DNA from: Pontederia crassipes
Taxonomy: Eukaryota; Streptophyta; Magnoliopsida; Commelinales; Pontederiaceae
Reading direction: 5' to 3'
DNA length: 64,000 nt
Assembly: GCA_030549335.1 (NCBI GenBank)
Contig: JAUKPH010000028.1
Location: 1,178,001 to 1,242,000 of the forward strand
Within the stretch, counting starts at the first letter, position 1, and every line of letters starts with the position of its first letter. The notes beneath the pieces are model-generated. The model did not search any database. It saw only the letters and a program-made list of their open reading frames with translations, and had not been told where the DNA came from. Positions 1 through 64,000 of this stretch are shown piece by piece. A program made the position numbers and the translations under genes.

Positions 1-1527
1 TCCTCTTATAGGGATGCCATCACATGTGTCGAATCTGGACAGTAGATCGCTGCTATGGGTGAGGAGATGAAATCTCTTCACAAGAATCAGACGTGAGAGC
101 TGGTCAAGTTGCCTAAAGGTAGGAAGGTTGTTGGCTGTAAATGGATCTTCAAGAAGAAAGCGGGAATTCCAGGAGTTGAAGGCACGAGATATAAAGCACG
201 ACTGGTTGCTAAAGGTTATAGTCAGAAAGAAGGTGTGGACTACAATGAGATATTCTCACATGTTGTCAGACATACTTCTATCAGGGTGCTACTTGCTCTT
301 GTAGCACATCAGAATCTAGAGGTCGAGCAACTAGATGTGAAGACTGCTTTCCTCCATGAAGAACTTGAAGAAGACATTCTTATGAGCCAACCAAAGTGAT
401 TCTCCATTCTGGGAAAGGAGAATCAAGTTTGCAGTCTGAAGAAATCTCTGGATGATTTGAAGCAATCTCTCAGACAATGGTACAAGAGGTTCGACAGCTT
501 CATGATCAGTAAGGGATTCAGTCGAAGTTCCTATGATTGCTGTGTATATCACAAGAAGGTGAATGACGGCTCCACCATCTATCTGCTCTTGTATGTTGAT
601 AATATGCTTATTGCTGCCAGAGACATGTCAGACATTCAGAATCTGAAGAAGCTCCTTAGTGTAGAATTCGACATGAAGGATCTTGGTGTAGCATAGAAGA
701 TTCTGGGGATGGAAATTCTAAGGGATCGCGCACAGGGTAAACTCTTCTTATCTCAGAAAAGTTATATTGAGAAGATTTTATCCAGGTTTGGAATGTCTGG
801 AGCGAAGCATTTGAATACTCCATCAGCTGCAAATGTTCATCTTTCTGTTGCCTTCACACCAAAGTCAGAAGCAAAAAAGGAGTACATGTCTCGGGTTCCA
901 TATGCTAGTGCAGTTGGAAGTCTGATGTATGCCATAGTTTGCACAAGACCGGACATTGCTCATGCAGTCAGTGTTGTCAGCAGATTCATGAGCGATCCAG
1001 GAAAGGAGCACTGGTAAGCAGTGAAGCGAATTTTTCGGTATCTGAGAGGAACATCTGATATTGGCCTCATCTACAGAAGTGATAAAGAGTGTTTAGTTGC
1101 AGGGTACTCAGATTCAGATTATGCTGGAGATGTTGATGGAAGACGATCTATGACAGGCTATGTCTTCACTTTGGGCAGTTTAGTTATTAGTTGGAAGGCT
1201 ACACTTCAGTCATCAGTTACATTGTCCACGACAGAGGCTGAATATATGGCACTGACAGAAGCTGCCAAGGAAGGCATCTGGTTAAAAGGCTTAGTTGGAG
1301 ATCTCAGATTACATCAGGAGCAAGCTATAGTGCACTGTGATAGTCTGAGTGCAATATGTTTAGCCAAAGATCAAGTACATCATGAAAGAACCAAACACAT
1401 TGATGTCAGATATCACTTCATCCGCACTGAGAAGAGGATCAAAGTGAAGAAAATTGACACTGAAGACAATCCATCTGATATGTTCGTTATGGCAAGTTCC
1501 AACATTGTTTGGACTTACTTAACATAA
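1..1527 (+). pseudogene. Ty1/copia (Tork/TNT1-like) pol remnant: reverse transcriptase and RNase H
   Basis: This is the 3' part of a copia polyprotein, cut by the window edge. The reverse transcriptase opens near base 1, passes the GCKWIFKKK block (about 139-165) and QLDVKTAFLHEELEEDI (about 328-378), and reaches the active-site block at about 589-606. The RNase H follows (about 1090-1500), with STTEAEYMAL and KHIDVRYHFIR intact. The order RT then RNase H directly before the LTR is the copia order. It is dead: in-frame stops lie near 43, 93, 397, 694 and 1015, and the YVDD catalytic motif reads YVDN. Sense codons expected at the stops are mostly Trp or Gln, so single transitions explain them. 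The element is an old insertion; integrase and gag lie outside the window. Confidence 0.93.
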
Positions 1528-1600
1528 ATACTTGGTAATAGTTTCAAGATGGGACTGACGACGGCGTGACGTGCTTTTGTGCTCTGAAGATGATTCAAGT

Positions 1601-1613
1601 CAAGGTGGAGATT
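1601..1613 (+). promoter_or_regulatory. Polypurine tract of the copia element
   Basis: The purine-rich run caaggtggagatt directly precedes TGTTA, the expected start of a 3' LTR. This is the usual priming site for plus-strand DNA in copia elements and fixes the LTR start at 1614. Confidence 0.75.
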
Positions 1614-1855
1614 TGTTAATAATGCCTTGAATCTGAACCCAATTGGTCCCCCTACATAGTCAGACGCTTCAGCATAATCCCCCTACGGGGATCTCGCTGC
1701 CCGGTCAACGAGCCTATGGGGGGTCAAGGGGGGATTCAGGAGGATCCCCCTACGGGGGTTGCAAGAAGGCGGAGCCCCCTGAGCGAAAATTTTTTAGGGA
1801 TATTCTGTATGTGATTCAAATTTGATTTATTTCTTTATCACAATATAGATGTCCT
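1614..1855 (+). mobile_element. Copia 3' LTR, truncated
   Basis: The LTR starts TGTTAATAATG after the polypurine tract. It matches the solo copy starting at 17503 over its first 60 bases or so and again at the block ending near gatgtccta. Between them this copy has an extra GC-rich stretch of about 130 bases (about 1675-1790) with inverted GGGGGATCC-type motifs. After about 1855 the match to the other copy ends, so the 3' part of the LTR is missing or replaced by AT-rich sequence up to the SBDS-derived block at 1995. Confidence 0.7.
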
Positions 1856-1994
1856 ATTTAGAATACTATAATTAATAATTTAATTATATTATACTAATAT
1901 CATACTAACTAATTTTTATTATGATATATGATAAATAAAATAAAAAAAATATTTACGTCTCACATTTAAACAAGAAAATATATTTTTCATAATA

Positions 1995-2557
1995 TCCTTC
2001 GACTTTGCAAGGACGCCTTTCGATACGTTCGAGTAGACGGTCTGCGATTGCAAGACCTCATCCAAATCCTTCTCGCTGTGGCAAAACATCGAACAGGTCA
2101 GCCACGAGGAAAGACAGAGAAACGCGCACTAACAAAAAAACGAAATCACGACACGCGCTTCGATGACGGTAGAGTCGGAGAGTTCGGAAGCTTACACTCC
2201 GGATCGCCACGAGAGGACCTTGTTCTTGTAGCAGGCGATCTCGAAGCGGTTGCCGTGCTTCTTGAGGCGGACGACGGCCACGTTCGTCAGCCGCTTCTGC
2301 CCGATGGGCTGCACCAGAGTCCTCGACATCTCTCCGGCGCAAATTACCCGCCTTAGTGCGCCCGCGTGCCGCTGGCTCGCCGGCTGCGTGCTCCCTTCCG
2401 GCGAAGCTTCGAGGGACTACGAGAAATCGATGTGGCGAGGTCAAGTTTTGCTCCAGTAGCCCGATAAAAAAGAGGCCCGATTAAAGCAGCCCAGTAAGGA
2501 GGAGACCAAATCAGCGTCTCACCCTAGAAGACCGTAGAGACACCCAACAGAAGTAGA
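1995..2557 (-). pseudogene. Duplicated 5' fragment of the SBDS gene
   Basis: This block is a direct copy of 16828-17412, about 97 to 98 percent identical by eye. On the minus strand it holds the upstream region, the complete first SBDS exon (about 2196-2329, start codon at 2329, protein beginning [20 protein letters not shown]), intron 1 and the first part of exon 2 (about 1995-2075). The rest of the gene is absent: the copy breaks in exon 2 and runs into AT-rich sequence next to the copia LTR. It cannot encode a functional SBDS protein. The intact gene is at 14613-17161. Confidence 0.93.
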
Positions 2558-2648
2558 CCACGGCCACTTCCTCCTCCTCCGCCGCCGGCCACGTCCTGCT
2601 CCGTCACCATCGCCCTCTCCGCCGGCCCTTGCTCAATTCCTCCGGTTC

Positions 2649-4756
2649 GTGAGTACAACCCGATCTTCCGGAGATCCCTCCTGCCCGCCGCTTGCGCCTG
2701 AGCAACGGCACCGTCGCTATCCGCCCCCGCGTCCCCACGAGTTCTCCAGCCCCTGTGACTTCCTCGGCAGCTGGAAGCCGGCCTCAGATCCCCGCGAGGC
2801 CGCTGCTCAGCTGGAGAGGCTCCGGCGGGACTATGGTAGGCAGATGAAGCAGCTCCGCGTGGAGTATGCCCACGAGATGGAGATGCTCCGCCTGGAGAAG
2901 CAACGCAAGGATGACGCCAGCCGCGAGGCCGCGCGGATCGCCAACGAGGAGCGAAAGAAGGCTAAGGCTGCTGCTGCCGAGACCCGCGCGGCTGAGCGTA
3001 GGGTCATCAAGGAGGAGTTTCGGCAAATGCTTGTGAGTGATAAACTCTGGTAGAACTAAATATTTATTCTGCCCATCAAAGTAACATCGTGGTTATACAG
3101 AAAAGATATTTATGATCCACGGGCAGTGCTAGTTTGGATTGGATGATCTATATCCATGCAAATGCTGAGCATCTATAATTTGAGCTACTTGTATCACTTA
3201 ATTAGTAAATTGCTGCATCATGATATCATTTGAGCACATAGTAAATAGTATGGATAGCGATAATACGGACCTTTCAATTTCTTCCTGCCTCTTGCAAACT
3301 TAAGTAGTTTATTCTTTCTCTTCAAAAGAACAAGTTGTTTCTAATTGTTAATGTCCAAATGTTGGAGTATTTTGCAACCATTGCATTGAGTGACAATAAA
3401 GTTCATATCACTGACCATGTGGTATCTTTATTGATGATTGAACGACACAAAGGGCCATCTTAATATGAGGTCCAAAAAACTTGGGTACTTTGATTTATGA
3501 ATGTTATATTTTGTGAATGTTTCTTCTTTTGCTATATATCATTTCTCAGATTCAATTAGTACAATGAGGAATCTGTGAAGGGGTAAAAGCTTACTGAATT
3601 TCTGTTATACATAGAATATATATAGGCCGTTATAGTGTTAGTAGACGTTTTGATGTGTAATATTTTTTATTTAGCTTAAAACTTTGTTGAAAATTTTGAG
3701 GTCTCATGAAGTATACAAATACAGATAATCTTTATTTGATGGAGAAAAATTCAATCTTGTATCCATCATGATTTTCCTGCTGCTTCGTCATTCTACATTA
3801 AAAATGTTTGTTTATCAATTTTGTAAGTGGAAATTTGTCTACTCATTGATTACTTTATCTTGAAAAGTTTTTACTCCCAATCAGCTAAATTGTTAGTTGT
3901 GATTGTGTTGAAAATCCTTGTACTCTTGCTGTCAATAGCATCTACCATATTTTCATTTTGGCAGTCATCTTTTCAGATTATCAATTTGCCCACCGCCAGT
4001 GGTAAAGATGGGGATACTCACCGCCCCCTCATGTCTTGCTGTTGTCCGACAGGGGAAGGGACACCCAACTTGCTCGCTAGAAACAGGAAATAAATGAGAA
4101 AAGACAAAACGGCATTGGTTTTGTGAAACCGTTTTCTTTCTTTTCCAATAAAGAAGAGATTACAACACATAATTATTGATTGATTACACTAATGTATAGA
4201 CAATCATACACTTCACGTCGGCGGTTGCTTATTCTTAAATAGACCTTCTATCGAAAAAGAAAATAGTATATACCTTTCTCCTGAGAATAATGTAGTTACG
4301 AACTTCAATTATCAGGCTTCTATTTACTATGATTCAAAGTCATAAACTGTAAATTTGTCCAGTTGTATTGTGAATCAAATGCCTAACTTGTGAATCATCA
4401 GCAAAAAAAAGAGAATACAGTATATTGAACTTTCTTAACAGCCTATTGTCAGCAAAGTTCCTCCTTTATCTTACCTATGATAGACATATTGAAAACATAT
4501 TACAATGTTGTATTATGCAAGATATATTGCAGTTACATATGACAGTTGTGTGCAGCCTGTGATATTTGTCTTCGTGTGATTATAGTTGGCAGAAGGAGCT
4601 CAAAAATTGGAAAGTTGGAGGGCAAAAGAGAAACTGAGGGAAGATAGGAAAGCTGAAGAAAAAGAACTTCTACGTCGACAAAGCTCGGTGTGGGTTGCGG
4701 AGGAATCATTGGAGAAAGCTATATTGACTGCTATTGTTCAGACAACACCCCTCTAG
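2649..4756 (+). CDS. Conserved plant coiled-coil protein, 5' end uncertain
   Basis: Two exons join in phase 0: up to 3032 (donor gtgagt) and 4586-4756 (acceptor tatag, stop TAG). The protein is strongly charged, rich in Lys, Arg, Glu and Ala, and predicted to be one long coiled coil from about LERLRRDYGRQMKQL to the C-terminal QSSVWVAEESLEKAI. It resembles a small plant protein family I recall as uncharacterised and possibly linked to the mitochondrial ribosome; that link is unverified. Upstream of 2844 no ATG occurs in frame, although the frame is open from before 2649. Starting at the ATG at 2844 gives 119 aa. The true start may have been lost at the duplication edge at 2557, or lie in an exon I could not see. 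The 5' side is a GC-rich, CT-rich leader typical of a live plant promoter. Confidence 0.7.
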
Positions 4757-6128
4757 TTTTTATTGTTTTCCAGCTTTTCCTTAGAAATTTAAGTGGGGTA
4801 GTCTTATTGTTTTTTACTCTAATGAAGAATCAATGTTCTTGTCATGTCTGATCTGAAAATTGTATTCCAAGTCAGTTTGACTTTCAAGTTGTTACTTGGA
4901 ATCATGAACTTTCATGACTTACCAGGCAAAAGTAAGATTCCAGATTAAGATTTCCTGATTTTGCAGGTTCATGATCAACATTTTATGACATAGAAAAACT
5001 TTTATTTGATAGTTTATGTACTGTCATGATTTAATCTTTAATGGCGGGTTTGTATACTTTATAGTCGTCCATTTTGCTCTGGAGATGGCTTTAATTCTTT
5101 CAATTGCAGGATATGCAATGTTATTCTTCTTGAACTTTACAATAATTTTAATATACTACTTTTCCTTGTGCTCAAAGATGGTGGCCAATGTGCATTACGA
5201 AACAAATGCATGTGCGAGGTCAAAATCACAAGTCGTCTATGGAAGTCCAGTGATTCCATATTTTGATATGTTGCATAAGTTATGATGAATCGTAGTTTTA
5301 AATTTCTCCTCGAGAAACCTTTTCAGCCATAAGGATGTCATTCTTGATCTATTTTTCTTATTGTAGTTATTTATCTTATCTCACCTTTGTTCATATTTCT
5401 AATATTATAATGATTCAACAATTTAAATGTCACCGTTTTTCTCTCGTAGCATATTGCAAGATGATTAATGGTTTTTATTCCTCTCTCTCTCGCTCGCTCT
5501 GATTGGAATTGTGTTTATTTATCTATACTGCAATTTTAACTGTGCAGGATTTTGGTTAAGCCTCCATGGATGCCTTGTTTGGTATTTCTTTTTGGCCACT
5601 ACTTTGATGCAAAGAAAAGTGTTTGTTATGTTGTTCTTATGCTTGCAACGAGATGCTATTATCCATAATATTTTCAATGCTCATACTTGGTGGCCTATAT
5701 GCAATTAGCGGTTGCAATTAACCCATGAAGTTTTCAATGTTGCTTATTGGCACACGGGTCCTAATCATCCTTCTGGAATTGGGCAGTTATAGTCGTACTA
5801 GCAATCGGAATTGAAAGATGCTCTTGGACAACAAGTACACAAATTATACGAAGGAAGATTGTGATCATCCTCGCCACTGCCAAACTTGTCCAACCTTCCA
5901 CCCGCGCTCATCGCTCACAACCCGCAACCCGACTTTGCTGCTCATTGCTTGCAATCCTTCCATTATTAAGTACAAGTGGTACCATTTCGATGTGTTTCGA
6001 TTATCATGAAGCAATCTGATCAATTTTTATTATTAGAAACTTATTCCACGTGTCACAGATAATCATATGAATTTATAATAATACAAATTGTGAAATTTTT
6101 ATGCTCTTACTTTGCCTGCTTTGGCCAG
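4757..6128. other. Intergenic, no gene recognised
   Basis: AT-rich sequence with short chance reading frames only. It holds the presumed 3' UTR of the coiled-coil gene and a short CT run near 5480-5500. I see no repeat or coding signal. Confidence 0.6.
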
Positions 6129-7245
6129 TCTGACTGCTTCTATAATGCTGGATGAACAGAGGATGTTCGGGAAGTTGATAGCTATCTTAAGAAAGAATAT
6201 CCAAAGGTGCATCTATTTGTGGTCGGGACGAGTATTGGGGCTAATATTCTAGTATGACAGAAAACTATTATAGTTAGTGATATGAACATAAGCCTTTTGT
6301 TCCTTTCGCTCAGTTCATGGAGCCCGATAGAATATCATCTCTCGCTATTAGGGGAAGAGATACACCACTATGATAATTACACTTTGATCAAATAATGGTT
6401 TAAAAATTAGATTCATCAAATTCATAAGAGTAGTTGGTCATTGGTTAATCCAACGACCACCAAACACTCGTAATAATTGTATTGGGTTCTAAATACAAGT
6501 TTTGAAATATAATATTCTTGTTAATGGTATCCAAATTTTAAATTAGTCTCAGGGAATACACTAATACCTTATAGTTGACCAAACAAGTAACCTATTTTCA
6601 ATAAATTATTTATTATAGTCACTTAGTTCAGATGCTTATAATCGTCGTCCAACTTGGGGATTCATCTTTCCTATTGATGAAGAAAACTAAAACTCATAGT
6701 TTGATTATATCAAATAGGACCCTCATACGAAGGCTCACATTGTGTCAAATGACAAGTATTAAAATAGGAATAATTCTATGAAGAAGGTCAGTAAAACATT
6801 TAACTGTTTTTAAGGGATCTGTTCAGTGTTCATTCTTTCACTTCTATTTCATTTATGCTATTTGAGCTTTTCAGGTTTACATCATTTGCTTGTATTTTGT
6901 AATAAACTGTTTTCATGCCTCTTTTTTTTACTGTTTTCATGCCTTGTACTCATGAACTTCGAGTCAGAGAAGCTGCCTTAGCATGATTGCCAATGTGCCC
7001 TCTATGCAGCACAAGTTCTAAATTTCAACTATTTGTTTTGAGGGTAGCTTTCAGCCAATTTTGTTTCCACTTACATTCTATTATATACCTGTTTCTTTTT
7101 TATATTTTCCTTTTGACTTTTGAATTGTGTTTTTGGCTAATGCTTAATTTTCATTGATTGTCTATAGGTCAAGTATCTTGGAGAAGAAGGTGAAAATACA
7201 CTTTTTGCTGGTGCTGCATCTATTTTCTCCCCATGGGATCTAGTG
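6129..7245 (+). pseudogene. EMB8-like alpha/beta hydrolase fragment, two exons
   Basis: Two exons of the EMB8/YheT-type alpha/beta hydrolase family are visible. Exon A (6129-6251) encodes DCFYNAG, a stop, then TEDVREVDSYLKKEYPK and VVGTSIGANIL, which carries the family GTSIGAN nucleophile-elbow motif with its serine. Exon B (7168-7245) follows a 916-base intron and encodes VKYLGEEGENTLFAGAA and SPWDLV. Splice sites gtatga, tatag and gtaggt fit, and the exons join in phase 0. The Trp that normally follows DCFYNAG is TGA here. No upstream or downstream exons of the roughly 400-500 aa family were found, so this is a fragment that kept its intron, which means it was copied as genomic DNA and not through mRNA. 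Confidence 0.82.
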
Positions 7246-8034
7246 GTAGGTCACTCAGGTTAACTTAGTATTAAATTGATTGAATATTCTACTGTGCAGG
7301 AGAAAAACACGTCACATGATGATCCAAGGAAAGGCCTTTTGTCCTTGTCATAGTGGTTCACTGACTTCATGGGTGTCATTGCTTTCTCAATTATTTTGCT
7401 TTCACATTTGTTGTTGCTATGCTGAAATGCAACTTTTTATGTTCTTCATCAAACTATGGGTTCTTTGTTGCCACAATTTCATCTAAGCTTATATATAGAT
7501 AATTGTGAATCAATCAACTTAAGAGAGCAATTGAAACTATTCAACTTTATTCCAGTGACTTATTGTATATGTTTCTGGATACAAAAGATTTGCAGATGTT
7601 GCATGATTTATGTTTCCTTAATCACAAATCTGACAACGAAGCAAATGTTATTAGTTACCATGTTGTTATGCAGGCACAATAAAATGTGTTGATTTTGTTT
7701 TATAAAACAGATGTATACAAATTCATGAAAAACATTTCCAATTGCATATCTCAAAGACAGAATGATATTATCTTGTCATCTCTGAACTGATAATTGAGAA
7801 GATTGATGCTATTTAACTTTGCTAAGTTGAACTCATGCTGGATGGACCCGAAAAACTGGAAAATTTTCAGAATACATGTCATATTTTTAATGATGCATAT
7901 ATTATAGTGCTTCTGTAATCACATTAACTTCAATTTTTTGTTTTCTTTTCTTCTCTAAATTTTCATCAAGAATCTGGTAGTTGGGTTGCGTGATCTTAAC
8001 CATGTAAGGGTAATATCATATTTTTGTATAATAG
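7246..8034. other. Sequence between the two gene fragments
   Basis: AT-rich sequence with chance reading frames. It may be intron or flank of the EMB8-like fragment; I recognise no coding block. Confidence 0.5.
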
Positions 8035-9470
8035 GACTTCAAACAATGGTATAAAAGTGATTCTTCATCTTCTGCATCCAAGAATGATCACACCTCCTGC
8101 TGCTCTGGATTGCATTCGAGCTTTAGCATGTCGTGTTCTTGTTTTCTGCTGCTCCGACTCTCAGGCTTTGAGAGGGCTGCCATCGCTGCAGCAAATCCTA
8201 TTACTTACCACTCCAGGTTACTTATAGCATGTTCTTATCTTTCTAGTTTTATTTTGCAGCATATATGTGGCTGACCTTCAATTCACCCTGACTAGGGAGC
8301 TGTTGCAGCTTATTCATGAACATTTGCAAGCATCTGGTTTCATGGCTACGGCAGTTTTGCTACAGAAACAGGCTGATATAACTCCTTTGCCATCATCTGG
8401 GGTACCACCTCTAGCCCTTCACTAAACCCCAGTGCATGAAAACTCATTTGTACAATCTGCTGAGTTTGGTTCAAACTTGCTAAAGACAACCATAAGAGAT
8501 GCGGACACTGGTGGAAAGTCTGATTTCACCCCAAGGAAGAAACTACAAGCTTTCTCATCCGTTTTTCACATGGGAAATGCCAACTTTCTCTCGTTCTTCT
8601 ACTATTAAGCAGTCTAGTACCATAAAAAGTCATAGAGATCATGGTACGGAAATTGTGTCACCTTCTGTTTCCAAGTCTATCTTAAGAACGGAGAACACCA
8701 ATTTTGTTACCTATGAAGAGGAAGTTTACGGAGTCAAGAGAACCCTCTTCCACATCAGCATTCAAGCGTATTGCGACATCTGGTCAGGAAACCTTTTATC
8801 AACAGATCCACCTGGGATGTCACCTCTTATAAACAACTCTTCGCGTGAAAGTTACAGCAGAGCAACATTAAGCAACATGGTGGCGGATAATTCAGATGAT
8901 GTCAACAACCATAGTACTCCTGGATTGTTAACTTCTGTAAGCCGACCTGGTATGCCTGCAGACCTGCAGCCTGGAAACACTAAAGAATGACACTCGACTC
9001 TTTGGTTGTGCAATACTCGAAGCACCAGCATCGTCAATGTCCGGCCCCTATTACTACTTTGCCTCCACTTTCTCTCTTGCACCCTCATGTTTGCCCAGAA
9101 CCCAGCCATGGCCTAAATGCACCTGCTAATGTGACTGCAAGGATTGGCATGCACTGGGGAGTTCAGGAAAGTATGGTGGTATCCATCCCATCGTAGAGAC
9201 CACCAGTTCATATATAGTAGGTTCAAACCATGTCAGTCTCGCCGAGATGATACTGCTCTATTCTCTTGCATTGCCTTGGGGATTCATCTCGTATTGCGAC
9301 TGGGGGTCATTCTGGAGAGTTAAAGATCTTTGATACAAATATTGGAAATGTAGTGGAGAGTCAGTTATGCCACTAAGCTCCTGTTACAATAGTGAAATCA
9401 GCTCTTTCTGGAGGCAATCAACTACTTCTCTCTTCCAAGCAGATCGATCAAGAGAAGATGATGGACAAAA
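8035..9470 (+). pseudogene. DCAF1 (DDB1-CUL4 associated factor 1) gene fragment
   Basis: Consecutive blocks match plant DCAF1, the substrate receptor of CUL4-DDB1 ubiquitin ligases. They are: ITPPAALDCIRALACRVL (about 8083-8136); FERAAIAAANPITYHS (about 8168-8215); the LisH-like helix RELLQLIHEHLQASGF (about 8297-8342); SVSRPGMPADLQPGNT, then TLDSLVVQYSKHQHRQCPAP to about 9140; and the start of the WD40 region, SRIATGGHSGELKIFDTN (about 9290-9345). The blocks lie in three frames, a stretch between the first two is deleted, and there are in-frame stops. Introns appear to be retained. The normal protein is close to 1900 aa, so only a middle part is present. It has the same strand as the EMB8-like fragment next to it. 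Confidence 0.87.
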
Positions 9471-9564
9471 AATAAAACAGAATAGAGAAAGAAATTAAGT
9501 GCACAGGGCTCTCCTAGTTATAGGGAATTATAGGGAAAACAACATGAAATCAAACCCACAAAAA

Positions 9565-9760
9565 CACAGTTAAAAAAAAGGAAAGGAAAGTAATTTCCTA
9601 ACAATGAGGTGTTAATTTCTTGAAAACACAGTTAAAAAATTTTAAAAAAAATAATTTCCCTACAATCAGGGTTCCTCGTTAATTTTCTAAAAGCACAAAG
9701 TTAAAAAAAGGAAAGTAAAATAATTTCCTAACCATCAGAATTCCTAGTTAATTTCCTAAG
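9565..9760 (+). repeat. Three-unit tandem repeat, about 62-67 bp
   Basis: Units start near 9565, 9627 and 9694. Each begins with cacagttaaaaaa or a close variant and ends in an aatttcct-rich half. It is AT-rich and non-coding. Confidence 0.75.
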
Positions 9761-12700
9761 ATTTTCAATCTTGTCAATTAGTTATCGAAATCTTTTCTAT
9801 CACATGCTGCCTTTTCGTGGCCGAGGTAATGAGGCCTGGCCCAAAACTCAAGCAGATGAAGACTTTTGGGTCTCCTAAAAGTTAATATATTATTTATTTA
9901 TGCCAATAATACTGAACATGTAATTAAAAATATACAATTTATCAATAATAAATGTAACACCCAAAAATATACAAATTTATGAATAATAAATGTAACACCC
10001 TACGATTTTGGCAAAGGGTAATAAAATAATTTGTCAAATTAAATCCAAGTTTTAAGGAGTTAAAGGGGATTAAAGGAGAATTTGAGAATGAATAGAAATA
10101 TAAATAGAAAAAGATTATGAGTAAAAGAAGAATAATCCTACTTGGAGAAGGAATATAATTAGATTAGGATTAAAAGTTTGATTAGAAAGGATAAAGAAAA
10201 AGAAAGAAACATTCAATCCTATTCGAAGTAAGAATTGTGATTAGATTAAAGTTAGCGATTTCAATTTGATTTGGGATGTAAAAGATTGTTTAATGGACAT
10301 AAGATTTTCATATGAGATAGGATTAAGAGTTTTATGACCTAAGAATATTTCAACTATTAAAATATTATTTTAATCCAAAAATTAGATTTTCAAATTTTAT
10401 AATATTAATTAATCCTGAAAATAGAAGAAAAGGAAGAAATAAAATCAAAGATAGAGTTTGATTGAAACAAGTTATGATTTAGACTTATTGATAGAAGTTG
10501 ATTGAGAGAAGTTATGGATTTGAGATAAGTATTGCAATATCCACGACCTGATCCATATAAGATTACATAATTTAATCATATATTATATAATTGATATGTA
10601 TTATGATAAGTGTGTTAGCATATGTTCATCAACTTTATAGATTTCAACATTTGAAATTGACGACAAATGATTAAGGACAAGGGAAAATGATTTTTAAAAA
10701 ATATTAGAAATTGAAAAATTAAAGTCTTGGTATTTGTTCCAATACATGAAATAAGTTAAATATGATTTTTAATAATTTTTAAGAGGAGTATTAGTTAAGT
10801 TAAATGATAGTGCAAAATAAAAAATTCTGTAAAATCACGATTTTATTCTTCGGATAAAAAAATTAGATTTTGATTCTTTAGGAATTTATTTTCCTAAATA
10901 TTTTTTTTGAATCTAAATGAGACAATTTCTTATTTACATGTAATATCTTAAGTAAATGAATAAATAAAATAAATATTGGAAGAGGACAAACCATTTACTA
11001 AATCAGTTCACCCATGGATGTACATCTATCCATTCATTCCTTCACCCGACCATTTTAACTTGGAGGACCCCAAACCGAAAACCTTAGGAAGGAAGAAAGA
11101 GTGGAAAAAGAAGAGAAACCAACTTCAAATTTAAGGAATTTCTTGGAGTTCTCATCTAGATAAGTTGATTACTCCTTTTCTATAAATTATTCCTATGAAA
11201 TTCAGATGATAATATATTCTTTTGAGCCTCCAAGATCTCTTTGTGCTTTCATGTCCATGTCCTTGTGATGTTGATCAAACCCAAGTTCACCAAAATGAAG
11301 TTTCATCTTTGCTGGACACTAAATCCTATTCGACAGTTGTCAATATGATCTCAGCATCTTAGAGTTCTTAAAATATTATGAAATTTCGTAGGTTGATGAA
11401 TCTACTTTCCATAGGCTCTGGAATAAGGTTAATTGGATTTGTAAATGAAAAGTTATGAATCAATTATTACGAGTCGTTCTTTCTGTTTTCTATTATGAGT
11501 AGTCTGAATTGTAAATACTATGGTAATTTAAATACTTATTCTTAATCTATGAAATTTATGTGTTGTGATCCAAGTGAAATCACTTTTATAGACCATGCAC
11601 AACGAAAGTTATGAGTTAAAAAAAAATATCACTCAGTCTATCAAAACAGAAAAGTAGAAAAGAATATAAGTAAATCTCTGGATTTTCTAAGAACCATATA
11701 TGCACAATAAAATTATTAAATTTATATGGGTTAAACTTGGGGAGTCTAGTTTCATAGAAAAATGGAATTACTTAATTACCATAAATATTTCAGAGGTTAT
11801 GGATTTTACACCGACACAACTCAATCTGTCAACAAACTGAGTAGGTGAAGAATATAGTTGTATTGATGAAATTTGTAGAGCCCTTATACAATAGATCTTA
11901 AATGAGAAATTTCCAAATAATTATGCTTCATAAAGTCTATTACGAGACAAAATTATAATTGTATTAATATCACATGTTTACTAATTATTATACATGATGT
12001 TTTCAGCCCACATGAGTTCCTAGTGTACTAAGCCGCACTAAAATTAACCCATCATTGTTATATCTTATGTTGTGTCTTTGAAATGTCATTTGACATGACT
12101 ATAAAATCAAAAAGTGAGTGGATTATTTTTAATACAATTATATGATATGTGTTCTAAGTGATTTGATACAGTTAATGTGTGCACTATGCATCTTATCTAT
12201 CATGCATTATATTTCCTATGCCTGGATGATACGTCATATGTAAGAAAGGTACCCCATTTTATGGGATGATGATAATATATGTTTTTCGATAGGAATGATA
12301 TGATGTCTAACGGGATGATATGATGCCTTTGGTCAAGGATGATATGTCTTATGCAGAAAATGTACTCCATGATTTGGGATGACATGAAATCCTACAGACT
12401 AATATTTTTCTCTGACCAGTTGGTAATATGATATGTGCATTATGCATACGTACATACATGATATGATATGACACATGATACGATATGTGAAATGTTATAT
12501 AAAATGAAACAAATATGTGACATGTTATATGATATGTTAAAGATATTATTTCACTAAGATTAATTGATGTATTATCTTTCGTAATATGATATTTGTTCAT
12601 AAGTAATAAGATATTAGCTTGTTTCTTATAAGTTTTTCACATACTGATTAGTTTATCTGAATTGAATAGGTGGTAACACATAAATTATGAGTTTTCAACT

Positions 12701-13542
12701 TAGTGAGTTGTTATTTGCTCATAATGTTATTTTAACATTTTTCAAATCAATAGACCAATTATGTGGCCATGCTTGAAAATCTTTTATCGAATTAGAAACA
12801 CTTTTGAAGATATAAGATAGATATGAGATTTAATCTCTTCTTATCATTTTGTGATGATGTGTGACTCATTTTAATGTGTAAAAACTAAATGTTTCAGAAA
12901 TCTTTTAGAACGTATAAATTTGATTTAGCATGCGTACTTGCTTTAAAATTAAATATAAGTGTTGTGAACAACAATATGATAATTTTATTCCACATGTTTC
13001 TACATGATAATATGATGCTTTCGTCATAAGAATTTAATCGATCATATTATGTCATGGCTTGCGGATTAGATAAAAAATTAAATCGGGGTCATGAAAAGCA
13101 TGGTCAGAAAGATAATTAGTCAATTTCGAATTTAATAAAATCTAAAAAATTAAGAGAGGGATGAGATGATGGATGATAGGATTAACTGAGAACTGGTCCA
13201 ATGATCAATATGAGTAAAAAATCATAGTTAAAAATTATAAATAGTTGCTTATAAGTAAAAAAAAAGTTGAAATTTTTTGGAAAAAAGTTGATCAATTACT
13301 TAATAAATGTACTATTTTACTCTTAAATATACATAAATTTTTTTCATCTATTATAATATTATACTTATTTTTTATTACTTACGAGTACTTCAACTTATCA
13401 ATTTTTTGACAAATACGATGCCGTTTTACCATAATCAACTTATCAAATACTATGAAGATGAATAAAATTTGATAATGTTGACAACAACATTGCCATTTTA
13501 CCATAATTAATTGAAGTAATCGGCGTGTCATGATTGGATGAT
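9761..13542. mobile_element. AT-rich decayed repeat region, possibly an old gypsy LTR
   Basis: A 40-base unit ending in aataataaatgtaacaccc is doubled at about 9926-10002. TGTAACACCC is the usual start of Ty3/gypsy LTRs in plants. The following 3 kb has no coding sequence. It includes a stretch (12200-12560) of degenerate gatatgatatg-like repeats of the kind often seen in long gypsy LTRs. No second LTR, primer-binding site or end was found, so the assignment is weak. Confidence 0.35.
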
Positions 13543-13545
13543 TTA

Positions 13546-14447
13546 GGGTGCAATTTGGTTTAAGATATATAATATTATCTAGAATGGAGGATTCTAATGT
13601 TCGTTTCAGTTTAATAATTCAAAGTCACCCAAGCACAAGCAAATCCTCCCCATCTCATCGGCGCCTCTCGTTCATGGCTCTCTCTCTCAACGTAAAAAGT
13701 TGCATTTGATTCTCATCCTCGTCTTCGTCTTCTCCTTCTCAGGCTGGGTCCTGGAGCTTATCTACCTCCTCCGTTGTCGTCGCTTGCTGCATTTGGTTCT
13801 CATCTTGGTCTTCGTGTTCTCCCTCTCATGCATAGGCTGGGTCCTAGAGCTTATCTACCTCGTCTGCTGCATAGGCGATGTCTTCGTGCTATCCCTCTCA
13901 GGCTGGGTCCTGGAGCTTATCTACCTCGTCCGCTACCGTCGCCTATGGCGACGTCTCCCGCACCAGGCCCAGGCCCACAATGACATTTTCGCCGACTCGA
14001 AGCTCCAAAGAGTGAGTGGCATGGGTGAAGGCTTGGCATTGTCCAAATGGACGCTGATCCACACACACTCCTTCAAGACGGAGGCGTTCTTCGGCGTCAA
14101 GTCGGCCTCCATGATCCCATCGCCGGCAGCGAAGCCGGTGGCTCTCGTCACGGCCTTGGCCGATCGGCAAACTGTGGACTATGAGGAGGAATTGTCTAAG
14201 CCCATCAAGAGCACATGTCATCTCTCAAAAGCACATGCTGTGCTTGTCTCTCATGATGTGCTTTTTCTCTCTCCATCTCTCGTATTCTCGTTCCTCTGGA
14301 TAATTATGGGGGTAATGGAAATGCCATTCCAATTGAAATGTCACATTTCTCATTATATTACCAAATGACACTTAACTAAATGTTAGAAATCCATTATTCC
14401 CATCAAGATTCTTAATCTAAAAAAGATAGAATGAACAAAACACACCC
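13546..14447. mobile_element. PIF/Harbinger-like element with GC-rich core
   Basis: The ends are GGGTGCAATTTGGTT on the left and, reading inward from the right, GGGTGTGTTTTGTTC. Both are flanked by TTA (13543-13545 and 14448-14450), the typical Harbinger target duplication. Inside (about 13640-14230) is a GC-rich, coding-like stretch without a transposase. It includes three imperfect copies of a unit containing ggctgggtcct near 13742, 13831 and 13901. An open frame of about 220 codons crosses the core but has no ATG at its start. I do not recognise its product. It may be captured host sequence. Confidence 0.55.
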
Positions 14448-14612
14448 TTATTACCAAGATAAGAAGACAAGACGACTTTTCCGTCAAGAGTAATACATAT
14501 GAAGGTGAACTGAAGCAACTCAACTCAACAAGGCAAAGCCTGTATCCTCCAGCAAAAACAAGAAAGTATCAACTAGCAACCATCCAGTACAAGACAAGAA
14601 AGTGGTAGCTTA

Positions 14613-17161
14613 TCAAAAAGAATATTCCTTCAGATCAGCCTTTGAATCGCCCACTTCCATATCTGTAAGGCACTCCTCAGCAGTCAGTGGAGGAAGGTTC
14701 CTCGTCTTCCTCTTCAGATTATGCTTGTGCCAATCAGATTTGAAGTGTTCCCTATATGGTCTAGAATCTCCCACAACAGAATCACAAGTACTGCACATGT
14801 TCTGCTTTGTCTGTTGTTCACCGCTTGTATTTTGAGTAGAAATGTTATGCTTCTGCATCCGCTCACTGAGCTGAATAACGTCATCTAGTTCCCTGCTGGA
14901 ACTTGAGAGTAACTCCTCAGAGAGCTCCTCGTACTGATCAACGTGAGCATCCCCCTCAATTTGTGCTGAAACAGCCAGTATTTCCAACCTTCCCTGAAGA
15001 TTCCTCATTAAAGTATCACAATCACGGAAAAGATTTGGTTCCATTTCACAAACCTGGATCATAAGAAAATTAGTCATATAATGATGCTAGTCCAACCAAT
15101 GAAAACGCATGGCTTCTATTAAATATACGACTTTAGATACAAACAAAGGTGCCCAAGTTTTGATATTTGAACAAATGATCTATTGTTGGTTAAGCGTTTA
15201 TACTTATAATTATTTATAAGTTCCCATGTAACAGAATACTCACAACAGATGGCTGGTTTCCTAATGCATCCTTGGAGGTAATGCTAGCACCCCAACCACT
15301 GAGCTTCTCGATGAGGGCGGAAAAATGTTTCTCGGGTACGATGAGTCGTAATCTCATAGGAGATCGCTTTATGGGGAATTGCTTCTGAAGTTCTCTTATA
15401 ACTTCTAAGGCCTGCACAAGAAGAAAAATGAAGTAATTAAACTTCCTGAATCATATTACAGAAATTTTGATAACAAATATTCATATCATGCTTTTTGGTG
15501 TAGCTCTCTTATATACCTTGAAGCAAGAGCTACCAGTCCTGGTACTCTCCTGAGTAATGTTATTTAACTGTCGCCATTCTAGTCTTATATATAATACATA
15601 AGGACTTCTGTTGTACATGGGCTATTGATTATTATGCTTGATTGACAATATTTTCACATGTATTTCATTCTAAAATAGTTGCACGTTTCTGCATCATAAA
15701 TCATCAAACTAACCGTGATCCTCAAAATTCCAAACGTTCATTGCTCACAATCAAAACAATAAAAGCAAATGAACACTCAATTACTAAGTTTTGAAATTAG
15801 CTTATCTTTTCCTTCCCCTTCGCGTCAGGTTACTAATAGAGTGGAATGGCGTTGTATGATCCATGTAGCCGACCCCACCTAGTGAGATAAGACTTTGTTG
15901 TTGTTGTTGTTTTCCTTCCCCTGACATCATGGTTCGGTTGTTATTCTCACAGATTATAACATGCCATGTTTAGTCTTCAAAGTTGTATGAGTTTGCTCAA
16001 ATATGTCTAACTGATGATAGGTAATTTTTCTTAAAAGGACTGATCATAGGTAGTTAATTTGCACTTTGGCCTGAAGCTTGTACTTAAGGAACAGTGATAG
16101 ATCATGTGGACACTATGATCAGTCATGACAGGTTAGTGCCTTTTATAATCACATCTTAAACAAGAGAAGCTTCTAAAGTTTGATCAAGCATCAAAACTAG
16201 ATAGCAAGGGATGAGACCAATACAGATTGATGATAAACCTAAACCTATTTCCAGCTGAGATCCTGTTCTGACTGGAGAATAGGTGAACCTAGCACAATTG
16301 TTGTTTTTTTTTTAGAGAGGGTTTTAGTACAATTGTTCAAGCTTGAGATTGTCCATGTTCCAATCAATCACACTCCAGGCTTACGCTATGACTTAAGTTA
16401 TACATAGGGGCAAAAAGATAAACAGTAAGCTTATCAATATCTCATATATGCAGATAATTAGAACCCAACCTGCTTCTTCGAACTGGTATTAAGATCCACA
16501 GCGAAGTGTATCTCGTGCATGAGCCGCTCGATCATGCTGATTGTATACGGGCGCTGGGTTTCTGGATTGACAGTCTTCTGCATAACGATCGTCGCTATAT
16601 CCCTGAATTGACTCGAGAGCTGCGACTCCCTTTCCTTTCCAGCAACTTGAAGCTCCCCTTTGTCCAAAATCTAGCAAGATGAATCATTTCTTAGGAATCT
16701 TAGTTGAAATCCAAGCCCTTAACGGTAACATAAAGAAAGCCATTGATAAATGCGGAAAACTGATAAATTAGTTACAACCTCCAGGCATATTTTGGATTGG
16801 TCATCGGTGCCGAACGCGGCTATCAAGTCCTTCGACTTTGCAAGGACGCCTTTCGATACGTTCGAGTAGACGGTCTGCGATTGCAAGACCTCATCCAAAT
16901 CCTTCTCGCTGTGGCAAAACATCGAACAGGTCAGCCACGAGGAAAGACAGAGAAACGCGCACTAACAAAAAACGGAATCACGACACGCGCATCGATGACG
17001 GTAGAGTCGGAGAGTTGGGAAGCTTACACTCCGGATCGCCACGAGAGGACCTTGTTCTTGTAGCAGGCGATCTCGAAGCGGTTGCCGTGCTTCTTGAGGC
17101 GGACGACGGCCACGTTCGTCAGCCGCTTCTGCCCGATGGGCTGCACCAGAGTCCTTGACAT
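14613..17161 (-). CDS. SBDS: SBDS ribosome maturation protein
   Basis: SBDS works with the GTPase EFL1 to release eIF6 from new 60S subunits in the cytoplasm. Five exons join in frame on the minus strand: 17161-17028, 16908-16779, 16670-16470, 15411-15244 and 15053-14613, for 1074 bases or 357 aa. The N-terminal FYSH domain (about 1-95) includes [21 protein letters not shown] and DLDEVL. The central domain contains FRDIATIV and NPETQRPYT, and the third domain begins near residue 156 ([13 protein letters not shown]). After residue 240 comes a plant-type extension with a C2H2 U1-like zinc finger (C298, C301, H314, H320) followed by a basic stretch. The start matches the conserved N-terminus. 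Intron 3 carries a small retroposon. The promoter side contains AGCCCA, a site II-type element read as TGGGCT on the gene strand, common in translation genes. Confidence 0.96.
15820..15909 (+). mobile_element. Truncated RTE-tail retroposon in SBDS intron 3
   Basis: About 90 bases containing gtatgatccatgtagccgac and ending in (TTG)n. They are flanked by a 13-base direct repeat, ttttccttcccct (15807-15819 and 15910-15922). This is the common 3' tail of the RTE-type family seen elsewhere in the window, inserted in opposite orientation to the gene. Confidence 0.85.
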
Positions 17162-17289
17162 CTCTCCGGCGCAAATTACCCGCCTTAGTGCGCCCGCGTG
17201 CCGCTGGCTCGCCTGCTGCGCGCTCCCTTCCGGCGAAGCTTCGAGGGACTACGAGAAATCGATGTGGCGGAGATCAAGTTTTGCACCAG

Positions 17290-17340
17290 TAGCCCGATAA
17301 AAAAGAGGCCTGATTAAAGCAGCCCAGTAAGGTGGAGACC
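17290..17340 (-). promoter_or_regulatory. Probable SBDS promoter core with site II element
   Basis: About 130-180 bases upstream of the SBDS start codon the gene strand reads tactgggctgctttaatcag, with TGGGCT as a site II-like motif and further GGGCT nearby. The same block is preserved in the duplicate near 2463-2510, where it lies between the SBDS fragment and the coiled-coil gene. Placement by motif only. Confidence 0.45.
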
Positions 17341-17412
17341 AATTCAGCGTCTCACCCACTTAAATAGAAGGCCGTAGAGACACCCAACAAAGGGATGCCC
17401 AACAGAAGTAGA

Positions 17413-17502
<90 letters not shown>
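17413..17502. repeat. (AAT)n followed by (ATT)n microsatellite
   Basis: A run of AAT triplets switches to ATT triplets near 17481, so the array can fold on itself. It lies between the SBDS upstream region and the solo copia LTR. Confidence 0.95.
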
Positions 17503-17853
17503 TGTTAATAATGTCTTGATTTTGAATCCAGTTATAATCTTATGTGGTCCCACTATGTAATCAGACGTTTCATCAGATTTTTTTTAAGAAAATTTTTAGT
17601 GGTATTCTGTGATTTAGATTTAATTTATTTTTTATTATAAAATAAGTGTCCTTTTTGTTGGAGATTAATTCAAAGTCCCAATCGATCTATAATTCTTATC
17701 AGTTAAAAGGAGTGCTTTTGTAAATTCTCTAAAGATTCAGAGAGAAAATGAATTTGATTTTATAATCCTTTTCTGTTTCTTCCTTTTAATAAAATTTTAT
17801 GTCATCTTAAATTTCTCAAATTTTCTCGCGCGATGCATAATTTCTCTAGTGCA
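17503..17853 (+). mobile_element. Solo copia LTR, same family as the LTR at 1614
   Basis: Starts TGTTAATAATGTCTTG and matches the LTR at 1614 in sequence order, lacking the GC-rich insert of that copy. It probably ends at ctctagtgca. No internal region, primer site or polypurine tract adjoins it. A target duplication cannot be read because both sides are AT triplet repeats, so the right end is approximate. Confidence 0.6.
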
Positions 17854-18464
17854 AAAATATTATTATTATTTCTTCGTTGTCCTAGTGGTGTAACGGAGGA
17901 AAAAAATGGAAACTTAACTAGTAATTTCTTGGTTCAAAAGGCAATTGTAATTATATTTAAAACTCATCTTAAGGGCGAGTTTGCTGCCGTGCTTTTAGAG
18001 TTGATTTGTCGAAAAGAACAAGCAAACACATTGGATGCACTCTTGTAGTTGTGTCCTAGAAAGTACACGTAAAGGCTTGCGGATACAAAAAAAAAAAAAA
18101 AGAAAAAGAGTTGAGTTAATTCGTTGTAGAAAAAATAAATAACAATGACAACTTTTTTTTAACCCGATTTCATTAATCATTTGCGACCATTTAACTTGTT
18201 CTTTTTCGAAGACGATATCGTATTGTAATAATAACAACTTATCATACAGAGAGGAAAAAAAGGTACCATTTTTTTTCCTTTTCTTGAAAATGTTGATTCC
18301 CTATTTGGGCTCACTGAGTTTATATATCGAGAGATATTAGCAAAAATATGATTAAGATTATTATTAATTGAACTCCTCTGTTTCTCGATCCGGAACAGTT
18401 GCCAACTGAGGGGAGTTCCTAAACAGCCCGATTCCTTTTGCTTAATTTAAGAGCTGCAATAAAA

Positions 18465-18512
<48 letters not shown>

Positions 18513-20241
18513 CGTCAAAACAAAAAACAGAGGAAAGGAACAGTAACCACGTAATCAAGAGACCATGATCATGAAGAAAAGAAACATAACAATTAAAGCA
18601 AAGCCGACATGATCAGAATACTTAAAGCCTTCCGGATCAAATTGACAAATTCTCAAGCAGTCTATAGATAGAGAGAGAGAGAGAGTCAGATCAATTGAGA
18701 TCGACATGGATGTAAGAGATCATGTGATGAGGGGGCATCGAAGGCTGCGCCATTAGTATCATTTTCAAACCCTTAAACCTTCATCTTGGAATCCTCCCCT
18801 TTCCTTCCCACCTTCCTGCTGTCATGCCAATGCCATTGCACATTGTTGTGGTCGATTGGGTTCATCTCCGATTCAAGCTAACACTCACACACCCTACCTA
18901 ACCTTCATTCACACTTCCACTACCTTATTTGCCATCTCTCTCTCTCTCTCTCTCTCCAAGGTGGTGTCTCATTGTGAAAGCAATAGGAAATTTAGGCGTG
19001 TTAGTACAACCTTGGGTGGTGGCTTTTGGTTCCTAGTGGGTTTGGCTCAGTTCCTCTCACCTCTCCACATAACTCATTTATTAAACTCCCACCATTTTTT
19101 GTTTGATTTACAAAGTGACTACTTGCTAAAGGAAAAAAAAACAGTGAAAAAAATTAATATATTTAAAATTTCCGATGAATGACAAGAAGAAAAAGATCCA
19201 TCTGCCGACAGTTGTTCTCTCTATATATAATATCTTCTTCAAATAGTACATAAAGAAATTAATAATAAATTAAAAACACTGATCACGCAGGAAAACAAAA
19301 AACAAAAAAAAAAAGGGGGCGAAGTCCGTGTCCTTTCGATTCAAGGATGCAAATGTCTACTTTTAATTGGAGATGGGGAATGCAAGTAAACTCTCTTCAC
19401 ATGCGTGCGTGATTCTTGGAAGAATTAAAGCTTACTTTTCTATTTCTTTTCCCTTTTTGTTTTTAATTTTTTTTTTCTTACTTGCTTTTTAATTTAGGGA
19501 TGCCAAAGCTTAAGCACAAAACCAAACTAAGCATGGAGATTAATGAAATTACAAAGTTATAATGATAGAATATCCTTCGTCCTCAAATTTCTCCTAAATT
19601 CGATTCAATCCGGGAAGATAAAAGTAATAAAAAAACAAAAAAAGTAACATTCTGATTATGACTAAGATTCTTTATATCCTCAAAACTATTGGCACAAATT
19701 AAATGTACAAATCCTTACATCATAATAATAGTTATTTTACAGATAGATAAATAATCCATGTTTGCCCCACAACTTACTTTTTTTTCTTGAAAAGAAGCAA
19801 AATTTTATTTTACGGCATGTAATTTCCAAAAAAAATAAAAAAAGATGGAAATAATAAACAAGTCAACTCTAACTCTCTCTCTCTCTCTCTCTCCTCTCTC
19901 TCCGTCTCAATCTCTCTATTAGATTCGACCGCATCCGGCCATCCACTTTGACCTGACCAGAGACGACCAAAACGATCTCTTCGCCTAACCAAAATTTTCT
20001 TTTCCTCTTCGAATTTTTCGCGTTTTTTGTTCCTCTCCCTTTTTAAGTTTTTGCCGTTGGGCCGTTTAAATACGCCTGTCCGAAACCATCACAAAATCGT
20101 GTCTTTTAATTGGAGTGTTCATATCCTTCTTCCCTCTGCTTCCAATCACCTTTTCGTGTCTTCTCTTGGACTCGCAGAACAACAACCTTTTGTTTTTCTT
20201 CCTTTTGCTGGAACTTTGGTTCTGTGATCGAATCGTTGCTG
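17854..20241. other. Intergenic and GONST1 upstream region
   Basis: Non-coding. It holds several GA or CT microsatellites (18468-18509, 18671-18685, 18937-18957, 19874-19893). Near 20057 the sequence ttgggccgtttaaatacgcc combines a TGGGCC site II-like element with a weak TATA-like stretch, a plausible core promoter for GONST1 about 180 bases before its start codon. The rest shows no gene. Confidence 0.55.
18468..18509. repeat. (GA)n microsatellite
   Basis: About 21 uninterrupted GA units. Confidence 0.97.
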
Positions 20242-23200
20242 ATGGGCTCAAGGTAAAAGCTTCTCTTTCCCTTCTCTTCTGCCTGATTGCTTTTTATTCG
20301 GTAAAAGTTTCTGGAATTTTTTTTGTGTGGAAGGGGGGTTTTAGGTGAGTTTTCGTTTTAGGGGAGTCGTCGCCTCTGGATTGTTTTTGTTGAGTTTTTT
20401 AGTGATTCAGAGTCAGAAACTAATGTTGCGATTTCTTCTAGTTTGAAGTAAAGATCTCATCTTTTGATCTCCTTTTGTTGAGTTCTTCGCTGATTTTAGC
20501 TGTCAGGACAGTTCGAGAAAAGAGGTTCTTTCCTTTTCCTGTGGGTACATTAACATCTCGTTGTTTAGGAACGTTATTCTTAGTATTATGCTGCTCAGAC
20601 GGATGCAAATCGTGCCTTTTTTAGGCTTGATGCAGCTGACTAAAGTTGGATTATTGATGCTTATATCCTTTTAATTCTCTCTAGCACGGCAATGAGCTGT
20701 TTAGTAAAATTCTGGTTTCCTTTGATTCCATGGACATCGATCGAGGGCAACCTTTTGATCATTTGACTGGACACCCTGCTCCTTCTCATATCAATGCTGT
20801 TAGTTTTGTGTTGCCAAAAGAATCTTATACAGTAGTGATTCGTACCAGTATTCTTGAGGTGCTTTAAGATCAAGATATTAAGTTCGGATACATGTGCTCA
20901 TAATGTTATATATACTTATATATGATCATGTGATCTGATGAGTACCCTAGCTTCTGGAATCTTTTAACAAGACAATATATATACACTTTGCAGCCAAACA
21001 CCATGATTTGATATTATAATGCGCATAATCATTCCGATCAGAGAGAAACTACATTTTTTACAATGGGGAAGACCACATTGTCCTTATGGTGGTACTTTCA
21101 GGCAGAGAAATCAATTGACAATAGAATACATGGAATTTTGGAGATTTGCTAACAGAACTACCCTTCAGACAAATTCTTAATATAATTATTTATTCTGGCA
21201 TTGATTCCTTTTTAAAATATGAATTTGGCACTTTGGAAAAATTCATAGCTGGTTGAACCAAATTTTTAAACCACTATGGTGAACTGATTTCTAGCACAAG
21301 ACATTTTCAGGATAGGTAGATATGTTCCAGATGCTATAAGTTTTAATGTCACACAATTATGCCTGCCAGACTTTGCTAGTTGCAGAGTAAAGAGCAGGAC
21401 GCCGGCAGCAATTTCGATTGCTAACAGAGTTGGAGTAGGAGTTTGACAACAATTCAAAAATGGAGTTCTATTACGATTCCTTTTCAGATTTTCTTTATAT
21501 GTCTTAGTTGAACTCCTTAATGGTTTCCGTACAGTAAAGGCTGTCTGTGTTCAGATTTGATCATCATCAATAGACTAAAATTTCAGAATCGTTCCTTTGA
21601 TGGACTCCACACTCCTTTGGGGCTAGATTCATGTTCATCGCGTTCTAGTTCTGGTACACTCGTTGTATCAAAATGCTTTGGCAATAGTCAGAATTCTTCC
21701 CTCTGCACAGCATCAGGCTTTCTCCAACTGAAACCCTGAGTAGAGTTCTATTAGCACATTCATTATATGTCCAATGAATTAAATTCCAGAAATCTTCCAT
21801 GTATTAGGTCTTTCCAGTCATGCTTTCAAGTACCTTCGAGATTACTGTTTGAGTTGACGCCAAGTTTGCCTCTGATCGACCAGAATAAATGTCTTGTAGT
21901 GGGTGTCTCAATCATCTCATGTAAATTGATTTCAGTTATCTGAACTTCTGAGTGTATATGCTTTATATCTTGTCATTGTTTCCTCATGTTGGAGACTGCA
22001 TCTTTTGTGTTCTTATTAGTATCATAATATTACTTTGAGTTGCATGCAGGTTGAACTGAATTTCTTCTCAAGTCAACATCTTGTATTGCTGTGTCATTTT
22101 TAGTCTGCAGTGGTTATTTATGAAAGTGTGGTTTGGCATTTTGCAATTTTCCTTTCACTTCCTTTACGATCTGCCTTTGAAGTTATTGTCATCAGTGTTA
22201 ATCCTTTTCCTTTTAATTCCAGGCTTAATCCTTTAGGCATTTCTCTATCTTCTTCTGAAGAACACCTTGAGCAACTTCATTTAGAAGATAGGAGCGATGT
22301 AGCCATAAATGGTGAAAAAGTTGGTTTATTACACGAACAAAATGGAGGGTTGATTCGAGTTGCAAGTTCCATAGGCAGTGGAAGAAGAGATATTTTCAGT
22401 AGGCAAGTGAAATCCAATTTCATTCAAACCTCTTAATTTTGTTATTTCTGTGTTCATTGGTTTCTTTTGCCACATGACCTGTTATTCATGTTATCCTCTC
22501 TACAGTGAAAATGGTCATTCTGTATTTGCAAGTTGCAATCTAATAGTTTATTCATCCCAATACAATCAACTTGGAATAACATGCCTTATTCTTCACATCT
22601 CTAAGTAATCTGTTTTTTTTATGATAGTTGCAAAAGTTACAAATTTGAGAATTATATTATGTTTATGGTACTGTATGAGTATAACCAATTCAAAATAGTT
22701 CTGCTTGTTAAATTCTCAAGTAAAAAGAATTCAGTCACAGTTCATGGCCTTCAGTTTTTGCAATATGCATGATATGATTTCCCTCTGGATAGTACCTAAG
22801 CCATAAATTTCAAATTTATAGCTTGAGTTTAATCTGTATATTTAACAAAGTATTTTCTTTTAAAATTCATTCTTCCTTCCCGCGTTAGTTTTACATCTTT
22901 GTAATCTTTCAACATTTCTGATGAGTAGGTCTCTTGGAGGGAAATCCTTTTCTGATGATGAAGTAGACCTGGAAGGTGGTAAAACAGAAAAGGACAGAGA
23001 TAAAATTTTACGTTCTCACAAATCGATGAAGATGAACCAAGCTCTCCTTTCTGGTCTAGCATACTGTCTTTCATCTTGCAGTATGATCCTGGTTAATAAG
23101 TTGGTGCTGTCAGGCTATGATTTCAGCGCTGGAATATCACTGATGCTTTATCAGGTAAGTAATATGTCCTGATAGTGCTGCTTCTTTTCCTTTGCTTTAT

Positions 23201-25528
23201 TTATTTAATGAAACTTAAATCCATTATAAGGTCGATGCCACTTTCTTTGATTTCAGAACCTTGTGTCGGTAATTGTGGTCTCCACTTTGAGTCTTCTTGG
23301 GATCATCTCAACAGAGCCACTTACATGGAAATTAATTAGGGTCTGGTTGCCTGTAAATATCATATTTGTTGGGATGCTTGTTACCAGCATGTTCAGGTAT
23401 GGATATGCTTTCTTCTTCTTGATATGTCAGTCTGTAAAGTTTTGATGCAAACTATTGCTATTTTCCTTTTCATCTGCAACTTCGCATTTAGACTCCATAG
23501 AATGAGCCTTTTTGATAGAGATATCTTGCTCTTATTGTATGCAGCTTAAAGTATATCAATGTTGCAATGGTCACCATTCTGAAAAATGTGACCAATGTGA
23601 TTACTGCTGTTGGCGAAACATACTTTTTCATGAAGCATCATGACAACAGAGTGTGGATGGCCCTGTTGCTAATGGTATATTTCTCATATCTAAGATAACT
23701 GTCAGCTCATACTTATAGATAGAAGTGACTTCACAACCAACTCAGATTTTTCGTACAACAAATGGAATGTTTTTCTTCTTAAAAGAAAAAAAAAACAAAA
23801 GGAGGAAGTCCAAATCAGTTCTCATTCTCTTTTCTTGCACCGTGTTATAAGCAAATACGACCTTGCTATGGGAAACAACATCGTGCATTTATTTGGTATT
23901 GAGTTGAAATGTGCCTGAACTCTGAAGTATGATAAAGTATAAAGGAATATACTTTCATTGTGTCTCCTGTTTGGAATGTTGTTAAGCCTGCATAAATTGC
24001 GTAGCACGAACCAAGTATACATCCTCTTCATTAACAAAAAAAAGAGTAAATATCCTCTTGCCTTCGAACTTGGAGATAACCACACTCGTTTTAATGCACC
24101 ATGAGATATATAATATGCCATTTCTTAAGGGGAATATATCGAATATCCTCGAAAGAAAAAAGGGGAATATATCACATTACATATATTATCATTCTATGTC
24201 CATTTCCCTAGTCCCACTCACAATAAATGGGATAGTACACAGAACACAGATTCAAATTGTAGAAATGCAGAAAGGAGATTTTTTTTTTTCATGCAATATC
24301 ATTGCTCAGATTTTTTTTATTTTTATCTTCATCATATTCATGCTGCATGAGTATGCCTTCTCTTTTCTTGAAGGATATTTTATATTGCAAATTACCTTCA
24401 AACAAGTTGTTTGCATTTCAGTTCCAAAGGATTGTATTTATTCTGAGTTTTGATTACATAGCTCTCTTTGTAGATTATTTCGGCAATATCAGGAGGAGCT
24501 ACAGATCTTTCATTTCATGCGGTTGGCTATGCGTGGCAAATTTTGAATTGTTTTCTGACAGCTTCATATTCGGTAATTGCTCATTGTTTTATTTCCTTCC
24601 TGTCGATATGATGATGTAAAAGATATTTTGCAAACTCAATGAGTTATTACCTGTTTGATGTGCACCAGTGTTGTCCTGATAATATGTCACCCATTTATTT
24701 CTATCTAGGGGCATTCTCTTTTCCTTTTGGTCTTAGTTACTGTCCATGTCAAAACTCTATGCTTTTTTCAAAACAGAAAAAACCTATTCAGCATTTATAG
24801 TGTTGTTTAGTCTCAGCTGGTCACTCACGTGTTTATACCTTATAGACAGTTAATCTTGATTGCAATAACACATCAGTTGCTTTACTAATGCTTCTTCGAG
24901 CTAACACCACTTGTCATGTTTTACAGTTAACATTGCGACGCGTCATGGATACTGCTAAGCAAGTGACGAAATCTGGGAATTTGAATGAATTCTCGATGGT
25001 TATGCTCAATAACACACTCTCTGTGCCTTTGGGGCTTCTGCTTATATTCACTTTTAATGAAGTGGAGTACCTTTCTAACTCGTGAGCACATTTCATCACC
25101 TAGTCACTTTCCTCCATTATAAAAAATCAAAACAATCTGCTCATCTTATGTTTCCTTGTGTTGCCAGAGACCAAGTACCATAAGAGAATAGAATTATCTT
25201 CTTTTTCGGCTTTGTTGCCTTATGTATCTCCCATATAAATGGCAGGCCACTTTTGAAGATTCCTATGTTCTGGCTGGTGATAACTTTGAGTGGGTTTCTG
25301 GGTCTCGCCATCAGCTTTACTTCAATGTGGTTTCTTCACCAAACAGGTGCAACTACATATAGGTATGTGATGTCTTCAGTTTCTCTAGCCAGCCTTATAT
25401 CTTACCTTTTATCTCCTTATTTTCATCTACTGCAGTTAGTCTTGATGTGTATGTTTGAGCAGCAGAACACCTTTAACTATTGTATCTATATATAGTTATA
25501 ATGTTAAAATGATCAACATAACTGAGGA

Positions 25529-25562
<34 letters not shown>

Positions 25563-26064
25563 GTATCTTCCTCAGTTATGTTGATCATTTTAACATTATA
25601 ACTCATTTTACTTTTTGTTACTAGAGGCAAATTCTACCTGGCAATTGAATGGAAAATGATTTGATCAGTTTTATTAACTCTTATTTTTATATACATGCGG
25701 TCACAACATATAATCACTGTTTTATTCAATTTCTATGAGAAGTTCACAGAATCTACTTGAACAAACAGAAAACATTTTCTATTCTGAAACGAAATTTGAC
25801 TGCATCATGTTTTTTCGGCAGTCTTGTAGGTTCGCTTAATAAGATCCCTCTCTCGGTCGCTGGAATCGTTCTATTCAAAGTACCGACAAGCATGGAAAAT
25901 TTTTTGAGCATCCTTTTCGGTAGGTTCACCCTTTGCAATAATGTAACTGCATGCTTCTGTTCACCCTTTCATTTTCTTTGAATGACATGCAATTATCAAT
26001 ACTTTTCGCAGGTTTGCTAGCTGGCGTATTTTTTGCAAAAGCTAAAATGCGTGCTCAGTCGTAG
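20242..26064 (+). CDS. GONST1: Golgi GDP-mannose transporter, GONST1 type
   Basis: This antiporter carries GDP-mannose into the Golgi lumen in exchange for GMP. Ten coding exons join exactly: 20242-20252, 22223-22402, 22929-23154, 23257-23396, 23545-23674, 24474-24572, 24927-25081, 25246-25362, 25822-25919 and 26012-26064, for 1209 bases or 402 aa. The first exon gives only MGS plus two bases, so the start is set by splicing. A hydrophilic N-terminus of about 100 residues faces the cytosol. Hydrophobic helices then begin at about residue 102 (ALLSGLAYCLSSCSMILVNK). SLKYINVAMVTILKNVTNV and the nucleotide-sugar motif GSLNKIP (356-362) are diagnostic. Intron 2 begins GC instead of GT (22403). 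Intron 8 contains a perfect hairpin. A gypsy LTR lies about 350 bases downstream. Similarity to GONST1 is strong; activity is inferred. Confidence 0.95.
25495..25602. repeat. Perfect 39-bp inverted repeat with AT loop, GONST1 intron 8
   Basis: The left arm, 25495-25533, starts gttataatgttaaaatgatc. The right arm, 25564-25602, is its exact reverse complement. The loop is an (AT)n run. The pre-mRNA could form a stable stem. It could be a very small foldback element; no target duplication is clear. Confidence 0.93.
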
Positions 26065-26418
26065 TTTAGAGAAAGACCGCTTGTCCGGACAATTTTGAGC
26101 TGCGAAAAGGCAGAAGCAGATGATTTCAAACTAAGTGCATGGGAAGCTAATGAATCCCTTGAGATGAATCCAGGATTATTGACGACCGGGGCTCAGTTCC
26201 ATAAAAATATTTCAGCAAATATTTGTAAACCATTTTTCTTCAAAGAACACGAAGATTATTCTTTTGGCCTTCATGTAAAAGTTCTTTCATGACTTGATGA
26301 ACGGCCATCCATATATCCACTGCATTCTCTCTAGTAAATCATATCTTGTTGTACAACACTTTCCCTCTTGCATTTCGTGATCACAATCATTGTCCATTAA
26401 TGAAAGCTAAACTGAGCA

Positions 26419-28274
26419 AGTAACGTTCCCAAATCGACCAACGTCACGTGGCGAGAATCTATTTGAAGACGCTACAAAAACACTATAACATAGATCAAAA
26501 CTTAGATTAAATCTCAATTAAAAACAATAACATGCCAATAATAGAAGGAAAAATAGAAATATCATAAAAGCGAAAGTCTCAAAATATTACAAAGTCCATG
26601 ATAGTCATATATCTGAATTACATCAAGCTTATAATGCGGAAGATAAAGATAACTAGGCCCTCTCTTGGTTCATGTGTTTTAGCATTGTTGGTCGCGACAC
26701 ACGATCTCAACACCATCACTGACCTGGCCCTGTAGAAATTAACACAGAGGAGGAGGTCCTCCCGTAAGCTATACAGCTTAGTGGGAATCCATAAGTGCTC
26801 AATGCATAACAATAAATAGCAATAGACAGAATTAGTAATCACTTGTAACAATATCAGATCTGAGGACATAAGATCATTTGATTGAGTTATCCATGGATAA
26901 TAAAGATAAAGATCATGAGTCAATCTTATAATCATGAAGAATTTCAGTAATCATGCTTGATCAAGAATCATATTTTATTCATCATATTCATATTATATTT
27001 TCGTGCTCCTTGGGCTCTTGGGTGCCCTTAACTTGGGGGATTTATGCCAGAGCGACCAATACAACTTCGTGCAGCCAATGGATGATCAAATCATGGCTAA
27101 GGGTGCGATCCAAACATGAGCACCCAGCTTAAGCTCTGATCACCACTCTCATATACAATTCATCTTTCATACTTAATCACTTTATCACTTTGTCATACTT
27201 GCATATCATGATAGGATTGGATCATAGGACAGATTAAAATAAGATCATGGATTCAATCACATAACATTCCAATCAGTGAAGAGTAACACATAACACTCAT
27301 AAAAAGAATATAAATCAAATCAGCAATCAAACAGCATTCGATATGCAAACTGGACAGAGATCGATCGACCGATTCTCACTAGTCGGTCGACCGATTTTTG
27401 GGCACCGGTCAACCGATTTGTCTGGATCGGTCGGCCGATTAATCACAATAGTCCTTCTACACCGATCGACCGATATCTCTGGATCGGTCGACCGATAATA
27501 CTTAATCAAGAAGAGCTTCGATCGGCCGAACGATACAAGGCTCGTGAGAAATGATCGGTCGACCGATCTCCAAGGATCGGTCGACCGATTTACAAGATCG
27601 GTCGATCAGTCCGCATGAAAAACATAATCGGACAGAATCAATATAACAACGATTTTTAATCCAAAAATGCAATCAAGGCATACAATCAATCAACTAAGCA
27701 TGGAGGACTAATACAGAACACATCTATAGTCATATGAATCACCAAATATGCATCAAACACAAAAAATACAATCAATCATTCCATACCATTACTTTTCGTC
27801 AATCAAGAACACAATCCATAATAAGAACCCTAATTTCAATCAATTGCTAATCATGTTATACAAGGGGATTTTGGTATCATCCACTTTATTTCGTGATTGC
27901 TCCTAGATTGACCCTTTCCGAACACCGATAATCACTTCTTCTTAATGTTCTCCACCTAGGAAGCATTTCAATGGGGGAGAGGAAGTGAGCAATGGACCTA
28001 GAGATTAAGTGTTGCAGAAATGAAGATAAGAACTAGATGAACCTTGCTGTAACATCTTTGCCTTTGCTAGATGAAGAGCCTTAGGGAGGAAGAGAAAGAA
28101 GTGAGAGAGAGAAATGAATGAATAAGAAGGGGGGCTTTAGGGTGTAAGTGCTCTTTTATATGTTAGTATTAGGGTCTAATAGGTTAATGGGCTGCTTAAT
28201 TGGGCTATGGATTGGTCTTAACAATTTGGGTTTCATTTTCTATTATTTCTTTTTTAATTAAACCGGGTATTACG
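26419..28274 (-). mobile_element. Solo gypsy-type LTR (1.86 kb) with palindrome array
   Basis: The left end aagTAACGTTCCCAAATCG matches the LTRs at 45646 and 51760. Further blocks (gaggaggtcctcccgtaagc, and the tgccctt...ggcta segment near 27020-27110) match in the same order. A five-base duplication GAGCA flanks it (26414-26418 and 28275-28279); the LTR ends have decayed from TG to AG and from CA to CG. No internal region adjoins, so it is a solo LTR left by recombination. By comparison with 45646-53986 its own sense strand is the minus strand. It lies antisense, about 350 bases beyond the GONST1 stop, and may cut that gene's 3' UTR. Confidence 0.82.
27355..27612. repeat. Array of ATCGGTCGACCGAT palindromes inside the solo LTR
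   Basis: I count three exact copies of the 14-base palindrome ATCGGTCGACCGAT and about seven one- or two-base variants. Many keep the GGTCGACC core. Spacers are unrelated and of unequal length. The motif is fully dyad-symmetric and holds three CpG sites. Confidence 0.92.
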
Positions 28275-28760
28275 GAGCAAGTTCATACGAGCTGCATTTG
28301 AAGCAACCATGTTCAGTGAATCGAAGGGGTGGATAATGTAACAATAACATTACAAATTTAGACCTTCCATGCTACGTATGGCAGCTTCTTTCTTGTTATA
28401 TATTTTATCAGTATGAGGCTTTTATGCATCATAATGACATATTTCTAATTGATATTGGATTTGTACTCGAGAAGAGACGACACTAAAGGCGTGTGATGTG
28501 CCTGTGTGTTTCTTGTTTGACAGTTGGACGAATGATTTTCTAACACGCCAAAATAATTTAGCGTTCATGTCAGACCGATCACATGATCCAAGTAGTCCTA
28601 ATTGACTGGAGACCTTGAAGACTTAGATCTTAATGGTTTCTTAGCGTTCATGTGCCATAATTTAAGTATCAACATGCGTTTTTAGTTGTTTCTTATCTTA
28701 TAAAATTTCCCCCTCAGCACGGTCAATTATCCAAGAACATAGAGCTAAATTCCCTGGTGT
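28275..28760. other. Sequence after the solo LTR, possibly displaced GONST1 3' flank
   Basis: Non-coding. The LTR at 26419 split this from 26065-26418, so it may be part of the original 3' flank of GONST1. Confidence 0.4.
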
Positions 28761-29238
28761 TAGGGTGTTTAAGGTCTTGTATTCATTTATGATGGTTATT
28801 TTCCTCACTGGACTTGTGTCAATGATTTTGATGCGAACTCTTAGAAATGATTATGCAAAATATGCTCGTGAAGATGATCATCTTGAGACTTTGGTGAGTA
28901 TATCACACTTGAGATTTTGTGGTTGTTAAACCACATCATAGTGCATTCATTTTTAAGGAGGCAACAAGTCTCTGCCCTTTGTAGTAATTAGTCTATTAGA
29001 TTGAGTGCAGCGGTAAACAGAATATCATTGCTTTCACATGACAATTCGTATTTGTTCATTTCCTTTGATTAGGAAAGAGGTGTGAGTGAAGAATCAGGAT
29101 GGAAACTTGTTCATGATGATGTGTTTCGCCCCTCTCGAAGTCTTGTATTCTTTCTGCAGTCGTTGGAACTAGTGCTCAACTGGCCATGCTTGTTCTCTTG
29201 GTCATATTGTTGGCAATAATTGGGATGTTGCACATGGG
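28761..29238 (+). pseudogene. TM9SF (EMP70 family) gene fragment
   Basis: Two exons of a transmembrane-nine superfamily protein are visible. The first (about 28761-28892) encodes [20 protein letters not shown] and [18 protein letters not shown]. After an intron starting gtgagt, the second (about 29073-29238) encodes ERGVSEESGWKLVHDDVFRP and, after a frameshift near 29152, TSAQLAMLVLLVILLAIIGM. These are the conserved first membrane helix, the YAREDD segment and the second helix. About 130 of the usual 600 to 660 residues remain, so this is a fragment. The frameshift is a single missing base in SLVF(L)SAVVG. Confidence 0.87.
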
Positions 29239-31692
29239 GTATGAAATTATTGCTCCTTCAAGTTTCCATGCCATTTTTGGATACTTCACCTCCTTAACTG
29301 AACTTATAATCATCTTATTGAAAAAACTTGCCTCGCTCATCTTGTCTTGTATATTAGTTTGATAGCATTATCTTTTACATTTTGCGACTGTATACGACAT
29401 ACTTCACTTTTGCAATTAGTCATTTGAATAGTTCTTCAAGATAATGTCATTTTTGTAACCAAAATTTCGACCAAAGTTTGACGAAAAGTCATGCGAGTTC
29501 TATTGTGACAGAACCTGGCCCGCATTCTACAATGTTTTTCTGACACATTTTTACCGACATTGAATCCGACCCGAATTCAGTGTAAACTCGCCCCGATTTT
29601 CATGTAACCCGGTCCGAGTTTCGTTCAAGAGTAGATGTTTTCGAGTCTCAACCCGGCTCACGTCGAATCATAACCCAGCCCAAGTTCCGAAGCAAAGTAA
29701 GAAAAGGAACGTTCGGGCAATTTGTTCGACGTTTGGTCGGAACGACCCGGCCCAGTTTTCAAAAAACTTGACTCGGGTTTCCAAGTTAGAAAAGTACATT
29801 ATTAAATATATATGTAAGTAATCGTTATTAAATACTCTGTGCTAATAAATGAGTGATTGACATTCAAGTAATTGGGGGTTTGGTGGAACATAGGTTTTCA
29901 GACTATTTGTTATCTTATTACGATCTACCATTCCTTGCCAATGCAATATCATTTATTGCTCGGACAATCAACTCATACTGGGGAACACATATTGGTTTAA
30001 TTTTTTCCTCCTGAATTGTTACATTTTCTGGTGAATGCAATGCTGACAATAGTTAAAATTTATAAGCCTATTATTTGTTTCATTTTACTCCAAGTACCTT
30101 GTCATCCTCAAGATGTGAAGAAATAGTAGCGACCTGGACCGAGCATACTACGCTCGGCTCGAGTTTTAAAGTAGCCGGCCCGAGTTTGATCTTACTCGGC
30201 CCGAGTTCATAAGATATGCTAAGAATTATTATTTCATGATTTGATGTAAATAACATTTTTACCCTTATTATGAACATTCTTAATTGAAGCCTTCAAAGAC
30301 AGTTAAATAGATAAGAAAATAAAAATGTGTAACGTGAGATTCATCATGTGCACTGATTAAGTTCAAAGTGAAAAAATCAAAGTAAAGAAAGTTTGGGCTC
30401 ATAAAACCCTTTTGAAGTTTTCGGATTTGTAGTACCCATCCTGATCTTGACTTGATCAACCATGACCCTAAGATATATACGAAAGTACCATGAATTTTAC
30501 TAATGCATTAGTAATAGTTAACACATAACTATGCCTTTACAACAAACTTTTACTGTACATTATTTTTTAATTCCGAAAAATATAGTATTATAAATATTAA
30601 GATATGTCTTCGGATATTATTAATACATTAGTAGTAGTTATAGTTAACAAATAATTATGCATACAATAACTCTAAGAAATAGATTTTGTTTTAAATCATA
30701 TGTGCCTGGATTAGGAAAAAAACTATTGTTGTAAAAAATTATGATAAAACTAAGGTATAATTACCTTGTATACATATTAGGATTAGGATTTGAATTAGCA
30801 TTGTAACATTATTATATTAATAAATTAACTATAATGCAAAATTAGCTTTTATTTTTCATTATATCTTTATTTATATCGGACTCCTATTTTTACTTTCCAG
30901 ATTTTAATTTAATTTTATTCACATATGACATAACAAATAGAATAATAATGCTATATTTTAATGAAACGTTGATACATGCCTAACACCAGAGGTTGATGGA
31001 CTAATTAAATATACTAACTATGACTTTTAAGATTATGAATATATATGGATATATATCTAATATTATAATATATAATGTATATGCATTCAAACTTAGATTT
31101 CAAAAAATAAAACTGATCTTTCAGTTACTTAGATTTCCGGACAAATTAATTGCCAAGGACACAAATTCATTGCTAATCAAAGTGTGCCAGGTAAAATCAA
31201 TTAAGAAATAAAATCGAATTTCTAGAATAAAATTATTTAACTTGCTAATCAAACTTCGTAGACTCTCTCTCATCCATTTATAGAGATAAAATCAACTAAA
31301 AGCTAAAATTAAATTTCGTAAGATAAATTAATTAAATTTCTAATGAAACTAATTACTTTTAATTTGTAGACTTTCTCTTTAATCCAATTTTGAAGATAAA
31401 ATCAACTAACACTTAGATAAAATTTTCTTATAATAATGCTACTTTATTTTTGGATGACATGTGTCATCGTATCATGATGACACTTGTTATGCTCTCGTAG
31501 TCTATGCTTTTACCTTTACTTTTATATGTATAATAATATAATATAAATATAATATATATATGTTTGAAGATAAAATCAACTAACATTTAAATAAAATTTT
31601 CTTATAACAATGCTACTTTATTTTTGGATGACATGTGTCATCGTATCATGATGTCACTTGTCATGCTCTCGAACTTCATATTTTTATTTTTG

Positions 31693-31734
<42 letters not shown>

Positions 31735-32440
31735 TATGTATGTATGTATATATATATATATATAATCCTGATTGTTAGGAAATTATTTCCTTTCCTTTTT
31801 TTTAACTTTGTATTTTTGTGGTTTGATTTCATGGTGCCTTCCCTATAAATAATGCTCTCTTGCCCCTGGAAGGGCTCTTGTCCGCAGTTAACTTGCTTCT
31901 CTTTTGTTTCTCCGTCGTCTTCTCTTGATCGATCTGCTTGGCGGGGCTCGGGCTCCTGCTGCAAAACAAAGACGGCCAAATGAGTGACGACGATAATGTG
32001 GTACATAAAAAAACGTATTAAATAATATGTATATATGGTCATCACCGTGCGCGCATGTTTTCGTTTCATTGCTCTACTAGCTAGTAGTAATTAATTAATG
32101 GTTTTTTTTATTTAATTGATTTCTAACTAATTAAATTTTCCACGGTCGCAGTGCTCCATCCATCCTGGTTTTGAGACATCCGTGCCACGGAGTGTGAGAG
32201 GAGAGTTCAGAGTCATTAAGCGGGTTAAGAAGATTCTAGGTTCATTTATTATTTAATAATATTAAAGTTTTTAATGAATGAATTAATTATAATTAATTAA
32301 ATTGTTGGTTAATATTATTTGTGCGTGCATGCATGCAGGCGTGTATTCTGCCAAAGCTGATAAAAGGGGAAACATGATCGTTTACTGTGTCGCTGAACGA
32401 CATAGTGACGTCCAGGAGAAGGCGCGTCGTCACAGTCAAC
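29239..32440. other. Non-coding, repeat-rich stretch
   Basis: From 29505 to 30205 a short motif close to cccggcccgagttt recurs about ten times in degenerate form, in two clusters. The rest is AT-rich, with the tandem duplication at 31389-31671 and TA repeats at 31697-31765. I see no gene. The stretch 31780-31960 has a tataaat box and a leader-like CT segment, possibly an LTR end, but I found no partner. Confidence 0.5.
31389..31671. repeat. Direct duplication of a 109-bp unit
   Basis: Units 31389-31497 and 31562-31671 both run from tttgaagataaaatcaacta to catcgtatcatgatg and gctctcg, separated by about 64 AT-rich bases. Each unit includes the palindrome gacatgtgtc. Confidence 0.9.
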
Positions 32441-33406
32441 ATGTCCTTTGACTATTACGACCGTGTTGGAAGTTGGAACACCGTCCTCGGTCCTCATCAG
32501 TCACCACCCTTTTCCAGACCATCCCGGTATTCAGCAATATTTTCAGAATCGGACCGGCGATGAGACCGAATTTATCACTGGGTCGTAGTTGAACCAGTCC
32601 GATCGGATTCGATCGAATTGAACCAGATTTTATTAAAATAATATATTTATAATAATAATAAAGATATAACATAAGTTATATGATATAGTATATGAATATT
32701 ATACTAATAACTTATTAAAAATAATATAACATAATTTTTATTAATTAAAAGTTTCATAATGATAATATAAATAAATTATTAATAATTTAATATCTACTAT
32801 TTAATGGTGATAGATGTTATATTAGTAAATTTTATCTTAAATTATTCTTATTTTTTTATTTAACACTTTTCTTTTTATTTTCTTTATTTTATGCCTTTGA
32901 TATGTTTCTATTCTAATATTATTTAATTTTAAATACTTACCATTTTTATATCAATTCCTATTTAATTGTATAGATATGATATTTGTTCCTTTTTAAGTTT
33001 CCTTGTATTTCTTTTCTTCTTTCTCATTTAACTTTTTTATGTATATCATTTTTACAATTTTTTTTTTCAAATTCTGCATTGAACCGGGTTGAACCGATTC
33101 AACCAGTTTGGTTCAATTGGTTTTGCCCGGTTCAATGTCAAAACGAATTTTGACACTTGACCGGATCGGATCACCGGCCGATTCGTGATTGAACCGGTCG
33201 AACCGACTGATCCGATCCGATTTTAATAACATTGGTATTCAGAGGATCGCATGGGATTCCTAAACATGTCCAAGTTTCCCGTTGGGCAGAACCGCGTTCG
33301 GATCCACCACGACAAGACTGCCGAGCTCATGCGACCTATCACCCATGTCAAATCGGTGGCTGCGAGGCCACACAACACGTTGATGTCTCATCCGTTTAGA
33401 CATTGA
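32441..33406 (+). pseudogene. Small unknown gene interrupted by a hAT MITE
   Basis: Left part, 32441-32534: begins MSFDYYDRVGSWNTVLGPHQ. Right part, 33243-33406: contains EDRMGFLNMSKFPVGQNRVR and ends MSHPFRH before TGA. Ignoring the inserted element and one copy of its duplication, the two parts are in the same frame and add to exactly 86 codons including the stop. I do not recognise the family. The left part remains open upstream of the ATG to about 32379, so a further exon is possible. With the insert in place the reading frame ends soon after it enters the AT-rich element, so this allele is probably null unless the insert is spliced out. Confidence 0.62.
32535..33234. mobile_element. hAT-type MITE, 700 bp
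   Basis: The ends CAATATTTTCAGAATCGG and, inward from the right, CAATGTTATTAAAATCGG form terminal inverted repeats. They are followed on both sides by repeated ccggttc/gaaccgg motifs. An 8-base duplication GTATTCAG flanks it (32527-32534 and 33235-33242). The middle is AT-rich and non-coding. Eight-base duplications and these ends fit non-autonomous hAT elements. Confidence 0.88.
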
Positions 33407-33886
33407 CAGGGTCCCTATTGCCCCTTTAACGGACCGTTTGGTTCGATCCATTCAATCTCGAATTAGCTGTCAATTCGGTCCGACTTAATGTAATAATTCT
33501 ATTTTGATGAAAAATTAGAATGAACCAGATAGAATAAAAAAATCGAGTTGAATCAAGGAGTTTGGATTCAACTCGGTTTTTTTAAAATAAAAAAGAAAGT
33601 AAATAAAAGAAAAAGGAAACTTAAAACTTAATTTGAAAGTTGTCTAGCCTTGAACCTGTCAGTAATTTAAGGTGCGATCCGAAGGTGACTATATTTTTAA
33701 TAAAAAAATATATTATTTAAACATATGACTAATATTTTAATATTAATGTTGTCGACAGATTTAGTCTTTGAAATTATCGATGAATCGAAATCTCACGATA
33801 ATTCTTAAGTCGCGATCCGCCGGTAATTTTATCACAAAGAGGGAGGCGGGAGAAATAGAGGAAAAAATATGAGAAAAAATTTAATT

Positions 33887-34685
33887 GGGTTAATTCCTCA
33901 AACTTTACTGGAATTATAGCGACTTTTCGCATCTGATCCTAATATACAAACTTACTGAATGCCTCCCTAAACTATATAACAATTTCTGTCTAATTTTGCT
34001 ATCTCTTTCATTAATTTTGATTTTTATTATTTATTAAAAGACTAAACTACCCTCTCCTTTAATTTAATCTTTAAAAGTTTTAAAATACTAAAAAATAATT
34101 AAAAGTATAAAAAGGCATTATGCCCTCTACCTTGCCGGAGCCGAAGGGAGGGGTCGGCGCCCCATATTCGTCCCACGGCGAGATTGCGTTGCCCGTGGCC
34201 AGTGAGCGCGGTTTGCAGCGGTGATGACAAAGCCCCCTCCTTCGGTGACTGACCCCGCCCCCCTCCCCACACACAATGTGACCGTCGAGCTTCCACACCC
34301 CCACCCACCCACCCACCCACACCTTGGCGACTTACCCTTCGATGTCCCCCGACGGCTGACCCCGCGACTTCGACCTCCCTCGGCTATTGACCTCGTGACT
34401 CTCGACCCCCCTCCAGTAGAGCCCTCACAAGATCATTGGGAGGCGACACCCCACTCGCGTGTATATATTATCTTAAACTTTTAAATATTAGAAGATATGA
34501 AAGAATGGCAATTTAGTTTTTTAATAAATAGAAAGATCGAAAAAAATGAAAATTTTAACAGAACTACACGGATGGACTAAAGTGAAAATTGCGTCATAAT
34601 TTAGGAGAACTCTACGATAACTTCATATATTAGGGATAGACCGAGAATATTGTTATACTTCATGAGAAATTTAAGGAATTAACCC
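33887..34685. mobile_element. Mutator-like element with GC-rich interior (Pack-MULE candidate)
   Basis: The ends begin GGGTTAATTCCTCAAA (left) and GGGTTAATTCCTTAAA (right, inward). The inverted repeats are long, about 220 bases, with later matching blocks around attttgatttttattattt. A 9-base duplication AATTTAATT flanks it (33878-33886 and 34686-34694), the Mutator signature. The interior, about 34115-34455, is sharply GC-rich and includes a (CCCA)n run near 34300. It holds overlapping open frames on both strands, none with a recognisable product and none encoding transposase. Captured host sequence is likely. Confidence 0.85.
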
Positions 34686-34694
34686 AATTTAATT

Positions 34695-35634
34695 TCTGTC
34701 TGTCACCTGTCGAAAACCATATATATAATAAACAAGCCTCCACCTTTCTCTCTCCCTCACCCTCATGCTCTCCTCTCAGGCAACAACCGGTGGGTCGCGA
34801 CTCCGATGATGACTTCTGTCTCCTCCTTCTCTCTCCCTCGGCTGCGGCTTCTTTGTGGCCCATCCGACTGCCTGATTGGACACTGGCTCCATCTGGTCAC
34901 CTACTGCCCGATCGGCCAGCAAGTGGCTGAATCTGGAGGCAAGCGGCTCTTACGGTTTGGCCGCCTGATCGATTGTGTAGCAATTGGATCCGTTGCCTGG
35001 TGGGCCGATCCAAACATAGGTGGCGGATTCGTCGTAGGCGGCTCTACGATCGAATCGTGGCCCTCGGCTCCTTGATGGCCGATCCGACCGCCTGTCAATT
35101 GATTGATCGTTCGAAGGCCCGATCCGATGGTAGGCAGCCGGATTCGATGGCTGCGCCCTCTCTCCCACGTGTCCTCTCTCTCTCTCTCTCAACTCTAATG
35201 TTCCTCTCTTGACAAGATCAATCGTCAATGGTCAGATCTGGCCCCAAGAAGGGGGTACTCACGTTGGAACGTCCAATGGGTAAGCCCCATCAAAAGCTCC
35301 GATGGGCGTCTTGTCGTCAAACAGTTCGACGGGTGTCACCATCGAAACTTCTGATGAGTATCACTGCCAAAACTTTCGACAGGTGCTCTCCCATCGAAAA
35401 GTCCAACAGGCATAATCCCGAAGGCTACAGACCCCTTCGAAACTTCCGACGGGAGCCACAAAATTTTAGAAGGGTGACTTGACGACGGCATCACCCGTTG
35501 AAAATACCGGCGGATTTTAGCACCCGTCGAAACTTTCTACCAACAAACGATTTTTCGATGACCGTCGTCTTGTCAAAAAAATACATAGTTTCCGACGGAT
35601 TTGGCAGTCAAAAATTTGTAAAAATCTTGTAGTG
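34695..35634. mobile_element. CACTA (En/Spm) element end with subterminal repeats
   Basis: On the minus strand the terminus at 35634 reads CACTACAAGATTTTTACAAA, a CACTA-type end. Inward (about 35280-35600) a motif close to cgtcggaaactttcgacggg recurs at least ten times in both orientations, typical of subterminal transposase-binding repeats. The opposite terminus was not found. The GC-rich stretch 34800-35160, with recurring gccgatccg motifs, may be internal sequence of the element or separate. Confidence 0.65.
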
Positions 35635-36213
35635 ATTCCATCTTGTTCTAATATGTTGATTAAATTAATTATTACGACTTCTAGAGGGGAAAATGTTGAA
35701 GAGTATATTTCCTTTTGTGTTATCCCCATGATGAATATAATAATGTGTTTGATCACACTTTAATTGGCTTGTAAAATAGCTAAAAGGTCGATTAAGTTTG
35801 TGAGAATTGCAAATCTGAAAAATTGATCAAACACAATAAATTTAGTGATCGAATCAGATATTAATAAAACAATTTATAATTGTTAAATGATATGCTTGAT
35901 GCCGCTTCAGTTCTAAAAAATTTCCCACAAGATTGGATATGTTGAATCTCCAGAATCAAAGAGTAACTCAGAAAGATGAACAAACAATGCAACACTTTCA
36001 ACCCCTTGCTTTTGAAATTATCTGTATCCTGATTCATCGTGATGTGATTCAAGCCTTCGGCCACCCAGCAACTGCTACGGCTACTTTAAAGTATCTTCCT
36101 CATTGACTAAGATTTCTTGACGTTGTTGTTTTTGCATCATTGGCAGTGGGGCTTCCTTAATTCTTCTTAAATCAATTTGTAAGTAATTTAATTCTTGAGC
36201 TCGATTTTTTTTT
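35635..36213. other. Intergenic, 3' flank of the PPR gene
   Basis: AT-rich. It holds the presumed 3' UTR of the minus-strand PPR gene. Nothing else recognised. Confidence 0.6.
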
Positions 36214-37869
36214 TCAGTAACCAGCCGCCAAAGTGCCCCGTTCTGAAAGTTCTTTGCGGTGGTCTGCTATTTCCCTTCCCTCCATAACATTTGATAGCTC
36301 CTGTATTGTGCATGAGGTGCTATGCCGCATCTTGTTCCTTATGATAAAAACCTCATCTCTGAATCCCAGCTGCAACAATTTGTCTCTGATCAATTTGCAG
36401 GTACTTAAGTAAGGTGGAACCCCTTCATCGATCATCATCTTAAAATAGGAACAAGCATCCTCAACTTTACCCTTTTTCTTACACAATCCATGGATCATAA
36501 CAGCGTATGAGGATGCACAAGGATAATATTGCTTCCTTTGCATTCCATCCCAAACTTCCATTGCACGGTCGATCCTCCCAACTCCGATCAACATTTTCAA
36601 CAGCATATTATATGTATGACGGTCGGGTGAGCACTCATCTTTTTCCATCCTTTCTAACAATTTAAGGGCCTTACTCACCTCATGCAACCTGCAATGAACA
36701 ACAAGTATCGTGTTATAGCTCCAGACATCAGGCTTCGATCCATGCTCAATCATCTCATCAAGTAGCTCGTAAGCTTCAGCCATCTTCTCTTTTTCACATA
36801 GCAATCTTATGATAGCATTGTAGGTGAACACATTGGGCACAAGGTTATGCCTCCGCATCCTATCCAGCACTTTAATGACAGAATGCAGGTTCCTTTCCTT
36901 GTAAGCTGCATGGATGAATGCTGAGTAAGTTGCAGCATCCGGTTTGAGAGAGTGAACCTTCTGCATCTCCTGCAACCGGGCATGGGCCTCGTGGAGCTCA
37001 CCTGACCGGCACAGGGCTAATATAAGGGAATTGTAAGCGACGACGTCCAATGGGCAACCTCTTTCGATCATTTCATCGAACAGCTTCATAGCTTCCTTGG
37101 AATTTCCCAGCTCGCCCCAGCCATTTATCAAGATGCTGAAGGTTTTGCGGTCCACGGGGAATCTTGATTTGGATTGATCGAAGAAGGATTGGGCAGCCTC
37201 AACAAGGCCATTGCGACAGAGGGAATGAAGCAGCTGGTGGAGGTCGTCGAGGCCGGGTTCGAGGCCGAAGTCGGACATCCGTCTAAAGGCACGCACCGCG
37301 TCATTCGGGAGGCGAGCACGGGCGTAGGCGCGGAATATGACCCAGAACGTCTCCGGGCTGCGGCCGAGGTGATTATCGCGTTCCTCTCCGCCGCGGGAAG
37401 CACCGCGGAGATCGAACAGAAAGGACCACAGGAGGGGAAACTGGCGGGCGGCGGCGAGGGACTCGACGTGCACGAGGTGCGCGCAGGCAGAGTGGCGGAA
37501 GCCCGGGAGGGCGGCGGACCAGAGGAAGAAGCGGTGCGCGGGGGAAGGGAGGTGGACGCAGCGCTTGAGCACCTGCTCGGCGGCGGACGGGGTGAGGGAG
37601 GGCGCGAAGGGCCGGAGAGCGGCGGCGAGGTCGTGGTGGGGCGCGCGGTGGTCGCTGAGGACGCGGCAGATGTCGTTGACGAGGCGATGGTCGGGTGCGA
37701 CGGAGGACGGCAGCCGCGGCGCAGCGGAAAGGGAGGAGAGGGCGGCGAGGCGACAGTTGGGAGGGGTAATGGCCGAGAGGGCGGGCGACTTGGTGACGAC
37801 CATTTCACATTTGAATCGTTCGCCACGTTTCCCCAATTTGAGGCTTGAGGGAGTCGACGTCTTTGCCAT
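36214..37869 (-). CDS. P-class pentatricopeptide repeat protein, At1g52640-like, probably mitochondrial
   Basis: A single exon of 551 codons. PPR proteins bind organellar RNA with tandem 35-residue helix pairs, one base per repeat. About nine to ten repeats lie between residues 165 and 510, with typical blocks such as TFSILINGWGELGNSKEAMK, DVVAYNSLILALCRSG and PNVFTYNAIIRLLCE. There is no E, E+ or DYW tail, so it is P class. The N-terminal block NDICRVLSDHRAPHHDL, the PFAPSL segment and the C-terminal SCTIQELSNVM match the family of Arabidopsis At1g52640. The first 60 residues are Ser-, Ala- and Arg-rich, fitting an organelle presequence. The second Met (MVVTKS, residue 23) is an alternative start. 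GC content is very high in the first third and drops along the gene, a monocot trait. RNA target unknown. Confidence 0.93.
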   Translation of the reverse strand: MAKTSTPSSLKLGKRGERFKCEMVVTKSPALSAITPPNCRLAALSSLSAAPRLPSSVAPDHRLVNDICRVLSDHRAPHHDLAAALRPFAPSLTPSAAEQVLKRCVHLPSPAHRFFLWSAALPGFRHSACAHLVHVESLAAARQFPLLWSFLFDLRGASRGGEERDNHLGRSPETFWVIFRAYARARLPNDAVRAFRRMSDFGLEPGLDDLHQLLHSLCRNGLVEAAQSFFDQSKSRFPVDRKTFSILINGWGELGNSKEAMKLFDEMIERGCPLDVVAYNSLILALCRSGELHEAHARLQEMQKVHSLKPDAATYSAFIHAAYKERNLHSVIKVLDRMRRHNLVPNVFTYNAIIRLLCEKEKMAEAYELLDEMIEHGSKPDVWSYNTILVVHCRLHEVSKALKLLERMEKDECSPDRHTYNMLLKMLIGVGRIDRAMEVWDGMQRKQYYPCASSYAVMIHGLCKKKGKVEDACSYFKMMIDEGVPPYLSTCKLIRDKLLQLGFRDEVFIIRNKMRHSTSCTIQELSNVMEGREIADHRKELSERGTLAAGY

Positions 37870-40800
37870 CTCTGGTTTTTACGTGGTTTTGACGCTTAAA
37901 AGTTAAAATCTCGGTAAAAACTCAGTTAAATAATTCACGAAGGCTTCCAATGTTTCTTGCTCTGTTTTATGTTTGAAGCTAAAAAAATTGCATCTGAATC
38001 CATTGAGGAAAAAAAACTTATGTAATATTGGAAAAAAGTATTTTTTTACATTTAATGAGGGGAAAATTATTTTCCCAGACACCATCAAATTTTACATAAA
38101 TGTTTATAATTTTGAAAATGCCGTCAAAAATAAATTTTCTTCGTGATATATTTTCTATTAAAAATAAAAAACTATGGGTGAGAATGGGTCGCCCTCTTTT
38201 TGCTGTTGGCATTCGAACATAGTTACAACAATTCGACGTGGCCAAATTTAGCATTTGTTCAAGAATCCTTCAATCAATTCACTCTAACAACTTTTGGTTA
38301 GAGTCAAGACCGAGTTAGCATATAAGACACTTGATTAATCCGATCATGAATTATAATAAAAATAAGTATACCATATTTTCAATTGTTTGGTTTGGACAAT
38401 GTTTGATAATTGTAATTGTGAAATTTGTTACATACAAATTTATTGTAAGCTTTGATCATAGCAAATACATTATTCAATAGTTCTTTTATAAAAGAATCTC
38501 TTAGTTCCCTAAACACAACTAGTAAATTTTAGATGCCATCTAGTAAAGTTTTTCCATGGAACCCACTATGACTATGCTATAAGTTAATAATAGCACATTA
38601 TAATTTATATCACTCCATAATCGATCAAAACCCATCTCCAAATTTCATGCAGATAGGCTCTTTTCGATCACCAAACAAGTTGCCTTCAAATGTCATAATT
38701 GATGACAATGAATGGTCCATGGCACAGTGATTGCCAAACCATGGTTGATCACTGGTGACAGTGGGAATAGAGCGTCCAACCTTACAAAAAGCACGTTAGC
38801 GAAGGGAATTAATTTAAAAATAAATAATTTAAAAATAAGGATAATCGAAAATGACCCAGATTTTCAAACTTTTTTTTATTCATACAGGACATCTCAATTT
38901 GGGTTCAAATTGCATTCGGACCCTAATAAAAATTAATGTTATCTTTTTCGGTAAAAAAATTGATCAGAATTGGAATTGTCCTATTTTTCGCGCACACTTT
39001 GATTATGCACCCCCTAATAAATGCAACATTTTGTTGTTGCTAATAAATTCATAAAGGCATGCTCTAATTAAGGCTGAAAGTGGCATGTTCAAACTCTAAT
39101 TTTATGCTCTATTGAAAAAATCAATTTTTAAAATTTGGGTGATTTTTAAACACATAAATGATTGGATGATTTTTTTAACATATAAATGACCATCCTAAAT
39201 TTTTTTTCTTGAAGAAAAAAACTCAAGTGGTCTCAATTTTTTGGAATCAAGGTCTACTTTAAAATAATATTATTTTAACATTTTTTTATATTAAATATAT
39301 TACGTAGATGTTTTAAAAAATAAAATTTAACTCCAAATTTAAATATTAATATAAATAAATCAAAGTAACATATTATCACATGATAATTTAAAATATTCTA
39401 GTTAATTTTGTACAATCTTTATTAAATTAATAATATTCAAATTTAAATGCATCATAATAATTTAATAATATAAGTAAGAGAAAAGAAAAAAATTATAAAA
39501 CATTATTTAAAAATTAAAGTGATATTTTAGTTATAATAATTTTAAAAGTGTATTTGATTTGGATTGGATAAAAGTATTCTAATTTAAACGAGTGATTTTA
39601 TTTATTTCAAAAAATTATCCTAAATTTTAGATTAATATTTTCTGTTTGGTTAAATTTTTTGGAGGATTAGATTTTTACTTCGGCCCCTAACCCCTATGAA
39701 CTTGAGAGTTTTAAGTCGTGCATCTGCTATTTTATTCCTTGATCAAAACATGCACAAAATAATTAAGTTTGATTGTTACAACTTGTTGGAAAAATGACTG
39801 AATTTTTTAGAGTTAATATCTTCGTATTTAATTTCTAGAATAATGTCTCTTAATCTTTCATCAAGATTAAATTACTCATATGCTAATAATCTTCAATGGA
39901 ATTAATGGGGGTCCTCCCCTTGTAAGGGGGGAGGAACGCTCTCCCTCCATCTGCGCTTGTCAGATCTCCATCCGGCGGGCGCAGATTTCATGTGCGATTT
40001 AAGGTGAAATCAGGCGGTTCGATTCGAATTTCGGTTCAGCTCGAATTTCATAGGTGGTTCAAGGTGACGAACTGGCGAAAATGGTGCGGCGACGACCACG
40101 AACGGCAAGTGCGATGACGACCACGGGGCGATGACCACGTGCGTCGACGGCCACGAAACTTCGACGTGATGAGCGGCTGATCTCGCGGGGCAGCAACGAC
40201 CAGATCCACCTGCGAGCGATCATATTGATCATGCCGCCCATAGGCTGCTCGGACGTCGGGCGGCTAGATCAGGCCGCCCGTAATCAGAACGGCCGCGGGG
40301 CGACCAAATTCGGTCGGTCGCAGCCAGAACGGTCACAGCCAGAATGGTCGCCGGACGGCCAGATTTGATAGCGGGCGGCCGGATCGGCCGTAATCAGATT
40401 GGCCGCGGACGGCCAGATCCATGTGGTCATCGCCGGAGTGAGTGAATGTCGCCGGAGGGAGAGAGGGTTGCCGGATCCACGTGGTCATCGTTGTTGCCGT
40501 CATGGTCATCGCCGCCGTGGTCATCGCCGCCGCTCACGAAGTTGAGGGCTCGGACGAAAAAAATGTAACTTTTTACCCCATGAACTAACGGCTTTTTACC
40601 CATGAACCAACCAAAAAAATGAATTGGACTGGCGTCGATGAGGGAGGACCCAATTACATCCATCTTCAATACCATGCCCCCGTGGGTATATAAAAACGTG
40701 TGGCAGAACGTTTTGCACGCGCTTCACTGTATATGTCACTGTCGTTGTTATTGTCTTGGTTTTTTTTATTTCAAATCTTTTGAACTCCTTTTACAAATTT

Positions 40801-41010
40801 ATCACGTTATATCTAAAATTCAGCTGATTTTTTTAAAATTGTTATTATCATGCTTCCAAAAAAATGCACAAAAGTAAGATTTTTTTAAAAAAGTTTGGAT
40901 TTATTTATTATTATTAGTCTAAATTCTGAAAAAAAATAATTTAAATTTCATTTTTTAGTAAAGTGTGAATTATTTGAGTCGCTAACTCGATTCCACCATT
41001 ACGAGCAATA
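37870..41010. other. Intergenic between the PPR and thioesterase genes
   Basis: 37870-39890 is AT-rich with no gene seen. From about 39905 to 40560 the sequence becomes GC-rich. It has recurring gacgaccacg motifs (40080-40160) and cggccagat / aacggccgcgg motifs (40190-40430), a degenerate repeat without a recognisable product. It may be the core of a transposon whose ends I could not find. 40690-41010 is the presumed thioesterase promoter region. Confidence 0.5.
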
Positions 41011-44000
41011 ATGGATTTGGAGACGGTGAAGCGCTCGCTGGAGGCCGCGGCCTCCGACATCCTCCCGACGCCGTCGCTCGCGGGCCTCCCTTCCAAGTTC
41101 TACGACGCCTTCATCCTCCGTGGCCTGCGCGTTGACCTCATCGAGCGCGGACGCCTCCTCTGCTCCATGACCGTCCCCCGTCGACTACTCGTACTCACTG
41201 TCTCCTCTTCCTCTGTGCCCTCTTCTCGCTCTCCGTCCTTTCCGTTACTATTCTCTTCGCACTGATATGATATTTCGCAGAACACCGGTAACTTCATGCA
41301 CGGCGGCGCGACCGCTTCGTTGGTGGATCTCGTCGGCTCGGCCGCCTTCTTCACCGCCGGCGCCCAAACGAAGGGCGCGCCTCTGGAGTTGAGCATCTCC
41401 TATTTGGATGGAGCCTTCAGCGAGGTTCATCTCTTTCCGATTTATTTTGGGGAGATTTTGAAGATGCAAGATAAACGCTTTTCTTTTGCCCTTTTTCTGT
41501 AATTTATAGCTAATGGACATAGTTATAACAGCAATACTTCATTGTTTGAACTCTTTTCTAACATGTCTCCGAGGCTGCAAATATTCATTAAAATTATTTT
41601 TTCAACATAAAGTTTCAGTACCCGACAACTCCGCCTATATTTTATAGCCGGTCCCAAGCTCGGATAAAGGAGGAGAGTTTCAACGTAAAATTCTGTCGAA
41701 TCTTATGAACATGGATCAACGAATATTAGCCGACCCACCTAGTGGGATAAGGCTTTGTTGTTGTTTGTTGTAAAGTTTCAATACCAGAGCGTTTCTACTT
41801 TTCTAGACAAGTTAACAAAATTCCACCTATTTTTTTTATGCTCATGCTTGTCCTGATTTGTTACTTTCTAAACCTATCATGATCTCCATCCTAATGTTTT
41901 TTTTAGAGGAACTCCATCTTAATTCATCCAAAATTCCTTCTCAAAAAGAGAGAGAGAGAGAGAGAGAGTTCATCCAAAACTATTTTGTATTCATGGAGAT
42001 CTTGCAGGTTGAGCGTCTGGCTGAGAATCTACTTGTACTTTTCAACCCTTTCATTTGACTTTATCATGTAATTTTCTTTGGCTTCCTTTCATTTTGTCAT
42101 GTCATTCAAACAAGGTTAATTATTCACCTTCATTCTCTTTCATTTATTTCTCCTTTTTTTTTCTTCCCCTTCTTTACCTTCTCTTCCCAAACAATTCCAC
42201 GACATTCTATTATGACATGAAAAAAATGAAGAGCCAGTTTAATCTACACAATATATAGGGCTTCCCGAAAGATGCATTTGTTTGAGAACCTTCCTTGCTT
42301 GGTCTCTTTTATGCTATATTCTCCTTTGGTTGTATTGGCTATGGAAGCTTAAGATGTTTGTTTTGGAGTGAAAAAAAGGTAAAGAGGGCAAAGGGAAAGG
42401 AGGGTAATAGTTTGTCCTTGTTTGGTTGAATTTATAATGAAGGAGAATGAAGGGAAAGCCCCTCCAACACCTCATTTTTTTCAACCTCAAAATGAAGTGT
42501 AGATGAGAGGAAAGCACGAAATGAAATAGATTATTTCCTATTTCATTACAATATAAATATATTTAAAAGCCGGCAGTGTTATATGGTAGTGAATGTTGGA
42601 CTATGAAGGGACAACATGAACGTAAAGTGGGAGTAGCCGAAATGAGGATGTTGAGATGGATGTGTGATCATACAAGATTAGATAAGATTAGGAATGATCA
42701 TATACGTGAACGAGTCGGAGCGACTCCTATTAGTGAGAAAATGATTGAGAATCGTTTGAGATGATTTGGTCATGTTCAGAGAAGACCATTAGATGCGCCA
42801 GTAAGAAGAGTAGATCAAATAATATGGAGTCCGATTAAAAGAGGGAAAGGGAGGCCAAGGCGGACACTTGGCGAACTAATAGAGCAAGATCTATTGGTGA
42901 ATAATATACTGAAAGGTTTGATTACTAATAGAGCGGAATGACGACGTATGATCTATGTAGCCGACCCCACCTAGTGGGATAATGCTTTGTTGTTGTTGTT
43001 GTATAAATATATTTAAAAAATAATTTGTTCAAATAAAATTATCACTCAGCATTCATTCTCTCTTCCTCTTACTCATGTCATCCAAACAAGTTAATCGTTT
43101 ACCTCTATTCTCTTCTGTTTCTCTCCTCCACTTTGCCTCTCCCTTTGTTACCTTACCTTTACCTTAATGAATCTTCAATCAAACAGTGAGTCTTTGAGCT
43201 GTGTTGGATTTTTTTTTTTGAAACAACAACAACAACAACAAAGCCTTATCCCACTAGGTGGGGTCGGCTACATGGATCATACGACGCCAAATATATTCGT
43301 TGATCCATGTTCATAAGATTCGACATGATTTTATGTTGGCTGTCGGGGCCTAACACAACCCTCCTCCTTTATCCGGGATTTTTTTTTTGAAAAAGGAAAA
43401 ATAATTGTTAAGCAGCCCTGATTTTTGTTATATGGGTTAAACTTCATGTCGTTAAGCAGAGTGAGCACAAGTTCCTCAGCATCAATTTAAGATTTTTCAA
43501 CGTATATATTCTTTGTATTTCATCAAAATATTTTCCAACATCAACTCTCACTACCAGATTTGTTACTTTTTTAAATATAGTATATAACCTTAGCATGACC
43601 TCCATCTTTTTTTTCTTTTTGAGAAAGGGCCTCCATCTTATTTCGTCCAAAACTATTTCGTATTCATGAGATCTTGTTGGTCAAGTGCCTGGTTGACAAT
43701 CTGTTCATGCTTTCAACTCCTTATGAGTAATATATACATATGAGGAATATTGGGGCGCATTTTAGCATATGCTTTTGCTGGCTTGCTGGATGATTTAAGA
43801 AATAAATATCTTGCTTTAGCTTGTATTTAACAGCAGAATTATGGAAAGCACTTCTTCTGTAGACTGCAGGTTTCTGAGTAACTCTTCATACTTTATTTGA
43901 ATATATTGTTTTAGCTTGTACTCTTGATCATATTCTTTGAGTTGAGCCTTTTTGTGGGGAGACAGCGTAATAACGGTCAATTGTACAACAACAACAACAA

Positions 44001-45212
44001 CAACAACAACAAAGCCTTATCCCACTAGATGGGGTCGGCTATATGGATCATACGACGCCATTCATTCGTTGATCCATGTTCATAAGATTCGACATGATTT
44101 TATGCTGGCTGTCGAGGCCTAACACAACTCTCCTCCTTTATCCGGGCTTGGGACCGGCTATAAAATAACGGTCAATTGTAATGGATAACAAATCATCATG
44201 ATTTTTTTAGAAATTGTTAGCATTGCATGATAAATGGTTGACTTATCATAAGTGAACCAGTGACTATATATTGTTGACTGATGGCTATATTATCCCTAGT
44301 TTTGTGAGTACAACCTGGTGGGAATTCTGCTCTCTATATTTATCGTAGTTTTAAATGAGAACGGGCACTGAATAAGCAGCTATTGTTATATGTGTGGTAT
44401 TGCATCCGCTGGGAGTTAGAAGAAAAGGAAAATTACTAGTGTTCTAACCACAGGATTTTCATTCTAGAATCTGTAAACTTGAAACATTCATTGTAAGTTG
44501 AAGTTCAAGGAAAAAAGGGGAAAGGAACCTGTAACCTATATGATATTTCAGAACTTTCTTTGAAAAGTACTTTAAATTTTGAAGAGGACATTATTGGCTT
44601 CAACAATGAGAAAAAGAGGAATACGTGGATGTGTAGAAAGTTTACACATGACAGTTTACAGTTGTATCAAAATTTTATGGCGGATACTTTTCCTTAAAAA
44701 TTAACAGATTTCTCTTTTTGTAAAGCATCGATCATTACTTATAAATTATCGCTCGTCAAATAGACCTTTAGAGCCGCTATGTCCTTAATTTGATTGTGAT
44801 ATCATGTCTCAAATGATTTACATGCACCAGTGGAATTTTATTTGGTGAAAGAACTATAGTCTCAAATAGGAGACTCGTTCCTTACCTGACTGTCTCAAAC
44901 TTTTTAGTTTTGCTTCTTGGTGTTTCACACTGCTCTGTCGACTTTATCTGTATCCAGCGTCTTTGATTAATCATTATCTTAGCAACTATAGAACTTTGCT
45001 GAAATTATTTAGTCCGTCCATGTTACGTCTCGAGTCTTAACCTGTCATTATAAAATCTCTGCTTTGCACAGGAGGAAATCGAGATTGAAGCTAAAGTTCT
45101 GCGAGCTGGGAAAGCAGTGGGGGTTGCCACCATAGAGGTGAGGAAGAAGAACGGGAAACTCATATCACATGCCCGATACACCAAGTATCTTGCTATCTCG
45201 AGTAAATTGTGA
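41011..45212 (+). CDS. ACOT13-like hotdog-fold acyl-CoA thioesterase
   Basis: Three exons join in phase 0: 41011-41190, 41281-41424 and 45072-45212, giving 154 aa. The family (PaaI/ACOT13 type) hydrolyses acyl-CoA esters; the substrate in plants is not fixed by sequence. Residues 29-60 (KFYDAFILRGLRVDLIERGR and on) form the entry strand. The active segment NTGNFMHGGATASLVDLVGS lies at 61-80, with the HGG turn at 67-69 and the catalytic acid candidate D76. The last exon begins EEIEIEAKVLRAGKAVGVAT and ends in AISSKL. No targeting signal is obvious. Intron 2 is 3.6 kb and contains four retroposon insertions, all outside the splice sites. A paralog lies at 55905-56796 with the same intron positions, so the two arose by tandem duplication. 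Confidence 0.94.
41623..41770 (+). mobile_element. Short RTE-tailed retroposon (SINE-like), thioesterase intron 2
   Basis: Begins near cgacaactccgcctatattt, contains agccggtcccaagc and gtgggataaggctttg, and ends in a TTG run. Flanked by a direct repeat, taaagtttcaRtacc (41608-41622 and 41771-41785). An internal part is shortened compared with the copies at 43986 and 58499. Confidence 0.85.
41945..41968. repeat. (GA)n microsatellite
   Basis: About 12 GA units within thioesterase intron 2. Confidence 0.95.
42569..43001 (+). mobile_element. 5'-truncated RTE-type LINE
   Basis: Encodes the C-terminal end of a plant LINE reverse transcriptase: VLYGSECWTMKGQHERKVGV, AEMRMLRWMCDHTR, DHIRERVGATPISEKMIENR and FGHVQRRPLDAPVRRVD. 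The Trp before FGHV is TGA, so it is dead. The end is gccgaccccacctagtggga, then (TTG)n. A 17-base duplication, tataaatatatttaaaa, flanks it (42552-42568 and 43002-43018). The protein blocks and the microsatellite tail fit the RTE clade. Confidence 0.93.
43224..43375 (-). mobile_element. Short RTE-tailed retroposon (SINE-like)
   Basis: On the minus strand it ends in a TTG tail after the gtgggataaggctttg block. The other end is cut at atccg. Flanked by a direct repeat ggattttttttttgaaa with a one-base length difference (43206-43223 and 43376-43392). Confidence 0.85.
43986..44163 (-). mobile_element. Short RTE-tailed retroposon (SINE-like), near full length
   Basis: Minus-strand copy of 178 bases, from tatagccggtcccaagcccg to the (TTG)n tail. 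A 17-base duplication, aataacggtcaattgta, flanks it (43969-43985 and 44164-44180). Confidence 0.92.
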
Positions 45213-45645
45213 TACGGCATCTGGTATGTTTGTAAAGAATTTTCAACATTATGGATGTGGTTGTATCTGCGGGCAGATCGAACTAGTTACTGTAATTGTA
45301 GTACGCAATAAAATGCAAACCTCGTCTACTTCAAATTATTGTAAAAACGAACATGATATAAATATGTCGATTATATTGGGTTTAATTCGTCATCCAGATT
45401 TAGTTGGATGTTATAAGGAACTGAATTGATCATGACTTTTTTTTCCTCCTCATGATGTTTTGATATATAGAAAAAAAAAGAATGTGTCATATCGTGTGAA
45501 ATTAAATTTTAATCATTAAACTTTTAATTGTTTTTTTGTATATGGACTATATAATTTTTTGTTTGAATCATTTTAATAACAAATTATATCATGACTTTTG
45601 AGTTTTATAATTAGGATTAGACGGTTCATCTTTTCATATATATAT
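45213..45645. other. Thioesterase 3' UTR and flank
   Basis: Non-coding, AT-rich. Ends in the tatat target site of the gypsy element. Confidence 0.6.
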
Positions 45646-47914
45646 TGTAACGCCCCCAAATCGACCCCCGCCACGTGGCGAAGACCAATTTGGAGACGCT
45701 ACGGCATGCTATAACTTGACCATAATATTGACCATATCTCAGTCAGAAACTGAGACACGTCAGCGAAAAAATAATAAAATAAAAGAAGATAACATAATTA
45801 TGCGGAAGTCTAAAAGTAATTATGTCATTACTAAGAGATAAACTGAGTTCTACATCATGAATTTAAAATGCGGAAGGTAAATAAAAACTAAATAACACTC
45901 TAAAAGCCCTATGGTTCATGTGTTGTCCTATCGCCAGAGCCTCATCACCACACGCCTACTCCACCACGTTACTGACCTGGTCCTGTGGAAATCAGACACA
46001 GGGGAGGAGGTCCTCCCGTAAGCTTTACAGCCTAGTGAGGAACCACATGATATACAATGCATGACATGAATATAATAATCAGCGATAATTAATCAGGCTT
46101 AACTTGAGCATGAAAGATAGCATATAAGTATCATGGATCATAATAAGGATAAGATCAGCGATATCATGAATCATGAGGATCAATAGTACATAGTAAACTT
46201 GGAATCATGACATACTTGACTTGACTTGACTTGAACTTGAACTTGAACTTGAACATGCTTGTCGATCTTGGTTATTAATTAACAATCAGGGTGACTTTGA
46301 GGTGCCTTTAATTCTTGGGGTATGCCCAGCAAACGATACGGCCTTGTGCGGGTCAATGGGTGATCAAACCATGATCAAGGGAGCGACCCTTATCTTGATG
46401 CACTTGGCTTGGACTGGCAACCCATCATTAATCTTTCATCTGAACTTATTAATCACTTTTATTATCTTTTCATTCTTTGTATCATGTGATGAAGGAGATA
46501 TGATCGGTACGAGGTAAATCAAGACAAAGAGTTAATGTTGGAATTATAAGGAAATCAATAATGTTCATGTCAAAATAAAGAAAGACTAATGGGTGAATTT
46601 TGCTGGATTTTACGCCTTCACCTCTTCTGGATTTTTACGCCCGAAGAATCCTTTCACCTTACGGCCGTAAAACCCTAATCCTTTGGATTTTACGCCCGAG
46701 AATTTCTTTCACCTTACGGTCGTAAAACCCTAATCCTTTGGATTTTACGCCCGAGAATTTCTTTCACCTTACGGCCGTAAAACCCTAATCCTTTGGATTT
46801 TACGCCCGAGAATTTCTTTCACCTTACGGCCGTAAAAATTAACCCTTATTACGTTACGGCCGTAAAAACCCTATTTTCTATTCTATTTCGGCCGTAAAAA
46901 TTCACCCCTTTTGCATTACGGCCGTAAACTCTACTCTCCATTCTATTTCGGCCGTAAAAATTAACCCTTACGGCCAATCCATCTCCTTCTCTCTCCATCC
47001 TTTCCTTACGACCATAAAGTTTTCCCCTATTGCATTACGACCGTAAGCTTCATCCCTTTTTCTTTTTTTTCTTTCTCTTACGGCCAATCCTTACGGTCGT
47101 AAAAATTTACCTCTATTGCATTACGGCCGTAAGAATTTACCCTTTTTCTCTCTCCATCTTTTTCTCGACCGTAAGACAATTACGCCCAACAAATTTACGG
47201 CCGTAATACTTCTATTTTAAAATTGGGTCGTGTTATAAAACCAAAAATGGAATCCCCTCTAAATCTTACATCCTAACAATCAATAATACAGTAATATAAC
47301 AAACAGAAATAACTATGCATGCTACAATCAACCAATCAAAGAATTCAAGAAATCAAACAATTAAAAACAATAACTTGAATCATATTCATATTCTTTTCAT
47401 AACGATTCGGGCATGAGTTGAGATAATTCAGAGGCCATGCAAGGTGATTTCGATTCACCCACCTGAACGCGATGGATCCTACCCTTGATTCGTTAAAAAA
47501 AAATCCGTTCGAATCCGCCCTTGTTCCCTCTCGGTTCTCTTGCTGTTCCTCCTCTCGAATTCTATCCTTGCGCAGAAATCTCCCTACTTCGGATCGCGTA
47601 GGAGGGGAACGAAGCAAAACCGGGAAGGATTCGTGAGATTGCTGGAACCAGAAATTTAATGGCCAATTGATTTTTATCTCCCTCAATTCTCTCGTGAATA
47701 CCTCTCATATACATATATATATATATCTGATAAGGTTTTTATTTTAATCTAATCTTCTTCTCAAAATTAAATTTGAAGAGATTAGATTTAATTTTTCTTT
47801 CCTTTCAAACTTTGAGTGGGATTTGATTTTTAATTTCCCATGTGCTTTGCTCGGCCACCCATCACGATTTGTTTTCTTTTCTCTTTTTTTTTTATCTTTT
47901 TGTTGGTTGTTACA
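45646..47914 (-). repeat. LTR of the gypsy element (left copy)
   Basis: Ends TGTAACGCCC and GGTTGTTACA. Differs from the right copy by scattered substitutions, one extra 55-base palindrome unit and a shorter (AT)n near 47707. It contains no real gene; a 71-codon open frame near 46302 is present in both copies and is not a protein I recognise. Confidence 0.93.
46590..47215. repeat. TTACGGCCGTAA palindrome array, left LTR
   Basis: By my count seven exact copies of the 12-base palindrome TTACGGCCGTAA and about seven variants lie in 600 bases. The first four sit in a regular 55-base tandem unit containing cctttggattttacgcccga. The rest are irregularly spaced. Half-site forms (ttacgccc, ttacggcca) also occur. 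Confidence 0.93.
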
Positions 47915-47939
47915 TTCTTACCTCCTTAAAAGAAAATTC

Positions 47940-48140
47940 GTCCTCGAATTTTGCACTAAGTAGATGGCTTACCGAAAAGATGAGAGAATTCTTGGCGCAT
48001 TTCCGATTCAAGTTCCTATGTCGCATCATCGCCTTTATGGAAATGCCAAGCTACTCTGACCATGGTTACGTCATTGTTCTTCTGGCGTTGCACCTTGCGC
48101 TCCACTATGTGCGTTGGATACTCAGCGAAGGTCAGGTCTA
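47940..48140 (-). pseudogene. Decayed gypsy integrase C-terminal/chromodomain-like tail
   Basis: On the minus strand a frame reads YPTHIVERKVQRQKNNDVTM, then VRVAWHFHKGDDAT, a stop, ELESEMRQEFSHLF. This matches the pattern of the gypsy pol tail, where a line like VKVLW...EEATWE precedes the polypurine tract. It lies directly inside the LTR, as expected, and is broken by stops. Confidence 0.7.
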
Positions 48141-48297
48141 CGAATTCTTAACGTCATGCATCATCATCTAATAGGATTTCTGATGCTCTACTTTTTTTTT
48201 TCTCCACATTGACATGCTGGGTACTTGGGACTTATTTTCGTATCTCCATGTTTCATGTCATAACTATTTATTCATCCTTATACATTTGTGTCCTTCC

Positions 48298-48470
48298 CGA
48301 ATGGATCGCAACCCAGGCTTATGGTTATATCCTTATACTTCTTTGTACTTTTTAAATGGATCGTAACCCAGGCTTATAATATTTATCACATACTTCCTAT
48401 AAGACTTATTCCTAAATGGACCGCAACCGAGGCTTATGTTATTTATCTAGTACTTCTCTCTTTAGGACTT
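48298..48470. repeat. Three-unit tandem repeat, about 60 bp
   Basis: Units each contain aaatggatcgcaacccaggc or a variant (near 48299, 48355 and 48414), followed by a tatttat-type AT-rich half. Internal to the gypsy element. Confidence 0.8.
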
Positions 48471-51400
48471 CATCATTTGGATTTCACATGCTTGGTTCCT
48501 TCATCATTACATACGCAGCCTCATGAAGCCTAGCGAGCATCATTTGTGTCTGAGTGTATGTGTAACTGAGTTCATTTTTTACCAAAATGGTACTTCATGA
48601 AGAACTCATAATCTTTCAAACTTCATGTTATCTTTATTATCACATATTAGCATACTACTAAAAGAAAATATACCTAGGACTTTTTTTTTTAAACGATGAA
48701 CACTTCAATTTTTTTCTACGTAAATGTGGGCATAGTTTGAACACAATGTTCTTGAGGACCTAAAAGTTTGAGGGCTATTCTTAGACCAATGGCATCGCTC
48801 AATTTATAGTGATCATTCATTGTCAGGAAAATTATCTTCATTACTTCCTCTTCAGCAACTCGAACTACTGGTACTCACTCCCTAGATCGATCTTGAGAGC
48901 ACTTAGCCTTAAATAGGTCATGGTAACAAACACTTATGTCTTGATAGTTATTTTATTTAACAACTTGTTAATAAATATCTAGATTCATAGAGTCATCATT
49001 CTTCTTTACAAAAGATGTGAAACATCTAAAAATGAGACCATCAGTCTCATAAGCCCCTTGTCTTGAAGTTATTAAATTTATCTTTTTCAGTTCGTGTGTC
49101 ATGGGGCCTTGAAAATCAAGGTCATGCGTGAAAAGAGATCGATATGACACTCAACTTCTAACTATATCTTTTAGATTTTCCAATACTGGCAACTATCTTC
49201 TTCTTCTTTTTTTTTCATAATACCTATACATCTTAAAAGGAAGAATCAAATAGGAATCCCAACGTAATCCTCCTAAGGAGTTTCTAGCCGATGTTAAGAA
49301 TAGATCTTATCTTCAATCATCATTAATATCACTAGCATGAACTTCATGGTATAAAGTTATTTCCATAGGGTCATCGTCCTTATCGGGTGACCTATGTCAT
49401 GTAACAATCAATATGATCACTAAGAACATTGTCTGTCATCGTAGATAATGGCATCATCATATGATTCGATAAAATTGGTGATGGAATCATGTCAATCATC
49501 ATCTTTATAAGGTCACTTTAGATCAATAACTTTTCACGATGACCTATGTTTGATGTGACCTTACTCTAAACATCATTATAATCATTTAACTTTTGATATA
49601 TTGATCTGGTTCTTGCAATGTCATATCATATAATTTCATAGGAGGCTAGTGATTATATATTACCACAGCAAGTTCTTTTCTTGAATATCTTAAAGCACTT
49701 TGAATTAATGTTAAGGTCGAATGATATCTACGCTGAGGGGTCGCTACATAGTATGTTCTAATCCATAATTAACAGAACAATTTATGTGCACTACATAACA
49801 TAAATCCTTAGTCAAACATCATGAATGTATGTAGACACATGGAATGAATTCAAACAATAAGACAGGAAAACAAAACAATCAACAAAATAGAAGACAAGCA
49901 ATCATTCTTCTTCTTCGTGCATTATTTCATGATCTTTTGCATTAACGATATCTTGCAGTACATGTGAGAGGGTCGGAAAAACTTTAAAGTTGGAAAGGAG
50001 AACTAATCCATTTATAAGACTTATGATCAAATCATAAGTGATCCACTTGATCAAGACAAAATCTTAAACATTTTTCATCATACTGACGTAGAGGCATCTT
50101 AGAGAACATTCTATGTATCACTCGATGGCTTGCTTAATCTATTATCTAAACATATATATGATTTATTTTCCCTTTTGAACCATCAACCATGATTATATGA
50201 TTGAATACCCTATACGTTTTGACATTATTATGAAAACTATAATTATATTAAAACTTGCATAATCATCCCTCTCGGATGCATAACTTGCTTTCCAAAAATC
50301 TTGTAGGGGATTTATAAAATTCCTCATACTTTACCTTAACCCCTCCATACTTTCTAAAAATTTCCTCACTTGGCGTTTTGATCTTTTAATACTTAATGGC
50401 TGGATGCTCATGTGCCTCCTCAAGCTTATCTCAGTTAAAATATCTTAAATCTTTTCAAAATTTCTCACATCCAATTTAACTCTTTTATGCCTTGCTTATT
50501 CTTATATAATTCTGGTATTAACCATATTAGTCTATTTTGAAAATATATATACATTGCGATGTTAGAGAATTCATTCTTTAATAATGGCTATATAAAATAT
50601 ATTTCATAATATTAAAATTCCAAATCCACCCTATACTAAACTAAGTTAATTAAATCTAATTATTTATTTATTTATCTTTATATATTTATAAGTATACTAT
50701 GTTATATGTACATATGCGTATGAATATGCTAGATTTAAATGTTCGATTAACTCAAATAGTCACTTACTCATTGAAAATTCCTTCTAACATTTATTCAAGC
50801 TAATGTGACTTCTAAACCCTTTAAGCTTCTATATTTGTCCATCCATACCTTATACATGATTCTTGGACAGCTTACTAATTCTTTAAACTCTTGTGTATGG
50901 ATATTACATAACTTGAACATAATTAATAATTTGATTATTATTTTTCCACATAAAGTAGTCCAACTAAGAATTTCGTATAACTAGTTTAGATTTGCTTAGG
51001 TCCATTATCCACATAATAAAGGGATCATATGAAGTCTAAGGCGCAAGAAGCATTATGGGTCCATACTTATCAACATAAACATATAAGATAATTTATTGAA
51101 CCCTTATATTGGTAGACCAATGGAACCACCTAAATCATCACCATAAATCATAACTTATGCATGCTTGGTTTCACCTCTACTATTTGAAATCATCTCACAC
51201 ATACGTGTTGTGTGAGTCGAATCCTTTAATTACTCTTATAATTCCTTCGTTTCTTTCTTAAATCTACATCTCTTTGCAACTGATATACTTATTCATTTTC
51301 CTCTTCATACTGCTGCAGTCAGCAGAAGAAGTCCGTGAATAGAGCAATCATGAAAGAGATGAAAAACATGGATTATAAGAAACATCATCGTTTCTTATAT

Positions 51401-51740
51401 TTTGTTCTTTAAATATCTGTAAGACCTTTTTTTTCACGTAGGTATATTTATCCACATGCATGTTGTTTATTCTTTTCCAATTTGTTCGTAACCTTTATGA
51501 TCCTTTTTGTTTAATCACTAATAACTTTTAAGTTGATTCCTACCATACAGAGTGACCTTCCTAGGAATCAACCACTCATGTGAAATACATATCAATACAT
51601 CAATAAAGAATAACTTAATGCAAGAAAATCTTACTTGTACTTTACGGTGGAGGGTGTGGCGACTGCATGGCGATAGCACATGAACCTCTTACCATACTAT
51701 ACTATTCCATACACTAGGACGTCAAGAGAGTCCTAACTTT
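48471..51740. other. Internal region of the gypsy element, no coding sequence
   Basis: AT-rich with no frame of any length and no recognisable gag or pol block. This is what makes the element non-autonomous. Confidence 0.7.
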
Positions 51741-51754
51741 AGGCTCTGATACCA
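51741..51754 (-). promoter_or_regulatory. Primer-binding site of the gypsy element
   Basis: Reads TGGTATCAGAGCCT on the minus strand, complementary to the 3' end of initiator Met tRNA, five bases from the LTR. Confidence 0.88.
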
Positions 51755-51759
51755 TAAAT

Positions 51760-53764
51760 GTAACGCCCCCAAATCGACCCCCGCCACGTGGCGAAGACCA
51801 ATTTGGAGACGCTACGGCATGCTATAACTTGACCATAATATTGACCATATCTCAGTCAGAAACTGAGACACGTCAGCGGAAAAATAATAAAATAAAAGAA
51901 GATAACATAATTATGCGGAAGTCTAAAAGTAACTATGTCATTACTAAGAGATAAACTGAGTTCTACATCATGAATTTAAAATGCGGAAGGTAAATAAAAA
52001 CTAAATAACACTCTAAAAGCCCTATGGTTCATGTGTTGTCCTATCGCCAGAGCCTCATCACCACACGCCTACTCCACCACGTTACTGACCTGGTCCTGTG
52101 GAAATCAGACACAGGGGAGGAGGTCCTCCCGTAAGTTTTACAGCCTAGTGGGGAACCACATGATATACAATGCATGACATGAATATAATAATCAGCGATA
52201 ATTAATCAGGCTTAACTTGAGCATGAAAGATAGCATATAAGTATCATGGATCATAATAAGGATAAGATCAGCGATATCATGAATCATGAGGATCAATAGT
52301 ACATAGTAAACTTGGAATCATGACATACTTGACTTGACTTGACTTGAACTTGAACTTGAACTTGAACATGCTTGTCGATCTTGGTTATTAATTAACAATC
52401 AGGGTGACTTTGAGGTGCCTTTAATTCTTGGGGTATGCCCAGCAAACGATACGGCCTTGTGCGGGTCAATGTGTGATCAAATCATGATCAAGGGAGCGAC
52501 CCTTATCTTGATGCACTTGGCTTGGACTAGCAACCCATCATTAATCTTTCATCTGAACTTATTAATCACTTTTATTATCTTTTCATTCTTTGTATCATGT
52601 GATGAAGGAGATATGATCGGTACGAGGTAAATCAAGACAAAGAGTTAATGTTGGAATTATAAGGAAATCAATAATGTTCATGTCAAAATAAAGAAAGACT
52701 AATGGGTGAATTTTGCTGGATTTTACGCCTTCACCTCTTCTGGATTTTTACGCCCGAAGAATCCTTTCACCTTACGGCCGTAAAACCCTAATCCTTTGGA
52801 TTTTACGCCCGAGAATTTCTTTCACCTTATGGCCGTAAAACCCTAATCCTTTGGATTTTACGCCCGAGAATTTCTTTCACCTTACGGCCGTAAAAATTAA
52901 CCCTTATTACGTTACGGCCGTAAAAACCCTATTTTCTATTCTATTTCGGCCGTAAAAATTCACCCCTTTTGCATTACGGCCGTAAACTCTACTCTCCATT
53001 CTATTTCGGCCGTAAAAATTAACCCTTACGGCCAATCCATCTCCTTCTCTCTCCATCCTTTCCTTACGGCCATAAAGTTTTCCCCTATTGCATTACGGCC
53101 GTAAGCTTCATCCCTTTTTCTTTTTTTTCTTTCTCTTACGGCCAATCCTTACGGTCGTAAAAATTTACCTCTATTGCATTACGACCGTAAGAATTTACCC
53201 TTTTTCTCTCTCCATCTTTTTCTCGACCGTAAGACAATTACGCCCAACAAATTTACGGCCGTAATACTTCTATTTTAAAATTGGGTCGTGTTATAAAACC
53301 AAAAATGGAATCCCCTCTAAATCTTACATCCTAACAATCAATAATACAGTAATATAACAAACAGAAATAACTATGCATGCTACAATCAACCAATCAAAGA
53401 ATTCAAGAAATCAAACAATTAAAAACAATAACTTGAATCATATTCATATTCTTTTCATAACGATTCGGGCATGAGTTGAGATAATTCAGAGGCCATGCAA
53501 GGTGATTTCGATTCACCCACCTGGACGCGATGGATCCTACCCTTGATTCGTTAAAAAAAAATCCGTTCGAATCCGCCCTTGTTCCCTCTCGGTTCTCTTG
53601 CTGTTCCTCCTCTCGAATTCTATCCTTGCGCAGAAATCTCCCTACTTCGGATCGCGTAGGAGGGGAACGAAGGAAAACCGGGAAGGATTCGTGAGATTGC
53701 TGGAACCAGAAATTTAATGGTCAATTGATTTTTATCTCCCTCAATTCTCTCGTGAATACCTCTC

Positions 53765-53802
<38 letters not shown>

Positions 53803-53986
53803 GATAAGGTTTTTATTTTAATCTAATCTTCTTCTCAAAATTAAATTTGAAGAGATTAGATTTAATTTTTCTTTCCTTTCAAACTTTGAGTGGGATTTGA
53901 TTTTTAATTTCCCATGTGCTTTGCTCGGCCACCCATCACGATTTGTTTTCTTTTCTCTTTTGTTTATCTTTTTGTTGGTTGTTACA
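51760..53986 (-). repeat. LTR of the gypsy element (right copy)
   Basis: Same ends as the left copy. It has one palindrome unit fewer and a longer (AT)n run near 53770-53800. The palindrome array is at about 52710-53265. Confidence 0.93.
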
Positions 53987-53991
53987 TATAT

Positions 53992-54183
53992 AACAACAAA
54001 GCCTTATCCCACAAGGTGGGGTCGGCTACATGGAGCGGAATGACGTCGTATGATCCATGTAATAGAGCGGAATGGCGTCGTATGATCCATGTATTAAAAA
54101 CCAAACCTTTTTAATAGAGCGGAATTGCGTCGTATGATCCATGTAGCCGACCCCACCTAGTAGGATAAGGCTTTGTTGTTGTT
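53992..54183. repeat. Foldback made of two RTE-tail copies
   Basis: The left arm, 53992-54034 (aacaacaaagccttatccca on), is the inverse of the right arm, 54138-54183. Between them a 28-base unit with cgtcgtatgatccatgta occurs three times (near 54034, 54065 and 54117). It abuts the gypsy target duplication. Confidence 0.88.
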
Positions 54184-54924
54184 ATATATATATATATCCT
54201 ATCACTGAAATTTGAAGAAATTGGGCGTTGGCTTTAGGTTCTGTTTGACATTATTAGCGGTTTGACAAGCGGATAACGATTTAACTAGCATATAGTAGAT
54301 TAATTCACGAATAATGGGTAATGGATGATGATTAGCGATTAGAGATTATAACAAATAAGTGTTTGATAAATTTAACGGTAAAATTAGTTGATGAATATAA
54401 AATGTCATAATCAGACATATGACAGATTTTAATTTAAGCACTATACAAATTGTATTATAAAATAAATAAATTAAATTTTAATATCTTAATTAAATAAAAT
54501 AAAAATTCATAATTAATTTTTTTGTTAAAATATATAAAAATTTATATTGACAATAGTTTTTATATAGTGCACCCATGATATAAAAGTATTAATTGTCAAA
54601 ATATTTTTTATTCATTGATAACATATAAATAATTTATAATTAATTAAGCATGAATATAAAAATAAATATACTTAAATGATTATAAAAAAAATGAGAAAAT
54701 AATAAGATAAGTTAGAAAAAAATAATATATTTGAATAGAGATAAAATTGGAAAAATGTATAAAATGTTAATCTCTAAACGCCAAATGTTAATTGAAGTAA
54801 CTTTTCAATATTTTCATATGTAACGCTAAATGCTATTTATTTTTATTATTTATCAAATAAAAAAATTAACGTTTGAACCGTTAAATGCTACTTAAAATAC
54901 TAATTTGGGTGTTACCAAACAGAA

Positions 54925-54962
<38 letters not shown>

Positions 54963-55904
54963 TGGTTCAGTTGGGTGTCGATAATAAAACATATTTTTAG
55001 TACGTCTTTATCTTCTCGCTTTGGATTAGTTAATAGTCTTTCGTCGGCACAAAAAAAAACATATAAAATTTTCATATTTTTATGATTTATTTATATTTTC
55101 ATCCATAAATAATAAGTTATAGTAATAATTATATATTAATCACGCCCAACTTTTTCCGTTAAATTTATTTATTTATCGTTCAAAACGTAAGATAATAAAA
55201 AAAAAGTATTTTAAAATTGAAAATAAAGGTGGGACGCATGTGTTTTTTTTTATTTTCAATTTTGCGTTAAGTTGATGGACTTCTATTTGTATCGAAAAAA
55301 TTATTTTAAAACTAAAAGAAGTACATTTTCATTTTATTTTAGTTTAAAACTCTCAAATGCATCGTTTTAGATTTTTCTATTTTTTTCTAATTTACACTAA
55401 AATGTATAAATATAATTGGATAAACATAAATGAAAAAGATCAATACAAAATAAGAGGTTAATGAACATAAAGAGCATTTTGCTCTACACATTGAGCACTT
55501 AGTTTTTTTCCTATTATTTAATTAATTTAATAATTCTGAATTACGATTAAATTATATATTTCGAGATAATTTGACGATTCAAAAATATCGTAATGTCAAG
55601 TCCGTCGTGCTGTAATCACGGTCATCAAATGACTACACTAAAATTGATATTTCGATGGGAAAATTCGTTTTCTTATATATGAACCCACGGACCACTTATT
55701 ATTGTGATAAATTTAAAAGTTAATACAAAACTAATTAGAACCACAATTAATAGTGTCCAAAATCTTACGAGGAATTGATTGATAATGGTGCATGCCAGGG
55801 TGTACCGTGTTCTCCCAATGTTTAAATGCGCCCGCATCCCTCTTCGTGTCCTCCGTCGCAAGCAGAGCCGCCGCCGCCGCCTCCATCGTCGCCCAGTTGC
55901 AGCC
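54184..55904. other. AT-rich intergenic region
   Basis: No gene recognised. A (TA)n run is at 54931-54960. The last 150 bases are the leader of the thioesterase paralog; an open frame runs in phase with it from 55779, so a longer N-terminus is formally possible. Confidence 0.55.
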
Positions 55905-56796
55905 ATGGATCATGCCCCGAATGATGTCAAGGAATGGCTGCAAGGAGGAGGAGGAGGAGCCACCCGGACTGATCCGGACGCCTGGGACAAAGCCCTGAAC
56001 CCGTGCAAGTTCTACGACGCCTTCGCCGTCTCCGGCCTCCGCCTCGACCTCGTCGCGCCCGGTCGAGTCGTCTGCACCTTCCAAGTTCCCCCGCGTCTCG
56101 CCGCCGTACGTCCCTCTCGATCTCTTTCTCTCTCTCTCCCCACAATTTTCCCAGTTCCCCATCGTTGGCTTTTAACGGTTATTGTATGCAATACATGGGC
56201 GAACTGGATGGATGGAGCAGAAGGGCAGCAACCACATGCACAGCGGCGCGGTGGCGACGCTGGTGGACTTGGTCGGATCAGCCGTCTTCTACAGCGGGGG
56301 TCGCCGACAACCGGCGTGTCTTTGGAGATCAACGTGTCCAACTTCGACGTGGCCTTGGTGCATGTAAGTGATATACTTGTACAATACAATACTCCATGTA
56401 TCATATGCTGCTACGTTGCATAGAGTATGGTTACTGTTACACTGTACCCGGCCTATTGTGTACATCGTTTTTTTTGTAAAAACAATAGAGAACGGATACA
56501 ATAATATGTTAAATTTATAATATATATTATAATTTTTTAATATATATTATTGATCAGATCAATAGTTTTTTTGTGTGTGTTAGTGTGCGTGATTGTTCTC
56601 TTTATCTTGTATTTAGTATGAAATTAATGTTCATTCTATATGCTGCACGTAGGAAGAGATCGAGATCGAGGCCAAAGTGCTGCAGCTGGGAAGGGCAGTA
56701 GGGGTGGCCATGGTGGAGTTGAGGAAGAAGAAGACAGGGAAGCTCATCGCTCAGGGACGCCATGCCAAGTATCTTGCAGTTTCTGCTAAACTCTGA
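55905..56796 (+). pseudogene. Second ACOT13-like thioesterase gene, frameshifted in exon 2
   Basis: Exons 55905-56105, 56221-56363 and 56653-56796 have the same splice positions as the gene at 41011. Exon 1 encodes MDHAPNDVKEWLQ and, later, CKFYDAFAVSGLRLDLVAPG. Exon 3 begins EEIEIEAKVLQLGRAVGVAM and ends AVSAKL. Exon 2 is 143 bases where 144 are expected: after VDLVGSAVFYSGG a run of five G shifts the frame, and the correct continuation (SPTTGVSLEINVSNFDVALV) is found one frame over. The active-site turn reads HSG in place of HGG (H74). The single missing base could be a sequencing error in the G run; otherwise this copy is dead or expresses a truncated protein. Confidence 0.85.
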
Positions 56797-57128
56797 TGTA
56801 TCATCAAGTAGCCTGATCATTTGTTCTTGGTAAAATTCCATCACATATAAAAGAAAACACAATCAAAGCTCCAAGCGGGTCCACATCTGTGTTCTTACGC
56901 CTTAATTTTAGATCTTGGGACTTGTAGTAGTAAGTAGAACCCCTCTCTCTCTCTTTCTCAATCCATCACGATCTCTCTCTCTTACTCACACACGTAATCC
57001 TCATTCTTATCCGTCCCACCTCCTTTCCATTTCATGCTAAAGAAAAGAGAGACGTCTAAGATCCTTGATCGGATGACGTCGAAGAGCCAAAACTCATTAA
57101 TCCATATATATATATATATATATATTTA
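56797..57128. other. 3' flank of the thioesterase paralog
   Basis: Non-coding. Contains a short CT repeat (56944-56958) and a (TA)n run (57101-57125). Confidence 0.6.
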
Positions 57129-57488
57129 ATGAGCGTTTGAAACGTCTTTCGTATGAAACGCGTGTGAAACGACTTTAGTCATACTTATATTTATTTTTTT
57201 CGACATTTTTATTTATTGATAATTTAAAGGATCATTAAAAATAATAAATATATGATTCAAATTATTAATAATAATTTTTTTCATCATTTTTAATTTTTGA
57301 CAAACTACTGCACATTATTATTTGTCATAATGAATATAAACTTTTTATATAACTTTTAATCTTATAAAATTATTTTTTTTATCATAAATGATTATTTAAG
57401 ATATTAGTAAAAAAAGATATAAAAATGAGGAAAAATATCTAAGATCGCTTCACACGCGTTTCATACAAAAAATACTTCACATGCTCAT
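57129..57488. mobile_element. Inverted-repeat element (MITE candidate), 360 bp
   Basis: The left arm, 57129-57178, and right arm, 57439-57488, are imperfect inverted repeats of 50 bases sharing gtatgaaacgcgtgtgaa. The centre is AT-rich. The target duplication is hidden by TA repeats on the left, so the superfamily is unclear. Confidence 0.72.
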
Positions 57489-58498
57489 TTTTTCCTCTAT
57501 CTATATATATATTATCCCTAGTAAAATTAATGCTATTTCTTGTGGTAAAACTTGCTCTTGCCGGTTTGTCATTTGAATATTTTTGTTGTTTGATATTATA
57601 TTATTTTTCCTTCATTGATTCAAAAAAGAAGCCATATCAATCATACTGTGAATTGATTTATAATTTGTTATTATTATTTAATTTATTATTAATTGTAGTT
57701 AGCTTGTTATTAATAATTTTTTATTATGAAAAGAGGAAGAGAAATCGCACAATCAAATAATAACCCATAAGATTTACGAGATTCACTCTAAATGGAGCTA
57801 TGTTCTCAGGCGACAATGACTCTTTTTGTTCTAAAGTAATGATAATTATAAAGATGCGAAATAATTCAATCATCATGAAATTTATATAAAAAAACTTCAA
57901 TACAAAATAGAAAATAAAAATCTTAAAATCGTCTAAATTTCAGGAGCTCTGCCTCCAAGCCCCCGCAGAGGGATCCCTCTTTAGACATCTCAAACTCGCT
58001 GTCCGAATAGCAAGATCCCATAAAGGACAGACAATTTCATCGGCCCCACTGCTAAAACTCCTTACTATATAAGGTCCATATAGGATTAGGTTCAGATTGA
58101 ATTGACATTTTTTTAAATTGAAACATGTGTAGCGTGACGCATAACGTATCTAAATTATCTTTTTTGTTAAATTTTTTTTATACCTGCAGCTTTTTGAAGT
58201 TTACATAATAAGATATGCATTTCTTGATGTCATAGCTAGCTAGGAATGAGGCATCAACGTGTCTTAAGCATATTTTTTGTGCAGAGTGATAGTTCAAGAT
58301 CATAAGTAACATATATAACAATTTAATTGATTGGCCTATTTTCAGAAGTATCCATTTTATCTCATTTTTTTTGCTGTCTCTTTGTTGCTGCTTCATATAT
58401 GTTACAATGGGAGAGTTAAAAGTTAATAATCTCTTGCAAATTGACCTTTTAGCCAAACATAATGCATAGCCGTTTGGTAACTTGTAAAGTCTTTTCCA
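57489..58498. other. AT-rich intergenic region
   Basis: Chance reading frames only; nothing recognised. Confidence 0.6.
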
Positions 58499-58677
58499 CA
58501 ACAACAACAACAACAAAGCCTTATCCCACTAGGTGGGGTCGGCTATATGGATCATACGACTTTTTCGTTGATCCATGTTCATAAGATTCGATAAGATTTT
58601 ATGCTGGCTGTCGGGGCCTAACACAACCCTCCTCCTTTATCCGGGCTTGGGACCGGCTATAAAATATAGGCGGAGTT
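58499..58677 (-). mobile_element. Short RTE-tailed retroposon (SINE-like), near full length
   Basis: Minus-strand copy of 179 bases, from ctccgcctatattttatagc to the (TTG)n tail. A 17-base duplication, ttgtaaagtcttttcca, flanks it (58482-58498 and 58678-58694). Confidence 0.93.
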
Positions 58678-60212
58678 TTGTAAAGTCTTTTCCAAATAAA
58701 AATTATTGCTTTTAGGTTGAGGTCTTGCATTCACTTTTCCTAGCCCATTGTTTGGATAACAGTTCACCAGAGAGAAGAAAGGAAAAATGAAAAAGAAGGG
58801 GAAAGGAGAAGGAAAAAAGAAGGAAATGAAAGGAAAATACTTTTTAACCTTATTTGAATAGAACAAATGAATAATAAAAGATTATTTATTTTAGGATAGT
58901 TAAGTCATTTCATATAATAAATTTGTTAATATTTCTTTCCCCTTTTCCTACTATTTGTCAATTGTCGGCCAATCAAATCAATCCGATTGTGACCTTAGCA
59001 CTAAATCGGTCAATGGTGAAGTTTCCTTTTGAATAGATCCGAATGGGTCTAATGAACCGACGAGTAAATTTTTGTCGTCAATAAAACATCAATTTGAAAT
59101 ATAATCATTTTGTTATACTTTAACATTTGAACGATTAAAAAATGTTTTATATTATATGATATAAATATTACTACAATTCATTTTTAAATTATTGTAGTTT
59201 ATATATATATATATATGAGAAAAATTATAGCGAGATTAAAGAATCTCATCTCATGGTAAAATCTTGGCCATTATAACTCAACCTACATTGGTTCAACGGC
59301 CATGATCGTGCAGATGCTAAATCCTATCTGAACCGATTAGATGAAAAAAAAATCAGGTTTGATGCAGCCGATACCCCCCTTTTTTCTCTTTTGCCTAAGC
59401 CCTAACCCGATCTCATCTCTCTTTTTCCTCTTTCCCTTCATGCACAACTCCGATTGCTCCTTCTCCTTCTCTGATCTCTCCCTCCTTCCAGTGTGGTGTG
59501 TCCCTCCCCTTCTCCAATCCCTCCTTTTTTTAGCGCGGTTCCCTTGTGCTCCCTCCTCTTTCTAATCTTTCCCTCCTTTCGAGCGTCGTGCGTTCCTCCC
59601 CTTCTTCAATCCTTTCTCCTTCCGAAGCGTGGTTCCCTTGCGACACAACTCCGATCACTCCCTCCCCTTATCTGATCTCTCCCTCCTTTCGAGCACGACG
59701 CATTCCTCCCCTTCTCCGATCCCTCCTCCTTCTGAGCATGGCACGTTCCTCCCTCCTAATCATGAGGTCACAACAAATTTCGACGAAGACCGACAAAGGC
59801 AATAACGTAAGTTAGATCAATGATCATTTATGCACTCTATCCCTTTCTTTTATATTCTCCCTCTTCCCTTATTAATCACAATTTCCCATCTTGGTAGATT
59901 TTTCTGATCTAAGTGGTAGCCTCATGGAAGACAGACAGTGGGCGAAAAGTTAGATTCTTTAGTTGACTGTTTGGTTGTGCCATTGTATTCTTTTACACTG
60001 AAATGTTAATACTCATTTTTCTTTTATCTCACCCTATTTTACATCGAAATACCATCTAAGTCTAAATTTCAATTTTCCATAAAATTTATATTCTTCCTTT
60101 TGTATGCGTAATCCTTGTTCGAATGATGCTCGAATTCTAGGCAAGATGAAGCACACAATAAGATATTACTATCAAGATGAAGCCATCGTTAGGACATCAT
60201 GAATTTAAGTTA
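58678..60212. other. Intergenic with a CT-rich degenerate tandem repeat
   Basis: From about 59450 to 59760 the phrase ctctccctcctttcgagc and partner phrases (gttcctccccttctccgatc) recur at least three times with changes. The frame is open in several phases because of low complexity, not because it is a gene. The rest is AT-rich. Confidence 0.55.
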
Positions 60213-60220
60213 ACCCTGGC

Positions 60221-60741
60221 TAGGGGTGTTCACCGGGTCTGGTCGACCCATGAATCCGATGACCCGAACCGGTTTGGGTCGATGGTCTGGTCGGGTCAAA
60301 CCCGATCCGATTAAACTGATTTTTTTATTTATTTTTTATTTTTTATTCAAACTTAAGCTTGAGCGGAATGACGTCGTATGATCCATATAGCCGACCCCAC
60401 CTAGTGGGATAAGACTCTGTTGTTGTTGTTGTTATTGTTGTATTCAAACTTAAGCTTATATTTAATTTATTTTTTTTAAACAATGAAAAATATTTTAAGT
60501 GCAAAATAATATTAAATAGTTAGAAAACTTATTTTATGCATTTAAAATTAATAAATAATTTTTTATATTAAATAAAATATAAAAACTGTAAGAAAAAATT
60601 CAAAAGAAAAGAAAATTCACCTGACCCAATTCAAACCGGGTCGGATTCGGCCCTCCCAACCCTCTTGACCCGACCCAATTTGATCTGATCGGGTCGAATT
60701 TATTCACGGGTCAGGTCCAACCCTACCCGTTAATACCCCTA
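60221..60741. mobile_element. hAT-type MITE, 521 bp, carrying a nested retroposon
   Basis: The ends TAGGGGTGTTCACCGGGT and, inward from the right, TAGGGGTATTAACGGGTA, are followed by gggtcgacc/gacccg-rich subterminal sequence. An 8-base duplication ACCCTGGC flanks it (60213-60220 and 60742-60749). The interior is AT-rich. Confidence 0.92.
60361..60441 (+). mobile_element. Truncated RTE-tail retroposon nested in the hAT MITE
   Basis: 81 bases beginning gagcggaatgacgtcgtatg and ending in a TTG-rich tail. A 16-base duplication, attcaaacttaagctt, flanks it (60345-60360 and 60442-60457). Confidence 0.93.
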
Positions 60742-60749
60742 ACCCTGGC

Positions 60750-61950
60750 CGCTGATTTTATGATTGTAATGACGATACAAGGATTTAAAGTGATTCTCAC
60801 CATTTTCGCCTACCCCAAAACCCTATCCGATTAAATAAAAAACAAATTAAAAATAATATTAGGAGTTAATTATATGAGTATATTTTTTTTCCAAATATTG
60901 ATCTGCGGAAATTATGCTGCGTTTACGGAATCATAGAAGCCATTGTTCGTATGTAATTCTTGTATTTATCTTAGAGCTTAATTAATGAGTATAGAGCATC
61001 TCATTCTACATAGAACGTTTATTTTTTTTATTCATTAATTATATAAAATTATTATAATTTATTATTAAATTGATTAATATATATTTATTTGGATAATTTG
61101 ATAATAAACATATATCATTTAAGACTAAATAAATTACAATAATCAAATTAATCATATTTATTAATGATCACGATCATCGAATAATTTGATAATCTTTAAT
61201 TTTAATCACCTTTACTATTTAATATATATTCTAAATTAATATATAATTATTTTACTAATTTGATAAATAAAATTAGTCCTTTACACATGTTCTAGGTCAA
61301 ATACTCTACATATATTTTTTCCTCTTTATTGGTTCATAAATTCTTTCTTATGAACCTTTTATTTGATATATTTAAAACACTAGTTTTAACTTTTTCATAT
61401 TAGTTATTATTACATTATAAAAATATTAATATTTAAATTTATTTTATTATCGGCTTTTAAAGAATTTATTCAAAAAAAATGGCCAATTAGAGAAACGATT
61501 ATTTTTTTAATTATTTTAAGATGGCATCTTTTATTATTTTTTTAAGCTCCTTTTAAAACTAAATAAAGCTGTCTTTTTCTCTCTCCCCTCTGACTAAAAA
61601 AGCACGCAGTGTGAGTAAAAGTGGAAGAGCAAAAGAAGACATTATAAGCAAATCCTGCATTCTAATCCTCACCTCACTCTTTCTCCCTCCCCTTCCGCCA
61701 AAACTACCGCCAGATCTCAAAGACCACCGCCACCGACAGCACAAGCCCTTCCGACCCGTCCCGCCATCGCCGACGACCCCCGCCCCTCGCATGCGCAACC
61801 GACGCAGGCGCCGGATCTAGCGCCGCCAGCCGCGGCCCGATTCTTTCCGACGGGCGGCGGGGAGTTCTCTCTCACTAGCGCGTGCCCCCGCCCTCCGCGC
61901 TGACGAATTGCTAGCGTTTCGGGAAAGTAAAGCGCGGGTTCGGGAACGTC
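60750..61950. other. Intergenic and NIPA promoter region
   Basis: AT-rich to about 61550, with no gene seen. From 61600 to 61950 it becomes GC- and CT-rich, a typical leader before the NIPA start codon. Confidence 0.6.
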
Positions 61951-62755
61951 ATGGCCGCCGCGGAGGGGGCGTCGGCGGAAGCGGGCAGCTGGGTGGAGTC
62001 CTACGCCGGCATGTCGGCCGACAACATCAAGGGCCTCGTGCTCGCGCTGTCGTCGAGCTTCTTCATTGGCGCCAGTTTTATCGTGAAGAAGAAAGGGTTG
62101 AAGAAAGCTGGCGCCTCAGGCGTGAGGGCAGGTAGAAGAAAGATCTCATCTTTGTCACGTCTTTTCGGATTTCGCGATCGAATACTCTACCATTGTCTTA
62201 CAATTGCTCAATAGTTGCAATGTGGGTTGCTAGCTTTCTGTTCCTTTTGTTGTTCTTCGTTGCAACGTCGCGATCTCAACTTGTAGAGTGGTGGAATGCT
62301 ATTTCTAGATAAATGCATGCGTTCGTTCACATTTCACTATGTCTACCATGCTCAGACTTAACCAAATCGAATCAGTTACTCTCTCGTCGACACCAATGTG
62401 AGGAAACATTATTGAGCCTTCCAAAATACTTAAACAATGTAGGTTAAATTTCATGTTGAGTGGTTCAGGATTCTATTAAGTTGTTTCAGGCTATTCTTTT
62501 CCTGCAGATTAAACATCTTAGCTTGGTCTTCAAGCCATGTTCTTGTAATACTTGGGAAATGTGACTTGTCAATGTTTTTGCCTATTCCAAGTTTCACTCG
62601 GTGTGATTTGTATGATTCTGACCAATCCACAACTTCGTTTTGAGGAATCACTCGAGGGTTGGTAAGAATTAAGATAAAAAGGAGTTCAGCAGTTTCAAAT
62701 GGAGAGTGTACACAAAAGCCTAATGCATTTCTATGACTCGCATACATGTGCATAC

Positions 62756-62792
<37 letters not shown>

Positions 62793-63952
62793 CCCAACAT
62801 TTCTCCTTCTCAAAAAAAAATATCCAACATTTCTTTTTTCTTATCCATAAAGCGTCACATAGTGTACCATTTTTTGTGCAAGAATCATACACATTATACT
62901 TCATTTTGTATTATGCTTAGACATGCATCATTTGGTTGGGAAGCAAAAATATAAGTGTAACCTACCTGAGACACAGGTTCTTTTTAATTTAATTTGGTAT
63001 TAAACGTATCATCAGAATATTGAGCTGCATGACAATTTTGTGAACCTTTGATATGTTTTAGATTTATAAAGAAGCTGGAAAGCTGATGCATTATTGCTTT
63101 TGTGTTATCGCATAATTTGGTATTAGCTTTTTTTTTTTGCATGATTGAAACTTTTTCTTGACCTTTAAGTTCAGTCTTTCACTCTTAAAAAACAATTTGA
63201 CACTTTTGACTTCATTACAGGAGTTGGAGGTTATTCTTACTTATATGAACCACTTTGGTGGGCTGGCATGATCACAAGTGAGTTCTTGATCTTTATCCTA
63301 AATTTGGTCGAACTTTCTAGATCAAAATTTTCGGAGTTCTTACACATTTTAGGACTTTTGATTTTTTTTCCTTTTTTTTAGGGTAATTTCTTTTTTCATT
63401 TGAGATGAGATTTTGGAAGAATTATTTCTCAACATTAAACGATAAACTTATTATCATGATACTGTTATTAATAGTTAGCTTATTTAGTTTCAGAAGCTGT
63501 CATTCTTTTAGTCCATTACCTGAGCCCTGGATTAATGAAACCAAACTACATGTTTTTTTTTTGGCTTTTGCATATGGTTTCCTACTGAGTCAAATGGGAA
63601 CTTTATTTAGTTGCAATATGCTTATTCATTTGGCCTATATTCAAGAACAAGAGGAGAGATAGGAGTCATGAACTCTGCATACACTATTTGGTAAAGAATA
63701 TTGGATCTTCGTATAGCTGGTATATGTATGTCAGAAACTCTTTTGGCTATACTTTTCAAATCAATTGTTCACAAAGTTTACTTGTTTTTGCCAATATATT
63801 ATTCAGAAAATTTGTTTCTTTTAGTATAATTTTTATTCATGAACTTATGCTGATTCAACAGTGATCGTAGGGGAAGTTGCTAATTTTGCAGCATATGCAT
63901 TTGCTCCAGCTATTTTGGTTACGCCTCTTGGTGCACTTAGCATTATCATCAG
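61951..63952 (+). CDS. Probable magnesium transporter NIPA, 5' part
   Basis: NIPA proteins are membrane proteins with about nine helices; animal members carry Mg2+. Three exons join in frame: 61951-62131, 63221-63277 and 63862-63952; the gene continues past the window. Exon 1 starts [20 protein letters not shown], then [20 protein letters not shown] and [13 protein letters not shown]. Exon 2 encodes [19 protein letters not shown]. Exon 3 encodes [20 protein letters not shown] and [10 protein letters not shown]. These blocks are nearly invariant in plant NIPA. The first helix starts near residue 28. The third exon ends AG with GCATGT following, so intron 3 would use a GC donor. Transport activity in plants is inferred. 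Confidence 0.94.
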
Positions 63953-64000
63953 GCATGTCCTAGAATATTAAGCTAGCTGCGCTTTTAATTAATAATGAGT

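Follow-up and report, generated by a model that had tools for sequence, protein, structure and literature searches.

The window, by which we mean the whole stretch of 64,000 nucleotides of Pontederia crassipes DNA that was analysed, contains a solo LTR and an element with two LTRs, and all three LTRs carry arrays of short palindromic boxes. Their features are as follows:

26419..28274, minus strand (sense): solo LTR, with the 5-bp duplication GAGCA at 26414-26418 and 28275-28279
26752..26783, plus strand: conserved LTR block (GGAGGTCCTCCCGTAAGC...), the basis of the genome-wide LTR sampling
27360..27610, no strand assigned: solo array, 10 units near ATCGGTCGACCGAT, start-to-start spacing 22, 22, 22, 35, 22, 38, 33, 22, 21
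28154..28160, minus strand: predicted TATAAAA, the sole TATA[AT]A[AT] match in the solo LTR
45646-53986, sense minus: element with the target-site duplication TATAT on both sides
45646..47914, minus strand: LTR1 of this element (3' LTR in sense)
46659..47206, no strand assigned: LTR1 array, 13 units near TTACGGCCGTAA (at most two mismatches)
47915..51758, minus strand: internal region of the element, 3.8 kb, lacking long pol frames
47959..48141, minus strand: remnant of the gag-pol C-terminal (putative chromodomain) end, with an internal stop
51743-51754: primer-binding site TGGTATCAGAGC, adjoining the sense 3' end of LTR2
51759..53986, minus strand: LTR2 of the element (5' LTR in sense)
52772..53264, no strand assigned: LTR2 array, 12 units near TTACGGCCGTAA (at most two mismatches)

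The minus strand was taken as the sense strand of both the solo LTR and the element, as judged from TGGTATCAGAGC behind the sense 3' end of LTR2 and from AAGGAGG, a purine-rich tract that precedes LTR1 and ends beside it. The primer-binding site presumably pairs with the initiator Met tRNA. LTR2 differs from LTR1 by 15 substitutions in 2212 aligned positions, and the LTR1 array equals the LTR2 array plus one exact 55-base unit. The ends of the solo LTR read AG...CG on the plus strand, where the canonical ends are TG...CA. All 10 units of its array lie within three mismatches of ATCGGTCGACCGAT, three of them being exact, and the CpG observed/expected ratio is 1.6-1.9 in the two bins that cover the array. 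In both window LTRs the sole TATA match, a predicted one, is found 5' of the array (in sense LTR positions, TATA at 115 with the array at 665-915 in one, and TATA at 190 with the array at 709-1256 in the other), and the solo array thus lies about 550 bases 3' of TATAAAA. The arrays are therefore probably situated inside the transcribed leader. The first 57 bases of the LTRs (45646-45702, 51759-51815, and 26419-26476) make up an imperfect inverted repeat with CCACGTGG at its centre, which is ~70% complementary (blastn against itself, other strand) and adjoins the primer-binding site in sense.

Elsewhere in the window lies a PPR gene (36214-37878); of the matches listed for it, the most similar come from Canna (72%), Musa (70%), and palms (68%), which points to a commelinid monocot as host, probably one close to Zingiberales. 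Two direct repeats (1995-2524 and 16828-17357), ~94-99% identical and 14.8 kb apart, are possibly the LTRs of a large element. The RNase H frame at 1018-1527 we take to be copia. Short repeats ending in TTG runs are scattered over the window (15830-15910, 42922-43002, 43222-43289, 43993-44060, 54108-54188, 58497-58564, and 60352-60432); they presumably resemble Au SINEs.

Judged from its sequence, the LTR family belongs to Ty3, probably to the chromoviruses, and includes non-autonomous members. This assignment is based on the domain order of a gag-pol frame and on the window remnant, which is 79% identical to the end of that frame. The open frame comes from the same genome and has an array-bearing LTR on either side; its RT and RNase H come before the integrase. 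The following domains were detected: Retrotrans_gag, RVP_2, RVT_1 (660-820), RT_RNaseH (913-1007), Integrase_H2C2 (1117-1173), and SH3_Tf2-1 (1409-1474). The rve domain (1195-1289) scored slightly under its curated cut-off, and at the end of the frame the Chromo domain (PF00385, 1501-1544) was matched with E 0.009 and 16.3 bits against a cut-off of 25.1. Intact copies of the family are present in the genome, and the one autonomous relative that was read has little room for a gene other than gag-pol. The identity between the remnant at 47959-48141 and the end of the intact frame extends over 61 residues (E 2e-23). The remnant alone gave no chromodomain match in Pfam, the protein database, or PDB; its weak Pfam match to SiaC (E 0.013) was taken as chance. 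As in Ty3 families, the LTRs are flanked by short duplications (GAGCA, TATAT) and accompanied by the TGGTATCAGAGC primer-binding site. Traits of Sireviruses were also looked for: the internal region of the 45646-53986 element contains no AGGGGGAG polypurine tracts, and in place of the Sirevirus junction CA/ATTGG-TATCAGAGC the element reads TTACA-TTTATGG-TATCAGAGC.

According to an earlier note on this DNA, the solo LTR and the 45646 LTR carry different palindrome arrays at a homologous position. Our alignments confirmed this, as the flanks align on both sides. The left flanks of the two arrays are 64% identical over 858 columns, and the right flanks reached an alignment score of 47.5 (46.0 for LTR2) against a maximum of 40 in the controls, which were three sets of 366-378 random window blocks each. 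The ~150-170 bp immediately to the left of the arrays gave no alignment between the two LTR types. Neither type carries the motif of the other at the cut-offs used (up to three mismatches for ATCGGTCGACCGAT, up to two for TTACGGCCGTAA). The window contains 9 matches to ATCGGTCGACCGAT (at most two mismatches) and 24 to TTACGGCCGTAA (at most one), compared with 0.08 and 0.12 on average when the window was shuffled locally 100 times. Plain 12-bp dyads with at most one mismatch were counted per 300 bp; the array bin held 8, a number also reached by one of ten whole-window shuffles. The signal is thus the repetition of one motif, not dyads as such. The note had further stated that position and symmetry are conserved while sequence is not. 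Position is indeed conserved, but the statement about sequence is too strong, because ATCGGTCGACCGAT and TTACGGCCGTAA share the half-site CGG...CCG.

The host genome (1.13 Gb) was searched with the block pattern, and 1998 places with at most three mismatches were found. The sample consisted of 50 LTRs, namely the first 30 loci returned and 20 picked to cover both block variants; it is not random, since all of them are on contigs C1-C3. For each LTR, the most frequent 10-bp palindrome with at least four G+C was determined at the slot. A CGG-CCG palindrome was the most frequent one in 46 of the 50 LTRs. The dominant palindrome was CGGTCGACCG in 26, TACGGCCGTA in 17, and CACGGCCGTG in 3 LTRs, with none in the remaining 4; L033, in which CGACCGGTCG and CGGTCGACCG tied at six, was tallied as CGGTCGACCG. 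All three CACGGCCGTG arrays also contain CGGTCGACCG units. The first box is located 585-784 bases from the block in the 46 arrays. Three LTRs are cut short: the LTR homology of L027 stops 282 bases after the block, that of L035 gives way to another LTR at 619, and L071 breaks off within the array, where it retains one exact CGGTCGACCG unit and one with two mismatches. When the LTRs spanning or filling the slot are considered, 46 of 47 have a CGG-CCG array. L080, a young-looking LTR, spans the slot without palindromes, and its homology resumes on the far side. Its slot (~560-1090 bases past the block, within G000:C2:29447510-29449490) holds a pyrimidine-rich stretch with conserved sequence on both sides. 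The arrays of L011 and L015 contain TTCGGACGTCCGAA-like and TTCGGTCGTCCGAA-like boxes beside CGGTCGACCG, which make a fourth CGG-CCG type. In the whole genome, ATCGGTCGACCGAT occurs exactly at 5187 places, compared with 3 for the arm-swapped palindrome ATCCGTCGACGGAT, and TTACGGCCGTAA occurs at 6690 places, compared with 8 for its backward control.

A tree was built from the array-free flanks of 41 of the 50 sampled LTRs, each element being represented once, together with two window rows; nine second or truncated LTRs were dropped. It shows two clades with support of 100/100, a solo clade of 18 rows and an LTR1 clade of 25 rows. In the solo clade, 17 of 18 rows have CGGTCGACCG, and the remaining row is L071. 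The LTR1 clade comprises 12 TACGGCCGTA rows, 8 CGGTCGACCG rows, 3 mixed rows, and 2 without boxes; several branches within it are weakly supported. All 12 TACGGCCGTA rows fall inside one group of 15, together with 3 CGGTCGACCG rows (support 86/94). With three box states, the tree needs five changes, the minimum being two. Because CGGTCGACCG is placed in both clades, it is the shared and probably older type, while TACGGCCGTA appears on this tree as a later type, arisen inside the LTR1 clade. The box difference between the solo LTR and LTR1 would then be younger than the split of those LTRs, because TACGGCCGTA arose inside one of the two clades. As mixed arrays exist, arrays holding both box types may have lost one or the other differentially; the cassette may also have been exchanged between flanks. 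In a first tree of 34 rows, partly chosen by palindrome, L042 was grouped with CGGTCGACCG rows (98/93); it has no resolved place in the larger tree, and this grouping was discarded. The earlier expectation of one palindrome per subfamily is thus borne out as far as the fixed slot, the usually single dominant palindrome per array, and the confinement of TACGGCCGTA to one subclade are concerned. It fails for CGGTCGACCG, which occurs in both clades, for the three mixed rows, and for the slot-spanning LTR without palindromes.

The same boxes were also found outside this family. Twenty loci were examined, drawn from the exact ATCGGTCGACCGAT places that come first on contig C1. The LTR block is present in 14 of them; L015 is related to one of these, and L007 is ambiguous. 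L012-L014 represent another family carrying ATCGGTCGACCGAT. An ORF in L058, located ~6 kb from the L014 array, presumably resembles an Athila integrase; its Pfam search gave no match. In L026, a copia RNase H match (E 5e-9) directly precedes the boxes. In L026/L082, AGGGGGAG tracts occur at three places after the first boxes and are followed by two more box cores and then by TATAAAAGG, 98 bases past the last box core, so the boxes there are just 5' of the TATA box. This order corresponds to the published Sirevirus layout, with copia pol, repeated AGGGGGAG, boxes in linker and LTR, and then TATA. By these features, L026/L082 is a Sirevirus-like Ty1/copia element with the same CGGTCGACCG boxes. 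The occurrence of the same boxes in a Ty3 family and in a Ty1/copia element suggests that both use the same host factor or structure.

Pattern scans of viral contigs for the motif gave no match, and those of bacterial and archaeal contigs gave two, L001 and L002. L001 (Glycomyces) carries ATCGGTCGACCGAT exactly twice at 5693-5738, at a distance of 32 bases, perhaps as the operator pair of an unrelated regulator; being bacterial DNA, it was set aside as unrelated to the arrays. L002, a contig of 3156 bases filed under an Acidobacteriota MAG, has six units arranged in pairs 21 apart, five of them with at most one mismatch and the other with four. It looks like plant LTR retrotransposon DNA contaminating a public genome. 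As its sequence outside the array gave no convincing match to the window LTRs, it shares the motif and not the slot.

The symmetry of single units was analysed in 30 loci, which were partly chosen by palindrome. Of their 128 CGG-N4-CCG units, 95 have TCGA at the centre, and 2 of the other 33 centres are palindromic, where about 1 in 16 is expected by chance. Outside the core, the arms match no better than after shuffling within the locus, and no within-locus covariation was detected. Among the units of the window arrays, the variants have lost symmetry in the manner expected from random substitution. Since no compensatory change was seen within units, it is the CGG...CCG sequence that is kept and not symmetry as such. 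In the pool of CGGCCG units from all loci, covariation was seen at positions 2 and 3 outside the core (z 9.3 and 6.7), with the TAC and CAC types differing in both arms together; this covariation reflects few family-level events. These data bear on the model of the earlier note, in which selection acts on dyad symmetry itself and the palindromes change along with an element-specific binding protein. Such a model would explain the pooled covariation, the difference of the TAC and CAC types in both arms, and the clustering of TACGGCCGTA on the tree. We nevertheless consider it very improbable. Arm shuffling within the locus reproduces the symmetry and palindromic centres other than TCGA are about as frequent as by chance, which speaks against selection on symmetry. 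A co-changing protein is disfavoured by the presence of CGGTCGACCG in both clades, by the same core in a Ty1/copia element, and by the little room beyond gag-pol in the autonomous relative.

The upkeep of the boxes was followed in nine LTR pairs more than 95% identical; ten pairs were tried, and L030/L031 (82%) was dropped. After insertion, 28 of 1435 positions had changed in the boxes and 21 of 5725 in the spacers (odds ratio 5.4, p 1e-8), so the boxes mutate about five times faster than the spacers. Substitution counts of the flanks, a stretch that may extend past the LTR, were left out of this comparison. In all ten pairs, L030/L031 included, transitions account for 46 of 51 box changes, and such an excess would be expected for methylated CG and CHG sites. 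Nevertheless, in every one of the 46 arrays the boxes resemble one another more closely than the spacers do (0.77 vs 0.34), a difference inflated by the picking of boxes by likeness. Although they decay faster, the boxes are what is conserved in the arrays, and their sequence thus seems to be maintained in the copies that multiply. The arrays could instead have no function and be a by-product of reverse transcription, with template switching and palindrome correction homogenising any motif present; a copying process, which the earlier note had suggested as well, may indeed homogenise the arrays. The exact 55-base unit by which LTR1 and LTR2 differ, the one dominant motif per array, and the both-arm change between families would agree with such a process. 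However, copying should carry the spacers along, and these differ while the boxes are alike in every array; nor is correction of imperfect units towards symmetry seen within loci. The process would also leave unexplained the CGG-CCG boxes in Ty1/copia and in both Ty3 clades, as well as the 3 places of the arm-swapped control against 5187. We therefore rate this explanation as improbable.

The box spacings cluster near 21-23 and 30-32 bp, though the spacer sequences differ. Intervals of 20-23 bases make up 115 of 220 for CGGTCGACCG, and for CGGCCG 61 of 205 intervals are 30-32 bases long and 19 are 55; these counts are not independent, because spacings and arrays are related by descent. Many intervals (55, 36, 46, and others) fit whole helical turns poorly. 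The reading that we prefer, and to which we give an even chance, is that the array is a cis-acting LTR module of this Ty3 chromovirus family, usually with ~5-15 CGG-CCG boxes, bound by a putative dimeric protein of the host. A host DNA-binding dimer is favoured because of the spacing, the indifference to spacer sequence, and the use of the boxes by two superfamilies. Such a protein would bind CGG-(N4 or N0)-CCG as a dimer and occupy several boxes, and the bound boxes would often lie on the same helix face (22 and 31 bp are about two and three turns). When bound, it might raise transcription or protect the LTR from silencing, and the elements would keep the boxes because copies without them would multiply less. 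The motif would change mainly because arrays that have both box types lose one and because units are gained and lost rapidly, and less by slow joint change of the arms. Against this reading, the array lies 3' of the sole TATA match, which is unusual for a promoter array, the young-looking L080 spans the slot without boxes, and the strong folding of the RNA would suit a role in RNA equally well.

The position 3' of the predicted TATA in both window LTRs would suit boxes that act in RNA, either as leader hairpins for packaging, dimerisation, or translation, or as small RNAs for host silencing, each self-complementary unit pairing with neighbouring units. The sense strand folds beyond its shuffles, with z of -8.4 for the solo array (200 shuffles), -11.4 for LTR1 (20 shuffles only), and -8.7 for L002. 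Clusters of palindromes in maize Sireviruses are also reported to be small-RNA hotspots (Bousios 2016, as cited in the available excerpts of PMC10760457). Hairpins, however, need pairing between one unit and another and not units that mirror themselves, and no compensatory change is seen inside the units. Moreover, the same box lies 5' of TATA in the Sirevirus-like element, where it would be outside the leader. We regard action in RNA as a serious rival reading, albeit a rather unlikely one.

Should Ty1 and Ty3 elements be served by one and the same box, a single host factor or structure may govern a large part of the plant retrotransposon load. The factor could then be sought by pull-down with one short sequence, which the genome contains exactly at 5187 places. 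With its three box types at a fixed slot, the family offers natural swaps for testing the role of the boxes.

Known systems were compared with the arrays. In the open-access literature, no report of such arrays in Ty3 elements was found besides the papers cited here, and a literature text search for four motif strings returned no paper on retrotransposons, judged by title. Tnt1 resembles the window family in that the subfamilies of its superfamily share most of the element and differ in a regulatory LTR module; it belongs to Ty1/copia, its variable module is U3, and the stem "palindrom" is absent from the accessible text (PMC1838419). Similarly, the LTR family crapaud of Podospora is split into subfamilies by divergence in one LTR half; it is fungal, and the accessible part of its description mentions no palindrome array (PMC10787394). 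The maize Sirevirus clusters share with the window family clustered palindromes and predicted hairpins, but they are Ty1/copia and linked to small RNAs, whereas the window family is Ty3; the excerpts describe maize Ty3 elements as generally having no obvious peak of such structures (PMC10760457).

The closest likeness is to the Sirevirus repeated motif (RM), for which we rely on the sections available of Bousios et al. 2010 (PMC2829016). There, palindromic repeats are described in 13 Sireviruses, all but one of them CGG-CCG; the box mostly differs from one Sirevirus to the next, and the boxes are called Sirevirus-specific, against classic Ty1/copia elements. The RM and the window arrays have in common high-copy CpG-rich LTR palindromes with a CGG-CCG core and a box that differs between families. 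The box of the Vitis Sirevirus is CGGTCGACCG, which is also the core of the solo-LTR array (PMC2829016). Where an RM array has at least 8 CGG-CCG palindromic boxes per element, there are 10 in the solo LTR and 12-13 in each paired LTR. The RM belongs to Ty1/copia and lies 5' of a conserved TATA, whereas the window arrays belong to a Ty3 family, probably a chromovirus, and lie 3' of the sole, predicted TATA match (PMC2829016). With somewhat less than even confidence, we propose that CGG-CCG arrays are a shared cis code of plant LTR retrotransposons and not a Sirevirus trait. Unrelated Ty1 and Ty3 families of one genome would have come to share a palindrome by acquiring it, each at its own position in the LTR, exploiting, or being caught by, one host dimeric DNA-binding factor, and the slot would be a swappable cassette. 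Unlike the Sirevirus RM, the window family changes its box inside one family, at one slot, and with mixed arrays.
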